Shown here one piece after another: positions 1 to 64,000 of a stretch of 64,000 nt of DNA; the first letter of the stretch is position 1; every line of letters starts with the position of its first letter. The stretch covers positions 434,001 through 498,000 of the forward strand of contig JAGPYM010000016.1 of the NCBI GenBank assembly GCA_020736575.1, written 5' to 3'. The stretch comes from Thelonectria olida (taxonomy: Eukaryota; Ascomycota; Sordariomycetes; Hypocreales; Nectriaceae). Position numbers and translations under genes: made by a program. The notes under the pieces are model-generated. The model ran no database searches. It worked only from the letters and a program-made list of their open reading frames with translations, and was not told the DNA's origin.

Positions 1-1494
1 CACGACCCAATCATCGTTGTCGGCGCAGGCATCTTTGGCCTCAGTACCGCTTTGCATCTCTCACGGCGCGGATATCAAGATGTCACTGTCTTTGACCGAC
101 ATGACTATGATGAGAAAGTCTACTCCTACCAAAATGGCTGTGACGCGGCTTCAGCGGGTACGCATAATTACCTGGTACCTTCGAAACGAGCGAGCAACGT
201 GCTAACAGGTCTTTCAGATCTAAACAAAATCATCCGTTCAGCCTACGGATCTCAAACCGAGTATCAAGAGCTCTCATTCGAGGCTATCAAGCATTGGCAT
301 GCCTGGAACCAAGAGCTCGCCGCGGGAAACGTGCCTCCAGGAATGAGCTCTACCGACAGGGTTTTCCATAACAATGGCGCAATTTCAATCAATTCTGGCG
401 ACTCGCTGCCTCCTTTCGAGCAAGATACCATTCAAGCGATGACCAAACTCGGCCATGGACACACGCAGCTCGCCACCACGGACCCGGTACATGTCAAGTA
501 CGCCGAGCACCTTGGTTTCAATCTTGATCAGTTCGGTGCCAAGTCCCGCGGTCACGCAACAGTAGGCGTTCTTGATACGAGTGGCGGGTATGCCGTCGCA
601 GACAAGGCGTGTCATTTCGCGCTTCACAAGGCTCGCGGCCACGGAACCAATTTTATTTTTGGACCAACAGCTGGTGCTTTCGAAAGCTACATCTTTGAGG
701 GTGACCAAGTGGTGGGCATTCGCACCAAGGATGGCACAGCGCATTCAGCCAAGTTGACAATCATGGCATGTGGCCCCTACACACCCATCTTGGTCCCCGA
801 ACTGGATGGCCTTGCTGAGGCAACAGCGGGATCTGTAGCCGTCTTCCGCATTCCCAAGACGTCGCGTCTTTTCACGCAGCTCTCTCCCGAAAACTTCCCT
901 ATTTGGATGTACAACATGAGAGCGGGAGCTGACGGCGGCCTGTACGGGTTCGCACTGGACGATGAAGGTCACTTGAAGATTGGATATCGTGGTACTAAGT
1001 ACACCAATCCTCAAGTGCAGTCCGATGGCAAGGAGCGTAGCGTTCCCGTCACCCGTTTCACTGAGGGTGACAAGATTACTCAGATCCCCACGAAAGCTAT
1101 GAGCACCATTGCGTCATTCGTATCCAAGTACGTTCCTGGGATCGTTGAGGAGGGTCACGACGTTGCCTTCACTAGATTGTGCTGGTATACGGATACTTTT
1201 GACAATCACTTTGTGATCGACCGCGTTCCGCAAAAGAATGGCCTCATGGTCGTCACAGGGGGCAGCGGACACGCGTTCAAGTACTTGCCCAACATTGGAA
1301 ACTGGGTGACTGACATCATCGAGGGAGTGGACTTGGACCGACCGGCCATCAAAGCATGGAGATGGAGACAGCCGGGTCATGGAAAGCCAGTCAACGTGCT
1401 AATGGAGGGTTCAAAGGGACCTCGAGCGTTGCAGAATGTGACGTTAACGAGTCAGCTTGATGGGAGAACGTCCAAGAGAGCTGCTCGGCTCTAA
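1..1494 (+). CDS. FAD-dependent amine oxidase of the sarcosine/fructosyl-amine/saccharopine oxidase family, 5' partial
   Basis: The reading frame is already open at base 1 and shows the dinucleotide-binding motif VVGAGIFGLS within its first 15 codons, so the true start lies left of the window and the methionine at 52 is internal. The family (DAO fold, monomeric sarcosine oxidase type) oxidises secondary amines such as sarcosine, L-pipecolate, L-saccharopine or fructosyl amino acids with release of peroxide. Near the C-terminus, CWYTDTFDNHFVID contains the cysteine that carries covalent FAD in this family, and VVTGGSGHAFKYLP is the usual C-terminal FAD-contact motif. No intron is visible in the 497 codons seen. 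The exact substrate cannot be read from sequence. Confidence 0.85.
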   Translation, partial: HDPIIVVGAGIFGLSTALHLSRRGYQDVTVFDRHDYDEKVYSYQNGCDAASAGTHNYLVPSKRASNVLTGLSDLNKIIRSAYGSQTEYQELSFEAIKHWHAWNQELAAGNVPPGMSSTDRVFHNNGAISINSGDSLPPFEQDTIQAMTKLGHGHTQLATTDPVHVKYAEHLGFNLDQFGAKSRGHATVGVLDTSGGYAVADKACHFALHKARGHGTNFIFGPTAGAFESYIFEGDQVVGIRTKDGTAHSAKLTIMACGPYTPILVPELDGLAEATAGSVAVFRIPKTSRLFTQLSPENFPIWMYNMRAGADGGLYGFALDDEGHLKIGYRGTKYTNPQVQSDGKERSVPVTRFTEGDKITQIPTKAMSTIASFVSKYVPGIVEEGHDVAFTRLCWYTDTFDNHFVIDRVPQKNGLMVVTGGSGHAFKYLPNIGNWVTDIIEGVDLDRPAIKAWRWRQPGHGKPVNVLMEGSKGPRALQNVTLTSQLDGRTSKRAARL

Positions 1495-1785
1495 AAGCCA
1501 AGGGGTACGTCAGTATTCTTGCATTTATTGCCTGTAGATTATCGATCCTGGTTTCAAAACGTAGCCATATTAAGTCTTTCGTCTTCAATTGTACGAGGAA
1601 CCAAGATTATGGGACTTGACTTTTATTATTTCCCTGTCTTTGGTTATCACTGAACTTTTGCTTCTATTCTAGACATTTCTTGCTCCAGTAATGTCCACTA
1701 TCTCATCCTGTTCTTGCATCATGGGCTATCTGGGCACCTGTGGGCAATCTTGACTACCCGGGTCGACAACCCATTTAGTCTGCAT

Positions 1786-3462
1786 CTATATCTTCTGCTT
1801 CGGTATACGATCTCCCAGTGACATGATCCTCCAAACGACTAGTCTCATGGTCAACAACTTCACTCTATCGATGCTCGGGTGCTGGGCACAACTTACTTTG
1901 GAAACCAAGGTCGTCTTGGAAGAACCTCTCCATAACACCCGGTCCAGAACGCGTTCCAAATCCTGGCCTGGTCGAGATGGCATTCTTTCCCACCGCAAGG
2001 GCAATCATGGGAGGGACTGGTGAAATCTCGAGGAACTTTGGCTCGTGCCCAATGCGCTGCTGCAAGACTCGTTGGTGAATGTTCTGAGCGACCATGCAGC
2101 CTGTCATTAGCGCACCACCGCATCGCCGAATTCCGGACCACTGTTTGGCATCGCCTGCGCAGTAGTGTGACTCGTTGTTTGGTGTTCCAGGTTGGAAGTT
2201 GAGGCTGGTGTCTATGAGCTGCCGTGTCCATGTGCGCGTCTTCAAAGGGTCGACTTACTTCGGTAGGATCTTGACATAGCCCTCGTCATCAAGAGCTGAT
2301 GATGGCAGGAAGGCCGTTGAGGGGATGCTCTTGGAGATGGCGTTGATCACCTTACTCGTAACCCTCTTGTCGCCGTTGGTGAACTCGACCTCATACTTCT
2401 TGCTACCGTCCGCTTCCTGGACTTCGTTGACAGTGCTGAGTCGATGGCTCAGTACGACTTCCACGCCGGCATCCTTCAGCAGCTCGACAGTCTGGTCTCT
2501 GATGGAGTCTGGCAGATCCTCAGAAGAAAGCAATTTATCTCGGGAGTGGACGAGGGTGACTTTGATTTCGGGCTTGGACACAGCCAACTCTGCTGCCATT
2601 TCAATCCCCACAGCACCACCTCCGACGACGACGACTCCGTGAGAGGCAGGCTCCATCGACTTGATGTGAGCCTCGCAATCACGAAGATACTCTTCCTTTG
2701 TCAAGGCTTGAGGAACCGTGGGCCACACGCGACGCAGACCTGCCGCGTTGACAAAGTAGTCGTATTCATGAGTGGTGGGCTCTTTGATAGAGTGGGCGAG
2801 AACTGTAGCCGTCTTGGCAGCACAGTCGACGCTTGACACACTTCCGTGGATAAACTTGAGATTGGGGTGCTGTGCGGCGGGAATGTCCTCAAACTTGAGC
2901 CATGGCTTCTTTGCATACTCGGCATCAGCAAGAGCAAGCGGCGTTCCGATAAGGTGGACTATGGATGGCGATGAGTTTGGGTAAATGTTAGGATTGTCAA
3001 TATCGACTCACAGAACCCGTCGCGCTCATCGACGACGGTGACCTCAAAATCAACCGTGGGCAAGTCTGGGTGATGCGTGTAAGGCTCCTCGGCTTGACGG
3101 GGTTGCAGGCCCTGCCCAAGATCGACCAAGTTAATGGCTGCTGTGAGGCCTGCGTATGCGCCGCCGGCGATGAGAACCCGGACTGGGCTGGGATTCTTGG
3201 ACGGACTCATACTGTTGGAAGAGCTTGTTGAGTAAGCAGCGGAAGAATGGTAACGGTAGGTCTGGGGTATAACAGCTGGTCGTGTACGTGACGATCCAGA
3301 CGTATTTGACTGCGCAGAAGAGCTTCGAAGCGAGACAGCAAAGGTGCGCTTCAGTATTCGCGACGTGACAAAGACAGGTCTGCGTATTGTATCCCGAGAT
3401 GGTTTAATAACCGCGCCCTGCCCTAAGCTCGAGCAGCTGCGGGAGACTTGGCAGCGGAACAT
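1786..3462 (-). CDS. AIF/AMID-like FAD- and NAD(P)H-dependent oxidoreductase
   Basis: Four exons are proposed: 3462-3012, 2958-2259, 2204-1897 and 1838-1786, giving 503 residues in frame. The core starts with VLIAGGAYAGLTAA (FAD site). A second Rossmann motif, VVVGGGAVGIEMAAELA, binds NAD(P)H, and the family-typical GTPLAL and YCAGDAK segments flank the central domain. This is the fungal apoptosis-inducing-factor/AMID branch of pyridine-nucleotide disulfide oxidoreductases. The first ~80 residues are rich in Arg and Ser with almost no acidic residues, which resembles a mitochondrial presequence; an alternative start at MSPSKN would remove it. The last two introns are needed because the unspliced frames break the WSGIRRCGGAL motif or end early. 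The tiny last exon (17 codons) is the least certain part. Confidence 0.8.
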
Positions 3463-4464
3463 GAGGATTCGAGTGGATGCACGTCTGCAACTAGCTGCCA
3501 GCGGTTGCGGAGGTCAAAACGTAATACGGGGCAATTCGTCGCGTTAAGAGAGAGGCGGGAGTTATCAGATCCGAATGGTGTGTGCTCCTGATGAGAGCTT
3601 CTGGCTTCATATAATCGACCCTTGTGTTGAGAGGTCCACAGAGCAGGGCATCTTCCCGCGACATCCGTCTCTAGAAGACACATTTTACGTTGTTTGCTTC
3701 TCCTAATTCCCTGAGTACTTTCCAATTCCCCGTCTTCTCATCGCTATTTTGCGCCTGTCGCAGTGGTGTTAGTTGACAAAAAACAGGACTTTCAGACGCC
3801 GACAAGCGGAGCTGGCGGAAATAGAGCGAAGCAACTGATGGACTTTTACTGATTGATAAGAAAATGACTCGGAGACGATGGATCCAGAGCTTCGCAGACA
3901 GCCAATCGTTCTCAGGGGCACAGCTTGTTGCTCCGCCAGACTGCTCGGTCTCCTTCTCCTCGATCTCCACACGAGCTACGGCCGAGAAGCAATGCCGACT
4001 CAATTAACCGATTCATCAGGGGCCAATGGACCCTCGCTTAGCAGAACTAATTCCTCAGCGGGGACGTGCAACAGCGGTGCATTTCCTTGCGAAGACTCGG
4101 AAACCGAGGATCCAATTTTGCGCCATTTGAACCCGCCCAGCCCCCTATAGCCGTATATCCTGGGGCGTGCTGTCCATGATATACAGCCATACTACGTAAG
4201 CTGTTTGATCCTCATCTCATCAATCAATTGCTTTAAAAAGGATCTAACTCTGTAGAGTACACTTTACCAACGTTCCGGCACTGATCTGGCGAGATAATGT
4301 TCCGCTATGGAATATGTCGTGACTCTTAGGCAGACGCACAAATAATACTGCAGACTTATGCTTTTTATACTCATCAAGATTACTTCCAAAGAGCCTTAAC
4401 TTCTATAAAATCAGAAATAACGTAACAAGTTCAAAAGAGTCACCTCACCATCAGGCCCTTCACC
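3463..4464. other. Intergenic region between the AIF-like gene and the GH43 gene
   Basis: About 1 kb separates the 5' end of the AIF-like gene from the 3' end of the GH43 gene. It should hold the promoter of the former and the terminator of the latter. The short open frames here have no recognisable domain and I do not call them genes. Confidence 0.6.
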
Positions 4465-6390
4465 CTAGAACCCGAACAAGGAGCGTTTGCTCTTCTTCTC
4501 AGGTGGGTAAACCACGATGCGGTCAAGATCTGCCCCTTTGTAGTCCTTTCCGTTGTATAGACCGCCGACAGTGATGGTGTTCTTTCCTTTCTTCAGAGGC
4601 AGCAAGAGAGGAGTGGACAGAATGATGCCCTTGTGTGTGTCCTTCTGGTAGAGGGTGTGAACCGTCTCCGTGTCGCCATTGACAACAACACTGCTGATGC
4701 GGCGAATTTGCCATGTTCCGTTGATACGATCCGGCGCACCCATTGCTAGAATCATGTTTAGCTTTAATTTATTAGGAGCAGAGGAGTGGTGAGGACTTAC
4801 GCTGGTCTCCAAATCCCATGTCGTCAATGTCTGGACATCCAAGCATGTCAGCAAATGGTGTGACTCGGAGCGCTTCACGGCGGTAATTAATCTTACTCTG
4901 GTGGTAGAACGAAACCCATTGGTCTTGGCCTTGACCCTGAACCTCAAATGTCACAGTGCTATCGTTCCCGTAAATGTTCGTGGCAATGACGTTGTAGCTT
5001 CCAAAGGTCTGGAGTGTTCAACAGAGTTAGCATGTGAACTCGAATCAGAAACAAAGAGCGGTCTTACAGCTTCTTGGAGATATGCATTTCCCTTCGTCTT
5101 TGCATTCTTTGAGTAGTAAGTCTTGCCATCAACGGCCTTCCATTCACCAGTTTTCCTAAATAGAATTGATTAACTCACTTGCTATCAGGCCCCAAAATTC
5201 ATAAAACTTACACGTTGAGGTCATAGATATCGTGCCATACAACCTTGATGCTGCCCTCCTTCTCGTCGATTTCGGTTGGCAGCCACACATTTCTACTCTC
5301 CCAGAGAGAAAGCAGATCCCACTGTGCGTTTTTTTGTCAGAGCTGCAATTACGTAGGTTCCTGGAGACGTACCTGGTCGCCCATGTAAAGATGGGTGGTT
5401 TTCTTGGTGCCCTTGATTCTCCAAGAAAAGCCGGATTGGGTGCTAAAGGTACGAGTGTAGGCGGGCGACACGAAGAATGGCTGAGACCAGGGACCACTAA
5501 GAGAGTCGGCGCGCATGGCAACAACATCTAGGCGTGTCAACTATCAAGTCGTAATCAATAGCATGATGGCCGATGTTCACTCACTGTTGGGTCGGTATCC
5601 CGTCTTATGGCTCAATAGCGCAAAGTAGCTCTTCTCAGTCTGGATGATTGTCGGGGCTTCGAAGTCGTACTTGTTAAAGCGGAAGACGGCTTCCTCGACA
5701 TCGGTGAGGTTGTCGTTGAAACGGCTGATGTACACATCTCGTCCTTGCACGCTGTCTCCGTTCGAGTAGAGGGCGTAAGACTTGCCATCCTTGTAGTCGG
5801 TGAATGCGCCAAAGTCCTGAGACCAGTTTCCGAGCGGCGAAATGACGCCTTGGAATTTATAAGGGCCAGCAATGTCATCTGAAGTCGCGAACCCTTGAAG
5901 CAGTTTGCTGTAGGTAGAATCGTCGGCGTGCCACCACATCTTGAGAAATCAGCACCAATCTTTAAACTCAGGAACATAGAGGACGGACATGATACTTGCC
6001 AGTCTCTTCGCTGTAGAGAACCTTGGGGCGCTGTATCACATTGTCGGGCGAGATATATTCATGGCCCTCAATAGGTTCTGATAGATGTCAGCTCTCCGAT
6101 GGGCAGTCAGGGAAAGAGAACCTGAGCTTACCAAGTGCAATTCCATGTGACGTCCATGTTGCGAGATCATCTGAGCTGTAGACCGAGATGCCGGCGCCCT
6201 CGACTTGTTCCTGGGGCTTGTACTCTCCAAACCAATAAAACTTGCCCGTCTTTTGGTCAAGGCAAAGGCCTCCCGCATGGGCATTGAAGATTTCCCCGTC
6301 AGTATCCCGCCATCGTGCGCCGGGGACAATCCACTTTGCGCTCGCGCAAGCCGAGAGTAGGAATAGCAGCGAACGTTGAAGGGCGACCAT
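4465..6390 (-). CDS. Secreted GH43 exo-beta-1,3-galactanase-like enzyme with C-terminal CBM35
   Basis: Nine exons were assembled (6390-6132, 6077-5989, 5939-5585, 5527-5373, 5321-5212, 5155-5068, 5008-4897, 4830-4801, 4745-4465), giving 492 residues. The start was chosen at MVALQRSLLFLLSACASA, a clear signal peptide followed by a KW start of the mature protein. The N-terminal two thirds is a GH43 five-bladed propeller with a clan-typical early motif (FNAHAGG) and the conserved FEAPTI stretch around the catalytic acid; it looks like the galactan 1,3-beta-galactosidase subfamily. The final ~135 residues look like a CBM35 (TYYSKNAKTKG... to YKGADLDRIVVYPP). One donor (GTCCGT after the YH codons) is weak, but it is the only one that restores the motif KYHMWWHADD. 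The expected role is trimming arabinogalactan side chains in plant cell walls. The very basic KKSKRSLFGF tail is unusual. Confidence 0.85.
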
Positions 6391-8095
6391 TGCGTAGACT
6401 TTAGAGTCTCCAAAGACTCCGAATCGACTCAATCAAGGGCGTAACCAGGTAGTGGAGGATACTGAAGTGTTGGTGCACAAACGGGAGACCGCCTTTTAAA
6501 TAAACCCAATTGCAGTGTTATTTATGTGGTCCGTTATAGCATCATATTAATCCATCTTGTGCCTATTCTTCCCCTGCCCTGTCTGCTCCTGAACCCCCAA
6601 AGCTCCAAGCTTGAGCTCGGGTTGACATTAACGCGAGCTCTTCACCTCCCCGCATCTTCGACAGCCGCGCCAACTTTAACGAGGAATTTTAAATTGCCAA
6701 GCTGCGATTCTCTGGTTTTAACCGGTGGATTTAATAGTGATCGGCCCTTACGATCCCTTGCCCCTGCTCGGGTTCGGGAGACTACCCTTGAAAGGGGAGC
6801 TCACGGCTCGTACCCCGCATGAACAGCAGCTTTATGTCATTCCACAAAGCCAAGGGAGAATAGTTCACCGAGAAAATGCTGGTGATATTATGACATGCTC
6901 GGATATTGGCCCATGCCCCTGCATTAAAGGCTTTGAAAGAAGGTGGTGGTTTCTCCACGAATGGACCAAGGGTGTTTGGCCGTCACTTGCTCGTCTCCTG
7001 GCAAGGAGCCTACCCTGGAGCCCTGGTTGAGTGAAATATGCGTGGAGGTTTTTGTCTTTTAGTTGAAGCATATATGGAGACTGTGTTACGCAACTACTAT
7101 GTGTTTTCTCTTCGAACTCGACTATGTACTTGGGTTGCGAATTTCTTTCGTTGGTCGTGTTTGGGGACTTAATCTCACACGTAACTGAGTTCTACGCAGC
7201 ACAAGGAATGCATCGATTGGCACTTTCATCCCTCCTGTCCGAAGATCAGTCGTTCGCACTCTCCTCCGAGACGCAAGAAAATACCCTCAATTATCGAATC
7301 GATCCTTCGTAGATCTCAAAGTCAGCCGATCACAACAAGACCCTATCCCATTCGACTCTTGTGCAGCAAAAGTGGTGTATCGGCAGATCGATCCGAGCAC
7401 CGGAGGGTGGGGGCTTCATCGCCATTGCAACCGCGTTGAAATCCTTCACCAGTCCCGAGAATAAGCGTCTCTCCAAGTTCGAGATTGTTCGAAAGTGACT
7501 CGTCATTGCCAACTGGCTGGCCCTGCCCAACTGCAAGGCTCCGAATGCAACATCCATTGTATCATCACGTTCCCTCATGGTTGGCTCAAGACGCTTATCG
7601 CCGCACTCTGACTCAGGATGGGGCATCGTCGATACAGGAATGAAATAGATATCAGACAGTGGGAAAGTTTACTCCTTCCGGCTACGCCTCTTCTCGTACA
7701 ATGGGTCCAAATGCTTCTCCGCAACGCCTCTGGCCGACTCAACAACTCCCCGCCCCCACTGTTGTCTGCAAGATCAGTCGTTCACGCCTCAAGCCATGAG
7801 GCGAACTGGTGGCTAGCGCTCACATGCGAGATAAGGCATGATAGCTGGTCGAGGTTGCCGGAAACCCACCGAGTCACGGGAATTCAAGGCTTTGTTCAAA
7901 GCATAGCCGAAGCTCACCGAGAATAGTATCGAAGCGATTCTATACTATATCATTACCCAAGGCATAGAACTTAGCCGACTTGTCCTCAGACTACCATCAC
8001 CACGAGCACAGACAGACAGACAAGCTACCAACCACAGCCTTGCAATTACAAACAACAACTATCTACGTATTTACGTACCTACTATTTCATCCAAC
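6391..8095. other. 1.7-kb intergenic region between divergent GH43 and Rieske oxygenase genes
   Basis: This is a bidirectional promoter region. It has a TTTTAAATAAACCCAAT stretch at about 6491, close upstream of the GH43 start. Short open frames at 7330-7926 have no recognisable domain and may be decayed sequence. One AGTGGGGGC (minus strand, about 7753) resembles, but does not match, the nonamer found in the hxn promoters. Confidence 0.55.
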
Positions 8096-9476
8096 ATGTG
8101 GCGATTTCTCGGCATCGGTGCGTCTAACGACTCATGCGATGCAAAACCTCCTGCTGCTCGAGGCATTCCAGCTTCCTGGTACAGGTCCAAGGAGCTCTTC
8201 CAGCTAGAGAGACGAGCCATCTTCTCAAAGAAATGGATTCTCGTCACTCACACGCTGCGGTTCAAACAGCCCGGCGACTTCCTCTCCTTCACATACGCCG
8301 ATTTCCCCTTCTTCCTCGTCCAAGACAAGGAAGGCAACGTCAATGGCTTCCATAACGTGTGCCGACACCGCGCATACCCTATCGTCGAGTGTCGCTCGGG
8401 CGAGGCTAAAATCTTGAGCTGCAAATATCATGGGTGGTCATATGGCTTCAAGGGCAACTTGGCCAAGGCCCCAAGGTTCGACACGGTCAAGGGCTTCCAT
8501 AAGGGCCAGCATGGGTTGCTCCCCGTCAATGTGCACGTCGACAAGGCCGGCTTTGTCTGGGTGAACCTGCAAGCAGGCGAGCCAGATGTGAAGTGGGAAG
8601 ATGACTTTGGCGGCATGGAAGACAAGCCTAGGATGAAGCAGTTCGACTTTGCAGGGGGCTACTCCTTCGATCACACCTGGGAGATGGACCTCGATGCCAA
8701 CTGGAAGTCGGTTATGGAGAACTACAACGAGTGCTACCATTGTCCAACTTCTCATCCTCTGATTGCTGGTGTTTCGGATTTGACAAAATACCAAGTCCAG
8801 CCGAGCAAGGGATGTCTGGAGCACGAAATCATCAATAAGAAGCCGGCGGACGAGGAAGATGAATTCCGACGCTCCATCACTTTTGCATTCCCCTGCACTT
8901 CCGTCACAGTTACGTGAGTATCCCATATTGCATCCTCCATTTGCGAGTTTCCAGGCTTGCTAACCCAGTAACCCTTCCATGTCGAGCAGTAAAAACTTCT
9001 TCTACATCCAACGGATGATCCCAATCAGTGCCACCAAGACCAAGATTGAGAACGAGATCTACCGTCACAAGGTGGCAACGGATGAGGAATTCGCCGCCAT
9101 CAATGCATTCTACAAGCAAGTCTTGGAAGAAGACAAGCATTTGTGCAACGAGGCGCAGAAAAACCTCGAAGCCGGTGTTTTCGTCAACGGAGAACTGCAC
9201 CCCGAGAAAGAAAGGGTATGTAACCTGATGCAAATCTCCCCAGGATTTTCTTTGCTAACCACAGTTTGAAAGGGGCCGATTCATTTCCAGAATGCCGTAA
9301 GGGAACAAATCATGAGCCACCGGAAGAAAGAGTTAGACCAAGGGGGACAGGAGATTTGGCCGGCCACTCCAAAGATCATAGGCGAGATGAAGACGGGGAA
9401 GCTGAGCGAAGAAGAGATGTTCTGCTCGGAACTGGAAGCGTCCAGCTGCCGAGCGAGAGAGGAGCTTGCCTGGTAA
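8096..9476 (+). CDS. Rieske [2Fe-2S] non-haem iron oxygenase, choline monooxygenase-like
   Basis: Three exons (8096-8913, 8990-9215, 9291-9476) give 409 residues. The Rieske cluster ligands are visible as CRHRAYPIV followed by [12 protein letters not shown]. The mononuclear iron site is in [14 protein letters not shown], with the two histidines and the upstream acidic residue of the ring-hydroxylating oxygenase alpha-subunit fold. Fungal relatives are annotated as choline monooxygenase-like and act on quaternary or N-methylated amines, but the substrate is not defined by sequence. The second intron uses an acceptor 26 nt past the nearer CAG, because only that one keeps [14 protein letters not shown] and EIWPATPK in frame. 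No ferredoxin reductase gene is adjacent; the AIF-like gene 5 kb away is the nearest flavin reductase-like neighbour. Confidence 0.85.
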
Positions 9477-9798
9477 AGGATGCCGTTGATATGGGAGGTA
9501 ATACTTCAGAGGTCCCAAATTGTAAGCTTTGCTTGTACGAGAGAATGGGAATGTGGGAAGTATCTTCTATTAATTTGCATGGTGATATTGGGTTATACAT
9601 AGAGTAACTGAAGTAGTATTGATCGGCCCCAAGTCCTAGTTTAGTTGTATAGAAGATAGATCACTATGAGGCAGAGAAGGGTCGCTTCTCAAGGTGACAA
9701 TACATGCGTATTTTATCAGTCAACTATTGAACTCAATGGAGAGGCGGTGTTCCATTCAACACCGACAATGCGACGAATCTCTGTACCACATCTAGAAC
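9477..9798. other. Short convergent intergenic region
   Basis: This 322-bp space lies between the 3' ends of the Rieske and GH31 genes. It is AT-rich and presumably carries both polyadenylation regions. No gene is seen. Confidence 0.6.
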
Positions 9799-12339
9799 CT
9801 AGCTAAGCTCGAATCGCCGCCTTCCCAGAGCATCTCGTTCAATTTCAGGCAAGGGCTTGCCAACCACATCCACCAAGATTCGGCTATCTCCACTGGGCAG
9901 AACTACAGTAAGCGTCTTCCACGGCGCTTTGAAGCCAGATTTCTCCTCCCTTGCAAACTTGGCATTGACTTGCGTGTCACTGGTCGTGTACGCCAAGGTA
10001 TACTGCGAGATTTTGTTCTTGGCCGCGGACGACACGCCATCATCTTCATACCAGGTGGTCGCATACCACTTGCCATTCGAGCCTTTTCTTGGCGGAAAGA
10101 TCTCGATAGCCCTGAAGTCATCTTTGGGGAGCTCGGCAGGATTCTCAGATTCTCCAGGCGACAGCACCTGGACATCTCTGCCGATTGGGATCGCCGAGCC
10201 AACCTTGGCAAGGACTGGGATACCGGCCCCGTGCCACTCAGCATCTACTGCAACCCATTGGCCAGCAGCAAAATGCTCGTACGGGGCATTGGTGTTGAAG
10301 AAGCCCTCGTCCTCTTCGGTGGCTTTGGGCAAGTAGACGTCCGCCTTGCTCGCGCCGGGCTCAAAGACGCCGCCGATGAGCAAAGCGTCACCAAGCCAGT
10401 ACTGGGTCTCTCCATCCATGATCTTGGGTGTCCAGACTTCAGGGTCGGCCTCGTATCCCCATCCTGTCCAGCGCTGAGGCGGAGTCGCGTGTTGATGGCT
10501 CTCCAACATGAGCGAGTATATGTACGGGATGAGCGCATAGCGACGCTTAATTGTCTTACGCACTAGATGGGTAATCTCAGGATGCATCCACGGCTCGATG
10601 ACATCGCCGACATTGTTGTCGTTGCCCGTCTTGAAGCAGTTGATGGCGAAGCGAGGCGAGTAGATGCCTTGCTGAACCCAGCGGAGCAAAAGCTCTGGAG
10701 ATGGTTGAGGGCCTTCGAATCCCCCGATGTCGTGTCCATAGCAGTGCATGAGACTCATACCAGCATTCAAGGAGATAGCGTTGGCGCCCTTCATGTTGGA
10801 CCAACTTGTGACGTTGTCGCCGCTCCATGAGCTGCACGCATATCGCATCGTGCCAGCTGTGGCGCTCCGGGTGAGGATAAAAGGGCGAAGATCGGGATCC
10901 GTATCAGCCAGGGCATCGTATGACGACTTTCCGTGCAACTCGGTGTGCAAGCTGCGGCCCCAAAGACCAACTTGTGGCCTCCCTTTGAGCTTCTCTGGAA
11001 CGACAAGCGAAGGCTCGTTAAGAGCACATTCCCAGTCGTCGTCAGTGATGGTATACTCGTTGTTATCGTTCCAGATGCAATCGATTCCTTCTTGACGGAG
11101 CTTCTTGACGCCTTCGTACCACCACTTGAAACCAGCTTCTGAAGTGAAGTCAATATGGCCGCCCTCGCCGCTTTCGCCGCCGCCGGCACTCCACAGACGG
11201 GTGATTGCCGTTTTCTTAGTGTTGGGATCGATGAAGAGTGCACCGGCTTTCTTCAGCTTCTCGTACTCGGGATGGTTCGCGAGAACATAGGGTTTGACGT
11301 TCGCGATCAGCCTCATTCCTAGCTTGTGGTATTCTTTGATGAAGCCCTCAGGGTCGGGGAATCTGTGTCGGTTCCACGTGAAGACGTTCCTGGTCTTGGG
11401 TGGCGTCTCTGCGACGGTGTATCCAGAGGACATCTGGTAGGCAGAACACGGGATATCGTGCTCTTTCATCTTGTGTGCAAGCTGGATGAGAGCCTCGGAT
11501 GCGGGAGGATCGTCCAGCATAGAGTACTTCATTCCTCCGGAGAGATATCCAAACGCCCATCTGGGAACGAGCAGAGGGAAGCCGGCCAACTGGGCATACG
11601 TCGTTACGATATCCTTCAGTGTCTTGCCGACAATCATATACTGCTCCAGTCCGCCATATTCCTGGCGGTAGACCTTGTAATACCCCCACATCCCGTCCAT
11701 CTCGGATCCAACTGAGTACTCGCCTCTGGCGTGAGAGGTAGAGAAGAGGGCCACGCATCCATCAGGAGTCGCATTGATCAGTAGAGGGATGTTCTTGTAG
11801 AGCGGATCAGTTTTGTACACATCGTATCCAAAGCTGTCAGTGGCTGACATTCTGAATCGACGGCCAGAGAGATTCATGGGGGCAGCCTTCTCGCCCAACC
11901 CAACATGGAGCGTTCCACGGTTGAACTTGGAGTAGTGGGCAATTCCGGCACCGTCGACAACGTACGAGCGATGAGGAACATCTTGGTGAAGGGGGTCGAT
12001 TTTGGACCCCGACAGCGAAATGGACACAAGTGGCGCGGATCCCTCCCAGTCTACTTTGGCAGTAATATCGCCGATGCGCATTTCTTTGCTGGTGCCGGTT
12101 GATTTCGAGGTGACACTGGCGAAGGTGCTTGGGGGTTCCACGCGAGGAACACTAGGATGAGGAGGGACTGGATGGCTCTCGGAAGTGAAGGTGGTTTTGA
12201 AGACATTGTCTCGAACCGCTTCGAAGGAGAACTTGAATGGAAGTTGCGCATCTTTGCTCTCGAGATGAAGTTGATGAGAACTATTGGAAAATTGAGGCTC
12301 AAGGGCCCAAGTCGAGGCGACACGTTCACGTTGAGGCAT
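9799..12339 (-). CDS. Glycoside hydrolase family 31 alpha-glycosidase (alpha-glucosidase/alpha-xylosidase type)
   Basis: A single uninterrupted 846-codon frame. The GH31 nucleophile motif is IDCIWNDNNEY, where the Asp before NNE is the catalytic nucleophile. The acid/base region is RSATAGTMRYACSSWSGDNVTSW, with the Asp of SGDN. The N-terminal galactose-mutarotase-like beta domain and the C-terminal beta domains are present at the usual length. There is no signal peptide, so the enzyme is probably intracellular. Substrate specificity within GH31 (glucosidase, xylosidase, other) is not decidable here. It is divergent from hxnY across a 1.5-kb region; nothing ties it to nicotinate metabolism. 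Confidence 0.9.
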   Translation of the reverse strand: MPQRERVASTWALEPQFSNSSHQLHLESKDAQLPFKFSFEAVRDNVFKTTFTSESHPVPPHPSVPRVEPPSTFASVTSKSTGTSKEMRIGDITAKVDWEGSAPLVSISLSGSKIDPLHQDVPHRSYVVDGAGIAHYSKFNRGTLHVGLGEKAAPMNLSGRRFRMSATDSFGYDVYKTDPLYKNIPLLINATPDGCVALFSTSHARGEYSVGSEMDGMWGYYKVYRQEYGGLEQYMIVGKTLKDIVTTYAQLAGFPLLVPRWAFGYLSGGMKYSMLDDPPASEALIQLAHKMKEHDIPCSAYQMSSGYTVAETPPKTRNVFTWNRHRFPDPEGFIKEYHKLGMRLIANVKPYVLANHPEYEKLKKAGALFIDPNTKKTAITRLWSAGGGESGEGGHIDFTSEAGFKWWYEGVKKLRQEGIDCIWNDNNEYTITDDDWECALNEPSLVVPEKLKGRPQVGLWGRSLHTELHGKSSYDALADTDPDLRPFILTRSATAGTMRYACSSWSGDNVTSWSNMKGANAISLNAGMSLMHCYGHDIGGFEGPQPSPELLLRWVQQGIYSPRFAINCFKTGNDNNVGDVIEPWMHPEITHLVRKTIKRRYALIPYIYSLMLESHQHATPPQRWTGWGYEADPEVWTPKIMDGETQYWLGDALLIGGVFEPGASKADVYLPKATEEDEGFFNTNAPYEHFAAGQWVAVDAEWHGAGIPVLAKVGSAIPIGRDVQVLSPGESENPAELPKDDFRAIEIFPPRKGSNGKWYATTWYEDDGVSSAAKNKISQYTLAYTTSDTQVNAKFAREEKSGFKAPWKTLTVVLPSGDSRILVDVVGKPLPEIERDALGRRRFELS

Positions 12340-13859
12340 GGCTGTGATCGAAGGTGGCCGCTTTCAATGCCAAGAGGAGAGGTATCTTGGGAGAACTCCC
12401 GTGAGGGATTTGTACTTGATATCTTCTCTCTAAACTCTCACTGACGATCACGTCGATGAATTAAATCGCGGCGGTATCGCAGGCAACCCCGCATTCTCAC
12501 GCATGTCAGGGATCACATGGGGTAATCCCGCTGTTTGTTTGGCTACAGTACAAGGGTGAAGCAATTATGTCAAGGTCGTGAGGTACATCTCTCTCCAGCT
12601 ACAAGTCAAGAAACATTAGGTATCTTCTTAGCGAGCAGGCGATGGGGGTTGGTCATGACTCTCCTCTCAAGTTGACGCGTCGTCACTGGAGTGGCCGGTA
12701 TTTGTGGAGTGGTTATGCGTTGCTGAACTGATTTCAGGAAGATTGAATAACCGACATTGACGATTCAATTGCCGAAGAGATCTGAATGCTACGTTTTTGA
12801 CTAATTGGGAAACCCGTTGCGCAAGGGGAACGACGGGACTTGTTCAGTTGCCGAGTTGGCAAAATCCGGGGACGTCGAGGCGCATTGAGGGGTATTGCAT
12901 CGGACTGAGATGTGCCGATCAAGAAGACCTGGGGAAGTGTAGGCGATTTATATACTATTCGGGTTGATGACTACTGAGTCTTGTGCTGGACATTGGGGGC
13001 ATGATGATCGTTTGGGCTCGTCTTCTGTTCTCACACGGTTGCTTTGGAACGGCATAACCGGCATGTTAGGCGCAGGTGCAAACCGATGCAGTTCTTGATC
13101 TGTCAAGGCGAAGCAGATGGGATCTCAATACACAACAGGAACAAAGATGACAGTAAAGGAGATGAAATGACTGCCATGGGAAGAGATTCCCTCCATCTTC
13201 ATGGCTAACAACAGTTCGGCGTCGGAAAATGAGACGCCGAAACGCGTTCAACTCCCCCTCACTCTTCCTTGGACAAGGTCGTATTAGTGTAAACCCCTCA
13301 TTAATCAGCATCTCCGAATGCCGATCTCGCATTCCCGTCCGTCTTGTATCGTGGGGGTCGGAATGGGCCGAAACGCCTTTTGAGGGAAAACAATTCATCC
13401 CCCAAGAGATGCCTGAATGGGAATGGACGACGCTTATCTTGGTTATCATCTAGAGCAGCCGTTGTTGGACATTGCTTGGTGACGCTCACACGCCCTCCCA
13501 CCTTTATCTCCGCGCAATCCGTCAAGCACTCACCAAGAGTCTTCCACCCCACTTTTGGGGTGCGCCCGAGTGTAGCCATGGTGACACACAGTTCAATCAG
13601 TACGGTTTCCTACGGTACCAATGGTGGTGCTGCTGCTCTGCTTGTCGACCATGTTAGCTAGTCAGGTTCGGGCGGAGGGGAGGGGAAGCCGTTGCGAGGG
13701 CTTCATCCCACTGTTCAAACAGATATAACATTCGCAGAGTTGACGCCATCACCAGCTTCAATCACATCCAAGACTCAGTCACAACTTACATCGAGAAAGC
13801 ACTAAACTCTTCTAATCACTCATCTGATCTCTCCGAGTTCATCCACACTATCCTTCACC
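12340..13859. other. Divergent promoter region between GH31 and hxnY
   Basis: 1.5 kb without a convincing gene. On the minus strand at 13545-13553 there is AGTGGGGTG, one base different from the AGTGGGGGA nonamer found upstream of the other hxn genes, about 300 bp before the hxnY start. The frames at 13066-13661 are mutually overlapping and have no domain. Confidence 0.5.
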
Positions 13860-14374
13860 ATGTCCAAGCTTGAAATTCCCATCATCGACTTCTCCGGTAC
13901 GTCTAAGAACCCTGACCTAAAAAGATAGACCTTATCTTAATCAATCTGTAGGCTTCTACTCTGGAAACCCCGCCGAGAAGCAAAAGGTCGTCGACCAAGT
14001 TCGTGCCAGCTGCCTCTACAATGGCTTCTTCCAGATCATCGGCCACTCGGTGCCACTGGAGCAGCAAAAGTTCGTCATGGACGGCGCGAAGAAGTTCTTC
14101 TCCATGCCCTTGGAGGAGAAGAAGAAGGTCTCCAAGGACAACAACACCTGGAACCGCGGCTACGAGATGTTGAGATCCCAAATCTTGGAGGAGGGCACTC
14201 AGCCCGAGTTGAAGGAGGGCTTCTACATTGGCGCTGAGATCCCTGAGTCGCACCCCTACTTCATCAACAAGAAACTCAACAGCGGACCTAACCAGTGGCC
14301 CGAAGGCCTTGGGGACGAGCTGGAAACCTTTCGCAACAGCTCCATGAAGTACTACAACTCGACTCTGCAGCTGG

Positions 14375-14382
14375 CCGGCGAC
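14375..14382. repeat. Left target-site duplication of the hAT element
   Basis: CCGGCGAC immediately precedes the left inverted repeat and encodes part of the Ala-Gly-Asp of HxnY. It is identical to the copy at 17445-17452; removing the element with one copy restores the reading frame exactly. Confidence 0.93.
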
Positions 14383-14408
14383 CATACCTGGGCGTTTGAG
14401 TTAACTCA
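14383..14408 (+). repeat. Left terminal inverted repeat of the hAT element
   Basis: 26 bp starting CATACCTGGGC and ending AGTTAACTCA. It pairs with 17419-17444 with two mismatches (positions 12 and 16). Confidence 0.9.
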
Positions 14409-14502
14409 TGAGTTTCGACCCTTTTAACTCACTCATATGAGTTACGGCCTAGCCATAACTCACTCATGAGTTTAACTCAGACTCATGAGTCAACTCACCT
14501 AT
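14396..14502. repeat. Left subterminal palindrome array of the hAT element
   Basis: About 107 bp made largely of ACTCA/TGAGT units in palindromic pairs (ACTCATGAGT, ACTCATATGAGT). Such subterminal arrays are the usual binding sites for hAT transposases. The mirror array is at 17321-17430. Confidence 0.8.
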
Positions 14503-14585
14503 AATGATCATGTGACATCGCCAGCTTCCCAAATAGGAAGTTGGTGATAAGAATCTATGGTATTGAAGTGCAGAAAATCGCCGCG

Positions 14586-16858
14586 CTATTCAATATCACT
14601 AATTTCTATATCAATATCATCATTAGCAATGTCCGGATCACATACTAGCCCCAGCCCACCGTGCCGAGTCCCGACAATATGCCCATTCCGCATCCAGTTG
14701 CCGAGACACTCAACTTCCTGCAGCCGCTCGCACGTCATCGACAGCCGGTCCCATGATGCGGTCCTACGAGCGCCTGAGAAGGTCCTTTCTGGCTCTGCCG
14801 ACTGAGGGCTTATCGAGAGTATATCGATGGCCATACGGCTAAGGCGTGGAAACTGCCGTCGTTGTTCAATGCGACACCACCACTCCAGAGGTTTGCAATC
14901 GATCTTGACAGCCGGAGAATTAATAAATGCGTCTAGGTTATCGCCATCGGTTGAAAGAGCCGTCTCGACCTCCATCTCCTGTAGCAATAGCTGTAGCTGC
15001 GAAGGCGGCTTCCCCGGCGCAGCTGGCATATCCTCCGGAGTAGTTTCTATGTCTCCATCGATATTGGTATTGTATTCCTCCTCCCATATTTGCCGGGCTC
15101 CCACAATCGCTGGATTAATCCACGCACTCTTCCAGTTCTTATCCAAGTATGCTTTTCGACAGCGTGGATCGAGAAGAAGAGCGGCGACGTAAACGGGAGC
15201 CTCATCAGACATAGAGTAGTATTTATCGAGTACAAACCATCCCATCTCGATAGAATGGAGCATACGGCTATCATGGAACTCCGGGGTCGAGTAGTGTATC
15301 TAACAAATTAGTTAAAGGCTGTCTCTTTAACGGAGATAGACCTTACCTTCGCTTTCTCAAAGTGGCTGAGAAGACCATCCATCAGCCGCAGCGTACTGCA
15401 GAGGCTCGCTTTATCGCCTTCTGTTATCAAAGTTGCCTCGGTAAAGGGCTGGAGGAAAGTATGCGTTTTCGACAGTATATCCCAGTCGGCGCCTGATAGA
15501 AGATGAGCACAGCCGATGTCCTTGTCATGGTCTACCATAAACTGGACGATCTGTGCCTTCTTATCGAGGGCGACACTGATAACTTTATACCATGAGGACC
15601 ACCGTGTTGCGTTATCGATCCCGAGACTGCGACCCACAGCTTCGCGCCAGTTATCACTATGGATTGGAGAGCTTCCAATCCAGACTGCGAGATGGTGGAG
15701 CTTCTGGAGAGCATTAATGCCTTCCCATCCGCTAAATTCTAATTGCTGAGTAGTCCTCTCTCTCGTCGGAGGTCTCTGCTGTCTCCCCTGGTTCTCCTCT
15801 GATGTGTGATCCACCGTGGTATCGGGTCCTGAAAGCGTATTCTCATTCAGAGCAGTAGAGAAGGTTTCGATAGACTGCGCACCAGCGGCGTTGCCGGCGG
15901 CATTAAGGGCAGCGCGTAAAGCTTCTTTCGAGCGCGCGAGAAGGAAAGCTTGAAGGGAAAGGTTAATAATATGGCCGAAACAGCGGACACGGCGGCGGAC
16001 AGGATCGAAGATTATCTAGACGAAACTCAGCTGGCACAGCCATAGAAATTTATCTTTACTTACTCCTCGCCCGTGAAGTAGCTTCTTTGATAAAGCTTCT
16101 AGGCAGGTATTGTTCGAGGATGCGTTATCCCCAGTATGATAACCCACGCGTCGAATTTCGAATCGCCCCAAGACATCAGCGATCAGGCCGGCCTGGGACT
16201 CGCCAGAGTGGTCTTTTCGACACTCTAGCAGACCTAGAAGCGCCTTTCGAAGTTTATAGCCCTTATCGACCCACTGTCCGCATACTGCAAGCATACCATG
16301 TCGGTGTGGTGATGTCCAGAGATCAGATGAGAGGTGAATCATCGAAATGGCAGATTGAAGGGACTCGGCCAACTGAGCAGCGTAGAACTCATAGCTAGCT
16401 GAGATGTAGCGCATCACTGTACGTCGGGAGGTAATCAGACTATCCTCGATGGCAGGATTACATGCTAGTGCTAGGTCCTTTATCTCATCCCACTCAACCA
16501 TCGAAAAGGCCACTCTGCGACGTGTGAGAAGGCTGATAAGAGCTTCGATGTAAGCCTGTCGATTGAAGGCATTCCGTAATGCCGCTTCGGATGGCGTAGT
16601 CGATGATGTGATATATACGTCGAGCGATTGCTGAGATTGATTCTGCCGGCTAGAGAGCCCGATCAGATATGGATGATTATTCCTTATGTGGCGCCGCGCA
16701 TTGCCCTTATAGCCATCCTTCCATGGCTTCGCCGTACAGTATAAGCAGACATATAAAGTGCGAGGCTTCGCCTTCTCTCTGGTGAAAAATCTCTCAATAT
16801 CGATGAAGTCGGGGGCGGAAGAGGGTGTCCTCGGTACAGACGAAGTTTCGGATGCCAT
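14586..16858 (-). CDS. hAT transposase with BED zinc finger
   Basis: Three exons (16858-16064, 16015-15347, 15299-14586) give 725 residues with no internal stop. The N-terminus has a BED-type finger (CLYC near residue 38 and HIRNNH about 20 residues on). The RNase-H-like core shows the first Asp in LSSDLWTSP, the second in TGDNASSNN and the Glu in SAEPERTFSGARR. RCFGHIINL and NATRWSSWY are conserved hAT insertion-domain landmarks. The C-terminal dimerisation region (PLEWW to LQEVECLGNWM) is complete. Intron 1 follows GRG and intron 2 follows FEKAK, both with GTAAG donors. The protein would bind the subterminal arrays and excise and insert the element in the nucleus. Its 5' flank (16859-17320) is non-coding element sequence and probably its promoter. 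Confidence 0.92.
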
Positions 16859-17320
16859 GGCGATGGCTTGATGGTATAGATAATGGATCGAGGCGATGAA
16901 GAGTCTGCCGATAAATCGTACTAGAAACTGCAGTAGCTACTCGGAAGACTTTTTTTACCTTAAGATTCTTGTCAATTTCTGATGGATCTGGATCATAGGG
17001 ATAGAAGCTCTTGATTCTCTATCTAATGAGTGGAAACAGGTCGGTTTCTTATACATAAGATGAATTGGTCCTCCGGGGCCGTTGTGTTTAAGAACTTGCT
17101 TTTTGGGAGACATAGGTGATACCAACCACTGACGGGAAGTCCGGACTTCCGGGCTGCCGGTCTGAACTGCCTGTCTGAACTGCTGGAAGACCTTCCTTCC
17201 GGTTTGATCAAATGTATGACCCTTTGGTCTGTTGGATGTGATAATTCTGAATATAGAGGGGTTGCGATAGATTAGATTAGATTATAGAGCGGGCTAATCA
17301 GACGCCAGGAACGCCGTTGT

Positions 17321-17430
17321 GAGTTTATGAGTTAACTCATGAGTTAGCAGCGATAACTCAGACTCAACTCATATGAGTTTTATGAGTTAGAGTTATGAGT
17401 TAACTCATGAGTTAGGTTTGAGTTAACTAA
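17321..17430. repeat. Right subterminal palindrome array of the hAT element
   Basis: Repeated ATGAGTTAACTCATGAGTTA-type units just inside the right inverted repeat. The composition matches the left array. Confidence 0.8.
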
Positions 17431-17444
17431 AATGCCCAGGTATG
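17419..17444 (-). repeat. Right terminal inverted repeat of the hAT element
   Basis: Reverse complement of the left end with two mismatches; the outermost 11 bases are identical. Confidence 0.9.
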
Positions 17445-17452
17445 CCGGCGAC
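17445..17452. repeat. Right target-site duplication of the hAT element
   Basis: CCGGCGAC directly after the right inverted repeat, followed by the continuing hxnY codons for Leu-Met-Arg. Eight bases is the hAT-typical duplication length. Confidence 0.93.
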
Positions 17453-18067
17453 TTGATGCGCGTGCTTGCCTTGTCTCTTGACTTAGATGAGGCCTACTTC
17501 TCCAAGTTTATGGACGGCGCTGTCGCTACCATGCGACTTCTTCACTACCCTACTCAGCCCAAGGATGCTGATGACAAGTTGACTCGAGGCATTGGAGCCC
17601 ACACCGACTTTGGTGCTATCACTATGCTCTTGCAGGACAAGGTGGATGGTCTTCAGGTTTGGGACCAGCAGAACTCGACTTGGATCGATGTAAGTCAGAG
17701 CTCATTCAATATCCCAAGAACACTAGTCTAATCAACTGAATAATAGGTCGCACCCACTGAGGGCGCTTACGTCGTCAACCTGGGTAACCTCATGGCCCGC
17801 TGGACCAACGAAAAGTACAAGAGCAACATCCACCGCGTCATCAACAAGTCGGGCAAGGAGCGCTACTCGATCCCCGTGTTTGTGTCTGGAAACCCCGACT
17901 ACCTCGTTGAGTGCATCCCTACCTGCAAGTCCGCCGAGACGCCTGCCAAGTTCGGTCCCGTGACGGTCGAGGAGGCTGTCTCAGCGGCTTACGCTGAGTC
18001 GTATGGACGGGCTCAGCTGTACAAGCAGGGTCTTGAGAAGATGACCCAGAAGGCTCAAGTTGCTTGA

Positions 18068-18557
18068 AAATGCAGAGTTAGCGGTTAGTAACTGCGGTCT
18101 AGTATAGCCTCAAAATGGTACCAATGAGCAGACGTCGCTTTCGTTCAAAATTTGGTTAGATTAACTTGAGTTATGCATTCGAGATGCCTCCTTGCAGTGT
18201 CACCTGTCTGTTTTCATAGACTACATTACGTATAGTGCCATCCTACCTACATGTAATCATAAACCCATCTACAAGGAAAGCTTACCTTGATCTAAATTAT
18301 CTCTACCTATCACGGCTCCTATCCCACTTCGTTCCGTCTCGGAAATATTAGTTAAAGGTGCTTAATTGAGAGTGGGGGTTCGTGTCGAGTCGAATCTCCC
18401 AACTATCAATTTAACATGGGCATTTCACACATTAACTCATAGTGTCATCAAAACACGACGCATTATTTGGGAGGCTAAATCTATTTTTCAACGAGTTTTC
18501 AAGATTATAAATTCATTCATCTATGCTTCACCTCTTGTTCATAAGTATCGTGACTGG
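18068..18557. other. Convergent intergenic region between hxnY and hxnW
   Basis: 490 bp of AT-rich 3' flank of both genes. It contains AGTGGGGGT at 18371-18379, one base off the cluster nonamer, although no start codon is nearby. No gene is seen. Confidence 0.55.
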
Positions 18558-19462
18558 CTACCATTTCGTGACTCCGCCATCTACCAAGATATCACTACCA
18601 GTGCAGTATCTGCCGCAAATATTATGCATTAGCTCAAGTCTTTTCAACTTTGAACATTGAACATATTCGGTGACGTACCTGCTGGCATCACTGGCCAAAA
18701 ACACACAAGCTCCCTTAATGTCGTCAGGCTCGGCAACCCGGTGGTTCATAATCTCGTCCTTCCAACCCTCGAGAAGATGGGGGAAAGCAGCCGTCATGTT
18801 CGTCTTCACGTAGCCAGGGCTAATGGAGTTCACGCGAATGCCATAGTCGTTCAGCTCTGCAGCAATAGGCGCGACCATGGCGCGAACGGCGCCCTTGGTC
18901 CCGCAGTAGGCAGATGATCGCTGTGATCGGACTGCCATGTAAGACGCAATGCTGGCTACCAGGATAATGCTCCCGCACTTTGTGCCGTTTGCAATCATGG
19001 CCTGGGCAGCGAGCTTTGCAGCAAAGTAAACACCCTTGCAGTTCACCCCAAACAACCTCTCGAAATCGCCTTCCGTCGTGTCGAGAAACTCGACGTTCTT
19101 GTTCACGCCCGCACACCCCACAAGAACATCCAGTTTCCCGTCAAAGTCCTTCTTGACATCGATGAAGCCCGTCTCGAGACTAGACAGAGAAGTAACATCG
19201 ACGATGTAAGAGCGTACCTTGACTCCGTATTGGGAGGAAATCTGCTCCATGTCGGCTGAGGGAGGATGCGTCATGTCAAAGATGGCGACATCAGCTCCCG
19301 CTTCAGCAAGGCCTTGGGTAAAGGCGAAGCCACAGCCGCCGGCGCCACCGGTGATGATGGCAACGCGGCCTTTCAAATTGAACTGTAGACGATTCAGCAC
19401 GCAAGACCCTCTAGGTTCCCTTAACTTGAAGCTATTCTTCTAGTCTACCGTACCTGAGACAT
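18558..19462 (-). CDS. hxnW: hxnW: short-chain dehydrogenase/reductase
   Basis: Three exons (19462-19454, 19382-18679, 18609-18558) give 254 residues. The first exon holds only three codons (Met-Ser-Gln) before a GTACGG donor; I prefer it to the downstream MLNRLQ start because the splice yields the usual MSQFNLKGRVAIITGG opening. SDR hallmarks are TGGAGGCGFA (NAD(P) binding), VGCAGVNKN in place of NNAG, the catalytic Ser region ASIASYMA, the YCGTK active-site Tyr/Lys, and a C-terminus TGSDILVDGG. In the nicotinate pathway HxnW is the ketone/alcohol-interconverting step on a reduced ring intermediate; that role is taken from A. nidulans. The last intron is 69 nt with no in-frame stop, so its retention would insert 23 residues. 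Confidence 0.8.
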
Positions 19463-20776
19463 GTCGTAATTGGTCGACGGGTATAACTTGAGTAAGGACT
19501 ATTGCTCAAAGGATCTAATCAGCTAAAGCTTGCTCCAGGGCGGTGGTGTTGCTAGGGGAGGTATGATGCCTGCTCGTTGCGTGATTAACAAAGGATGCTT
19601 GACAAAGTTGCAAATCGTCGAGAATGTGTGCAAGGGTGATGGTCCAGGAGGCGTCAAAGATGGTGTATTGTGAGTTCTATTCCATACAAGTGCTTTTCCG
19701 TGTGGGTTCACAATCTTCAAACCAAAGATGGGGGAGTTCTCATACAAGGCAGCGGCATAGGCACAGCTTCGGCTCCAGATGGTGTCAATCTCGATATCAA
19801 CTCGGCCAAGTAATCTTTCGCTATGCCCGGCGCAGTTTGATACCTCGTTACGCCAAAGCATATCCGTAGGAGTGCACGAGGTCCAGTCCGCAGACAGAGT
19901 GGGCAAGGGTGGGAGTGGTGCATTGCAATGCAATGCACGCGTTGGCACCCTCCCACTTTCTTAGCCCAGATTCATGCACAATAGTGGACTCGAGTATGCA
20001 TTGAATTGTGCTTACGAATAGTCGGCAAAGAATGGGGGATATTGGAGATGCTCAAGCAAGATGGGCTCTCCAAGGGGGTTGTTTGATCTGTGGAGAGAGC
20101 GGCGCAGATCTGCTGCTTGACACTTGCGCTAACAGCAGTGGGGGATCACTGGGTAAGACGCCCGGTCAGTCCCCCATCTTTATTAGAAGTGGGATGGAGT
20201 CGCAGTGGAACGAAGTGCAGGAATGGGGGTGTTGCACAGGATTGGCGCTCGCATTCATTGATGCCTTACTATACTGCTTATCTCTGCTAGAATGAGCCGT
20301 CTATCCCGAATAGATGCATATTATCCTCGACCTTTAGATGCTAGAGTGATTGTAAGCCAGCTGTGAGGGGTTCCAGTCGTCCTACTCTACGAATTCATTG
20401 CTAAGCTCGCTTGGGGCAACTTGTTAGCCGCTCATAGAGACCAACTACCTGGAACGAACAGATTAAGTTGAGATTCTCTGAGCTCCCCTCTAAATCTACC
20501 CCTAAGAGTTAGTCTTATCTTGTGCTTCCCCTCACTTGACCGTCGGCTATTCGCTCTCTAACATAGATAGCCTGGCATATAAGACCTTAACCCACTCACG
20601 ACATTCACACTCCCATCTGTTCATACCTAAATTATCCCGCCTTCCGCCTCATACACCTCCTAGCACTATTCCACAAGAGGACAGTCTGATTCATATCAAT
20701 CGTCAGATTGGCCCTTGCGAGCTATTCCATTTATCCCCGCGACACCAAAAATAGTCACACATCCCATACCATAACC
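19463..20776. other. Divergent promoter of hxnW and hxnM
   Basis: 1.3 kb shared upstream region. It carries one exact AGTGGGGGA (20137), several near matches (CCCTCCCACTTTC at about 19947, AATGGGGGA at about 20033, AGTGGGATGG at about 20187) and HGATAR sites such as CTTATCT near 20515 and AGATAG near 20566. The long minus-strand frame at 19523-19948 has no domain and looks like chance. Confidence 0.6.
20137..20145 (+). promoter_or_regulatory. AGTGGGGGA nonamer, hxnW/hxnM promoter
   Basis: Exact copy of the recurrent nonamer, followed by T. It lies 632 bp before the hxnM start and 675 bp before the hxnW start. Proposed HxnR site; inference only. Confidence 0.5.
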
Positions 20777-22055
20777 ATGGGTAAGAAGAAGGTTCTCGTC
20801 TGGTAAGATAGCCCCACGCTCCAAGCTCAAGCCCACCCGCTGACATGTTGCCTCCTTCGCCGCAGCTACGGTGTGGATATTGATGCCGTTGCTGGCTGGC
20901 TCGGCTCTTACGGTGGAGAGGACAGTACGAGCGATATTAGCAGAGGTAAGCTCCCATGTAGAAGATGGCTGCCAATTAGCCTCAAGATTGCTTGCTACAG
21001 TTTTGCAAGTAACTGACACGGTGTGTTGTGTCTTGCATAGGTCTGTGGGCTGGAACCATCGGCACGCGCCGTCTTCTAAAGCTCTTTGACAAGTACAACA
21101 TCAAGGCATCATGGTTCATTCCCGGCCACTCGCTCGAGACCTTCCCTGAGGAATGTGCCATGGTCCGAGATGCGGGACACGAGATTGGTCTCCACGGCTA
21201 CAGCCATGAAAACCCAGTTGATATGTCTCTCGAACAACAGCGAGATGTCCTCGACAAAACCTGGAAGATGCTGACGGAATTCTGTGGCGGCAAGCCTCCC
21301 AAGGGAAGTGTAGCCCCCTGGTGGGAGACGAGCGAGGAGGGCACTGAGCTGTTGTTGAGCTACGGCATCGAGTACGACCACTCCATGTCACACGAGGACT
21401 GCCAGGCCTACTGGCTGCGCACCGGAGACAAGTGGACCAAGATCGACTACTCCCAAAAAGCCGAGACTTGGATGAAGCCGCTCGTCAGGGGCAAGGAGAC
21501 TGGCCTGGTCGAGATTCCCGGCTCGTGGTATATCGATGACCTTCCTCCTATGATGTTTATGAAGAACTCGGCAAACTCACACGGATGGGTGAATCCAAGG
21601 TATGTCAAGCTGCCGCGAGGCTCGTTGACATAAATACTGATGTTTAAAAGGGACGTGGAAGACATTTGGAGAGACCACTTTGATTACTTCTACAGGGAAT
21701 ATGGTAGGTTTTGCTCCCTGAGACTTATACTTGACTAACGTGGTGTCGAAATAGATGAGTTTATCTTTCCGATGACTATCCACCCCGATGTTTCGGGCCG
21801 ACCTCACGTGTTGTTGATGCATGAACGCATCATTGAACACATCAACAAACACGAAGGCGTTGAATGGGTTACAATGGGCGAGGTAAGTATTTTGTCAAGC
21901 CGAACGACACTGGTACAACAGGTGTGCTAACGCTGCATCAGATGAGTGATTATTTCAAGAGCAAGAACCCTGTGCCAGAGGGAGCTCTCATGCCGGCGAG
22001 TAGAGAGGAGGTCATGAAGAAGTATGAGGATTGGAAAAAGACTCAAGCGTCATGA
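20777..22055 (+). CDS. hxnM: hxnM: CE4-fold cyclic imide hydrolase (polysaccharide-deacetylase-like)
   Basis: Six exons (20777-20802, 20866-20945, 21041-21599, 21651-21703, 21755-21882, 21942-22055) give 319 residues. The NodB/CE4 metal site is visible: the Asp in YGVDIDA and the two histidines of [10 protein letters not shown]. It belongs to the HpPgdA/PuuE-like branch ([34 protein letters not shown]), not to chitin deacetylases. It has no signal peptide and no chitin-binding module, which fits a cytosolic amidohydrolase. In A. nidulans HxnM opens the cyclic imide formed late in nicotinate breakdown, and its partner HxnN removes the amide. Here the two genes are adjacent and convergent, supporting the assignment. 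PuuE-type allantoinase is the main alternative. Confidence 0.8.
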
Positions 22056-22708
22056 GATAGAATAATTTATAGATGACTGCTTTATGAATTGATGCATTGA
22101 ATTAATGATCACATTTTTGTCTTTGCGAGACCGGTTATGACCGTGACTAAGTACTGAGACATAGACGATTCGAGCATGTATCTGGATACCACTCAACTCA
22201 GACGAAACTCAAGCACGCCACAATGAATGGATTTCGTTCCCAAAGATGAGTTCCCACCGCTTTGGCTGAGCTGCTGCTCAGCGAGGGCTGAGGATACCGA
22301 ACCTGCTTTCACGCCCGTGCAGAGAAGACACTCAGCTGATCAGACCAGTCTCACGATCTATACCTACCTGCGGGCGGCCGCGGCAAGTAGGAACGCAAGC
22401 CGCTGTCCAAAGACGACTGGGACACGCACCTGCGGGATGTTGTAGACACGTTTAACTACTTATGGCAAGATGACTGGGCTGCGGCAAAGACGCGAGCTCT
22501 GAAGAGACGCGCGGGTTTTAGATAGCATTGAGTAGTGAGTTGTTCAATAGATACGCAGGATCATGACTTTCTGTGGTTTTTAGTGTTCTTTTACGGATAC
22601 TCCCTCCTTGATCAATTCGGAATGCAAAGTCAAGGTTGAAGCTTACCACAAGAATAAGACATAGTAGATGAATAATTAAAATATGATTCGAAACATTAAT
22701 TTAATACT
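22056..22708. other. Convergent intergenic region between hxnM and hxnN
   Basis: 653 bp holding both 3' flanks. It also contains a gene-like terminal reading segment at 22391-22525 on the plus strand (listed separately). Confidence 0.5.
22391..22525 (+). pseudogene. Possible relic: terminal coding segment of an unknown gene
   Basis: 44 codons ending in TAG read ERKPLSKDDWDTHLRDVV and on to a WQDDWAAAKTRALKR-like end, with charged, protein-like composition and no start codon. A stop sits directly upstream (AAGTAG, which could also be a splice acceptor). I do not recognise the family. It could be the tail of a deleted gene or chance. Confidence 0.25.
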
Positions 22709-24777
22709 CTATGCATCCCTCTTTGTACGAAGCAGGTCATCCACGACCTTGCCCGCAGCAAGCACCCTCTCCTCCTCGAGTTTACGACCTACAATCTGCA
22801 AACCCACAGGCAGTCGAAGAGACGCCATCTCGTCTCTATGGTTCTCCCACAACTTCGCATTCCATTCGTCCTCGGGCCCCCAGGCTTCAAATCCCCATGG
22901 CTCCTTGGCATCCTCGTCACAAACCGCTCCGCCAGGAATGACCAGCGCGGGGTAGTCGAGAAAGTTCCACACCTTGGTATAGCCGACCCAGCGACAGCCT
23001 TGGTGAGGCACGGCAGTGTGCGGCATGGGTGGCATCAGAATGATGTCTGCCTTCCGTCCAGTCTTAGATGAGCGGATGGAATCCCACTTCTCCAGGTAAG
23101 CTTGCTGAAGGTCGACCTTCTTCCTGTTGAGTTGCCAATACTCGTACACGGTAATGGGCTTTCCGCGGTTGACGAGTCGTTCGACGTGGGGGATAAAGGG
23201 CTCGCCTCCAGCTGCTATATCTCGGCGGATGTCTTCACCACCATCCACTGTATAGAATTTATCCTACGTCGAGGTCAGAGGTTGACGCTGTGGTGTGAGG
23301 AATTCGAGAAGGTCGAGAAGATTCATTGCTTACCATGACTCTGATGCACTGCTCGTGAAGTTCACCGTTCCATTCTATAACATCATGGCCGGCGTCCCGA
23401 AGAACATCAACAGCCTGTCGTAGGACCCGAGTGATGGGTGGTGTAGGCCGCACCACGCCGTCTTCAAACAGGACTCCAATTGTTAGTGGTCCGTTCAGAG
23501 TATCTGTATACATGTCTTCTCTCCAAGGGATCGGAGCACAGCGAGCATCCATATCCCATGGTCTGGCATTGATGAGTGAGGTCATGGTCAAGTGGATGGT
23601 ATCGAGACTGCGGGCCATGGGGCCAATCGCTGAAGGCACATGCTCTTGTCCTTCAGTGGACACAGGAACTCCTCGATACGGCAAACGGGCGCTCTAAGCA
23701 AGGTCTGTTAGCTGGGCAGACGGAGGCGAGTGAGGATGGTTCTAAAAGCTCACACTTGGTTTGAGGCCGTAAATGCCCATCATGTGCGATGGAATGCGAA
23801 TGCTTCCCCCAATGTCGGTTCCCCAGCCCAACATGCTAGCTTTGCACGCAAGCAGAGCCGCTTCGCCTCCCGTAGAACCTCCGGGAGTGTAGCCTCTGTG
23901 AACTGGGTTGGTCGTCAAGCCCCAGAGAGGATTCTCAGTCTCGCACCACTGGCAATGTGTTATCAGACTTGTACAACGTTAAAAGGTGTATAATGATAGC
24001 TTAGAACCTTACCATGATACTTTGAGGCAAATTTGTCTTTGCGATGATGACTGCACCCAACGATCGAAGCATCTTGACGACGACGGCATCATCCGATGCT
24101 GGAGCATTTGCCCTTCCTACATAGCCAATAGTAGTATCGTAGCCTTTGACGTTGAATTGGTCTTTCAAGGTAACTGGGACCCCGAGCAAGGGCAGGTTCG
24201 AGACTCTGCCTTCTGTCGAGAGGTGCTTGAGCTGTTCATCAAGTTGCGATGCATGTTGGAGAGCATCATGGAAGACGATTTCGGTGAGACTGTATAAACG
24301 TGTTAGACACGAATAAAAACTGCCTTTCTTTGAATCAAGAGTATAGACACACGATTGAGACTTACCAATTTGACTAATGTCATTGGGAAATCATGGTGAG
24401 ATTTCTTTCTTCACTTGGGTCCAGGGTAACATACCTCGGCGTGCACTTGAATAGCCCTGTTGCTCGAATAGTAAGCCAAGAGTACTTATTGAAACACGTT
24501 ACAATGACAGAGTTATGAGAGTGATATGGATGTTAAGTCATGGAAAGTCTTACCTTTTGATGTAAGCATTTGCAACCGCGGTACAAGTTGTTTTTCCCTT
24601 CACAAGCTGGTCTACTAATTCATCTGCGCTGGCCGTGTCAAGGAGAGCGCCATCTTGGGCAGTGTGTTTTCCATTCACTTCAGAAAACGCAGCCACTAAC
24701 TTGGCCTGGGTGGCTTTCTTTTGGGCGACGACCTCTTCCCAAGGTGCTTTTGGCGCTTCATCCGTTAAGAGAGGCAT
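22709..24777 (-). CDS. hxnN: hxnN: amidase-signature amidohydrolase
   Basis: Seven exons (24777-24554, 24456-24435, 24373-24366, 24289-24013, 23948-23754, 23693-23334, 23263-22709) give 546 residues. The Ser-cisSer-Lys triad of amidase-signature enzymes is visible: Lys in VTLKDQF, cis-Ser in PGGSTGGEAAL and the nucleophile Ser in GTDIGGSIRIPS. Exons 2 and 3 are only 22 and 8 nt; without them the AYIKR and CLTEIVFHDAL halves cannot be joined in frame, and with them the sequence reads RAIQVHAESNCLTEI, which matches the family. In the hxn pathway HxnN hydrolyses the amide released by HxnM, yielding ammonium. It shares an 844-bp divergent promoter with hxnV that has two copies of AGTGGGGGA. Confidence 0.85.
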
Positions 24778-25133
24778 GGCGTTGACTGATGCTTAGAGCG
24801 TGGACAATGGTGTTGGCAAAGTATGATTCTTTCAATGAAGCATACGGATACACGAATTCACAACTCAAAAGAGTATCAAAATAGTCATACATGATAACTA
24901 CCCCGCAAGACACCATCTTCCAGCGACACCGGCCCTCGATCCTCCCTTCAACAGCAACCGTCGGCGTCAACTCCTCCTGGTCGAGGGCGATAGAAGGGCG
25001 GGGAAGTGGACCTTTCGGCTTATCGTTCATGACAAGCGGGAGATTCCGACTCGATTTGGGTCTAATATACTTGTAGTTAGGCGAACCGGGTCCAGGATGG
25101 CGAGAGGAGTTGCAGTGAGCGAGGCTTATCGAG

Positions 25134-25142
25134 AGTGGGGGA
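25134..25142 (+). promoter_or_regulatory. AGTGGGGGA nonamer 1, hxnN/hxnV promoter
   Basis: Context GAGAGTGGGGGATTG. It lies 357 bp from the hxnN start and 480 bp from the hxnV start. Proposed HxnR site; inference. Confidence 0.5.
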
Positions 25143-25160
25143 TTGCAGCATCGCAGCTGG

Positions 25161-25169
25161 AGTGGGGGA
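25161..25169 (+). promoter_or_regulatory. AGTGGGGGA nonamer 2, hxnN/hxnV promoter
   Basis: Context GGAGTGGGGGATGG, same orientation as the copy 27 bp to the left. The pair may bind two molecules or a dimer. Confidence 0.5.
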
Positions 25170-25202
25170 TGGGGAGTCCTCGCAAGAGAGAGGGGTTCGA
25201 TG

Positions 25203-25451
25203 ATGGCCCTGTCTGTCTATCTTGACACCCCATCTCCCATTTACCAGGCATTGGGCAATGGACGATTGATGATTCCTGTACAATCAATCACGCCTCCAAG
25301 TGCCGACGCGGAGTTGGCCGACTTATTCGGGCTGTATGCCGACTCTCTGGACGGCTACAAGGCCATCGATCATGCTATTTTTCAGCGTCTGCTCGCGCCA
25401 CTAGAGAAGAACAAAGTGAAGCCATCACGGCGTAGATGGGGTAATACATGA
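25203..25451 (+). CDS. Small hypothetical open frame in the hxnN/hxnV promoter
   Basis: About 82 codons beginning MALSVYLDTPSPIYQAL, with an acidic, leucine-rich middle (DAELADLFGLYADSLDGY) and a basic tail. Codon choice looks coding-like, but there is no recognised domain, and the frame sits 170 bp before the hxnV start, so it may be 5' leader sequence or chance. Confidence 0.2.
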   Translation: MALSVYLDTPSPIYQALGNGRLMIPVQSITPPSADAELADLFGLYADSLDGYKAIDHAIFQRLLAPLEKNKVKPSRRRWGNT

Positions 25452-25621
25452 ATACAAGACTGCCCTTGGACTCAAGCTACCATCAACATAGGAGGCACAC
25501 TATTCGAGAACTAAATCATTGCTTTCATTAGCCAAGACTTCAATTCGAAAACATTGACGCCTCATCCAAATTCCTCAAAGACAATTCGGCTCTGCACTGT
25601 TTGCGGTGCCAACTACCCATC

Positions 25622-27629
25622 ATGACGACCGCATCAGCAACCGATAATGGCAGCACAAACGGAGTTAGCAATGGCCACTCAGAGGAGAAATTCGATGTAT
25701 GCGTTGTTGGTGCCGGCCCTTCTGGCATCATGCTGAGGTATGTCCATCGTCTAATGCCAATATCAACCCCTGTCTGAGCCATTCAATCTAACCACCGAGA
25801 CAGCGCTCTGCTTGCCAGATTCGGCATGAAGGTCGAATCACTTGATGAGAGGCCCAATCAAACTGCAGTTGGCCGTGCCGATGGAATCCAGCCCAAGACC
25901 ATCGAGACATTCCAGATGCTCCGCGTGGGAGACGAGTTGTTCCGCACAGGTGTCAAAGTCCACGACATTTGCATGTGGAACAGTTCAAGTGCCAAGGGCA
26001 TCCACCGTCTGAGCCGCTCAGTTCACTACCCGCCCGAGATTGTCGATGTTCTCCAGCCTTACATCTTGCTCTGCCATCAGGGCATGGTGGAGGGCGTCTT
26101 CGTCGATGACCTTCGCAAGAGCGGCGCCGAGGTGAAGCGCAGCCACAGCTTCAAGACATACACCAGCGACGCCGAAGGCCCCCTGAAGATCAGTGCCGAC
26201 TGGGCTGAGCACGGTGAGCAGACTATTCTTGCTGATTATCTCGTTGGCTGTGACGGTGCGCGCTCTCTTGTGCGCAAGAGCATTCCCGACACGTACGCCC
26301 AGGGAACCCCTCACAACTCTGTGTGGGGAGTTCTTGACGGGGAGCTGGAAACGGATTTCCCTGACATTTGGAGCAAGACGGTCGTGTACTCCGAGGAGCA
26401 CGGCTCTGTGTTGATCATCCCCCGAGAGCGCAACATGACGCGTTTCTACATTGAGATGAAGACATCCGCCACATCAAAAGACCTCGGCCAGGACTATGTC
26501 ATGGAACAAGCTCGCTTGATCCTCGCTCCATACAAGATCCAGTGGCGCTCTGTCGAGTGGTTCGGCAACTACCAAGTCGCACAGCGTGTTGCCGCACGAT
26601 TCTCGGATCCCCAGCGAAGAGCCTTCATCGCGGGCGACGCCAGCCACACGCACAGCCCAAAGGCCGCCCAGGGCATGAACACCAGCATGCACGACTCTTG
26701 GAACCTTGCCTGGAAGCTCAACCTGGCGTCTCGCGGCCTCTCAAAAGATGGTGTTCTCCTCGAGAGCTACGAGCAGGAGCGAAAGAAGATTGCTCACGAC
26801 CTGATCAACTTTGACTTTGAGCACGCCAACGAGATCGCGCTCGGAGATGCGAAGCGTCTAGCGGAGAACTTTAAGAAGAACACGCGCTTCATCTCGGGAG
26901 TCGGTGTCGAGTACGGTCCGAACCAGATCAACCTGGCCATCGAGGGAGATCAAAAGGGCAGCGCGCTTCCAGGATGTAACTTGCCTCCGGCCAAGGTTAC
27001 GCGCTTTATTGACGCCGATCCCGTCGATATCCAGCTTGACATCCCTGTGTTGGGACAATTCCGTATTTACATTGTCTTGGGCAATGTCTTTGGATCTGCT
27101 GAGACGTCTTTCCTCATTGGCCTAGACAAGGGCATCGCATCAGACTCATCTCTCATGCATCGTCTGTCAGTAGCAGCGGCGGCATCGTACCAAAAGAAGC
27201 CGCGGGCGAAGAGAGCCGATGATGTCTATGTTCGCCCTGAGAGATACACCTCAGTCAGCGAACTGTTCACATATTCCTTGATCTGTAAGTCGTTTTCTCT
27301 CACAATTCTACAATTCTACAAACTCTCGCTAATATTTCAACCCAGCATCTGCGGATAAGAACGAGTTTGAAATCTCCTCGCTGCCGCCATTTCTGTCACA
27401 GAGCGGCTGGACTGTCTACCTGGACGACGTTCCCAACCTCGACACTCAAGGACGGACATGCACAGACAAGTGGCTCGGAGGCCTGGGAACAAATGAGGCT
27501 GCCATAGTTACTGTCCGACCAGATGGCTACGTCGGCGCCGTCCAGCGGTGGAATACGTCGGAGTCTGGGGCTGGAGAGGCTGCGGCTGGCTGGTTGCAGG
27601 AGTACTATGGGAGGTTCCTTGACGCCTAG
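25622..27629 (+). CDS. hxnV: hxnV: phenol 2-monooxygenase-like flavin hydroxylase
   Basis: Three exons (25622-25737, 25804-27284, 27346-27629) give 626 residues. The FAD site is [16 protein letters not shown], split by intron 1. [12 protein letters not shown] is the DG motif and [19 protein letters not shown] is the GD motif of aromatic-ring hydroxylases. The C-terminal ~190 residues form the thioredoxin-like domain typical of phenol hydroxylase, ending with [10 protein letters not shown]. The enzyme uses NAD(P)H and oxygen to hydroxylate an aromatic ring; in the hxn pathway that ring is a hydroxypyridine derived from nicotinate. It is divergent from hxnN. Starting at 25622 gives a Ser/Thr/Asn-rich leader of ~20 residues before the fold. 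Confidence 0.85.
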
Positions 27630-28912
27630 GGTTCTGATAACTAAGTGCCTTGGGGATTCTGATAGATATGTGGGCTATCGGTACATGGAATTTGCATATT
27701 TTACAGGAGTCAAAAGAAATGCCAATATTGTTACCTCATTCACCAGCCCAACGACTCCAGTCGTGCGGCGCCTTATCTCCAATGGCGAATGCGGCTGACT
27801 GGCACTTACAGGCCTCTCTTTAAGAACCTTGCAACATGGAAGACACTCTATGGCCATATCAGAAGCCTGATATGCATTTTCCTTGGCTTATCAGAGAATG
27901 GGATGCGAGCTTATCACCCGTATCGACTGTCACAGTTCATGCACTCCAGATTCCCAGCCAGCCGTCACAGTTCGCAGGCAGGACAACACAGCGGGCGCTC
28001 GATCGAACAGAAGCTTTCTAGAACCTGATCTACCTGATGACTGAGATTGTGGCTGTCTCACAATAGCGTCTCGGCGTCCGGCAGCCCATCCCCGGAACAA
28101 GAGTCAGTGGCAATCTCGAACAACCCCAAGTTTCCACGGGAGCAGCAGATGGCCTGAACTCTAAGTCCCCCATTTCACAAAGACTGAGAGTGGGAGAGCT
28201 ACGACTCATCCTCCTCATTTACTAACTCAGCCATCTTCATCTCCAACTCTTCTGCTTGGAGTGGAAGATGCTCTGCTGACCCCGGATTACACCACGATGA
28301 CACTTTAGAATCCATCCCTGTACCCCAGACAAGGAGAAAATGCCCGACGAGACACACCATAAGACCACGATTGCATGCCCAGGCTCCCCCCCTGACTCCT
28401 CCCCCGCCATGGACTGACTCGTGGATCAATGTTGGCTGCCCTGGACAGGTAATGTTGCCGCTATCATTGGCCAATGCCTCAGGTCCATGCTTCGAGAATG
28501 GGGGTGGATACCGTAAAATCCTGGGCTCAACCCTGGCTGAGGCGCAGATAGCTGCGTTTCGTGCAGATAGACTGATAGTGATAGCGATGCTCGAGTCGCT
28601 GGCAAGAGAGATTGATTATCAACCACCATGGCGTGTTAAGGTGAAGCTTACCACAGGTGTCAGGCCAGTTCACGGATAAGCGATAGACATCGGTGAACAC
28701 CCAATTCGAAACCCATGTCGTACTCGTTGGCCTGCACGCAGTGACGGGAGCAGGGATAGGGAAACCGAAAAGGTATTTGAACAAATCCATCGGCACCCTC
28801 CGAATTAACTTCTCACAAAAAGAAACGACATAGTTGCATCGGTGGATTCAATTGTCTTTTGCTTTTTATTGATACTCTCACACCGAATCAGCCTTTGTTT
28901 CAAGTCGCGAAC
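27630..28912. other. Intergenic region upstream of hxnZ
   Basis: 1.28 kb. It contains near matches to the cluster nonamer (AGTGGGAGA at 28189-28197; AATGGGGGAC on the minus strand at about 28163; AATGGGGGTGG at about 28496) but no exact copy. No gene is seen. Confidence 0.55.
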
Positions 28913-30742
28913 ATGTCTGTCGATTCAGAGAAGGGCAATGCCGGCAAGGGTCCTCAGGACCTGGCCCCCATTACCATCACCAACTCTCTCGAGCCCGGTG
29001 AGACTGTCGTCATTGACGATGCAGCTGTTCGAGAGTTCTATGGAAATGCTGTCGATGACTCCTACCGCCTGAAGTCTGAGCTGGTGTCTCAGCACTTGGC
29101 TGAGATTGGCATGGGAAAGTAAGTCATCCTACCTCGCTCATCTGCAGCTTGGAGCAGAACGGGTGTGCTGACAAGAACGTGTGCAGATTCCAATGGATCC
29201 TCTTCGTCGTCAACGGCTTTGGCTGGATCGTCGATAACTTCTGGAGTCAGGGCATCACTGCCGTCCGACCTCCAATTGCCAACGAGTTCACAGACATCAG
29301 CCGTCTCAGCTTCAGTTCCGTGGCCTACTACATCGGCCTCATCCTCGGTGCTTCCTTCTGGGGTACCACTGCTGATCTCATCGGCCGCAAGCCTGCCTTC
29401 AACGCTACTATCCTTATCGGCGGAATCTTTGCCTGCGCTGTGGCTGGAACCCAGAACTTTGTCGCCTTCTGCGGCATCTGGGCTGTCATTGGAACCGCTG
29501 CAGGTGGCAACGTGCCCGTTGACAGCATCGTCTTCCTCGAGTTTGTGCCCCAGAGCCATCAATGGCTGCTTGTCACTCTTTCTGCCTGGTGGAACTTGGG
29601 CCAAGTCATCGTTTCTCTGCTGTCTTGGGTCTTCTTGGCCAACTTTGCTTGCTCCGAGGACGATGCCCCTTGCCCTATGTCCGACAACATGGGCTGGTGA
29701 GTGACCTTCCCAAATGACGAGTTTGCTCCATCTCTGACCTTGATTTTTAGGCGATACCTGATGATCACTCTCGGTGCCCTCGCCATTGCCTTTGGTCTTT
29801 GCCGAATCCTCCTCTTCAAGATCCCCGAGTCTCCCCGGTACCTCATCTCCAAGGGCCGCGATGCCGAGGCCGTCGAGGCCGTCAACTACATTGCCCGCTA
29901 CAATGGAAAGCCTGAGAGCCTCACTCTGGAGATGCTCGAGAGCATCGACCGACAGTACAGCTCCAACCCCACGGCCACCAACGACAAGTCTGTTTCAGAC
30001 GACAATGCTGTCACGCGAACTCCCACCAAGATGTCTTACGTTCAGATCCTCAAGGAGAGCTTCAAGGACTATAACGCGAGCAGCTACAAGAGTCTTTTCG
30101 CCGGCAGGAAGATGGCTCAGCACACATCCGTCACCTTTCTCATTTGGCTAACTATTGGTATCGCGTATCCTCTCTACTTTGCCTTCATCACATCCTACCT
30201 GTCGACGAAGAAGACGTACCAGGCCAACACGGATTTCGACTACACCTACATGGTTTACTGCATCGTTTCGGCCGTTGGAGTCTTGGGCCCCGTTGCTGCA
30301 GGTTTCTGCGTGGAAACTCGCTTCGGTCGCAGGTGGATGATGGCTATTTCTGCCGTCTTGACGGGTGTTTTCCTGTTTGTCTATACCGTCGCCAAGACAC
30401 AGGCTGCGGATATTGGATTCCAATGTGCCACTGGTATATTGGGTAACTTTGGTAAGTCTCGCCAGCTAAATCTGATTCTTGACCACTTGCTAATGACATT
30501 TTCATGCAGAATATGCCGTCATGTACGCCTTCACTCCCGAGTCTTTCCCCGGTCCTGTTCGTGGTACTGGAACCGGTATTGCGGCGACGCTACTTCGATT
30601 TGGAGGTCTCGTTGCGTCCTTGGTTTCTACGTATGCAGGATACAGCGTTGTGCCTATTTACGCCAGTGCTGCGCTCTGGATCGTTGCAGGCATTTTCTGC
30701 ATTGGCCTGCCATTTGAGACTCACGGCCATGCCTCTATCTAG
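28913..30742 (+). CDS. hxnZ: hxnZ: MFS transporter of the NiaP/SV2-like type
   Basis: Four exons (28913-29118, 29187-29696, 29751-30451, 30510-30742) give 549 residues with twelve probable membrane spans. The long hydrophilic N-terminus, the early WILFVVNGFGWIVDNFW span, GTTADLIGRKPAF (MFS loop 2-3 signature), FKIPESPRYLISKGR, VETRFGRRWM and TPESFPGPVRGTGTG place it among metabolite/H+ symporters that include the bacterial niacin carrier NiaP and animal SV2. A. nidulans hxnZ encodes a carrier of this kind. The expected role is plasma-membrane uptake of nicotinate or a hydroxylated derivative. It is transcribed in the same direction as hxnV and hxnT. Confidence 0.8.
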
Positions 30743-31817
30743 AGAAGCAGAGCTTGGAGGAATTGCACATTTATTTTCGTGTGGGATATGGGAGTTAGTA
30801 TCCACAGAATTTGGAATATTACCTATACATGTACAATCGTACATATTACGCATACAACTGGACTCGATTTGAATACCCGACTACGTGAAATGGGCAGTGG
30901 TCGAGGCCTTAGAACCTGAAGCAGATCAGGGGTTAGCTGGTTGAATCATTTCATAAAGATGGGCGACAGTGACGACTAATTAATACAGACTACTTGTAAG
31001 ACTACCTTAGGTGGATTGCAAACTTGCTAACCTCCATGGAGAAGATAACCAAATAGTTATTGCCCTTATTGAATTTTTCATCATTTGATTCTGATACTCG
31101 GTATTTGGTCTGTAGGTGACTTGAACACGCGGCACGGCTCATCACCTAGAATATGAATTAGACAACCAACCGTGTAAGTGGTGAATAATCGGGTCATACT
31201 ATCTCGCCGTCATCCAAAGAGACGAGGGTCTGACAAATGCAAAGGCGTGACGTAGCAAGCGACTGAGAGAGGCTATGCTGGAGTTGCCTGGGACAGTCTA
31301 GACCGTCGGCTCCAGTGTCTCATCCTGACGGCCTCTGCATCAGACGAGAAACGCGCCGAACCGCTCCTCGATCACGCCCTCACCCCGCAACGTCCAAACA
31401 TTCGCGGAATGATATCCGATTAGTCTCCGACCCCAGATTATCCACACAGTCATTACTAAACATGTCCCCCCCTTTCCGATACGAGAATCGGGAGGTGGAG
31501 CGTTCGCTGATCGGCATCTTTATCTGGAGTGGGACGGAGGACAGTCCAGACTGAAGAGATCCCCCACTCTCCAGCCCTCGTCCATCCACTTCCCACTCCT
31601 CCAAGAATGGGGATCAAGGATCATGGCGACGGGCGGAGATTCATTGTACATGCTGATTGGGTTAAATTGTACATCCGAGTTAGAAGGACAAGTGCAGATC
31701 TGACATCTAGATCCTTAGATACAGTTCAAGCCTTCAAAAAGCACCATCTGTTTTCCGAAACCACAGCGCTCACTTATCGAAATCGTGCCATTGCAGCCCA
31801 GAAACACACCAGAAATC
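30743..31817. other. Promoter region of hxnT
   Basis: 1.07 kb between hxnZ and hxnT. It carries one exact minus-strand AGTGGGGGA (31560-31568), AGTGGGACG at about 31528 and AGTGGGAAG (minus) at about 31587, all within 300 bp of the start, plus a TTATCT at 31530. Confidence 0.6.
31560..31568 (-). promoter_or_regulatory. AGTGGGGGA nonamer, hxnT promoter
   Basis: Context on the minus strand GGAGAGTGGGGGATCTC, 250 bp before the hxnT start. Proposed HxnR site; inference. Confidence 0.5.
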
Positions 31818-33166
<1,349 letters not shown>

Positions 33167-33698
33167 ATGCAAATGGTGTTTTTTGGGGGGGGAGGATGGG
33201 GCAATTGATTTATGAATTCCAATCCTGGCCATAGAATACAATCGGTAAGGCGGTTTCTCGCATAGTATAGACGTGCTTCTTTACTTTTATACAAATTGGA
33301 TCCAGTAATATCGTTTCCATGTGAAGGTGTTGAGCGAGAGTTGTGTGTGATGTACCTTATAGACGAATCCCACTGTTTGGTGATGTTTGGGTGGCATGAT
33401 TGAGGACTTGACTATTCGTTCAAGGACCATCTTCAGTCATGAGCCTTGGGAATTTCCTTAACTTGCAAATGCGTTAAATGGTACTATTAGCCCTTAGGTC
33501 ACAAGATTACTAGCAACTGTACAATTTTCCTTGCTCGCCTTCTTTTGCTTCTTCTACCTAGATAAGCAACTCTTCTCAACGAGCTGTTATTAATGTTCGC
33601 AACGTTTGAAGATAGAACAAGTATGCAGTTGGCATACTATTTTTTTGGAAAGAAACTGACATTTTGAAAAAAATCTATCATTCATACAAAAATGCCAT
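33167..33698. other. Convergent intergenic region between hxnT and hxnX
   Basis: 532 bp of AT-rich 3' flank containing a short G-run (33184-33192). No gene is seen. Confidence 0.6.
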
Positions 33699-35179
33699 CT
33701 ATAGGCTCGCCCGAGCTGGTGTGTTGTCCAACGCTGTACGAGTGTCCATGTTCCATCTAGCATCAACATCCTTCCACATGTCATAGGTCAGAAGCCATCT
33801 GCCTACACCGTGATACCTCCACGGGAAGGGATCCTCTCCCGTCTCGGGCGAATAAGGGAGAACTGGGGACTCTTCGCTGAGCCACTGCTCGTCCTTGCCG
33901 CCATACAGTTCAAACATCTTGTCGCGCTCCTCCTGCTCAGGGCCGTCTGCCAAGTGGTAGATCCACTGGTTGTAGGTTCCCCTTCGAACCACATTCTCGG
34001 TTCTCTCCCGACGGCAAGCCTCGTATACCTCGAGAGCCTTTTGCTTGGAGCTGGGAGACTTGTCCTTGAGTCTCGCCAGGCAAAGTCCTAGCACGCCGCC
34101 GTCCTCAAGAGCCATTCCAGCTCCACTGGCCAAGTAAGGGAGTGTAGCATGTACAGCGTCTCCAAGCATGGTGAAGGCGCCAGAGGGATCAGACCAGGTT
34201 GGTTCAAGGCCTGGTCGGATGCAGAGGCGCCATTTCAGAACAGAGTCGCACATGGCCACCATCTTTCTGATTCTCGGGTCCCAGCCATCAAAGTGTGCAC
34301 GCATCTCGCTGATGTCTCCTTTCAACGTGTTTCCGCCATCCAGAGGCATGTCATCTGGGACCAGAAGAACCATGTTGAAGAGCTCGCCACCCTTGAGCAC
34401 GTAGTTGACAGCATGCTTCTCAGGGCCAACCCAGTAGTTGACTTGGGGATTCTTGACGAACGGTGCCAGCTCCGGGTCTTTCAGCATATCGGCCGTGTTC
34501 AACAGGAGGCGGTAGGCGAGATCTCCCGTAAGCTCTGGGGGGTCTGATTTGCCGAGAAAGACTTCTCGCAGTTTTGAGTTGATGCCGTCGGCACCGACCA
34601 GTAAGTCTGTCGTCATGGTCTTTCCGTCGGCAAGATAAATGGTTGTCGACGTGCCATCTGCTGACACCTTGTAGTCGTCCACCTTTGCATTTGTGACGAG
34701 GTTTGCTCCCAGTTCGACAGCACGATCGAGGAGACACTTGTGGAGGTTGGCGCGATGAAAGTCCCAGAAGGGGAAGCCTCCAGTGGCAGCAGCGTACCCA
34801 TGATAGTCCATCTCGGAGAGGTGGTTACCCTTCCAGCCGATAAAGTTGCACTTCTGAGGCTTGGTGGCATATGGTTCGAGCTTGTCCTTGAGGCCCCAAG
34901 AGAAGAGTACTCGGGCGGCGTTTGGGAGAACTTGAATGCCAGCGCCGACTTCGCCGATGCTTGGTGCAGCCTCTAGGACTGTTACATCGTGACCAACGAG
35001 GAGCACTGAAATGGCTGCCCCGAGACCGCCCAAGCCAGCGCCCACGATAGTGACCTGAGATGAACAAGTTAGCGAAGAGTTTTGATGTCAAGATCGACGA
35101 GACCATTGCGTACATCTAGCTTGCTGGAAGCATCCCGCTGCATCTTTTGTTGAATGGGATAATTCGTTGAGTCGGCCAT
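33699..35179 (-). CDS. hxnX: hxnX: salicylate-hydroxylase-like FAD monooxygenase (6-hydroxynicotinate 3-monooxygenase type)
   Basis: Two exons (35179-35114 and 35054-33699) give 473 residues. The first exon is required: it supplies 22 residues and splices onto VTIVGAGLGGLGAAI, completing the FAD motif that a start at 35045 would cut. LLVGADGINSKLR is the DG motif and MLGDAVHATLPYLASGAGMALEDG the GD motif. Relatives hydroxylate or decarboxylatively hydroxylate small aromatic acids. In A. nidulans HxnX converts 6-hydroxynicotinate to 2,5-dihydroxypyridine. It is divergent from hxnR across a GATA-rich region. Salicylate 1-monooxygenase is the alternative if the gene were read without its context. 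Confidence 0.83.
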
Positions 35180-35772
35180 GGCTGCTCCTCAAAGAGTTGT
35201 GCGTAGTAGGTATCGTAGGTTTGGGCGGCAATTAGACCAATGCAGCCACTTCGATCAATCACAGTGCCAATATTTTGGAATGTCAAGTCTGCAATAATAC
35301 TTGTCACTTGATAAACTTTCAGTCTACTATACACAACGAATATCGGGGCCCCAGAAGATATACTGGTCATCTGTAAATGTCTGCATGCACATTAACCCAA
35401 ACAGTGAGTGGCTGTCTAAGATGGAGCGGGAGTGGAAGTGCCACGGATGCAGCATCATAGAAGGTCACGATGCGGGGATGTTCAAGCTGTGCCCTCAAAA
35501 GCCGTCTGTACTATCAAGACAGAGTCTCCACGGCTCGGCACTTTGCACACACAAACCGACGCCCAACGCTAGTGAGCTCGTGCAAGATGAAAGCAGATAA
35601 GACACCCGTCGACACTGATTCCGGGGAACCCGGCAGAACTCGATACGGCTTGTACCCTGTCTGCTCCCCACTTGTGAAGCCAAGGGACACGCCTGCACGC
35701 CCACTCCTGGAGCCTTGACCGGCAGATGCTTATCTGAAAGTGGCCGTGGCGGGGATTTACGTTACGAACAAG

Positions 35773-35781
35773 AGTGGGGGA
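35773..35781 (+). promoter_or_regulatory. AGTGGGGGA nonamer, hxnX side
   Basis: Context AGAGTGGGGGAATGATAAG, abutting a GATA site, 594 bp before the hxnX start. Proposed HxnR site; inference. Confidence 0.5.
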
Positions 35782-36149
35782 ATGATAAGGGACGGTGTCG
35801 CTCGTTCGTAGACGGCCTGTTTGTAGGTTTGAAGACGGAGATGGTGCTCCTCGCGCAGGGCAGTTAGATAGGCGGCACTCTACAACCAGATGCCTGCAAT
35901 ACGTGCTCAATTCACTGGGGCATTCCTTATCTACGTACGAATAATAACTGGGTTCTCCAAGCATTGATGAAGGAATCCACATTCAGATAATGCAGGACTG
36001 CCAGCCGTGGTTCCAAGTCTTTGCATCTTCACTGGGACATCGGAATCATACGTGCTGCGTAGTACCTCGTCACCTAGCTATCGTTGAAGGAACATGTTTC
36101 CCGGCATGGTTCGTTATTAATGCCCATCAACCCCTCTCCTCTGCTGCAT

Positions 36150-36158
36150 TCCCCCACT
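36150..36158 (-). promoter_or_regulatory. AGTGGGGGA nonamer, hxnR side
   Basis: Minus-strand context GAGAGTGGGGGAATG, 260 bp before the hxnR start, which would allow self-regulation of hxnR. Confidence 0.5.
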
Positions 36159-36417
36159 CTCAGCTCAAGGTAGCGTCCAGCCCTCCGTCCGTCTTGACTC
36201 AGCTGCCCAAGCCGACCCTCTGTAACCCGTCCCTCCCACTTGTGATATACACACCGTTTACCCCATTCTCATCTTCATTTACCCATGAACGGTACCTGTT
36301 CAAACACTATAATCTTGCAACGCTTTTGATACGGAAGTGGATAGAAGGGTCAACAGCAGAGATCCACGAGAAAATCAACAAAGCTTTGATCACTCCAGCC
36401 AGAGGCCCCCAGTAATA

Positions 36418-39400
36418 ATGGCGACAGTCGGTGAGAAGTCATTTGCCTGCACCCACCAGGGATGCACCAAACGCTTCACTCGCGCAGAGCATTTGCATCG
36501 CCATGCGCTCAACCATAATCCGGGTGGCTCGACGTGTTCTCTGTGCCGCGCTCACTTCAAGAGGCCCGATCTTTTGAGTATGCGCTCATCTTTCTCAGAC
36601 GTAAACATGACGTGATGTGCTGACCATTGTCTTCTATTAGAGCGGCATATGGACCGTCACCGTCAGAGGGATCTTGAAGCAGGAGGACCCGGTTGCGGCG
36701 TTCTCGACACCAGAAAGCGATCTTGGAAAGCATTGGATGGCTCCGTCGTCGAAAAGCGGCCTTGCAACGATTTGAACAAGAACAGGTCTTCGTCTGAGCA
36801 CAGTACCGAGGCTCAGCAACAGCCGTCACCAGAGCCTGAGCCCACCGACTCTAACAACACCATACTCGACTTATCCTTTGGCTCCAACAACGACCTGGGC
36901 CAAGAGACCGAGGCTGCTCTTGTTCTCGGCATCCGATCTGGGCATAACAGCATCTCCATTGAGAGCTCGGGAGACTTCGACAACACCTCGCCCATCCTTG
37001 GAGCCATCGCGCCAAATCACCAAGAAGACCCTGCTCTTGCTTACACTCAGTCCTGGACTGACCTTCTTCATTCGAGAGTATTGGATGAAGCTCTAGGTAC
37101 CACTGCCGAGCAGCTCCAGTACGACAGGATCTTCCAACCAGACACTGCCAGCTCCTTCAACATGCCATATACCACCGCATTGGACTACAACTGGTTATTC
37201 AACGTGGAAAAGTCCCCAGCCAACACTTTTGACGTCACCCTCCCTACTCATCAGTCTCCGGGCCTATTTGAACACGACAGTCAGGGCATGAACATGACGC
37301 AGCCTGCCTTTGCTGTCACGCCTGAATCCATGGGCAGCGCTTCGCAAGCTTGGTCAGATACCGAGAACCATGACCCAAAGCTGCAAACACACATCTTCGT
37401 CGACGCAAACACGCATGCGCAGACGCCCAGAACATTTACAAACAACACTGCCCCTATCACAGTGGAAGGATACCCAGAGAGAAGACCAAGGAGAAAGATG
37501 GCCGACCAGACAACTGGAGCTCAGAAGAATTGGACTCCCGGCACCCATGCCGTGCCCATCGAGTTCGAACGACCCCTATCAACTCTCCGGAAACCCCTAC
37601 CACTTCCCCAAATCACAGAGGTTCAAAGAGAACGTCTACTCAAGATTATTACTTCGGCCAATCCGACCCTTCCAGACCAGAGACACACCATACGAGACCA
37701 CCCTCTACTGGCAGTGCCGGCCCTTCAGTCTTACCTCGAACTATACTTTACCCACTTCAACACAGCCTACCCTCTCATTCATCTCGCCACCTTCAACATT
37801 CACCACGACGAACCTCTTCTCCTCTTGGCCGTGCTCCTTCTCGGCGCCACTTACTCCAGCAAAGATGCTCACCAGCTTGCCGTGTGTATCCACGACGTAA
37901 TCCGTCCAAGCATCTTTGCCCACGCTGGATTCTCCCCTCGACCAGAGCTGTGGACGCTCCAATGCATTTTGTTGGTTGAGTGCTTTGGAAAGTCAAGGGC
38001 TGGCCAGAAGCAACATGACATGAGCCATTTGTTCCATGGCCTCCTCATCAACCTCATTCGCCGGTCTGACTGCCAGTCAATTCGGCCGACTGGTCCGCCG
38101 CCAGGCTCTGGTGAAGACAACATCGAGGGTCTAGAGCGTTGTTGGAGGCGGTGGGCGGAAGCGGAATCGAAGAAAAGGTATACTCTACTCTTCGGTTGTT
38201 GAGATAATATGGAATACTGACAAATGCGATAGGCTTGCTCTGCTATGTTTCATGTGGGACACACAACACGCGGTTCTCTTCTGTCAGAGCCTCTGCATGT
38301 CTTCATTTGAGCTTCGCCTCGAGCTCCCATGCAGCCAAAGTATTTGGGAGGCCCGAGATCCCACATCCTGGGTATCCGCATGGCGATCTACTCTCTCGAC
38401 AGACCACAGGACCTTGTATCTTCCCACTCTCAAATCATACTTGACCTCCAACGTCCCGCGTCCTACGGGTCTCGGTGCCTTGTCCCGGATCCTTATTCTG
38501 CACGGCCTCATGTCCATCGCCTGGGACATGCAGCGCCGTGACCAGACGTCTCTCGGGGTTGTCTCTGACGGCAGTGGGAGTGGAAGCCGAGATGCATCCT
38601 GGCGCAAGCCCATCAGCAAAGCATACGATGTCTGGAAAGTCGACTTCGACGCCTATTGCACTGCTGCCATAGCGAGATTCCAAAGGATGCAGCAGGGACA
38701 GCAAACGGGTGGCTTCAGTCCACTGGACGACGAGGAGACGCAGCGCAAAGAATTCATGGCATTTGCAGCTGCGTATAATGCAGTATATCATTCAGCACAG
38801 GTGTTGCTGAACATGGATTTCTTGGATGTCCAGATCTACGCTGGGGCTCGGCATATTCTTGGACGACCGGTGCAGCAGAAGGATTACTTGCGTTCTGCTC
38901 AGGTAGTCAAGCGCTGGGCGTCATCGAGTCAGCCTGGGGGCTCGTTGTCAAACCCCAAAGACTCTGGGGGGGAACAGGCTTCTTCGCCCAGCCAATCCGC
39001 CGCGACTGCCGCGTGGCACGCTGCCCGGATGCTGCGTGAGTCGATGGGCATCTTGATAGAGTCCGACGCCATGAACCTCTTTCATGTGCCCTGGTGTCTG
39101 TACCTGGTCACTCTAACATGTTGGGCCTATCATCACGCCCGTCCATCCCGCGGGCGCAGGGGCGCTGAAGATGACGACGACGACCATGATTTCGAAGACG
39201 ACGAAATGGTTTGGGATCCCCACTCGGAAATGAAGGGTTTGTTGGCGAGCATGTCTGAAACGGTTAATCGCAAGGACTCTGTGCTCGCTTGGGAGCGCCG
39301 GCGGACGAACGGGCTCGTCTGGATCATGGCGGATGCTTTGACCAAAGTGCGATGGGGAATCGTGCATTCCGGCGTTGTGGTGTTGAGGGGCCTGGTGCCT

Positions 39401-39439
39401 CAGCGGTTGATCAACCAGTATGACGAGTACGAGGATTGA
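36418..39439 (+). CDS. hxnR: hxnR: two-finger C2H2 transcription factor with fungal-specific regulatory domain
   Basis: Three exons (36418-36577, 36641-38177, 38233-39439) give 967 residues. Finger 1 uses Cys11, Cys16, His29 and His33. Finger 2 uses Cys40, Cys43, His56 and His60 and is completed only by splicing intron 1. A long low-complexity acidic/Ser/Gln region follows. From about residue 380 comes a PF04082-type fungal regulatory domain (LELYFTHFNTAYPLIHLATF, then LALLCFMWDTQHAVLFCQSL), continuing to the C-terminus. This architecture (C2H2 pair plus PF04082, without a Zn2Cys6 cluster) is that of HxnR, the pathway-specific activator of nicotinate genes in A. nidulans, and the position beside hxnX supports it. 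The acidic Asp-rich stretch near residue 880 is unusual. Confidence 0.82.
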
Positions 39440-39619
39440 TGTGACGTTACTTGTCTAGAGCTTAGACGGACATACGAAGACATGATATATATGATTACGT
39501 TTTACGAATTGACTTCTCTACACTATATCCTGATTACTCTCAAGCAATGAGTTGTGAAGTTCAACACGACAGTTGGCATGTTACTACCTTATCATACACT
39601 TTCCAGCCAAAGGCTCCTC

Positions 39620-41041
39620 CTACAACTCGCCAGGCTCCTCGCTCTCTGCGTCATCCGACTCGATAAACTGGTCAAGCCTGCGCTTCAATTCTTCCACTTC
39701 AATGTTCTCCCATCCCTTTTGGCCGTCACCCGCCTTGCCATGAGGAACTGGGATGTCCTCCACTACTTGAATCACACCATTCTTGCCAATTCCGTCAAGG
39801 AATCCAACCTTCACAGCCCCGTTGACAACGATCGAAGTCCAAAGCTTGAAGCTGTAAATATCCACGCTCAAATCCTTCTTCAGCAGCGTAGGCAGCTGAA
39901 TGTGGAAGTGGCCGTTGGTCATAAGGTCCCCGACTGACACCCGGCCGTCCTTTTCATTTCCGTAGTATATCTCATCGCTGTATACGGTCGTGTTCGGGAC
40001 GATTTGGTATTTAAGTAGTGCCGTGAGGTGCTTCTTGCCTTCCTCCGTGTTGAAGAGGTAGGCATTGGCAGCAGGGCCCAGCTTCTCCCATGCCCTGTTC
40101 GAGGGGGCGAAGACGGTGCTGCCGACGAAGTGGAGGCCGTGCACGTATTTAACGAAGTCGGTCTTCTCGTACGCGAGGAGGAGGGTCGAGAACTCGGCAG
40201 GGAAGAAGCTAATTTCTCGACCGATCAAGGTGGGAGGGACAAGGATGTGGTTGACCGCGTGAATGACACCGTTCTTGGCTTCCTATTTCATGGTTAGCAT
40301 GCTGGTCATTCAGGGCAGCTTGAAGTTACAGGGCGATCGGAAGAGAGGCCTTACAAAGTCGGCAGCAATGACCTTGCTGTATACATTGACACTAACGCCA
40401 GAGAGGCTGACACTGGTGCGGAGACGTTGGGGCTGGTCGCCAAGGAACTCCTCTTTGTACGCGGTCGGGATAGTGTGCGTGGTGAGGATTCTTCCCGCGG
40501 GGTACCAACCCAGTCCAATATGATATTTGATAGCATTCTTGATGAACTCGTCGGATGGCTTCTTGTGATCCTCGGGGATATCATCGAATGCCGCATCAGT
40601 AGGGACGAAAAGGGTATAGCCATGACCCTCCTCAGTGTCGTTCAGAAGCTTCACGATGTCGTCGTACTTGTTGACGGCCTTGAAGAACTTCTTTGTGTGG
40701 TTGCTCTTCTCAAGAATCTGATAGATGGTGAGGTTGGTCAAGTCGTAGCGCGCGTTTGAGATGCTGTCAATATCCAGGTCCTGGTCGCGGTCGTCATGAA
40801 CACCGTTGAACTTTCCAGACAGCTCCTCTTCAATTCGTTTCTTGGCATCTCGAACTGAATTTGCGCCGGATGAGACGGAATCGACGGCGTCGTGGATGGA
40901 AGAGTCCACTGCGTCTTGGACGTCCGTGAGCAGCGATGCCGCGTCGTGTCGGATCTTGTCTTTGAAGACCGAGAGACGGCCCTTGGTAATGACGAAGGCC
41001 GATGCGGCCGTGGCCAATGTCAAAGATGTGACGAATCTCAT
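39620..41041 (-). CDS. Secreted protein with two fasciclin (FAS1) domains
   Basis: Two exons (41041-40355, 40282-39620) give 449 residues. A short signal peptide (MRFVTSLTLATAASAFV) is followed by a charged spacer. FAS1 domain 1 is seen from NLTIYQILEKSNHTKKF through GYTLFVPTDAAFDDI. Domain 2 runs from AEFSTLLLAYEKTDFVKYV through STVFAPSNRAWEKLG, with NGVIHAVNHILVPP between. The ending is acidic (ESDDAESEEPGEL) with no obvious GPI signal. Such proteins act in adhesion or wall association. It is the first gene beyond hxnR and shows no functional link to it. Confidence 0.87.
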
Positions 41042-42165
41042 TGTGGCGAGCTATTCCGCGGAGACGATGTCAGCGGTTGCGGCGAGCCAGAGGGGGTAAT
41101 GGGTTGCGATATGTCGACTGACTGACTCTAAGCGATTCCGGAGCGATTCAAAGCTCACTCGATATACATGAAGCGCATTGTAAGCTCAAAAAGGAAGAGT
41201 CGCAATAGCTGGCGAGGCGAGCTATATATGGCTGAGGACTCGAGCACATCATCCACCAGACGACATAACGAAATACGAGTGACGAAGCCAATCGGAAACC
41301 CGGTAAATTCGAATACGCGTATTATCAACGTCATCGTCTTATGATGCATGCCAGTCTGACAGACGCGCCGCAGAAAATACGATGGCTTCGATCCTACTTG
41401 CTCGACCCCGCATCCGTCGGCTTGTTCGGGCGCCGAAATGACGAGTACAAATAGATGCCTATTAGCCTGTGGCGGCGAATTTATTCAATGGCTTGCCGCG
41501 ATGGCTGCTGCCCTAAAACGTGGAGGCTCGAGTAGCATGATTGACAGCAAAAGGGGGGGAGCTGATAACTCATTCAACGCCCCTGGACAACGAATATTTC
41601 AGCATATATATAAGACACATTCTCATTTTTACTATATACGAAAAAATTGGTCGTTCTTATAATGATCTTAAGTACCTACAGGTAGCAAGCAATCCCTCCA
41701 CTTCACAATCTCATCTCACACCTCAACCAGCACACACTGTTTTCATCTCACACTCATTCCCAGATGAGATGTTTTCATTTAGCTCAGCCAACCTCTCATA
41801 AGCCTCTCATAATTCTCTCATAGGCTTCTCATCAGCCTCATCAATACTTGCTGTCTCATCATGAGAGAATTGATGAGTTGTGGTGGTCTCGACATGCGTC
41901 CATTCAAGATGGTGACAAGCCAAGGCCGCTTCTGCCTAGAAATGGTTTCATGTCTAACTCGTTTCAAGAGAATATGTGGGACAACACCACCCCATTCGTC
42001 ATGCTACTACACCCTAGTCCAGGCTGTGGTCATTGCCTTGCAGGTCGGATTAGCTACTGTCAGTTGGAAAAGTAAACAATCGTGAAGAATAGAAAATATC
42101 GGTGTGAAGTGATCCAAATATTCTAGTTTCATATTCACTTCTTTCCCTCTTCCAACCTATTCATC
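41042..42165. other. Intergenic region between FAS1 and sirtuin genes
   Basis: 1.1 kb bidirectional promoter. It includes a CTCAT-rich repeated stretch (41729-41877, listed separately). The short frames at 41438-42085 overlap each other and have no domain. Confidence 0.55.
41729..41877. repeat. CTCAT/ATGAG-rich imperfect repeat with inverted ends
   Basis: Many copies of TCTCAT in one orientation, then a nine-base inverted pair CTCATCAAT (41837-41845) and ATTGATGAG (41869-41877). The composition recalls the subterminal arrays of the hAT element but no terminal repeat or target duplication was found. Confidence 0.4.
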
Positions 42166-43491
42166 ATGGCAAATACAGCTCCCGTGGTTGCAGAGCGTGA
42201 AATCCACGATGCACCAGATGCACTCACGCAAAAAGCAACCAAGCTCGCCAAGCTGATACATGAGAGCAAGCACTTTATTGTCTTCACGGGAGCTGGCATT
42301 TCAACTTCAGCTGGTAGGTCAAGAATCCTTCGTGAATAACCCACGGGTTCCATTAATGCACTCAGGAATACCCGATTTCCGTGGCCCTGAAGGTGTCTGG
42401 ACCCGACGAGCTCAGGGCAGGCAACCAACTGGTGGTATAAGCACGTTGCAGGCCATCCCAACGCCGACACACATGGCCCTTCTGCAGCTGCAAAATTCGG
42501 GCATCTTGAAGTATACCATCAGCCAGAACTGTGATGGATTGCACAGAAGAAGCGGGATTCTACCAGTACGTTGCTTGCTACCATTACTAGCCCTTCTCGA
42601 CGATAGTATGGCTGACTCATATCCCCAGGACAATATATCTGAGCTTCACGGCAATAATAATCGTGAATATTGCAAGGATTGTGGCAAAGAGTTCATCCGT
42701 GGTATGTAGTATCATCACACTACGCCATGTCAAATCTAACATCTGCAGACTTCCGAGCGGTGGCTACCTATGAAAAAACAGTTCACGATCATCGCACAGG
42801 TCGAAAATGTACCGTCTGTGGCGGGGATCTGCACGACAGCATCATCAACTTTGGCGAGTCGTTGCCTGGAATTCCCCTGAAGCGAGCTTTCGAGCACGCG
42901 GAAACGGCCGACCTTTGCCTTGTCCTCGGCTCGTCCTGCACTGTGACTCCGGCCAACGAGATTCCTGAGATTGTAGGCGCAAGACGAAAGGCGAAACTGG
43001 CCATCTGCAACCTCCAAAAGACACCTCTTGACAGAATGTCGGCTGTTCGCATCCATTCCGAGACAGACACGTTGATGACCAAGATCATGGAAATCTTAGA
43101 GCTTCCTATCCCAAAGTTCATTCTCCAGCGACGTCTTCTCATCAAAATCAACTCTCAAGATGATTCTCGCCACGAAATCATCGTCTCTGGCGTCGATATT
43201 GACGAAACTCCCGTCACGTTTTTGCGGTCAGTCAAGCTCGAGAACAACCGGCGCCTCGTCCGCTCTGAGCCGTTCAACATCGGATTCCGGGGCGATCTAG
43301 ATGCTGGTACCGAGTTCAGATTCCAATTGGAATTCATGGGCAACTATGGCGAGCCAATTCTGGATTTGGTTCACGAATACAATGATGAAACCGATGCACA
43401 AGCTCTGTACATCCTTGACTATGACCCCCAGACTGGAGAGTGGACGCAGTCACAACAAGGGAGGATTGATATTAGTTCTTTGAGCATTTGA
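42166..43491 (+). CDS. SIRT6/7-like NAD-dependent protein deacylase (sirtuin)
   Basis: Four exons (42166-42313, 42366-42565, 42629-42701, 42749-43491) give 387 residues. Sirtuin signatures in order are [55 protein letters not shown] (zinc Cys pair 1), CTVCGGDLHDSIINFGE (pair 2) and LVLGSSCTVTPANEIP. The GVWT and WxxR style and the short zinc loop point to the SIRT6/7 (class IV) branch. The last ~115 residues form a separate, beta-rich, acidic extension not needed for catalysis. Expected action is on chromatin or on acylated proteins in the nucleus. Confidence 0.9.
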
Positions 43492-44469
43492 TCAAGGGTT
43501 ACAAAAGTCATAGCCAGGGCCTTAAATTTTAGTCTTCGAATTCAGTCTTGAAGTTTGTCCCTAATGCTTTAAGATTTTAATGAGGCTGTGTAGAAGCTTG
43601 GCCAGGGGATGATGAATATCGGGGTGTTGTGGCATAGGAGACTCGGTTGGAGTTGAGTCGTGCACCCCTTCACGATAGAGAAGCATGATATGCAATGGCC
43701 TACTCATTACTAAGTTTCAAAATATCTGACAATAACGACAGTAGCACCCGGGATGCTTCCGGATGATAGCCCGGTTCCGAATAATATACGATGGGAATCC
43801 CCCAAAGACAAACCTGGAGAAGCCAGCGCGGGGGACCCCAGACAAGGGTCGCACTCGGGGTTAAGCTTGGGGAAAGGCCATTGGTGCGGCATAAATGATG
43901 ATAGGCTAAATATGGTAAAAGGGCCGATCTTGAGGTGTGATTTTATGCCATCGTTCGTTGTATTGATCCTCTGTCGTCCCATCATTCAAGCTACTTCATA
44001 GCGAGAGGTGCATCAGTTCAAAGCAGTCTCTCTCTATTCAACTTGCCTTTTAGCCTAATAGCAATCATTAGACCAATTTTGCCGGCTTGTCTGGATTAAA
44101 TGGGTCATGAAAGTGCCGAAAATAAGCTGAAGCCTCGCATCCGAAGGATCTGCAAGAGCAGGCATGCATTTAGTCAACTCAACCTGACGGTAGCATCCAA
44201 CGTTAACATACGCAACGGAATGCCTCAAGCCCTCTTTCATGCAACGTCTACAAATCCCATCATATGATCTGGGATTATTTAGGCTAAAATCATATTCCGG
44301 GGATAATCATCGTTTCAACTGCATTCACTTATATATTAATTATGTGTCGGAATGTCAGATATTGCGTTGTGCCCGCCGTTACCAACCAGAACAAGATTAT
44401 CACATTCACCTCTTTAATATTTCAAACCTCTAAACAAAACTTCATCTACTCTAAGTCTCTAAAACCACC
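43492..44469. other. Intergenic region upstream of the sugar transporter
   Basis: About 1 kb; AT-rich toward the transporter start. No gene or repeat is recognised. Confidence 0.6.
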
Positions 44470-46655
44470 ATGGGCGGCGTTGCCACAGCAGGCGGCACTC
44501 ATGATGCCGCGTTAGAAAGACGTCAGGCGTTGATGGGCGCAAGCGGAGCGCGAGCACTGGTCAAGAACTGGAAGGTCTTTCGAATTGCTGCATTTGCTTG
44601 CATCGGCGGTGTTCTCTACGGTTACAATCAAGGAATGTTCTCCGGCATTCTAACTATGCCGGCGTTCGGCAAACGTACGAACCGTCCGCCATTGCAAGCC
44701 TTTGCTCTATTTGCTGACAGTGCCCAGACATGGGTGTCTATATCACCGATCAGACCAAAAAAGGCTGGCTCACCTCAATTCTCGAACTGGGTGCCTGGCT
44801 TGGAACCCTTTTTTCTGGATTTATCGCCGAAGTGTTCTCTCGAAAGTACGGCGTCTTAATCGCAACCAGTGTCTTCATCGTCGGCGTAATTATTCAGGCG
44901 ACTGCAATCACGGCTGGCCATCAAGCGATCCTTGCCGGACGATTCATTACGTATGATAGCAATTCCCTATGTTTCACGCCGTTCCATCTAACCAGCGCAT
45001 AGCGGAATGGGAGTCGGTAGTCTCTCGATGATTGTGCCCCTGTACAATTCTGAATGCGCACCGCCGTTCGTCTCAACAGTGGCAGAAGAATCCCAAATTA
45101 TTCGCTAACTTAAGCCTTTAGAGAGGTTCGGGGAGCCCTAGTGGCCCTCCAGCAACTTGCCATCACCTTTGGCATCATGGTTAGTTTCTGGATTGATTAG
45201 TACGTCTGCGCAGCCTCACGCCAACAAACTCCCCGTTGACAAGATGACAGCGGATGCAACTACATCGGCGGCACAGGCGAAACGCAATCTGATGCAGCCT
45301 GGCTGGTTCCCATCTGCCTTCAGGTCGCACCTGCTATCATTCTTTTTATTGGGATGATATGGATGCCATTCTCGCCTCGTTGGCTCGTCCACCATGATCG
45401 AGAAGGGGAAGCTCGCGAGATCCTCGCCAACCTCCGCGATCTTCCCCCAGACCACGAACTCATCGAGCTCGAGTTCCTCGAGATAAAAGCCCAGTCTCTA
45501 TTCGAAAAGCGCAGTACTGCCGAGCACTTCCCGCAGCTACAGGAGCAGACCGCGTGGAACATCCTCAAGCTCCAGTTCATCGCCATCAAGGCCCTGTTCC
45601 AGAGTCGAGCCATGTTTAAGCGGGTCATTGTTGCAGTTGGAACCATGGCCTTTCAACAGTGGAGCGGGGTTAACGCCGTAATTTCGCCGTTCTTGAGCTA
45701 TCGTGAGTTTGTGTGCTGATCAAACTATCAGGTTCTCTACTACGCTCCGCAAATCTTTGGTCAACTCGGTTTGAGCTCCAACACGACGAGTCTTCTTGCG
45801 ACTGGCGTAGTTGGAATTGTCATGTTTATTGCGACCATTCCAGCTGTCTTATGGATCGACAGGGTCGGTCGTAAACCTGTGCTAACTGTAGGAGCGATTG
45901 GTATGGGCACTTGCCATCTAATCATCGCCGTCATCTTAGCCAAGAACATTGACCGCTTCCATAACGAACCAGCTGCGGGTTGGGCAGCGGTTTGTATGGT
46001 GTGGCTCTTCGTCGTTCACTTCGGTTGTGAGTAGATCTTCTTGAGCTTGCACTCCCCCGACGTCTCGCAGCAGTTGAACTGACCATAGGCAGATTCGTGG
46101 GGGCCGTGTGCGTGGATCGTCATTGCTGAGATCTGGCCTCTGAGCACACGACCGTATGGTGTATCACTTGGTGCTTCGAGCAACTGGATGTGAGTGACTT
46201 TGTATTACACTACAATGGACGAGAAGCTAATGACATTGCTTAGGAATAACTTCATGTATGTGTCCATCTTCACATTCCTAGCCTTGCATTTGTCTAACAT
46301 CAAGTCAGCGTCGGTCAAGTCACGCCAGACATGCTCACCAGCATCACATATGGCACCTACATTCTGTTCGGGCTACTTACCTACATTGGCGCTGCATTCG
46401 TCTGGTTCGTGGTTCCGGAGACAAAACGACTATCGCTTGAAGAAATGGTAAATTACGACCCTTCGTTCCCCATTGCGTCCATCTTCAACTAATCATTTTG
46501 TGTAGGATATCATCTTTGGGTCCAAGGGCGCGGCTCAGGCAGACACGGAGAGAATGGAGGAGATCAATCGCGAAATTGGTCTCGATAGACTTTTCAACCA
46601 AGACCAAGCTGAAGGCGACACTTTCGAAGATGTCGAAAAGAAGCACGACGTCTAG
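44470..46655 (+). CDS. MFS sugar transporter (hexose/quinate permease type)
   Basis: Ten exons (44470-44674, 44728-44950, 45003-45065, 45122-45199, 45251-45677, 45732-46026, 46093-46189, 46244-46255, 46309-46447, 46506-46655) give 562 residues in frame. Sugar-porter signatures are GVLYGYNQGMFSG, GFIAEVFSRKYG, LQQLAITFGIMVSFWIDYG, MPFSPRWLV, GVNAVLYYAPQIFG, WIDRVGRKPVL, and PETKRLSLEEM near the end. Exon 8 is only 12 nt (coding around Asn-Asn-Phe); without it the last two spans cannot be joined in frame. Unspliced, the locus looks broken, but with these introns it is complete. Substrate unknown. Confidence 0.82.
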
Positions 46656-46968
46656 ACCTTTGGAGGGCACGCCGAACAAATTCCAGGCCAATATGGCAGG
46701 CATCATCTGGTCACATGGGAGAAGCAATGCAGCACAAAAGTTGGGGTCGTTGTATGAGATCTAATAGTAAGGTATATTAAACTCTTCAGCTGCGCCAATC
46801 TATACTCTTTATCCCTATCAACACACTTACCAATTACCTAATTACCGTGCTTCAATATCCACTGTCTTCCTCAACTTGTCGTCGTTTGGCAATGATCTTG
46901 CAAACTTGAACATGATTGTTTCAGAGTCCCAATTTTCCTTTTCGGGTCCGCAAGTCCCCTAAGTCCCT
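46656..46968. other. Short convergent intergenic region
   Basis: 313 bp between the 3' ends of two MFS genes. AT-rich, no gene. Confidence 0.6.
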
Positions 46969-48773
46969 TTAGATGGAGGGAGACTGCTGGGGGTAGGTGG
47001 TGGACTGGGGGGGGGTCTTCGAGCCATTCTTCTCATCCGAGGGGGTGTTACTCGCCGTCTCAGCCTCCAGTCGACCAGCATTGCGTCGGCGGCGGAAACG
47101 GTCGTCGATATATCGGATAGTGGCCAAAACCAAGCCAAAGGTGAGCACGCCGATACCAATGCTGAAGCCACGGCGGTACAAGGGCTTGTCATCGGCTCGG
47201 AAGATCTGAGCACCGTAGATACCAGCGATGTTGGCACCCATAATGACCCTGGACGCATTAGTCAAGACCCTTTTCTCAAGAAGAAACAAGAAACTTACAT
47301 GGCCATGGCGAGGGCTCGCTCCTCGGAGTCATCACATGCGAGTGACATCCAAGCAATATTGAGCGGATGCGAGAAGGTGCCAAAGGTCTGGGTCCAGACG
47401 ACGCCAAAGTAGCGCACACCCTTCTTAGAAAGCTCCGTGAAAATGCGGTTGAAAACGTAACCGAGCAAGTGCATGCTTAGACCGGCAATGACAGTCTCAC
47501 CACGTCGATTGCTAATCGCAATCAGTTCAGTTAGCGATTGTCAGATATTGTTCGTTCGGGGTCGACTTACAAGTGATCCGAAACGTAACTGAACGAGAAC
47601 GACACGGGAATTTGAAGGAAGAGACCAACAGATGCCATGGCGTTACTGGTAAGCTGACCAAAGCCGAAGCTCCTAACGATGGATGGAGAGTACGTGTCAA
47701 AGGCACGCTGAGGTCCGTTGTTGGCCATGGTGATAAACAAGTGAGCCCAAAGGCGCCAGTTGGAGAACTAAGCACACGGAATGATTAGTAACAGTATCTC
47801 AGAGGAAGGCATCAGTTCACTCACGGCCTTCTTGAATGCATCCAGCCCAATGCGCTTCTTCTTCTTGCCCTTCATGGGGTCGTCGATGAGAACTCGATTC
47901 TGCAGAATGTGAAGCTCCCGTTCAGTGAAGAAGGAGAACTTCGGAAGGAAAGTGCTGCGAGGATTCTTGAACGAATCCGGGAGCAAGAAGCCCAAGACAA
48001 AACCACTAGCAATAGTAAAGGTACCCATGATCACGAACAGCCAGAACCAGCCGGCATGGCCGCCGACGCCACGCATATGGAGAATGCCGTAGGCCAGCAA
48101 CTTGGATGACGCTTGGCCGAACTGGTTGCCAAAGTAGAAAAACATGACTCTCTTGGCCGTTTCCTTGCGCGTGTACCAAGTCGACAGCGTCCAAAGACCT
48201 CCAGGTATAAAGCCCGACTCGGTCATTCCCAGGAGGAATCGAGTCGCGATGAATGAACCGTAACTGTTCTGGTAGGCCTGGAAGGTGCTGACTGTGCCAA
48301 AGAGGAACAGCTGCAGAGTGAGCCACTTGCCGGGGCCGACGCGGTAGAGAATCATGTTGGAAGGAATCTCGAACAAGACGATGCCGAGCGACAGCATCTG
48401 CTGGCCGACGTTGAATTGATCTTGGTTGATGCCGACATCTTCCATGAAGTTGTCCGTGATGGCGTTGGCGATGTTGCCTCGATCGAGTTCTGTTGAAGTA
48501 TGAGTTAGATGTAAGTCGCTATGTTGAGAGGGGGGTGTAAGATGGTGGACGTACGCAAGCAGAAGAAGCCCAGAGTCAAGAGGGGCATGATGATACAATC
48601 CAACCTTGGGTCCGTTAGCTAGATGCAACATTAAACATGCAGCAGTCCGTCCACACTCACTTTCTCTTGGCCTTGAGCTCCTCCTCTCTGCTCCAGTCGA
48701 CCTCTCGAGTGAGGGCCTCCTCATCGTCTCTCGGGCGGCCAAACTGGCTCGGGTCGGTCTCAAGCTTCGACAT
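46969..48773 (-). CDS. MFS transporter of the anion:cation symporter (allantoate/nicotinate permease) family; candidate hxnP
   Basis: Six exons (48773-48661, 48604-48555, 48489-47825, 47767-47571, 47511-47299, 47248-46969) give 505 residues. Family marks are LDRGNIANA after the first span, SLGIVLFEIPSNMILYRVGPGKWL, FLLGMTESGFIPGG, and a C-terminal tail RYIDDRFRRRRNAGR. This is the Dal5/Tna1 family, which carries allantoate, nicotinate and other carboxylates. A. nidulans hxnP encodes a nicotinate carrier of this general type, so this gene, 7.5 kb from hxnR, could fill that role, but three unrelated genes lie between and no exact cluster nonamer is upstream (only CGTGGGGGGA at 49114). I leave the symbol empty. 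Confidence 0.82.
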
Positions 48774-51773
48774 GGTTCAAGATGGTGTTTGAACTTGAGC
48801 TTGAAGAGTTTGTCCGTCTGTGATTGAGATTCTGTCACAACGGGCGGCACATGGTCACTTAAAATCCTTTACACAGTTTTGCCAAGATGTTCTTGCAGCA
48901 TTGCCAAGCAACTCCAAATACCTGCCAAGAAGCCGGAGAGGCAGTCCTGGCCGGTCTAGCCATGGTGACATGCGATGATCCGAGCACGTCATCAAAGAGG
49001 AATTCATGATAGGACGGTGCAGAGGACGCAACTCTAAGCTTGTTAGCGCCAGCTTTGTCCCCAAGAGCCAAAAGCCTGCCCGTTCTCGTCATTAACGCCT
49101 CCGATTTGTTATCCGTGGGGGGAATGGGAGGAGAAAATCTCTCACCTGGCGGCGTCTTCCAATGACAGTCCATCTTGAGGCTGTACTCCCCGCAGCGAGC
49201 CCAATGCCAAGTCTTCGGCTCTGATGGACTCCCCGTAGAGGAGGGTGGCGAGGGTCCGGCGGAAGACGCGTCCTCGTAAGAGAACCTCATGAATCTACGA
49301 ACCATGGGCTGTCGGGCCCTCGCATCCCTCGTCCCACGGATTTTCGAAACGTAACCCTTGCAAATACCTTTTGTCACGCTATTTTGTGCTCACCAAGCCC
49401 AAAGTCTCGCCCAGAGTCTCGCCCACTCACAGTCGGGGCTTCCCACGCTCCCTTCTTACGTGATTCCATGGGTGAAATGGCAGAGCCCAAGTTTGGGGGA
49501 ACAATTAAGCTTAACCGCAGTTTCTGGGCTTTATTATGTGGATCCCTGCAGAATGGTTTCCCAGCGACACGTCATGAATAGTTAGCGCCGGAACCATCGG
49601 TGTGCTCTCTTGGACTTTGACGAGTTCCGAAGGGATGGCGAAATGTCGAGGGCAATGAGCACATTGCTTGGCAAACGGATGAATGAAGCAGGTGGGTGGT
49701 CAAACAACTCAAGAGGCCTCTCGTGGAGCAGATAAGCAATACAATGCGTGATGAAGACACTGAATGTGGTCATTCTCCTTCGTCCAAGGAGGACTGTAGA
49801 TCAACCCATCCAGATCTCCCCCAAAGCCCGACTTCCGTTCTTTTCATCGCCATTCTCTTGAAGCGGGGCGATTGAAGCGTCAATCTGATCCACTACCCAG
49901 CTGTGGTGGATAGGATAACTTGAACGGGCCGTTCTCCCCCCCTCCATCTTCTCATAGCTCCATGTCGCAATCTCAGCCTCAGATATCCTGTTGGTCTTCC
50001 AGGCCTCTTGTCTTACCCCAAAGAGCTTGAACCCTTTAAATCGACCAATCTGCGTCACCCCTTGTGCTCGGCGGCCTGTCTTGGCAGTATATCACACGTC
50101 CCGCCCTCCACGCGGTGGCGGCAGCCAGACCTGCTTTTCAGCTTAGCTCTCGAGTCTGGACCAATGCCTTAGCGGAATATTCCATCATGTGAGCTCAGAT
50201 TCGCGGGAGAAACACTTATAATTGCTTTTTGTTTGCTGTGATTGACCATGGACTATTGGCGATGTTTCTCGCCGTCGCCGCGCAGATCAGAGCCATCAGG
50301 CGTGGTGGCGTCGACAGGAGCTGCGATACTGCCCCCATGATAGCCCATAGCTTACATTTCTATCATTTCAAGACGATTGTGCCATTTCTCTACAATTATG
50401 CGTGATGCATCAAAGCGTCCGAAGTATTTTGGTGTCGCGTGCGCTCGAGGACCCGGCATTGAGCATACGTTTCTGGAGGCTGCTTGGGAGACCCATGATC
50501 GTCTTACGACGGTACAATTAATAATCAGTTCATATTGCAGAGAACTACAATAGAAATCGTTTCTACTAGCTATAGATCATGCAAGAGAAATTCTGCTCTA
50601 AAAAGTCCTCATTTCTTGAAGATGAGAAGCCCCTCCACGACCCAACGACCTCAATGTGTGTCCCTCGGCCTACGTTCAGAAGACAGGCTTTGGTCAAAGA
50701 TGCCATTGGATCGCTATAAATGGCCGTTCGAGAACCACGTCTTCTTCATATCTCGAAAGCAGCTCTCTTCTGGCATTGGCCATTCGCTTCTCTCAAGGCT
50801 TCCCTCGGCGATTGCCAGATTGAGTAAACAGCTTAATCTACCCAAAACCAACGACACTTCATCAGTCGCGCCCATATCTTTGAAATATACGCTCCCACTC
50901 GATTCAAAATAATGGATTAGACCTCGGGCCTTATCTTGGAAGTCTATGAGAGTGCTCCAGGAGGCCTAGAATTAAGGTGCAGGGAGCTTCGCCAACTTCG
51001 ACACCGCCACAAACGAAAGGGGCAGAATTAAACGGATCATGGCGAAAGTACTAGATAAAACTGCAAAACTTTGGTTCCACATGTAATCGCTTGTGTTATA
51101 GAGTTGCAAAACAGGCATCGAGTTGACCGTTTGGGTGAACGGCACCCAAACGGTCAGATAGAACACATACAACTTATTACCTCGCCGCACATTTCAACAT
51201 CACAAGACACTGGGAAAATGCTCTCATGATCATAGTATAATTACAGGATATCACTAAAACAAATTGAGAGTAATACATGAAGGCTTTACTACTTCGCAAA
51301 GCAGTTATCAGTCACCTGAGCCCCAGGAGCCCAGTTCGCCAGCGCCGTCATTACAGAGCCACGAAACGGACCATAACTTCAGGGACAAAAGCATTGCCAT
51401 TTTAACAGAATCATAACTTTATTTGCATCTGCATAAGGCTGAAGTCATTGGGGGTCCACGGTGCAGACCAGTGAGTGTCATCGCAGGCTCGCAATGGGCT
51501 TGCGTCGTGAAGGGATGACACCATGCTCTTGCAAATCGAGGCAAGCCGTGATCAATAACATCCAATGCTTCCTCATGAGCTTTTAATTCCACGACTAGGT
51601 TCTCGCATCAATTCCATGGTCAAGGGCGACATGAAGATTACGAGCCATACTGCAGTCGCAGACGTAAACATGCGTCCGGTGTGAATGACGAGAATGAGGT
51701 TTCATCACTGTCCTTGTGAAATCAGACACAGACGATAGATCTCAGAGCCAATTACTACAAGTGTTATTTAACA
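48774..51773. other. Gene-poor region, first part
   Basis: Three kb of sequence upstream of the allantoate-family transporter. No gene with a recognisable domain. The open frames at 48859-49377 (minus) and 50535-50912 (plus) have no family resemblance and are not called. A short terminal coding-like segment on the minus strand at 51289-51378 is listed separately. Confidence 0.5.
51289..51378 (-). pseudogene. Possible relic of a coding 3' end
   Basis: 29 codons ending in TAG read SYGPFRGSVMTALANWAPGA and end near TDNCFAK, a composition that looks like a real protein tail, with a stop just before it. I do not recognise the family with certainty, and no upstream exon is evident. Confidence 0.25.
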
Positions 51774-51872
51774 ATGCGTGCTATCGTAGACTTCATGTCT
51801 TGTTGGTTCATGCCTTGTTGGCTCAGGCCGTGTTGGTTCATTCCGGTCGGGCTGCCGAAGGGTTATTTCTGA
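51774..51872 (+). CDS. 32-codon micro-ORF with Cys-Trp-x-x-Pro repeats
   Basis: An ATG at 51774 opens 32 codons containing three consecutive five-residue units (CWFMP, CWLRP, CWFIP) that match a 15-bp tandem repeat at 51800-51844. It is too short to judge as a gene. It may simply be the tandem repeat read in one frame. Confidence 0.2.
   Translation: MRAIVDFMSCWFMPCWLRPCWFIPVGLPKGYF
51800..51844. repeat. Three imperfect 15-bp tandem copies
   Basis: The units are TTGTTGGTTCATGCC, TTGTTGGCTCAGGCC and GTGTTGGTTCATTCC, preceded by a partial unit. A unit length divisible by three keeps the frame. Confidence 0.7.
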
Positions 51873-54800
51873 ACACTAACAACTGATCCTCCTTCAACAA
51901 GCGCGACAGAAGTGAGCGAGCTATATTTTTACACTTACTAATAAATATATATAGAGATATATTAAGGCCGTCAACTCAGGAGTAGCTAATGGCCTCGTGA
52001 TCAAGCCCAGGCTGAGCAACCTCGTTCTTTGTCCATCCAGAACTGAGATTCGGGCATGAGCTTCAGGCACGTGCTTCGCTCATAAGTACACGAATCAACG
52101 AGATACGCGAGACGAGGACGGTGCTCTCATATCCTTATTATCAGTGCAGACTATTCATGTTTTCCATGTTCCAAAAGTCATCGCAACAGCATGGCCCATT
52201 GCCCGTGGTTCGACCTGTGCACCTGGATACCCAACATACCCTACGTTCAAGATCGAGCCATAGCTCGCCTCACTTTATCGCACCAGTCATATAGGAGGGT
52301 GCCATTTTATGATTACATGGTTTATCCAAGTGTCGAGACGCTGACCCGAGTTCCGACTGTGCATTGTCACCGTCTGACGATGGATCTAGCGTCTGACACA
52401 CGTCACAAACAAACACTCGGAAGGCCACAGTGACACCAGCTGAGGTTGAGTGTCTTGACTTGTGTCAAGTCTTGACACTCTGTCTATCCCCAGCCAGTTC
52501 CGAGTGACGTCAAACCAGGTTGATGAATGGCCTCTAATTACAGTTCGGGCTCACGGCCGTTTCAGATGTACCCATGCGACCCCTTTTGCAAGGCAAGGAA
52601 GTGTGCGTCGTCTGGGAAAAAATTGGAGGCCAGTTCGGTGGATTAGTGGAGTTGAGTGGTATTGTCAGCACATCGCAATAATTAAGAGCTGGAAGGTTTG
52701 TTGTAGGCACATATGGGGGTGGGTAATCATTCTTTTCATGAAACGAGGACACAAGATAACTTGAAGACGTGTTGCACCTCCGTAATCAGTGTGTTACCGA
52801 GCATCGCCGATGCAGTGCGAGTCTCGTCTTGAATGACACTGCCGAATGAGCAGAGATCTTCCATTTCGAGGACTTGATCGACACGTAGATTAACCGCATC
52901 GCGGTTTCAAGATTTTGCAAATCAAAGCAAGCTAGGTCGTGTTATCTTGATCAAAGTCGTCTTCAATTAAAATAGAAAATCGCCAAGGTCGACGTGATAA
53001 AGGTGTTACAACGCTCACACATTATCTGTCACTTCCTAGTATTACCCGAGCAACTGCAGAATCGCCATTTGCCAGTAACACTCGATCCGGCAATCCAGGC
53101 ATCAGTGTGACGCTCTGTCCATTGATGGACAAACTACATCCTGCCTCATTCATCAGGTCATCATCCAACATGGATCTTGGATATTTGAGCCATCCTTCAC
53201 AATGAGCCAAAGTTACCCTACACAGGAGCAAGGGTCCCCCAAAACTCGAAGAAAATTGGTACATGGAGGGAAAAAAAAAAAGAAATTAAGAACAGAAATG
53301 AATGCCAAGCTCCCGTCCCTCACCACCCAACCGGCGCCTGTCGATTAAGCTTAATGTTTCTTCCTTGCCCTTGTTGCTCTCACAAAAACTCTTGGCGAAG
53401 AAATAACCTTACAGTGATTAGCGGCTTGGAATACGAGATATCATCGAGGATAACCGCTTCATCGGACTCTTGATCGATAAGTCGCGTTTCATGCTGAAAG
53501 CGCATTCAATAGTCATGACGGCTTATCATGAAGCATTTGCATGTTTGGTGAACAGAGGCATTCAAGTTGGTGCTCGGAGACCGATTACGGAAGACATGGC
53601 CGTTTTGCGGATATTTACCCCTGAGCTATTAGCCACGTCCGCTTCATCAAACCGTCGAGGGGAACTCTGTAGCTTGGAGAAACAAGTGCAGCGAATCCAG
53701 AACCGAGGGCCGTTGAGGTGATCCCAAATGCCGGTCCTCGGGCCAACTGCTCTCTGGGTGGAAAAAAGGGGTTGTGGTGTGGGAGACAGGGGCATTTAGA
53801 GCAGTTCAGCCGTTGTCCACTCAGCCACTAAGAGTGAACCATCACCGATGGGGTGGTGATAATCATATGCCGTTTGTAGTAGTTCACAGCATGTCTGGGT
53901 ACAGAGATAGCTGGAGCTGGCTTTGCCTGAGCGATTAACAGGAGTCTTCGTAGGGGGTCGAGGAGTCAGTTCAAAGATGCTGATGCCCTTGAGATGAAGC
54001 CATCCAGCATTCTTAGCGTTTCCGAGTGTGTCAGATATTGCCGGAACATGCGCCGAGAACATTTAGCGAACACTCGCGCTTGTCGCAGTTTCCCTTTTTC
54101 CACGTTCCAGAGCTCGGCCAATTGCTTGGCATCTTTCTTTTCGAACTGGCGATCGATCCCTCTTCTATGGGGGTGCGGCCAAAGTTTTCTGCCCATTCCA
54201 CATTCATTCATTAATCCCAGGTCTGGACATAAGATGCTGGAATAACGAAATTACCCGTTCCCCACCATGGAAATATTGTGTGGAATTGACAGCCACGATT
54301 AGACAAGAGCTTGTCCTTACCTGGCGATTGTTAGAGAATATTTCCTGAGTGGAGATGGGGCGGAAGGGACTGGTAGTTCGTCGACGCAAGCCTTTTGTTC
54401 CAATAGCGCACTGTGTCCGTTCTCGAGCGGAACGGGGAGCCCAGCCGTCTTTATCGACGCGATCTCAAACATCAGCCTTTCAACTGGGCTGAAAGGACGA
54501 CCAAATCCGACGCGTCAACGGGAGACGTTTGTTCATTGGGGCGGAGCGGAGTACAAACAAAAGTCGGGGAGTTTGTACTCTGGACACGAAGACATATTAC
54601 GTAGGGAGACGTCAGCACCGAGGAGAAAGGACTTTGGTCAGCAATGTTATCCAAGGAGTCAAGACTGTCTCGTCCTGAGTGGCGTCGACGCGCGGCGCAG
54701 CATTGCTGATTGGTTTGCAGAGCATCAAGGGGTCGGAGGAGATTGAAATCAGAATAAAAAAAAAGAGGGCCGGGGGAGTTCAACCTCCAAAGATCCACCA

Positions 54801-57441
54801 GCAATAGCCCTGCAACAGAGAAGGGATCATCAGGAGTTAACCCCAATGTCTTGAGATGCAGACGACGCAGATTGGGCAAGGAATCTATGGCGTTGACTCT
54901 CCAGCAGATGAGGCAATCCAAGAGAGGTCGTGTCACTCGCCGGTTTTGATGGTCATCCTGATTTACAAGAGAGTCGGGTCGGGGTGGTTGAGGGAGCCAG
55001 ACGCGCGTCGCACACGTTCAACAGCACCCCGAAGCCTCGCTCCAGGTCTCGAATTTGATTCCCGGCACTCAAATGTTGCGCATCCAGCGCCGGAACCACT
55101 CAGTCCTGACTGGCATGTCACTGATTGAGGCCCCCTGTTCCACTAGAGCTGTGGTTGTGTGGTACAGTATCCGTAAGATAAAACAAATGAATAACGCCAC
55201 ACATGAGACATCTGGAAGCAAACTCGGAGCGGGAGCCGCCCGGACCCTTTTCCTCCTTGGACAGTAAATGTTTGCATCACCCGCACGGCTCTTTGCAGGC
55301 TAAGGCGAGCGGGCAAACGGGAGGCGAGCATCCCACTCACTTGTTGGCCAAGTTTGACGGGGATTCTGGGATGAAGCGGTCCCGGGCAGACGAAGCGGCA
55401 GGGGGGGAGAACTTGGAGGCGGAAGATGACCCGGTTCTTTTTAATCTTCGCCTTCTCTTCCGCTTCAACTGTGGGAACTCAGCCGACGGCCATCGTCCAG
55501 CTGTGGCGGCTGGGGCATTAGCTTTGGGGAAGCTGAGTAGTGAAAAGGAGGGTGACTAGAGTTGGCCGTCGATGATGGTTCGAAGGGAGAGTCGGGTGAT
55601 GCAGGGAGGGATCGAAGGGATGTCTGTAATCAATGTCAGTGTCAAATATCCTCTCTCAGACTTAAACTTATTTAGAGATTGAGTCGATGTTGATGGTGTT
55701 GGTCGATGAGATCGGGCAGAGATACACGTAATGTTGTGGGCTCAATACGCCGTATTCGCCCATGCTGCCCAGTAACATCATCGGATGGCCTCCAGGCCAC
55801 CTCATCGCCAGGGTTGGACTGAAGATCGCGACCAGTGCGTTCCGTTTTAGGGAGTCTGGCACCTGTTGGCTCATCCCTGGCCATGTTGGGCCCTCCCATG
55901 TCCAACCATTGGCAGTTCGAAGCATTTGGCTTGCTCCTTGAGCTAGAGGTATCCATGCTCCCAGTCAAACGTGGAGAGAAGCTTGTTTTTTCCTCAGGCG
56001 CTCGGTGCGCGTCAGCCAAGGTCGAACGGGATAAAACCCTCCCCTGCAGCGTTGCCGAATCGCTGACTTGCTAATGACGCCCCCTCGGCGACTCTGCGAG
56101 TTCTTCACAGGGCCGCCGCCTCCCCTCCGTCACGCATATCGGCGATACGAGAAACCGCTGGGTACTGAAAAAAGACACGAAAAAGATGACTTGTCTGCAT
56201 GCAACCTCCTGAAGCGGTTCGAGGTCTCGTGAGACCTCACGAGGACACTCTGTTCAGCCTAGCAGCGGCTTAGGAAGGGGATGGTTATCGTGGTGCGTAT
56301 GGTGGGGTTAAGCCTTTAAAGAAGCTTGTGTGCAAACTTCGTAGTAGTCTGTCCCCCCCCGCCGGGCCATAGACGCGACTATTGCAGGCTAAGTAATGCG
56401 ATTTGGTGAGGGCCGTGGCCAGCGTCGTCTTTATTCGAATGCTTCATTGCTGCATTTGCCGCCAGTGGGTTGTTTGTTGATGGTCTTGAATTGAGAATTT
56501 GGGCCCTGGTCCAGTCCCGCATGCTTCAGTTAAATCCGGTAATCGCACCCCCTCCCGCGCTTACCCACTTTGCGCTACCTTCCGTTCATTCCTCCCCAGG
56601 GAGAGCCCCTGGATCTGGATCTTCTTTCGTCCAGTGGAAGGTGCAGCCAACAACGCGATTCGACCTTTCGAAATCCTTCCAAGTTCCACCGGGCCCTTTT
56701 CGTCACTGACGACGGACGCACAGTTGCTACACGACGGATATACTGTGGAATTTATATCAACATCCCTTGTTTGCTAGATTGACTTCGCAGTGAATCTAAA
56801 ATACACTGCAACGCTATTCGGAAGGTGATTACTGTGTACAGCGCCGGCAGCCATTGGCAACTTCCATGCGCTCTGCCTCCCGTCCCCTCCAAGTTCCGCT
56901 AAATTTACTTGCTCCTTCCCCATTTTCTTTCCCACATTCCCGTCCGCACCCAGGAAAGTGCACACCCCCTCAAACCCCCTACGCCTTCCATCCCCCCCTC
57001 CCACCAATTCACGAATGACATCCTCCCCCTTCTCCATCTTCAGTATTCGATTTCTTGTCCTTCATTCCTTAGACATCTCCTTGCGCTTCCCCTTTGCTCC
57101 CCTTTGATGGGTGTTTCTCTTTGTTCTTTTCGTTCTTTTTCTTAACCCATCCACTCGCTTCTTTCTCGGCATCCAACGTTTTCGTGCCTTGTTGCACCCG
57201 CCGTGACACTGCTCTTCAGCCAGGTCAGCCGCGCCAGAGCCCCGTCATTTGTTGGTTGGCTTGGCTTCGATCGATCTGTCTCCCGCGCAGGAACGTTGTG
57301 TCGCAGGACATCCTTTTCAGGATTTGGGGATCGTGCAGGATTCTTAGATTCTCTAACTGCATCGCCGGCAGTTGACCAGCAGCCCTGGACTCTTAATTCG
57401 AAAAAGTCGAGGGCGTCTCCCACTCTCGCATCACACGCACG
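51873..57441. other. Gene-poor region, second part, and long CT-rich leader of the Cas1p-like gene
   Basis: 5.6 kb without a supported gene. There is a hairpin-capable inverted repeat at 52448-52480 (GAGTGTC...GACACTC) and a poly-A run at about 53269. From about 56890 the plus strand becomes strongly pyrimidine-rich up to the ATG at 57442, as in promoters and 5' leaders of highly expressed fungal genes. Several short upstream ORFs lie in that leader. Confidence 0.5.
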
Positions 57442-60138
57442 ATGCTTCACTCATCACCCACCCTCGCCCTCATCGGCCGCATACTTCCCCTCTCCTTCGC
57501 CATCTGCTTGCTTCTCGCGGGCATTTTACACAGCATTTCCGGCAATGGGGACCCTTACCGATGCGGTGCGCTCTTGAAGAATGGGAGCTGGCTCCACGAA
57601 CCTAATGCGAAAGGCGCTCGAAAGCCCTTCACGAACTGGCAGCCTGATGGCTGCATGCTTCGCCAGTATACGCCGGCCGATATCAAGGATTGCATTGGCG
57701 ACCGACATGTCGTCTTCTCTGGTGACTCGACCACTCGACAGGTCTTTTGGGGAATGGCTCGATTAGTGAGTGTACCCGGCATCTGCTTTTTGTCTCATGA
57801 CAGCGTGTCCATGATTTGACGCCATGAAATAATTCCTGCTAACCATTGGTGCCCTACAGCTCGATCGCAAGTCTGCCGAAGGCGCCCACGACCACGCCAA
57901 GATTCACGACAGCTACAATATGACGTTTGGTGGTGTTCGTATGTTGCAAATCTGGAACCCATTGTTCGAAAGCGGAGAGTTGAATCCCAACCTCACCGAA
58001 GAGCTCAAACTCTTCTCCAAGGAAAAACATCACCCCGTCCCGATCGAAAAGCAAAAGGGCGCTGCCATGATCATGCTCGGTGCAGGCAGCTGGTATGTCC
58101 TTCTCGAAAAGGCACCCAAATCCCTCACCAAGTTCCAGACAGCAATGAACAACATCACCGATCTTCTTCACCTGCAGGACCTCCCCAAATTTGGTACCAC
58201 CCCCATGGATCCCGTTGATGGTGTTGGTAATGAAATCTTCATTGCACCTGTCGCCGTGCCATTCTATAAGGACCTTCCCAAGGACCGAACTGGCCCCAAG
58301 GGCATCCACAAGGGCGAGGTGGAGGATATTGACAAATGGCTTGCGAAGATCGATCCCGAGCGCAACCTTCGTATGCTCGACTCGTTCCCCGCTCTTTCCC
58401 GTGGCCAGCCCGAAGCTATGGTTGACCGATCGCAAACTGGTTTCCACGTTATCGACTCTGTTGCCGAAGTCAAGGCTACAATCCTGCTCAACGCGCGTTG
58501 CAACGCCAAGCTCGACCAGCTACGAGGATATGCCTACAACAGGACCTGCTGCACAGACTATGGCCGCCCAAGTTTCGTCCAGACCCTCATTGTTGGCCTC
58601 ACCACTCTCTACGTCCTGGCTTGCGCTGTCTTCGAAGCCCTCGATATCATGAGTGGCTCCGAATCCCCTCGAAGGCCCCTTCTCAACATGAAGGTCGGCA
58701 TTTTCCCCACCTCGCTGCTTTTCTGCTATTTTGCCGACCGCACGCAGATCTTCGCCAAGGGAAACAAAGAGCTTGTCAACAGTGAATTCATTGTTTTGAC
58801 CGTCATTTGCGTCATCATTGCTATCCTCACGATTCGCAGGACACAGTTCCGATCGCGAACCCCCGCACCCCCTGCCACTGCGGCCCCTGCCAAGGAGGAC
58901 GCTGGCATTATGTCGCGTGACCAAACTGAAGAGTGGAAGGGCTGGATGCAGGCTGTCATTCTCATCTACCACTGGACGGGAGCCTCGAAGCATTTGGGAA
59001 TCTACATGTTTGTCCGACTCCTTGTCGCGGCCTACCTCTTCCAGACTGGATATGGCCATACCATCTATTTCCTGGCCAAGAAGGATTTCTCTTTCCGCCG
59101 TATCGCTTCAGTACTGCTACGGCTCAACATTCTCAGTTGCGCCCTCCCCTACATGATGAACACCGACTACATGTTCTACTACTTCGCCCCGCTTGTCAGC
59201 TTCTGGTTCTTTGTCGTGTATTTCACATTGGCTATTGGATCTAAGTTCAACGACAACACCAATGCTGTTTTGAGCAAGATTAACATCGCCCTTGTTCTGG
59301 TCTGGGTCATCTTCAGGATGACCCCAGTGAACACTTGGATCTTCGGAATTCTTCAATATGTTTTCCGCATTAATTGGAGTCTGTATGAGTGGGAGTTCCG
59401 GGTTCAGCTTGACGGTGTCATTGTCTTTGTCGGCATGATAGCGGGTGTCATTCAGCAACGAGTTGAACGCAACTCTTCGTGGTTTACCAACTACAAGACT
59501 GGCATTGTACCCTCCATCATTGCCCTGGTCGCTTATACTTATTCATGCCAGTACCACTTTGAGAAGAAGGAGGTCTACACTGTTTTCCACCCTTATATCT
59601 CATTCATTCCTATCTTGGCATTCATCATCTTGCGAAACGCCTTTACCCCCCTACGAAACGTTTACTCGACCGCATCTGCGTGGCTCGGCCGCTGCTCCCT
59701 CGAGACCTTTATCCTGCAATACCACATCTATCTCGCCGCTGACACGAGGGGCATTCTTCTCCTGGACATGTTCCGGGGCGGCGATGGTAGTCTTCTTGGC
59801 GACCGATGGAGGGACTTGTTTGTTATTGTCCCTCTTTTTATCTGGCTCAGCCATTGTGTGTCCGAGTCTTCGGGTCTCATTGTCAAGCTGTTGACGGCCA
59901 AGCCCAAAGAGACCCCGTATGATGCGGAAGACGAAGAGTTGAAGATTGAGGAGCCTTCATACGGCATTCTCCATAACAGCCACGTCACTCACATCTCGCG
60001 AGCAGCAAGGGGGCTGGGATCCGATTTGCGGATCAAGGTGGTGGCCATGCTCTTGGGCATGTGGCTGCTCAACTTGGTAAATTTATCTTTACAATGCTAC
60101 AAAAGCACCTTTTGCTAACAGCTCCTCAGTTTTATTAA
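57442..60138 (+). CDS. Cas1p-like polysaccharide O-acetyltransferase (PC-esterase plus 10-TM acyltransferase)
   Basis: Exons 57442-57765 and 57860-60076 plus a possible last exon of three codons (60130-60138) give about 849 residues. If the last intron is not used, the frame ends at 60118. The N-terminus has a membrane anchor (LPLSFAICLLLAGILH), then an SGNH/PC-esterase domain with HVVFSGDSTTRQVFW (Gly-Asp-Ser) and the late Asp/His pair in MVDRSQTGFHV. After VQTLIVGLTTLYVLACAV about ten membrane spans form the Cas1p-type acyltransferase (IYHWTGASKHLGIYMFVRLLVAAYLFQTGYGH). Relatives O-acetylate the glucuronoxylomannan capsule in Cryptococcus and cell-wall xylans or glycans elsewhere, acting in the Golgi. 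The C-terminal cytosolic tail is acidic. Confidence 0.88.
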
Positions 60139-60670
60139 CCTATCAATCAATGTCTTTCATTGTCTTCTGTACGAACGAATCATAGAATCGTCGCGGGGTT
60201 TGTGATTTACCTTAGATCGGCGCAAAACGGAGAAGGTTCTCCCTAGAATATCCTATTCTTCCTAACTCAACGGGTTTAGAGTTAGTGTCTAGTTACGAAA
60301 CTTGGCATGTTACCATGAAAAGGTCAATGGTTAATGGCGCAATAGTCGATTGTGAGATATTGCGGATGTCAAATGTGGTTTTCTTTTTTAGTTGTATCAT
60401 TAAATCAATCAATCTACCTGGCAGTCAATGACGAAGTCTATGCCACCCCCTCTCTTTCGCAGATGCTCCATCCCTGGAGGCCCAATTGGTGACTTGTACT
60501 TTGTTGGAGAGACGATGAAGAAACGGGTCATGTGTTGTCTGTTGCGTCCAACATGTGCATGCCTGTGCCTTGGCCTTCGTATTCAACACATGGGCCCCTC
60601 GTTCGGTTACTCGGCAGCCCCAGACTTGCTAATACGACAATGACACGATCACGACTGAGGCCCCGAGCTT
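60139..60670. other. Convergent intergenic region
   Basis: 532 bp between the 3' ends of the Cas1p-like and SDR genes. No gene is seen; the short frame at 60428-60643 has no domain. Confidence 0.55.
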
Positions 60671-61738
60671 TTAGTCCCTCGGTTCAGCATTTGTCAACAC
60701 CGTCTCCCCCGCCACCATGCCAGTCCACTCCCAACATGCACCCCAAAGTCGCTCGCAGTCCTCCTCATCTTTGCTGGCCTCGGCCACCTTGTCTGCTTTG
60801 ACGCCGACGTAGTACCCCCTCGTACCCCGGAACCGGTCCCCGATGCTCAGTTCGACGAGATCGTTGGCCGAGTCGGCCGCACGGCGCATGTCGGTGGTGA
60901 TGTGGCGTAGCAGCGGCACGAGCGCGTTGGCGACGGCCATTACGGCTCGGACCGGGAGTCTTTGTTGCGTGTGCGCCCGCGAGTCGATTATGCCGCCTGG
61001 GTCCATGGCCGTAGCGGTTATGGAGGATAACTTTGGGTCCTGATAGTGGAGTTAAGTTAGCTGACCTGTTTGCGTGAGTGACGGATGCGGATGTGTTGTT
61101 ACCTGCTGGAGACGGCGGTTTAAGTCGTGCATGAACATGACGTTGGCTAACTTGGCGTTGCCGTACCGCTGGAAGCCTCGATCGTGCTCATCGCCGGGCT
61201 TGTCGGCTGTGGGCTTGGCCAGCTCTTCGATGTCCTCAGGAAGCCCAGCTACGAGCTTCGAGAGCGGGTTTGGTCTGTCGGGATAGTGGGCGGTGGAACC
61301 GAGCATCACCACCCGCCCCGTGGGAGACATGGACCCGAGCAACTTGAGCACGAGCAGGTAATGGCCCAGATGGCTGACCTGGAATGTCGTTTCGAAGCCA
61401 TCGGGCGTGGCGAGCTGGCCGTTGAGGGACCACGTGAAGGCGTTGCACACGATTGCTGCTATCGGGGGCAGGTCGCCGCTGGCTACGCGATGCGCGACAT
61501 TGTTGGCGAAGGAGCGCACGTTTGCGAGGGAGGAGAGGTCCAGGTGTTCGATGGAGGCGCGGGCGGCGGGGTGGGAGGAGATGATGCGGGAGAGATGGGC
61601 CGTGTTCTTGTCCGAGGCTGGAGAGACGTTGCGGACGGCTGCGATGAGGGTGTGCGAAGGCGAGGTAGTGAGGAGGTGGTTGACGAAGGGGAGGCCGAGA
61701 GAGCCGTTTGCTCCGGTGATGAGGACGGTGCCGGCCAT
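60671..61738 (-). CDS. Short-chain dehydrogenase/reductase, retinol-dehydrogenase/3-ketosteroid-reductase-like
   Basis: Exons 61738-61103 and 61039-60671 give 334 residues. TVLITGANGSLGLPF is the NADP-binding turn, AAIVCNAF replaces the usual NNAG, VVMLGSTAHY supplies the catalytic Ser, and YGNAKLANVMFMHDL the Tyr and Lys. The C-terminal 120 residues (DPGGIIDSRAHTQQRLPVRA...) resemble those of fungal reductases acting on lipophilic ketones. Substrate unknown. A cluster of CGGAG half-sites lies 280-345 bp upstream, and the neighbouring gene is a regulator, so the two may form a regulated pair. Confidence 0.82.
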
Positions 61739-62261
61739 TTTGCTGGCTGTATGATATCTTGGCTTTTGGAACTAGAAGAGACGAACTCGAGGAGTTTCTA
61801 GCATTTATCTACCCGTCGAGCCATCAATACTTCTGGCCGACTGCTCAACCAGCACACCGTCCCGCCGACCTGGATGCTCATCATAGGACAGAATACGGGA
61901 CCTGCAGGTTTGTAATACCTTTAAAGCCCAAAGACCTTCTCTCATGCTATTCTGGAAGCAATTAATTTGCAGAGGGCCTGTTGAAAGTCGAGCCCTGTAC
62001 TACTTGCCGAGTCGGACGGAGTTGAGGACGGAGTTCCACGGAGTCGATGCTGTGCGCCTGTCCGGAGTCCGTGTGGAACTCCGGCGAGTCTCAATTGCAA
62101 GTCTGCGCTGGCTGTCGAATCCCAGGGTTGCTTTTGCTCTTGCAGATGTTGCTCTGCTTACTATCCAATCGACGTTTGTCTTATCCCTCCACGACTGCTT
62201 TATGCGACCCATGACCTCGATTCCAACGTATACGGACCACCTCAACCCAAGCAAGTCATCA
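61739..62261. other. Promoter region of the SDR gene
   Basis: 523 bp between the SDR start and the stop of the next minus-strand gene. It contains the CGGAG array (62017-62083) listed separately. No gene. Confidence 0.6.
62017..62083. promoter_or_regulatory. Five CGGAG half-sites within 67 bp
   Basis: CGGAG on the plus strand at 62017, 62029, 62039 and 62063 and inverted CTCCG at 62079; GGAGTTCCAC (62030) and GTGGAACTCC (62073) also form an inverted repeat. CGG-containing half-sites are typical for fungal Zn2Cys6 regulators, and the adjacent gene encodes a protein of that kind. Confidence 0.45.
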
Positions 62262-64000
62262 TCACAGATCGATATTTACCGGCGCCGCCCAGTCAAACTG
62301 CGCAAGAAGCTCCTCGTCCACCAACGCCGAAAACTCCGTCACACTACTCTTGCTCTGCGCTATCCGCTTGATCTGTCCCCTCGCCCGCCGCTCTAATTGC
62401 TCGAGTATGTTGAACATCTCGCTATGCTCGTACGACACTTTCAACCCCATCTGGATAAACTTTTTGTGCCAGTCTTCGATGAGTTTGTTATCTTCCGCGA
62501 CGGCTTCGTGGTCAGGAAACTCGATCATGTTGACGATGAGGACGATGAGGCTGGAAAAGGTGCCGCATGCGTGAAGCCTGGGATTCGTCAGATGTGCAAC
62601 GACAAATAAAGGTAAGGAAGAGACTCGCCAGACTGAATAGTCGGTTTGATGACTTAGGCAAGACAGAGGTAAGCATCGTCTACAATATTGGACACATTCA
62701 GACCACCCAGCGGGCAGCGGCGTCAACTCCGATCTCACAACTTCCCCGTCCGTTTCACCGTCTCCGAGCTCGATCACGGCCGGCGACAAGTACCGCGTGA
62801 CGCGACTGATCCACGTAATATCGAATGAAAATATGGAATGGATCCGGAACAGAACCTCGACATGTCTAAAGAAGATGTTCATCATGAACTGCGCAGACAT
62901 CGGCGGAAGCTGCGTTACGTTCTCCGTGCGCTGGAACTCGTCGGGGATATGCTTCTGCCAGTCGTACAGCATGCGCTCTATGCGGGCGATTTGCGTCTGG
63001 CGCTGCTGCGGAGTGAGCGTCTGCGCGCGCTGGCTGTACATGATGTCGTGGGCTTTGCCCTGGATGAAGGCCAGCTGGACGCGGGCGCGGAGGAAGTTGA
63101 AGCGGGCGTTTGCCTTGGCGGACCAGAGGATGCCGATGCCGTCTTCGGGGTCTTTCTCGGGCATGTCGAGGTCGGTTTCGCTGTCGAGCTGGATGTATGG
63201 GGAGCACGCGCGGAGAGCTATGTCCTTTCGAAACGGTCAGCTGGTGGGGGGTGAGAACGAGGGTGATTTTGAGCGTACCCTGTCGAGGATGTATGCGATC
63301 CAGAAGAGGCGCCGTCTCTGCAAAGCAACTGCAGGCGAACAGCTCAGAAGGGCTTGTTTCGAGTGCAATCGCATCCTCTGCGCGATGCGGATAACGCTTC
63401 CCATGAGGACCATGCTCAGCTGCGGCTCGACGCACCCTTGGTTGACCAAGGCCATGCCTAATAGAACCTGCAGTCCCAAGAGATCCTCCTGCCAGGTCAT
63501 CAAGAGAGCCATGATTGATTGAACATTTTGCAAGCAAGAAGCCACCTTCGGATCTTCCATGGGAAGCCCCTCGATGATGCGATGGTTGATGGCGAGCACG
63601 ACGTTGACGGCAGCCCACGGTACGACGGGACGTTTTGACGGGGACGAGTACAGATTGAGGAGCATGCGCATGAAGCTGGGTTCGTCAAACAGCGGATTGA
63701 AGTGGTTGTAGCTTTTGAAATACTTGTCGACGAGTGGTAAGACCTCTGGGAGCGGAGGGAGCTCGAGGTTCTCAGTTGGTTGAACGGCAGTAGATGTGTT
63801 CGCCGGACATGTTGGTGTTGGCGCCACTTCATCGCTCATACATGCTTGCATTGATACATCGCGGGCGGCATTTGTCTCTCTATGCTGCGATGTTGCCGTC
63901 TCATGGATCCTTGCTGCCATCTGCCCCAGAAGGGCTTCGATGTTTACTAGACGCGCTTCAAGAGCATCGACGCGATCATTGTTCGTCCTGGGGCTTTTGT
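62262..64000 (-). CDS. Fungal-specific transcription factor, N-terminus outside the window
   Basis: The frame is open at the window edge. From the right edge it reads through a short coiled segment (RVDALEARLVNIEALLGQM) of the kind that follows a Zn2Cys6 cluster, so the DNA-binding part lies beyond 64000. The middle is a PF04082 domain (PLVDKYFKSYNHFNPLFDEPSFMRML, MALLMTWQEDLLGLQVLLGMALV, LQRRRLFWIAYILDR). An intron at 63278-63225 joins YILDR to DIALRACSPYIQLDSETDLDMP. The exon 63224-62262 stays open, but its stretch from AGWSECVQYC to LTNPR looks intron-like; a GT-AG removal of 129 nt would keep the frame. Target genes unknown. Confidence 0.8.

Follow-up and report, generated by a model that had tools for sequence, protein, structure and literature searches.

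A hAT transposon from a recent burst splits hxnY in a nicotinate-type (hxn) cluster of Thelonectria olida and should leave a null allele

In Thelonectria olida, a gene of a putative nicotinate-degradation cluster, hxnY, contains a transposon within its coding sequence. This raises the question of whether the insertion inactivates hxnY, how long ago it occurred, and where the element came from. The locus lies in a stretch of 64,000 nucleotides, hereafter the window, to which all positions refer. We put the probability that a hAT insertion from a recent burst splits hxnY, and that the allele should consequently be null, at about 0.93. The components of the interrupted gene are the following:

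13860..14382, plus strand: first part of hxnY, codons 1-156, with one 55-bp intron; DIOX_N (Pfam)
14375..14382, no strand: left copy of the target-site duplication, CCGGCGAC, exactly 8 bp matching the right copy
14383..17444, minus strand (that of the transposase): hAT element of 3,062 bp, antisense to hxnY, one of at least 20 identical genome copies
14383..14408, no strand: left terminal inverted repeat, 26 nt, 92% complementary to the right one
14586..15299, minus strand: transposase exon 3, with the hAT dimerisation domain
15347..16015, minus strand: transposase exon 2, no Pfam match
16064..16858, minus strand: transposase exon 1, start ATG at 16858; zf-C2H2_12 match of 20.4 bits, below the cut-off of 27.3
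17419..17444, no strand: right terminal inverted repeat, 26 nt, 92% complementary to the left one
17445..17452, no strand: right copy of the target-site duplication, CCGGCGAC, exactly 8 bp matching the left copy
17453..18067, plus strand: second part of hxnY, codons 157-341, with one 57-bp intron; 2OG-FeII_Oxy (Pfam) in both exons, and the iron and 2-oxoglutarate ligand motifs

The element sits in exon 2 of hxnY. Once it is removed together with one copy of the duplication, the two parts of the gene join into 341 codons followed by a stop, and the break falls after LAGD, at codon 156. The second half contains the HxD, distal H and RxS motifs, which we take to be the iron and 2-oxoglutarate ligands and which begin at about residues 206, 264 and 274. 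Read into the element, the first half gains 14 extra residues and then meets a stop. An earlier note on this DNA, made from the sequence alone, had described the interruption after codon 156, the identical 8-bp flanks, the 341 in-frame codons with their ligand motifs, an uninterrupted transposase and the lack of pseudogene decay, and all of these observations were reproduced here. The span 13860-18067 at the head of that note corresponds to the limits of hxnY, and the element itself occupies 14383-17444.

An ATG at 17432, within the right inverted repeat, is in frame with the second half of hxnY. A short C-terminal product starting there, devoid of the first domain, is conceivable.

Judged by its aligned columns, hxnY is undecayed apart from the insertion. 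The joined frame was aligned with 29 relatives, selected from the homologue list for their rank and for a length above 315 residues, and 0 of the 128 columns invariant in these relatives were changed. Over its full length, the protein is 89% identical to those of Dactylonectria macrodidyma and Ilyonectria robusta, and 76-80% identical to three Fusarium proteins. Residues 1-156 share 86-87% identity with the Dactylonectria and Ilyonectria proteins, and the best matches of the second half reach 90-92%, with none above 92%. Residue 155, which lies within the duplication, is Gly (6/30 alignment rows, with Ser in 16/30); since both copies of the duplication encode it, Gly155 predates the insertion. 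No near-identical second hxnY was found in the genome: apart from itself, the second half has a single match, a 153-bp stretch at 78%. A HxnY-like paralogue on contig C76, 59% identical to the Ilyonectria protein over residues 181-330, might partially compensate for the loss of HxnY.

The 8-bp duplication, the short terminal inverted repeats and the dimerisation domain place the inserted element in the hAT superfamily, together with hobo, Ac and Tam3, and no tested feature departs from it. In the three-exon splice model built in this analysis, the minus-strand transposase frame is open over 725 codons and contains Dimer_Tnp_hAT (PF05699) with an E value of 6e-14 (52 bits, cut-off 21.4). Pfam reported no BED match in the transposase, and a BED finger is at most suggested by the zf-C2H2_12 match below cut-off. 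The protein also contains SDLWTS and GDNASSN, which look like candidates for the first two acidic sites of the DDE triad. Five ACTCATGAGT-type motifs are present in the element, three in the first 130 bases and two in the last 130, with none between. The length of 3,062 bp falls within the range of 2.5-5 kb given for hAT elements (PMC2874221).

Then, we evaluated how many copies of the element the genome holds. Across 52.5 Mb in 165 contigs, we found at least 20 full-length copies, including the one in hxnY, identical over all 3,062 bases (61,240 bases in total); this count is a lower bound. An independent search with the left-end pattern returned 21 places, namely these 20 and an older copy, C123, and the reversed control returned 0. 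An exact 8-bp duplication, different at each site, flanks 17 of the 20 identical copies, the one in hxnY among them. The recurrence of one sequence at 20 places, 17 of which show an exact duplication, means that the hxnY insertion is not a chance resemblance. From identical copies at different sites, we infer that the element moves by cut-and-paste. The duplication is absent at three copies (C81, C98 and C82:432259). Reciprocal recombination was rejected as the cause, because no left duplication equals the right one of another copy or its reverse complement.

On the evidence of the 20 identical copies, the burst is recent and the hxnY insertion is young. The earlier note had reached the same view from one intact copy, and the 20 strengthen it. 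Assuming 1e-9 to 1e-8 substitutions per site and year and a star tree, 0 changes in 61,240 bases put the 95% bound at some 49,000 to 4,900 years, to be read as an order of magnitude only. Two diverged copies document an older history: C123, which has its own duplication, differs from the burst sequence by 44 substitutions, and C82:160491, truncated at the ends of its match, by 39. Repeat-induced point mutation (RIP) was rejected as the source of these differences, since the substitutions are balanced at both copies and show no RIP bias (C>T plus G>A 15 and T>C plus A>G 14 of the 44 at C123; 14 and 13, respectively, of the 39 at C82:160491). C123 carries three stops and frame breaks. It differs from the burst element in amino acid at 20 codons (three of them being its stops), and 5 of the 20 carry the state found in Fusarium oxysporum; thus, C123 and the burst copy derive from a common older element, which rules out that C123 is a mere dead descendant of the burst. 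As the two diverged copies indicate, the element family was in the lineage before the burst.

In our reading, a hAT cut-and-paste transposon, one of the at least 20 identical copies of a recent burst, has entered the second hxnY exon against the direction of the gene, duplicating 8 bp of target. The HxnY frame thereby stops once codon 156 and 14 residues from the element have been read, upstream of the catalytic motifs, and the allele should be null. The insertion, its young age and the intactness of both genes are visible in the sequence, and the loss of HxnY activity and the present mobility of the element are probable. The precise loss of the element restores the hxnY frame, and an excision leaving both 8-bp copies adds 8 bp and shifts it; thus, excision need not restore hxnY. 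Excisions of hAT elements usually leave footprints. That the element is still excisable, as the earlier note proposed, is plausible, but return to a working gene does not automatically follow where both copies are left behind. The insertion could also be polymorphic or mosaic, with some nuclei or isolates carrying an empty or footprint site, so that the population would not be HxnY-deficient. The intact element and the recent activity of its family are in favor of this, and so are two identical copies about 3 kb apart on contig C82, as local hopping gives; we consider it a serious possibility, albeit an unlikely one. In total, C82 carries 4 of the 20 identical copies and represents 1.2% of the genome (binomial tail 8e-5, the contig having been picked after the list was seen).

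The consequences for the organism depend on what HxnY does. The main nicotinate route of Aspergillus nidulans, as described in PMC9304392, comprises S, X, V, T, W, M and N; in that account HxnY has no assigned reaction and no established substrate, and deletion of hxnY gives less 6-hydroxynicotinate use and green pigment. Because HxnY is without an established step in A. nidulans, we predict by analogy a mild defect, in which 6-hydroxynicotinate would be used more poorly and 2,5-dihydroxypyridine handled differently, with growth on nicotinate as such kept. The suggestion of the earlier note that this strain may lack the HxnY step is weakened, as it takes for granted a step that is not established in the A. 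nidulans work (PMC9304392).

Downstream of hxnY, the window contains the following genes:

18558..19436, minus strand: hxnW-like short-chain dehydrogenase (Pfam; letter by domain and place)
21013..21630, plus strand: main exon of an hxnM-like gene with a polysaccharide deacetylase domain (Pfam; letter by domain and place)
22709..24387, minus strand: hxnN-like amidase, several exons (Pfam)
25778..27355, plus strand: main exon of an hxnV-like phenol 2-monooxygenase (Pfam)
29104..30714, plus strand: MFS transporter of hxnP or hxnZ type (Pfam)
31970..33163, plus strand: hxnT-like flavin oxidoreductase, two exon frames (Pfam)
33699..35084, minus strand: hxnX-like monooxygenase, one open frame of 461 codons (Pfam and homologues)
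36616..39436, plus strand: hxnR-like transcription factor, two overlapping exon frames (Fungal_trans; letter by domain and place)

All these domains lie in open frames, and the W-, M-, N-, V-, MFS-, T-, X- and R-like neighbors bear out the earlier placement of hxnY inside a nicotinate-degradation cluster. The letters of X and Y come from comparison with homologues, and the others from domain and order. HxnX is 82-86% identical to proteins of Ilyonectria, Neonectria and Dactylonectria, 90% to one further entry and 77% to F. oxysporum. With the best HxnY matches, these values put the host among the relatives of Ilyonectria, Neonectria and Dactylonectria. The gene adjoining hxnY is presumably glycosidase-like, on the basis of a motif. 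Taken together, domains, ligand motifs and position in an hxn-type cluster identify the interrupted gene as hxnY. N and V, like M and W, form divergent pairs, in agreement with the hxn clusters of PMC8478523. HxnY of A. nidulans (AN11188) has the same two Pfam domains and lies in the same kind of cluster, according to a table in PMC8478523; there hxnY adjoins hxnP, whereas here it adjoins the glycosidase-like gene and is split by a transposon.

A cluster already useless in this lineage would have allowed the insertion to be carried by drift. Coherently with this, the molybdenum-hydroxylase domain, as in HxnS, was not found on the hxnY contig, and loss of hxn genes is described as common in Sordariomycetes (PMC8478523). 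However, the hxn domains that were matched sit in open frames, hxnX is uninterrupted and retains its 82-86% identity to the named relatives, hxnY is undecayed, and the domain is present elsewhere in the genome, at C75, C92 and C133, one of which may be hxnS. We thus regard an already useless cluster as improbable.

The total identity over 61,240 bases could in principle have been produced by misassembly or gene conversion, in which case the insertion need not be young. This is very improbable, given that the 20 sites show 17 exact duplications, all different, which speak for separate insertions, that C123 and C82:160491 retain their substitutions, so that differences were not generally ironed out, and that the hxnY halves, which are unique sequence, are without decay. 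Finally, we give hardly any credence to the element being spliced from the pre-mRNA as an intron with HxnY still made: on paper, joining a donor at 14394 to an acceptor behind position 17439 yields a stop-free HxnY with a 24-nt in-frame insert (8 residues), and the maize hAT element Ds1 acts as an intron according to reference titles in PMC3260210, but GTTTGA makes a weak donor, neither a GTRHGT nor a GTAHG donor occurs in 13952-14600, the intron would be about 3 kb against 55 and 57 bp for the two of hxnY itself, and the element is antisense and carries its own gene.

The burst has hit other genes. Among the 17 identical copies with duplications, the flanks of 11 leave at least 200 open codons; of 500 random positions in the window, itself gene-rich and the sole control, 41% do so, and we draw no preference for genes from this comparison. 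For the ten such copies other than that in hxnY, 18 of the 20 flank pieces were searched against Pfam (the remaining two had fewer than 16 codons). Fungalysin M36 was matched on either side of the C144 copy, and MatE (MATE transporter) on either side of the C2:662977 copy; these two genes have thus been split. Single-flank matches were obtained for the copies at C82:345369 (DUF6570), C107 (short-chain dehydrogenase) and C103 (DUF2961), and the flanks of the other five copies gave no Pfam match.

A way to trace the origin of the element is to compare its transposase with those of other fungi. The homologue search scored a candidate set capped at 7,996 and gave at least 163 matches, of which the best 120 were listed. 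Among the matches listed, the closest transposases are from F. oxysporum, with 95.0, 93.9, 92.7 and 92.1% identity over 400-488 aligned residues (P0126, P0125, P0130 and P0127), all four being partial or differently spliced models. The best full-length relatives listed are two from metagenomes (84% and 82%) and one from F. oxysporum f. sp. raphani (81%), and no full-length relative at 95% is found among the matches listed. In a quick tree of 33 chosen matches and the query, the latter grouped with five F. oxysporum proteins and one of F. commune (SH-aLRT 99); the only Dactylonectria transposase in the tree, from Dactylonectria estremocensis, is 85.8% identical over 499 residues.

The transposase is thus closer to F. 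oxysporum than to Dactylonectria, and the order is reversed in both host genes compared. Its 92-95% identity to F. oxysporum, against 76-80% to Fusarium for HxnX and HxnY, suggests horizontal transfer, in either direction and without proof, the comparison resting on two host genes at the protein level and on partial F. oxysporum models. Old parallel element lineages with patchy loss could imitate this pattern, and F. oxysporum also holds more distant family members. Tentatively, and at slightly less than even odds, we propose a transfer between the F. oxysporum complex and a relative of Neonectria and Ilyonectria, followed in one lineage by a burst to at least 20 copies, one of which would have given the hxnY null in a cluster that is otherwise undecayed.

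Other hAT elements are on record in F. oxysporum: Hornet1 and Hormin also make 8-bp duplications, and Hormin, a hAT derivative that truncates AVR1 in F. oxysporum f. sp. lycopersici, likewise splits a gene (PMC3428301). Hormin is 759 bp long and without transposase (PMC3428301), whereas the element described here has 3,062 bp and a transposase. Identity with Hornet1/Hormin was ruled out, since the terminal inverted repeat published in PMC3428301, CAGGGTTCAAATCCA, is unlike CATACCTGGGCG / CATACCTGGGCGTTTGAG found here. Among the open-access papers surveyed, we found none on a hAT insertion in an hxn gene or on the present element. Gene-splitting fungal hAT elements are already known; what stands out here is the natural, predicted null of hxnY, together with how large the burst of identical copies is and how near the transposase lies to those of Fusarium.

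The split gene is a natural loss-of-function candidate for HxnY, a conserved enzyme with an unsettled role in nicotinate breakdown. Furthermore, the locus belongs to a burst of an intact fungal hAT element whose transposase is unexpectedly close to Fusarium ones. Should the transfer be confirmed, the 17 exactly duplicated sites would be markers for the start of its spread and for any ongoing movement.

Two copies identical to the element that splits hxnY have also interrupted other genes of the assembly. Contig C82 represents 1.2% of the genome and carries 4/20 of the identical copies, two of them spaced about 3 kb. Other hAT relatives are also housed on C82. The target duplication is absent at three identical copies (C81:613505, C98:317260, and C82:432259), as if one flank had been lost or rearranged; when the flanks of these three were compared between copies, no cross-match was found.

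Loci in the genome assembly and in the window
C144:1562309, fungalysin M36 gene split by an identical copy
C2:662977, MATE transporter gene split by an identical copy
Window 9799-12363, minus strand, long open frame of 854 codons, divergent neighbour of hxnY
C109:75158, C113:13983, and C48:67, with 88-90% identity to the C-terminal part of an F. oxysporum fusion protein
C111:1268298-1269455, further locus for the same C-terminal part, 58-68% identity

The 854-codon frame was judged by eye, and we take it to be glycosidase-like. It stands beside hxnY, in the position that hxnP occupies in A. nidulans (PMC8478523).

Upstream of the transposase start, window 16973-17253 has 82-91% identity in more distant relatives on several contigs (the genome search gave C93, C101, C102, C110, C118, C128, and C141, among others), while the transposase DNA of the relatives matching this stretch is 66-68% identical. 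The stretch may have been captured or exchanged, or it may be a promoter under constraint.

The F. oxysporum protein is fused to a hAT transposase, and its C-terminal part (residues about 709-930) is the one matched on three contigs. This identity, together with the hAT transposon, hints at a wider exchange between the T. olida lineage and F. oxysporum.
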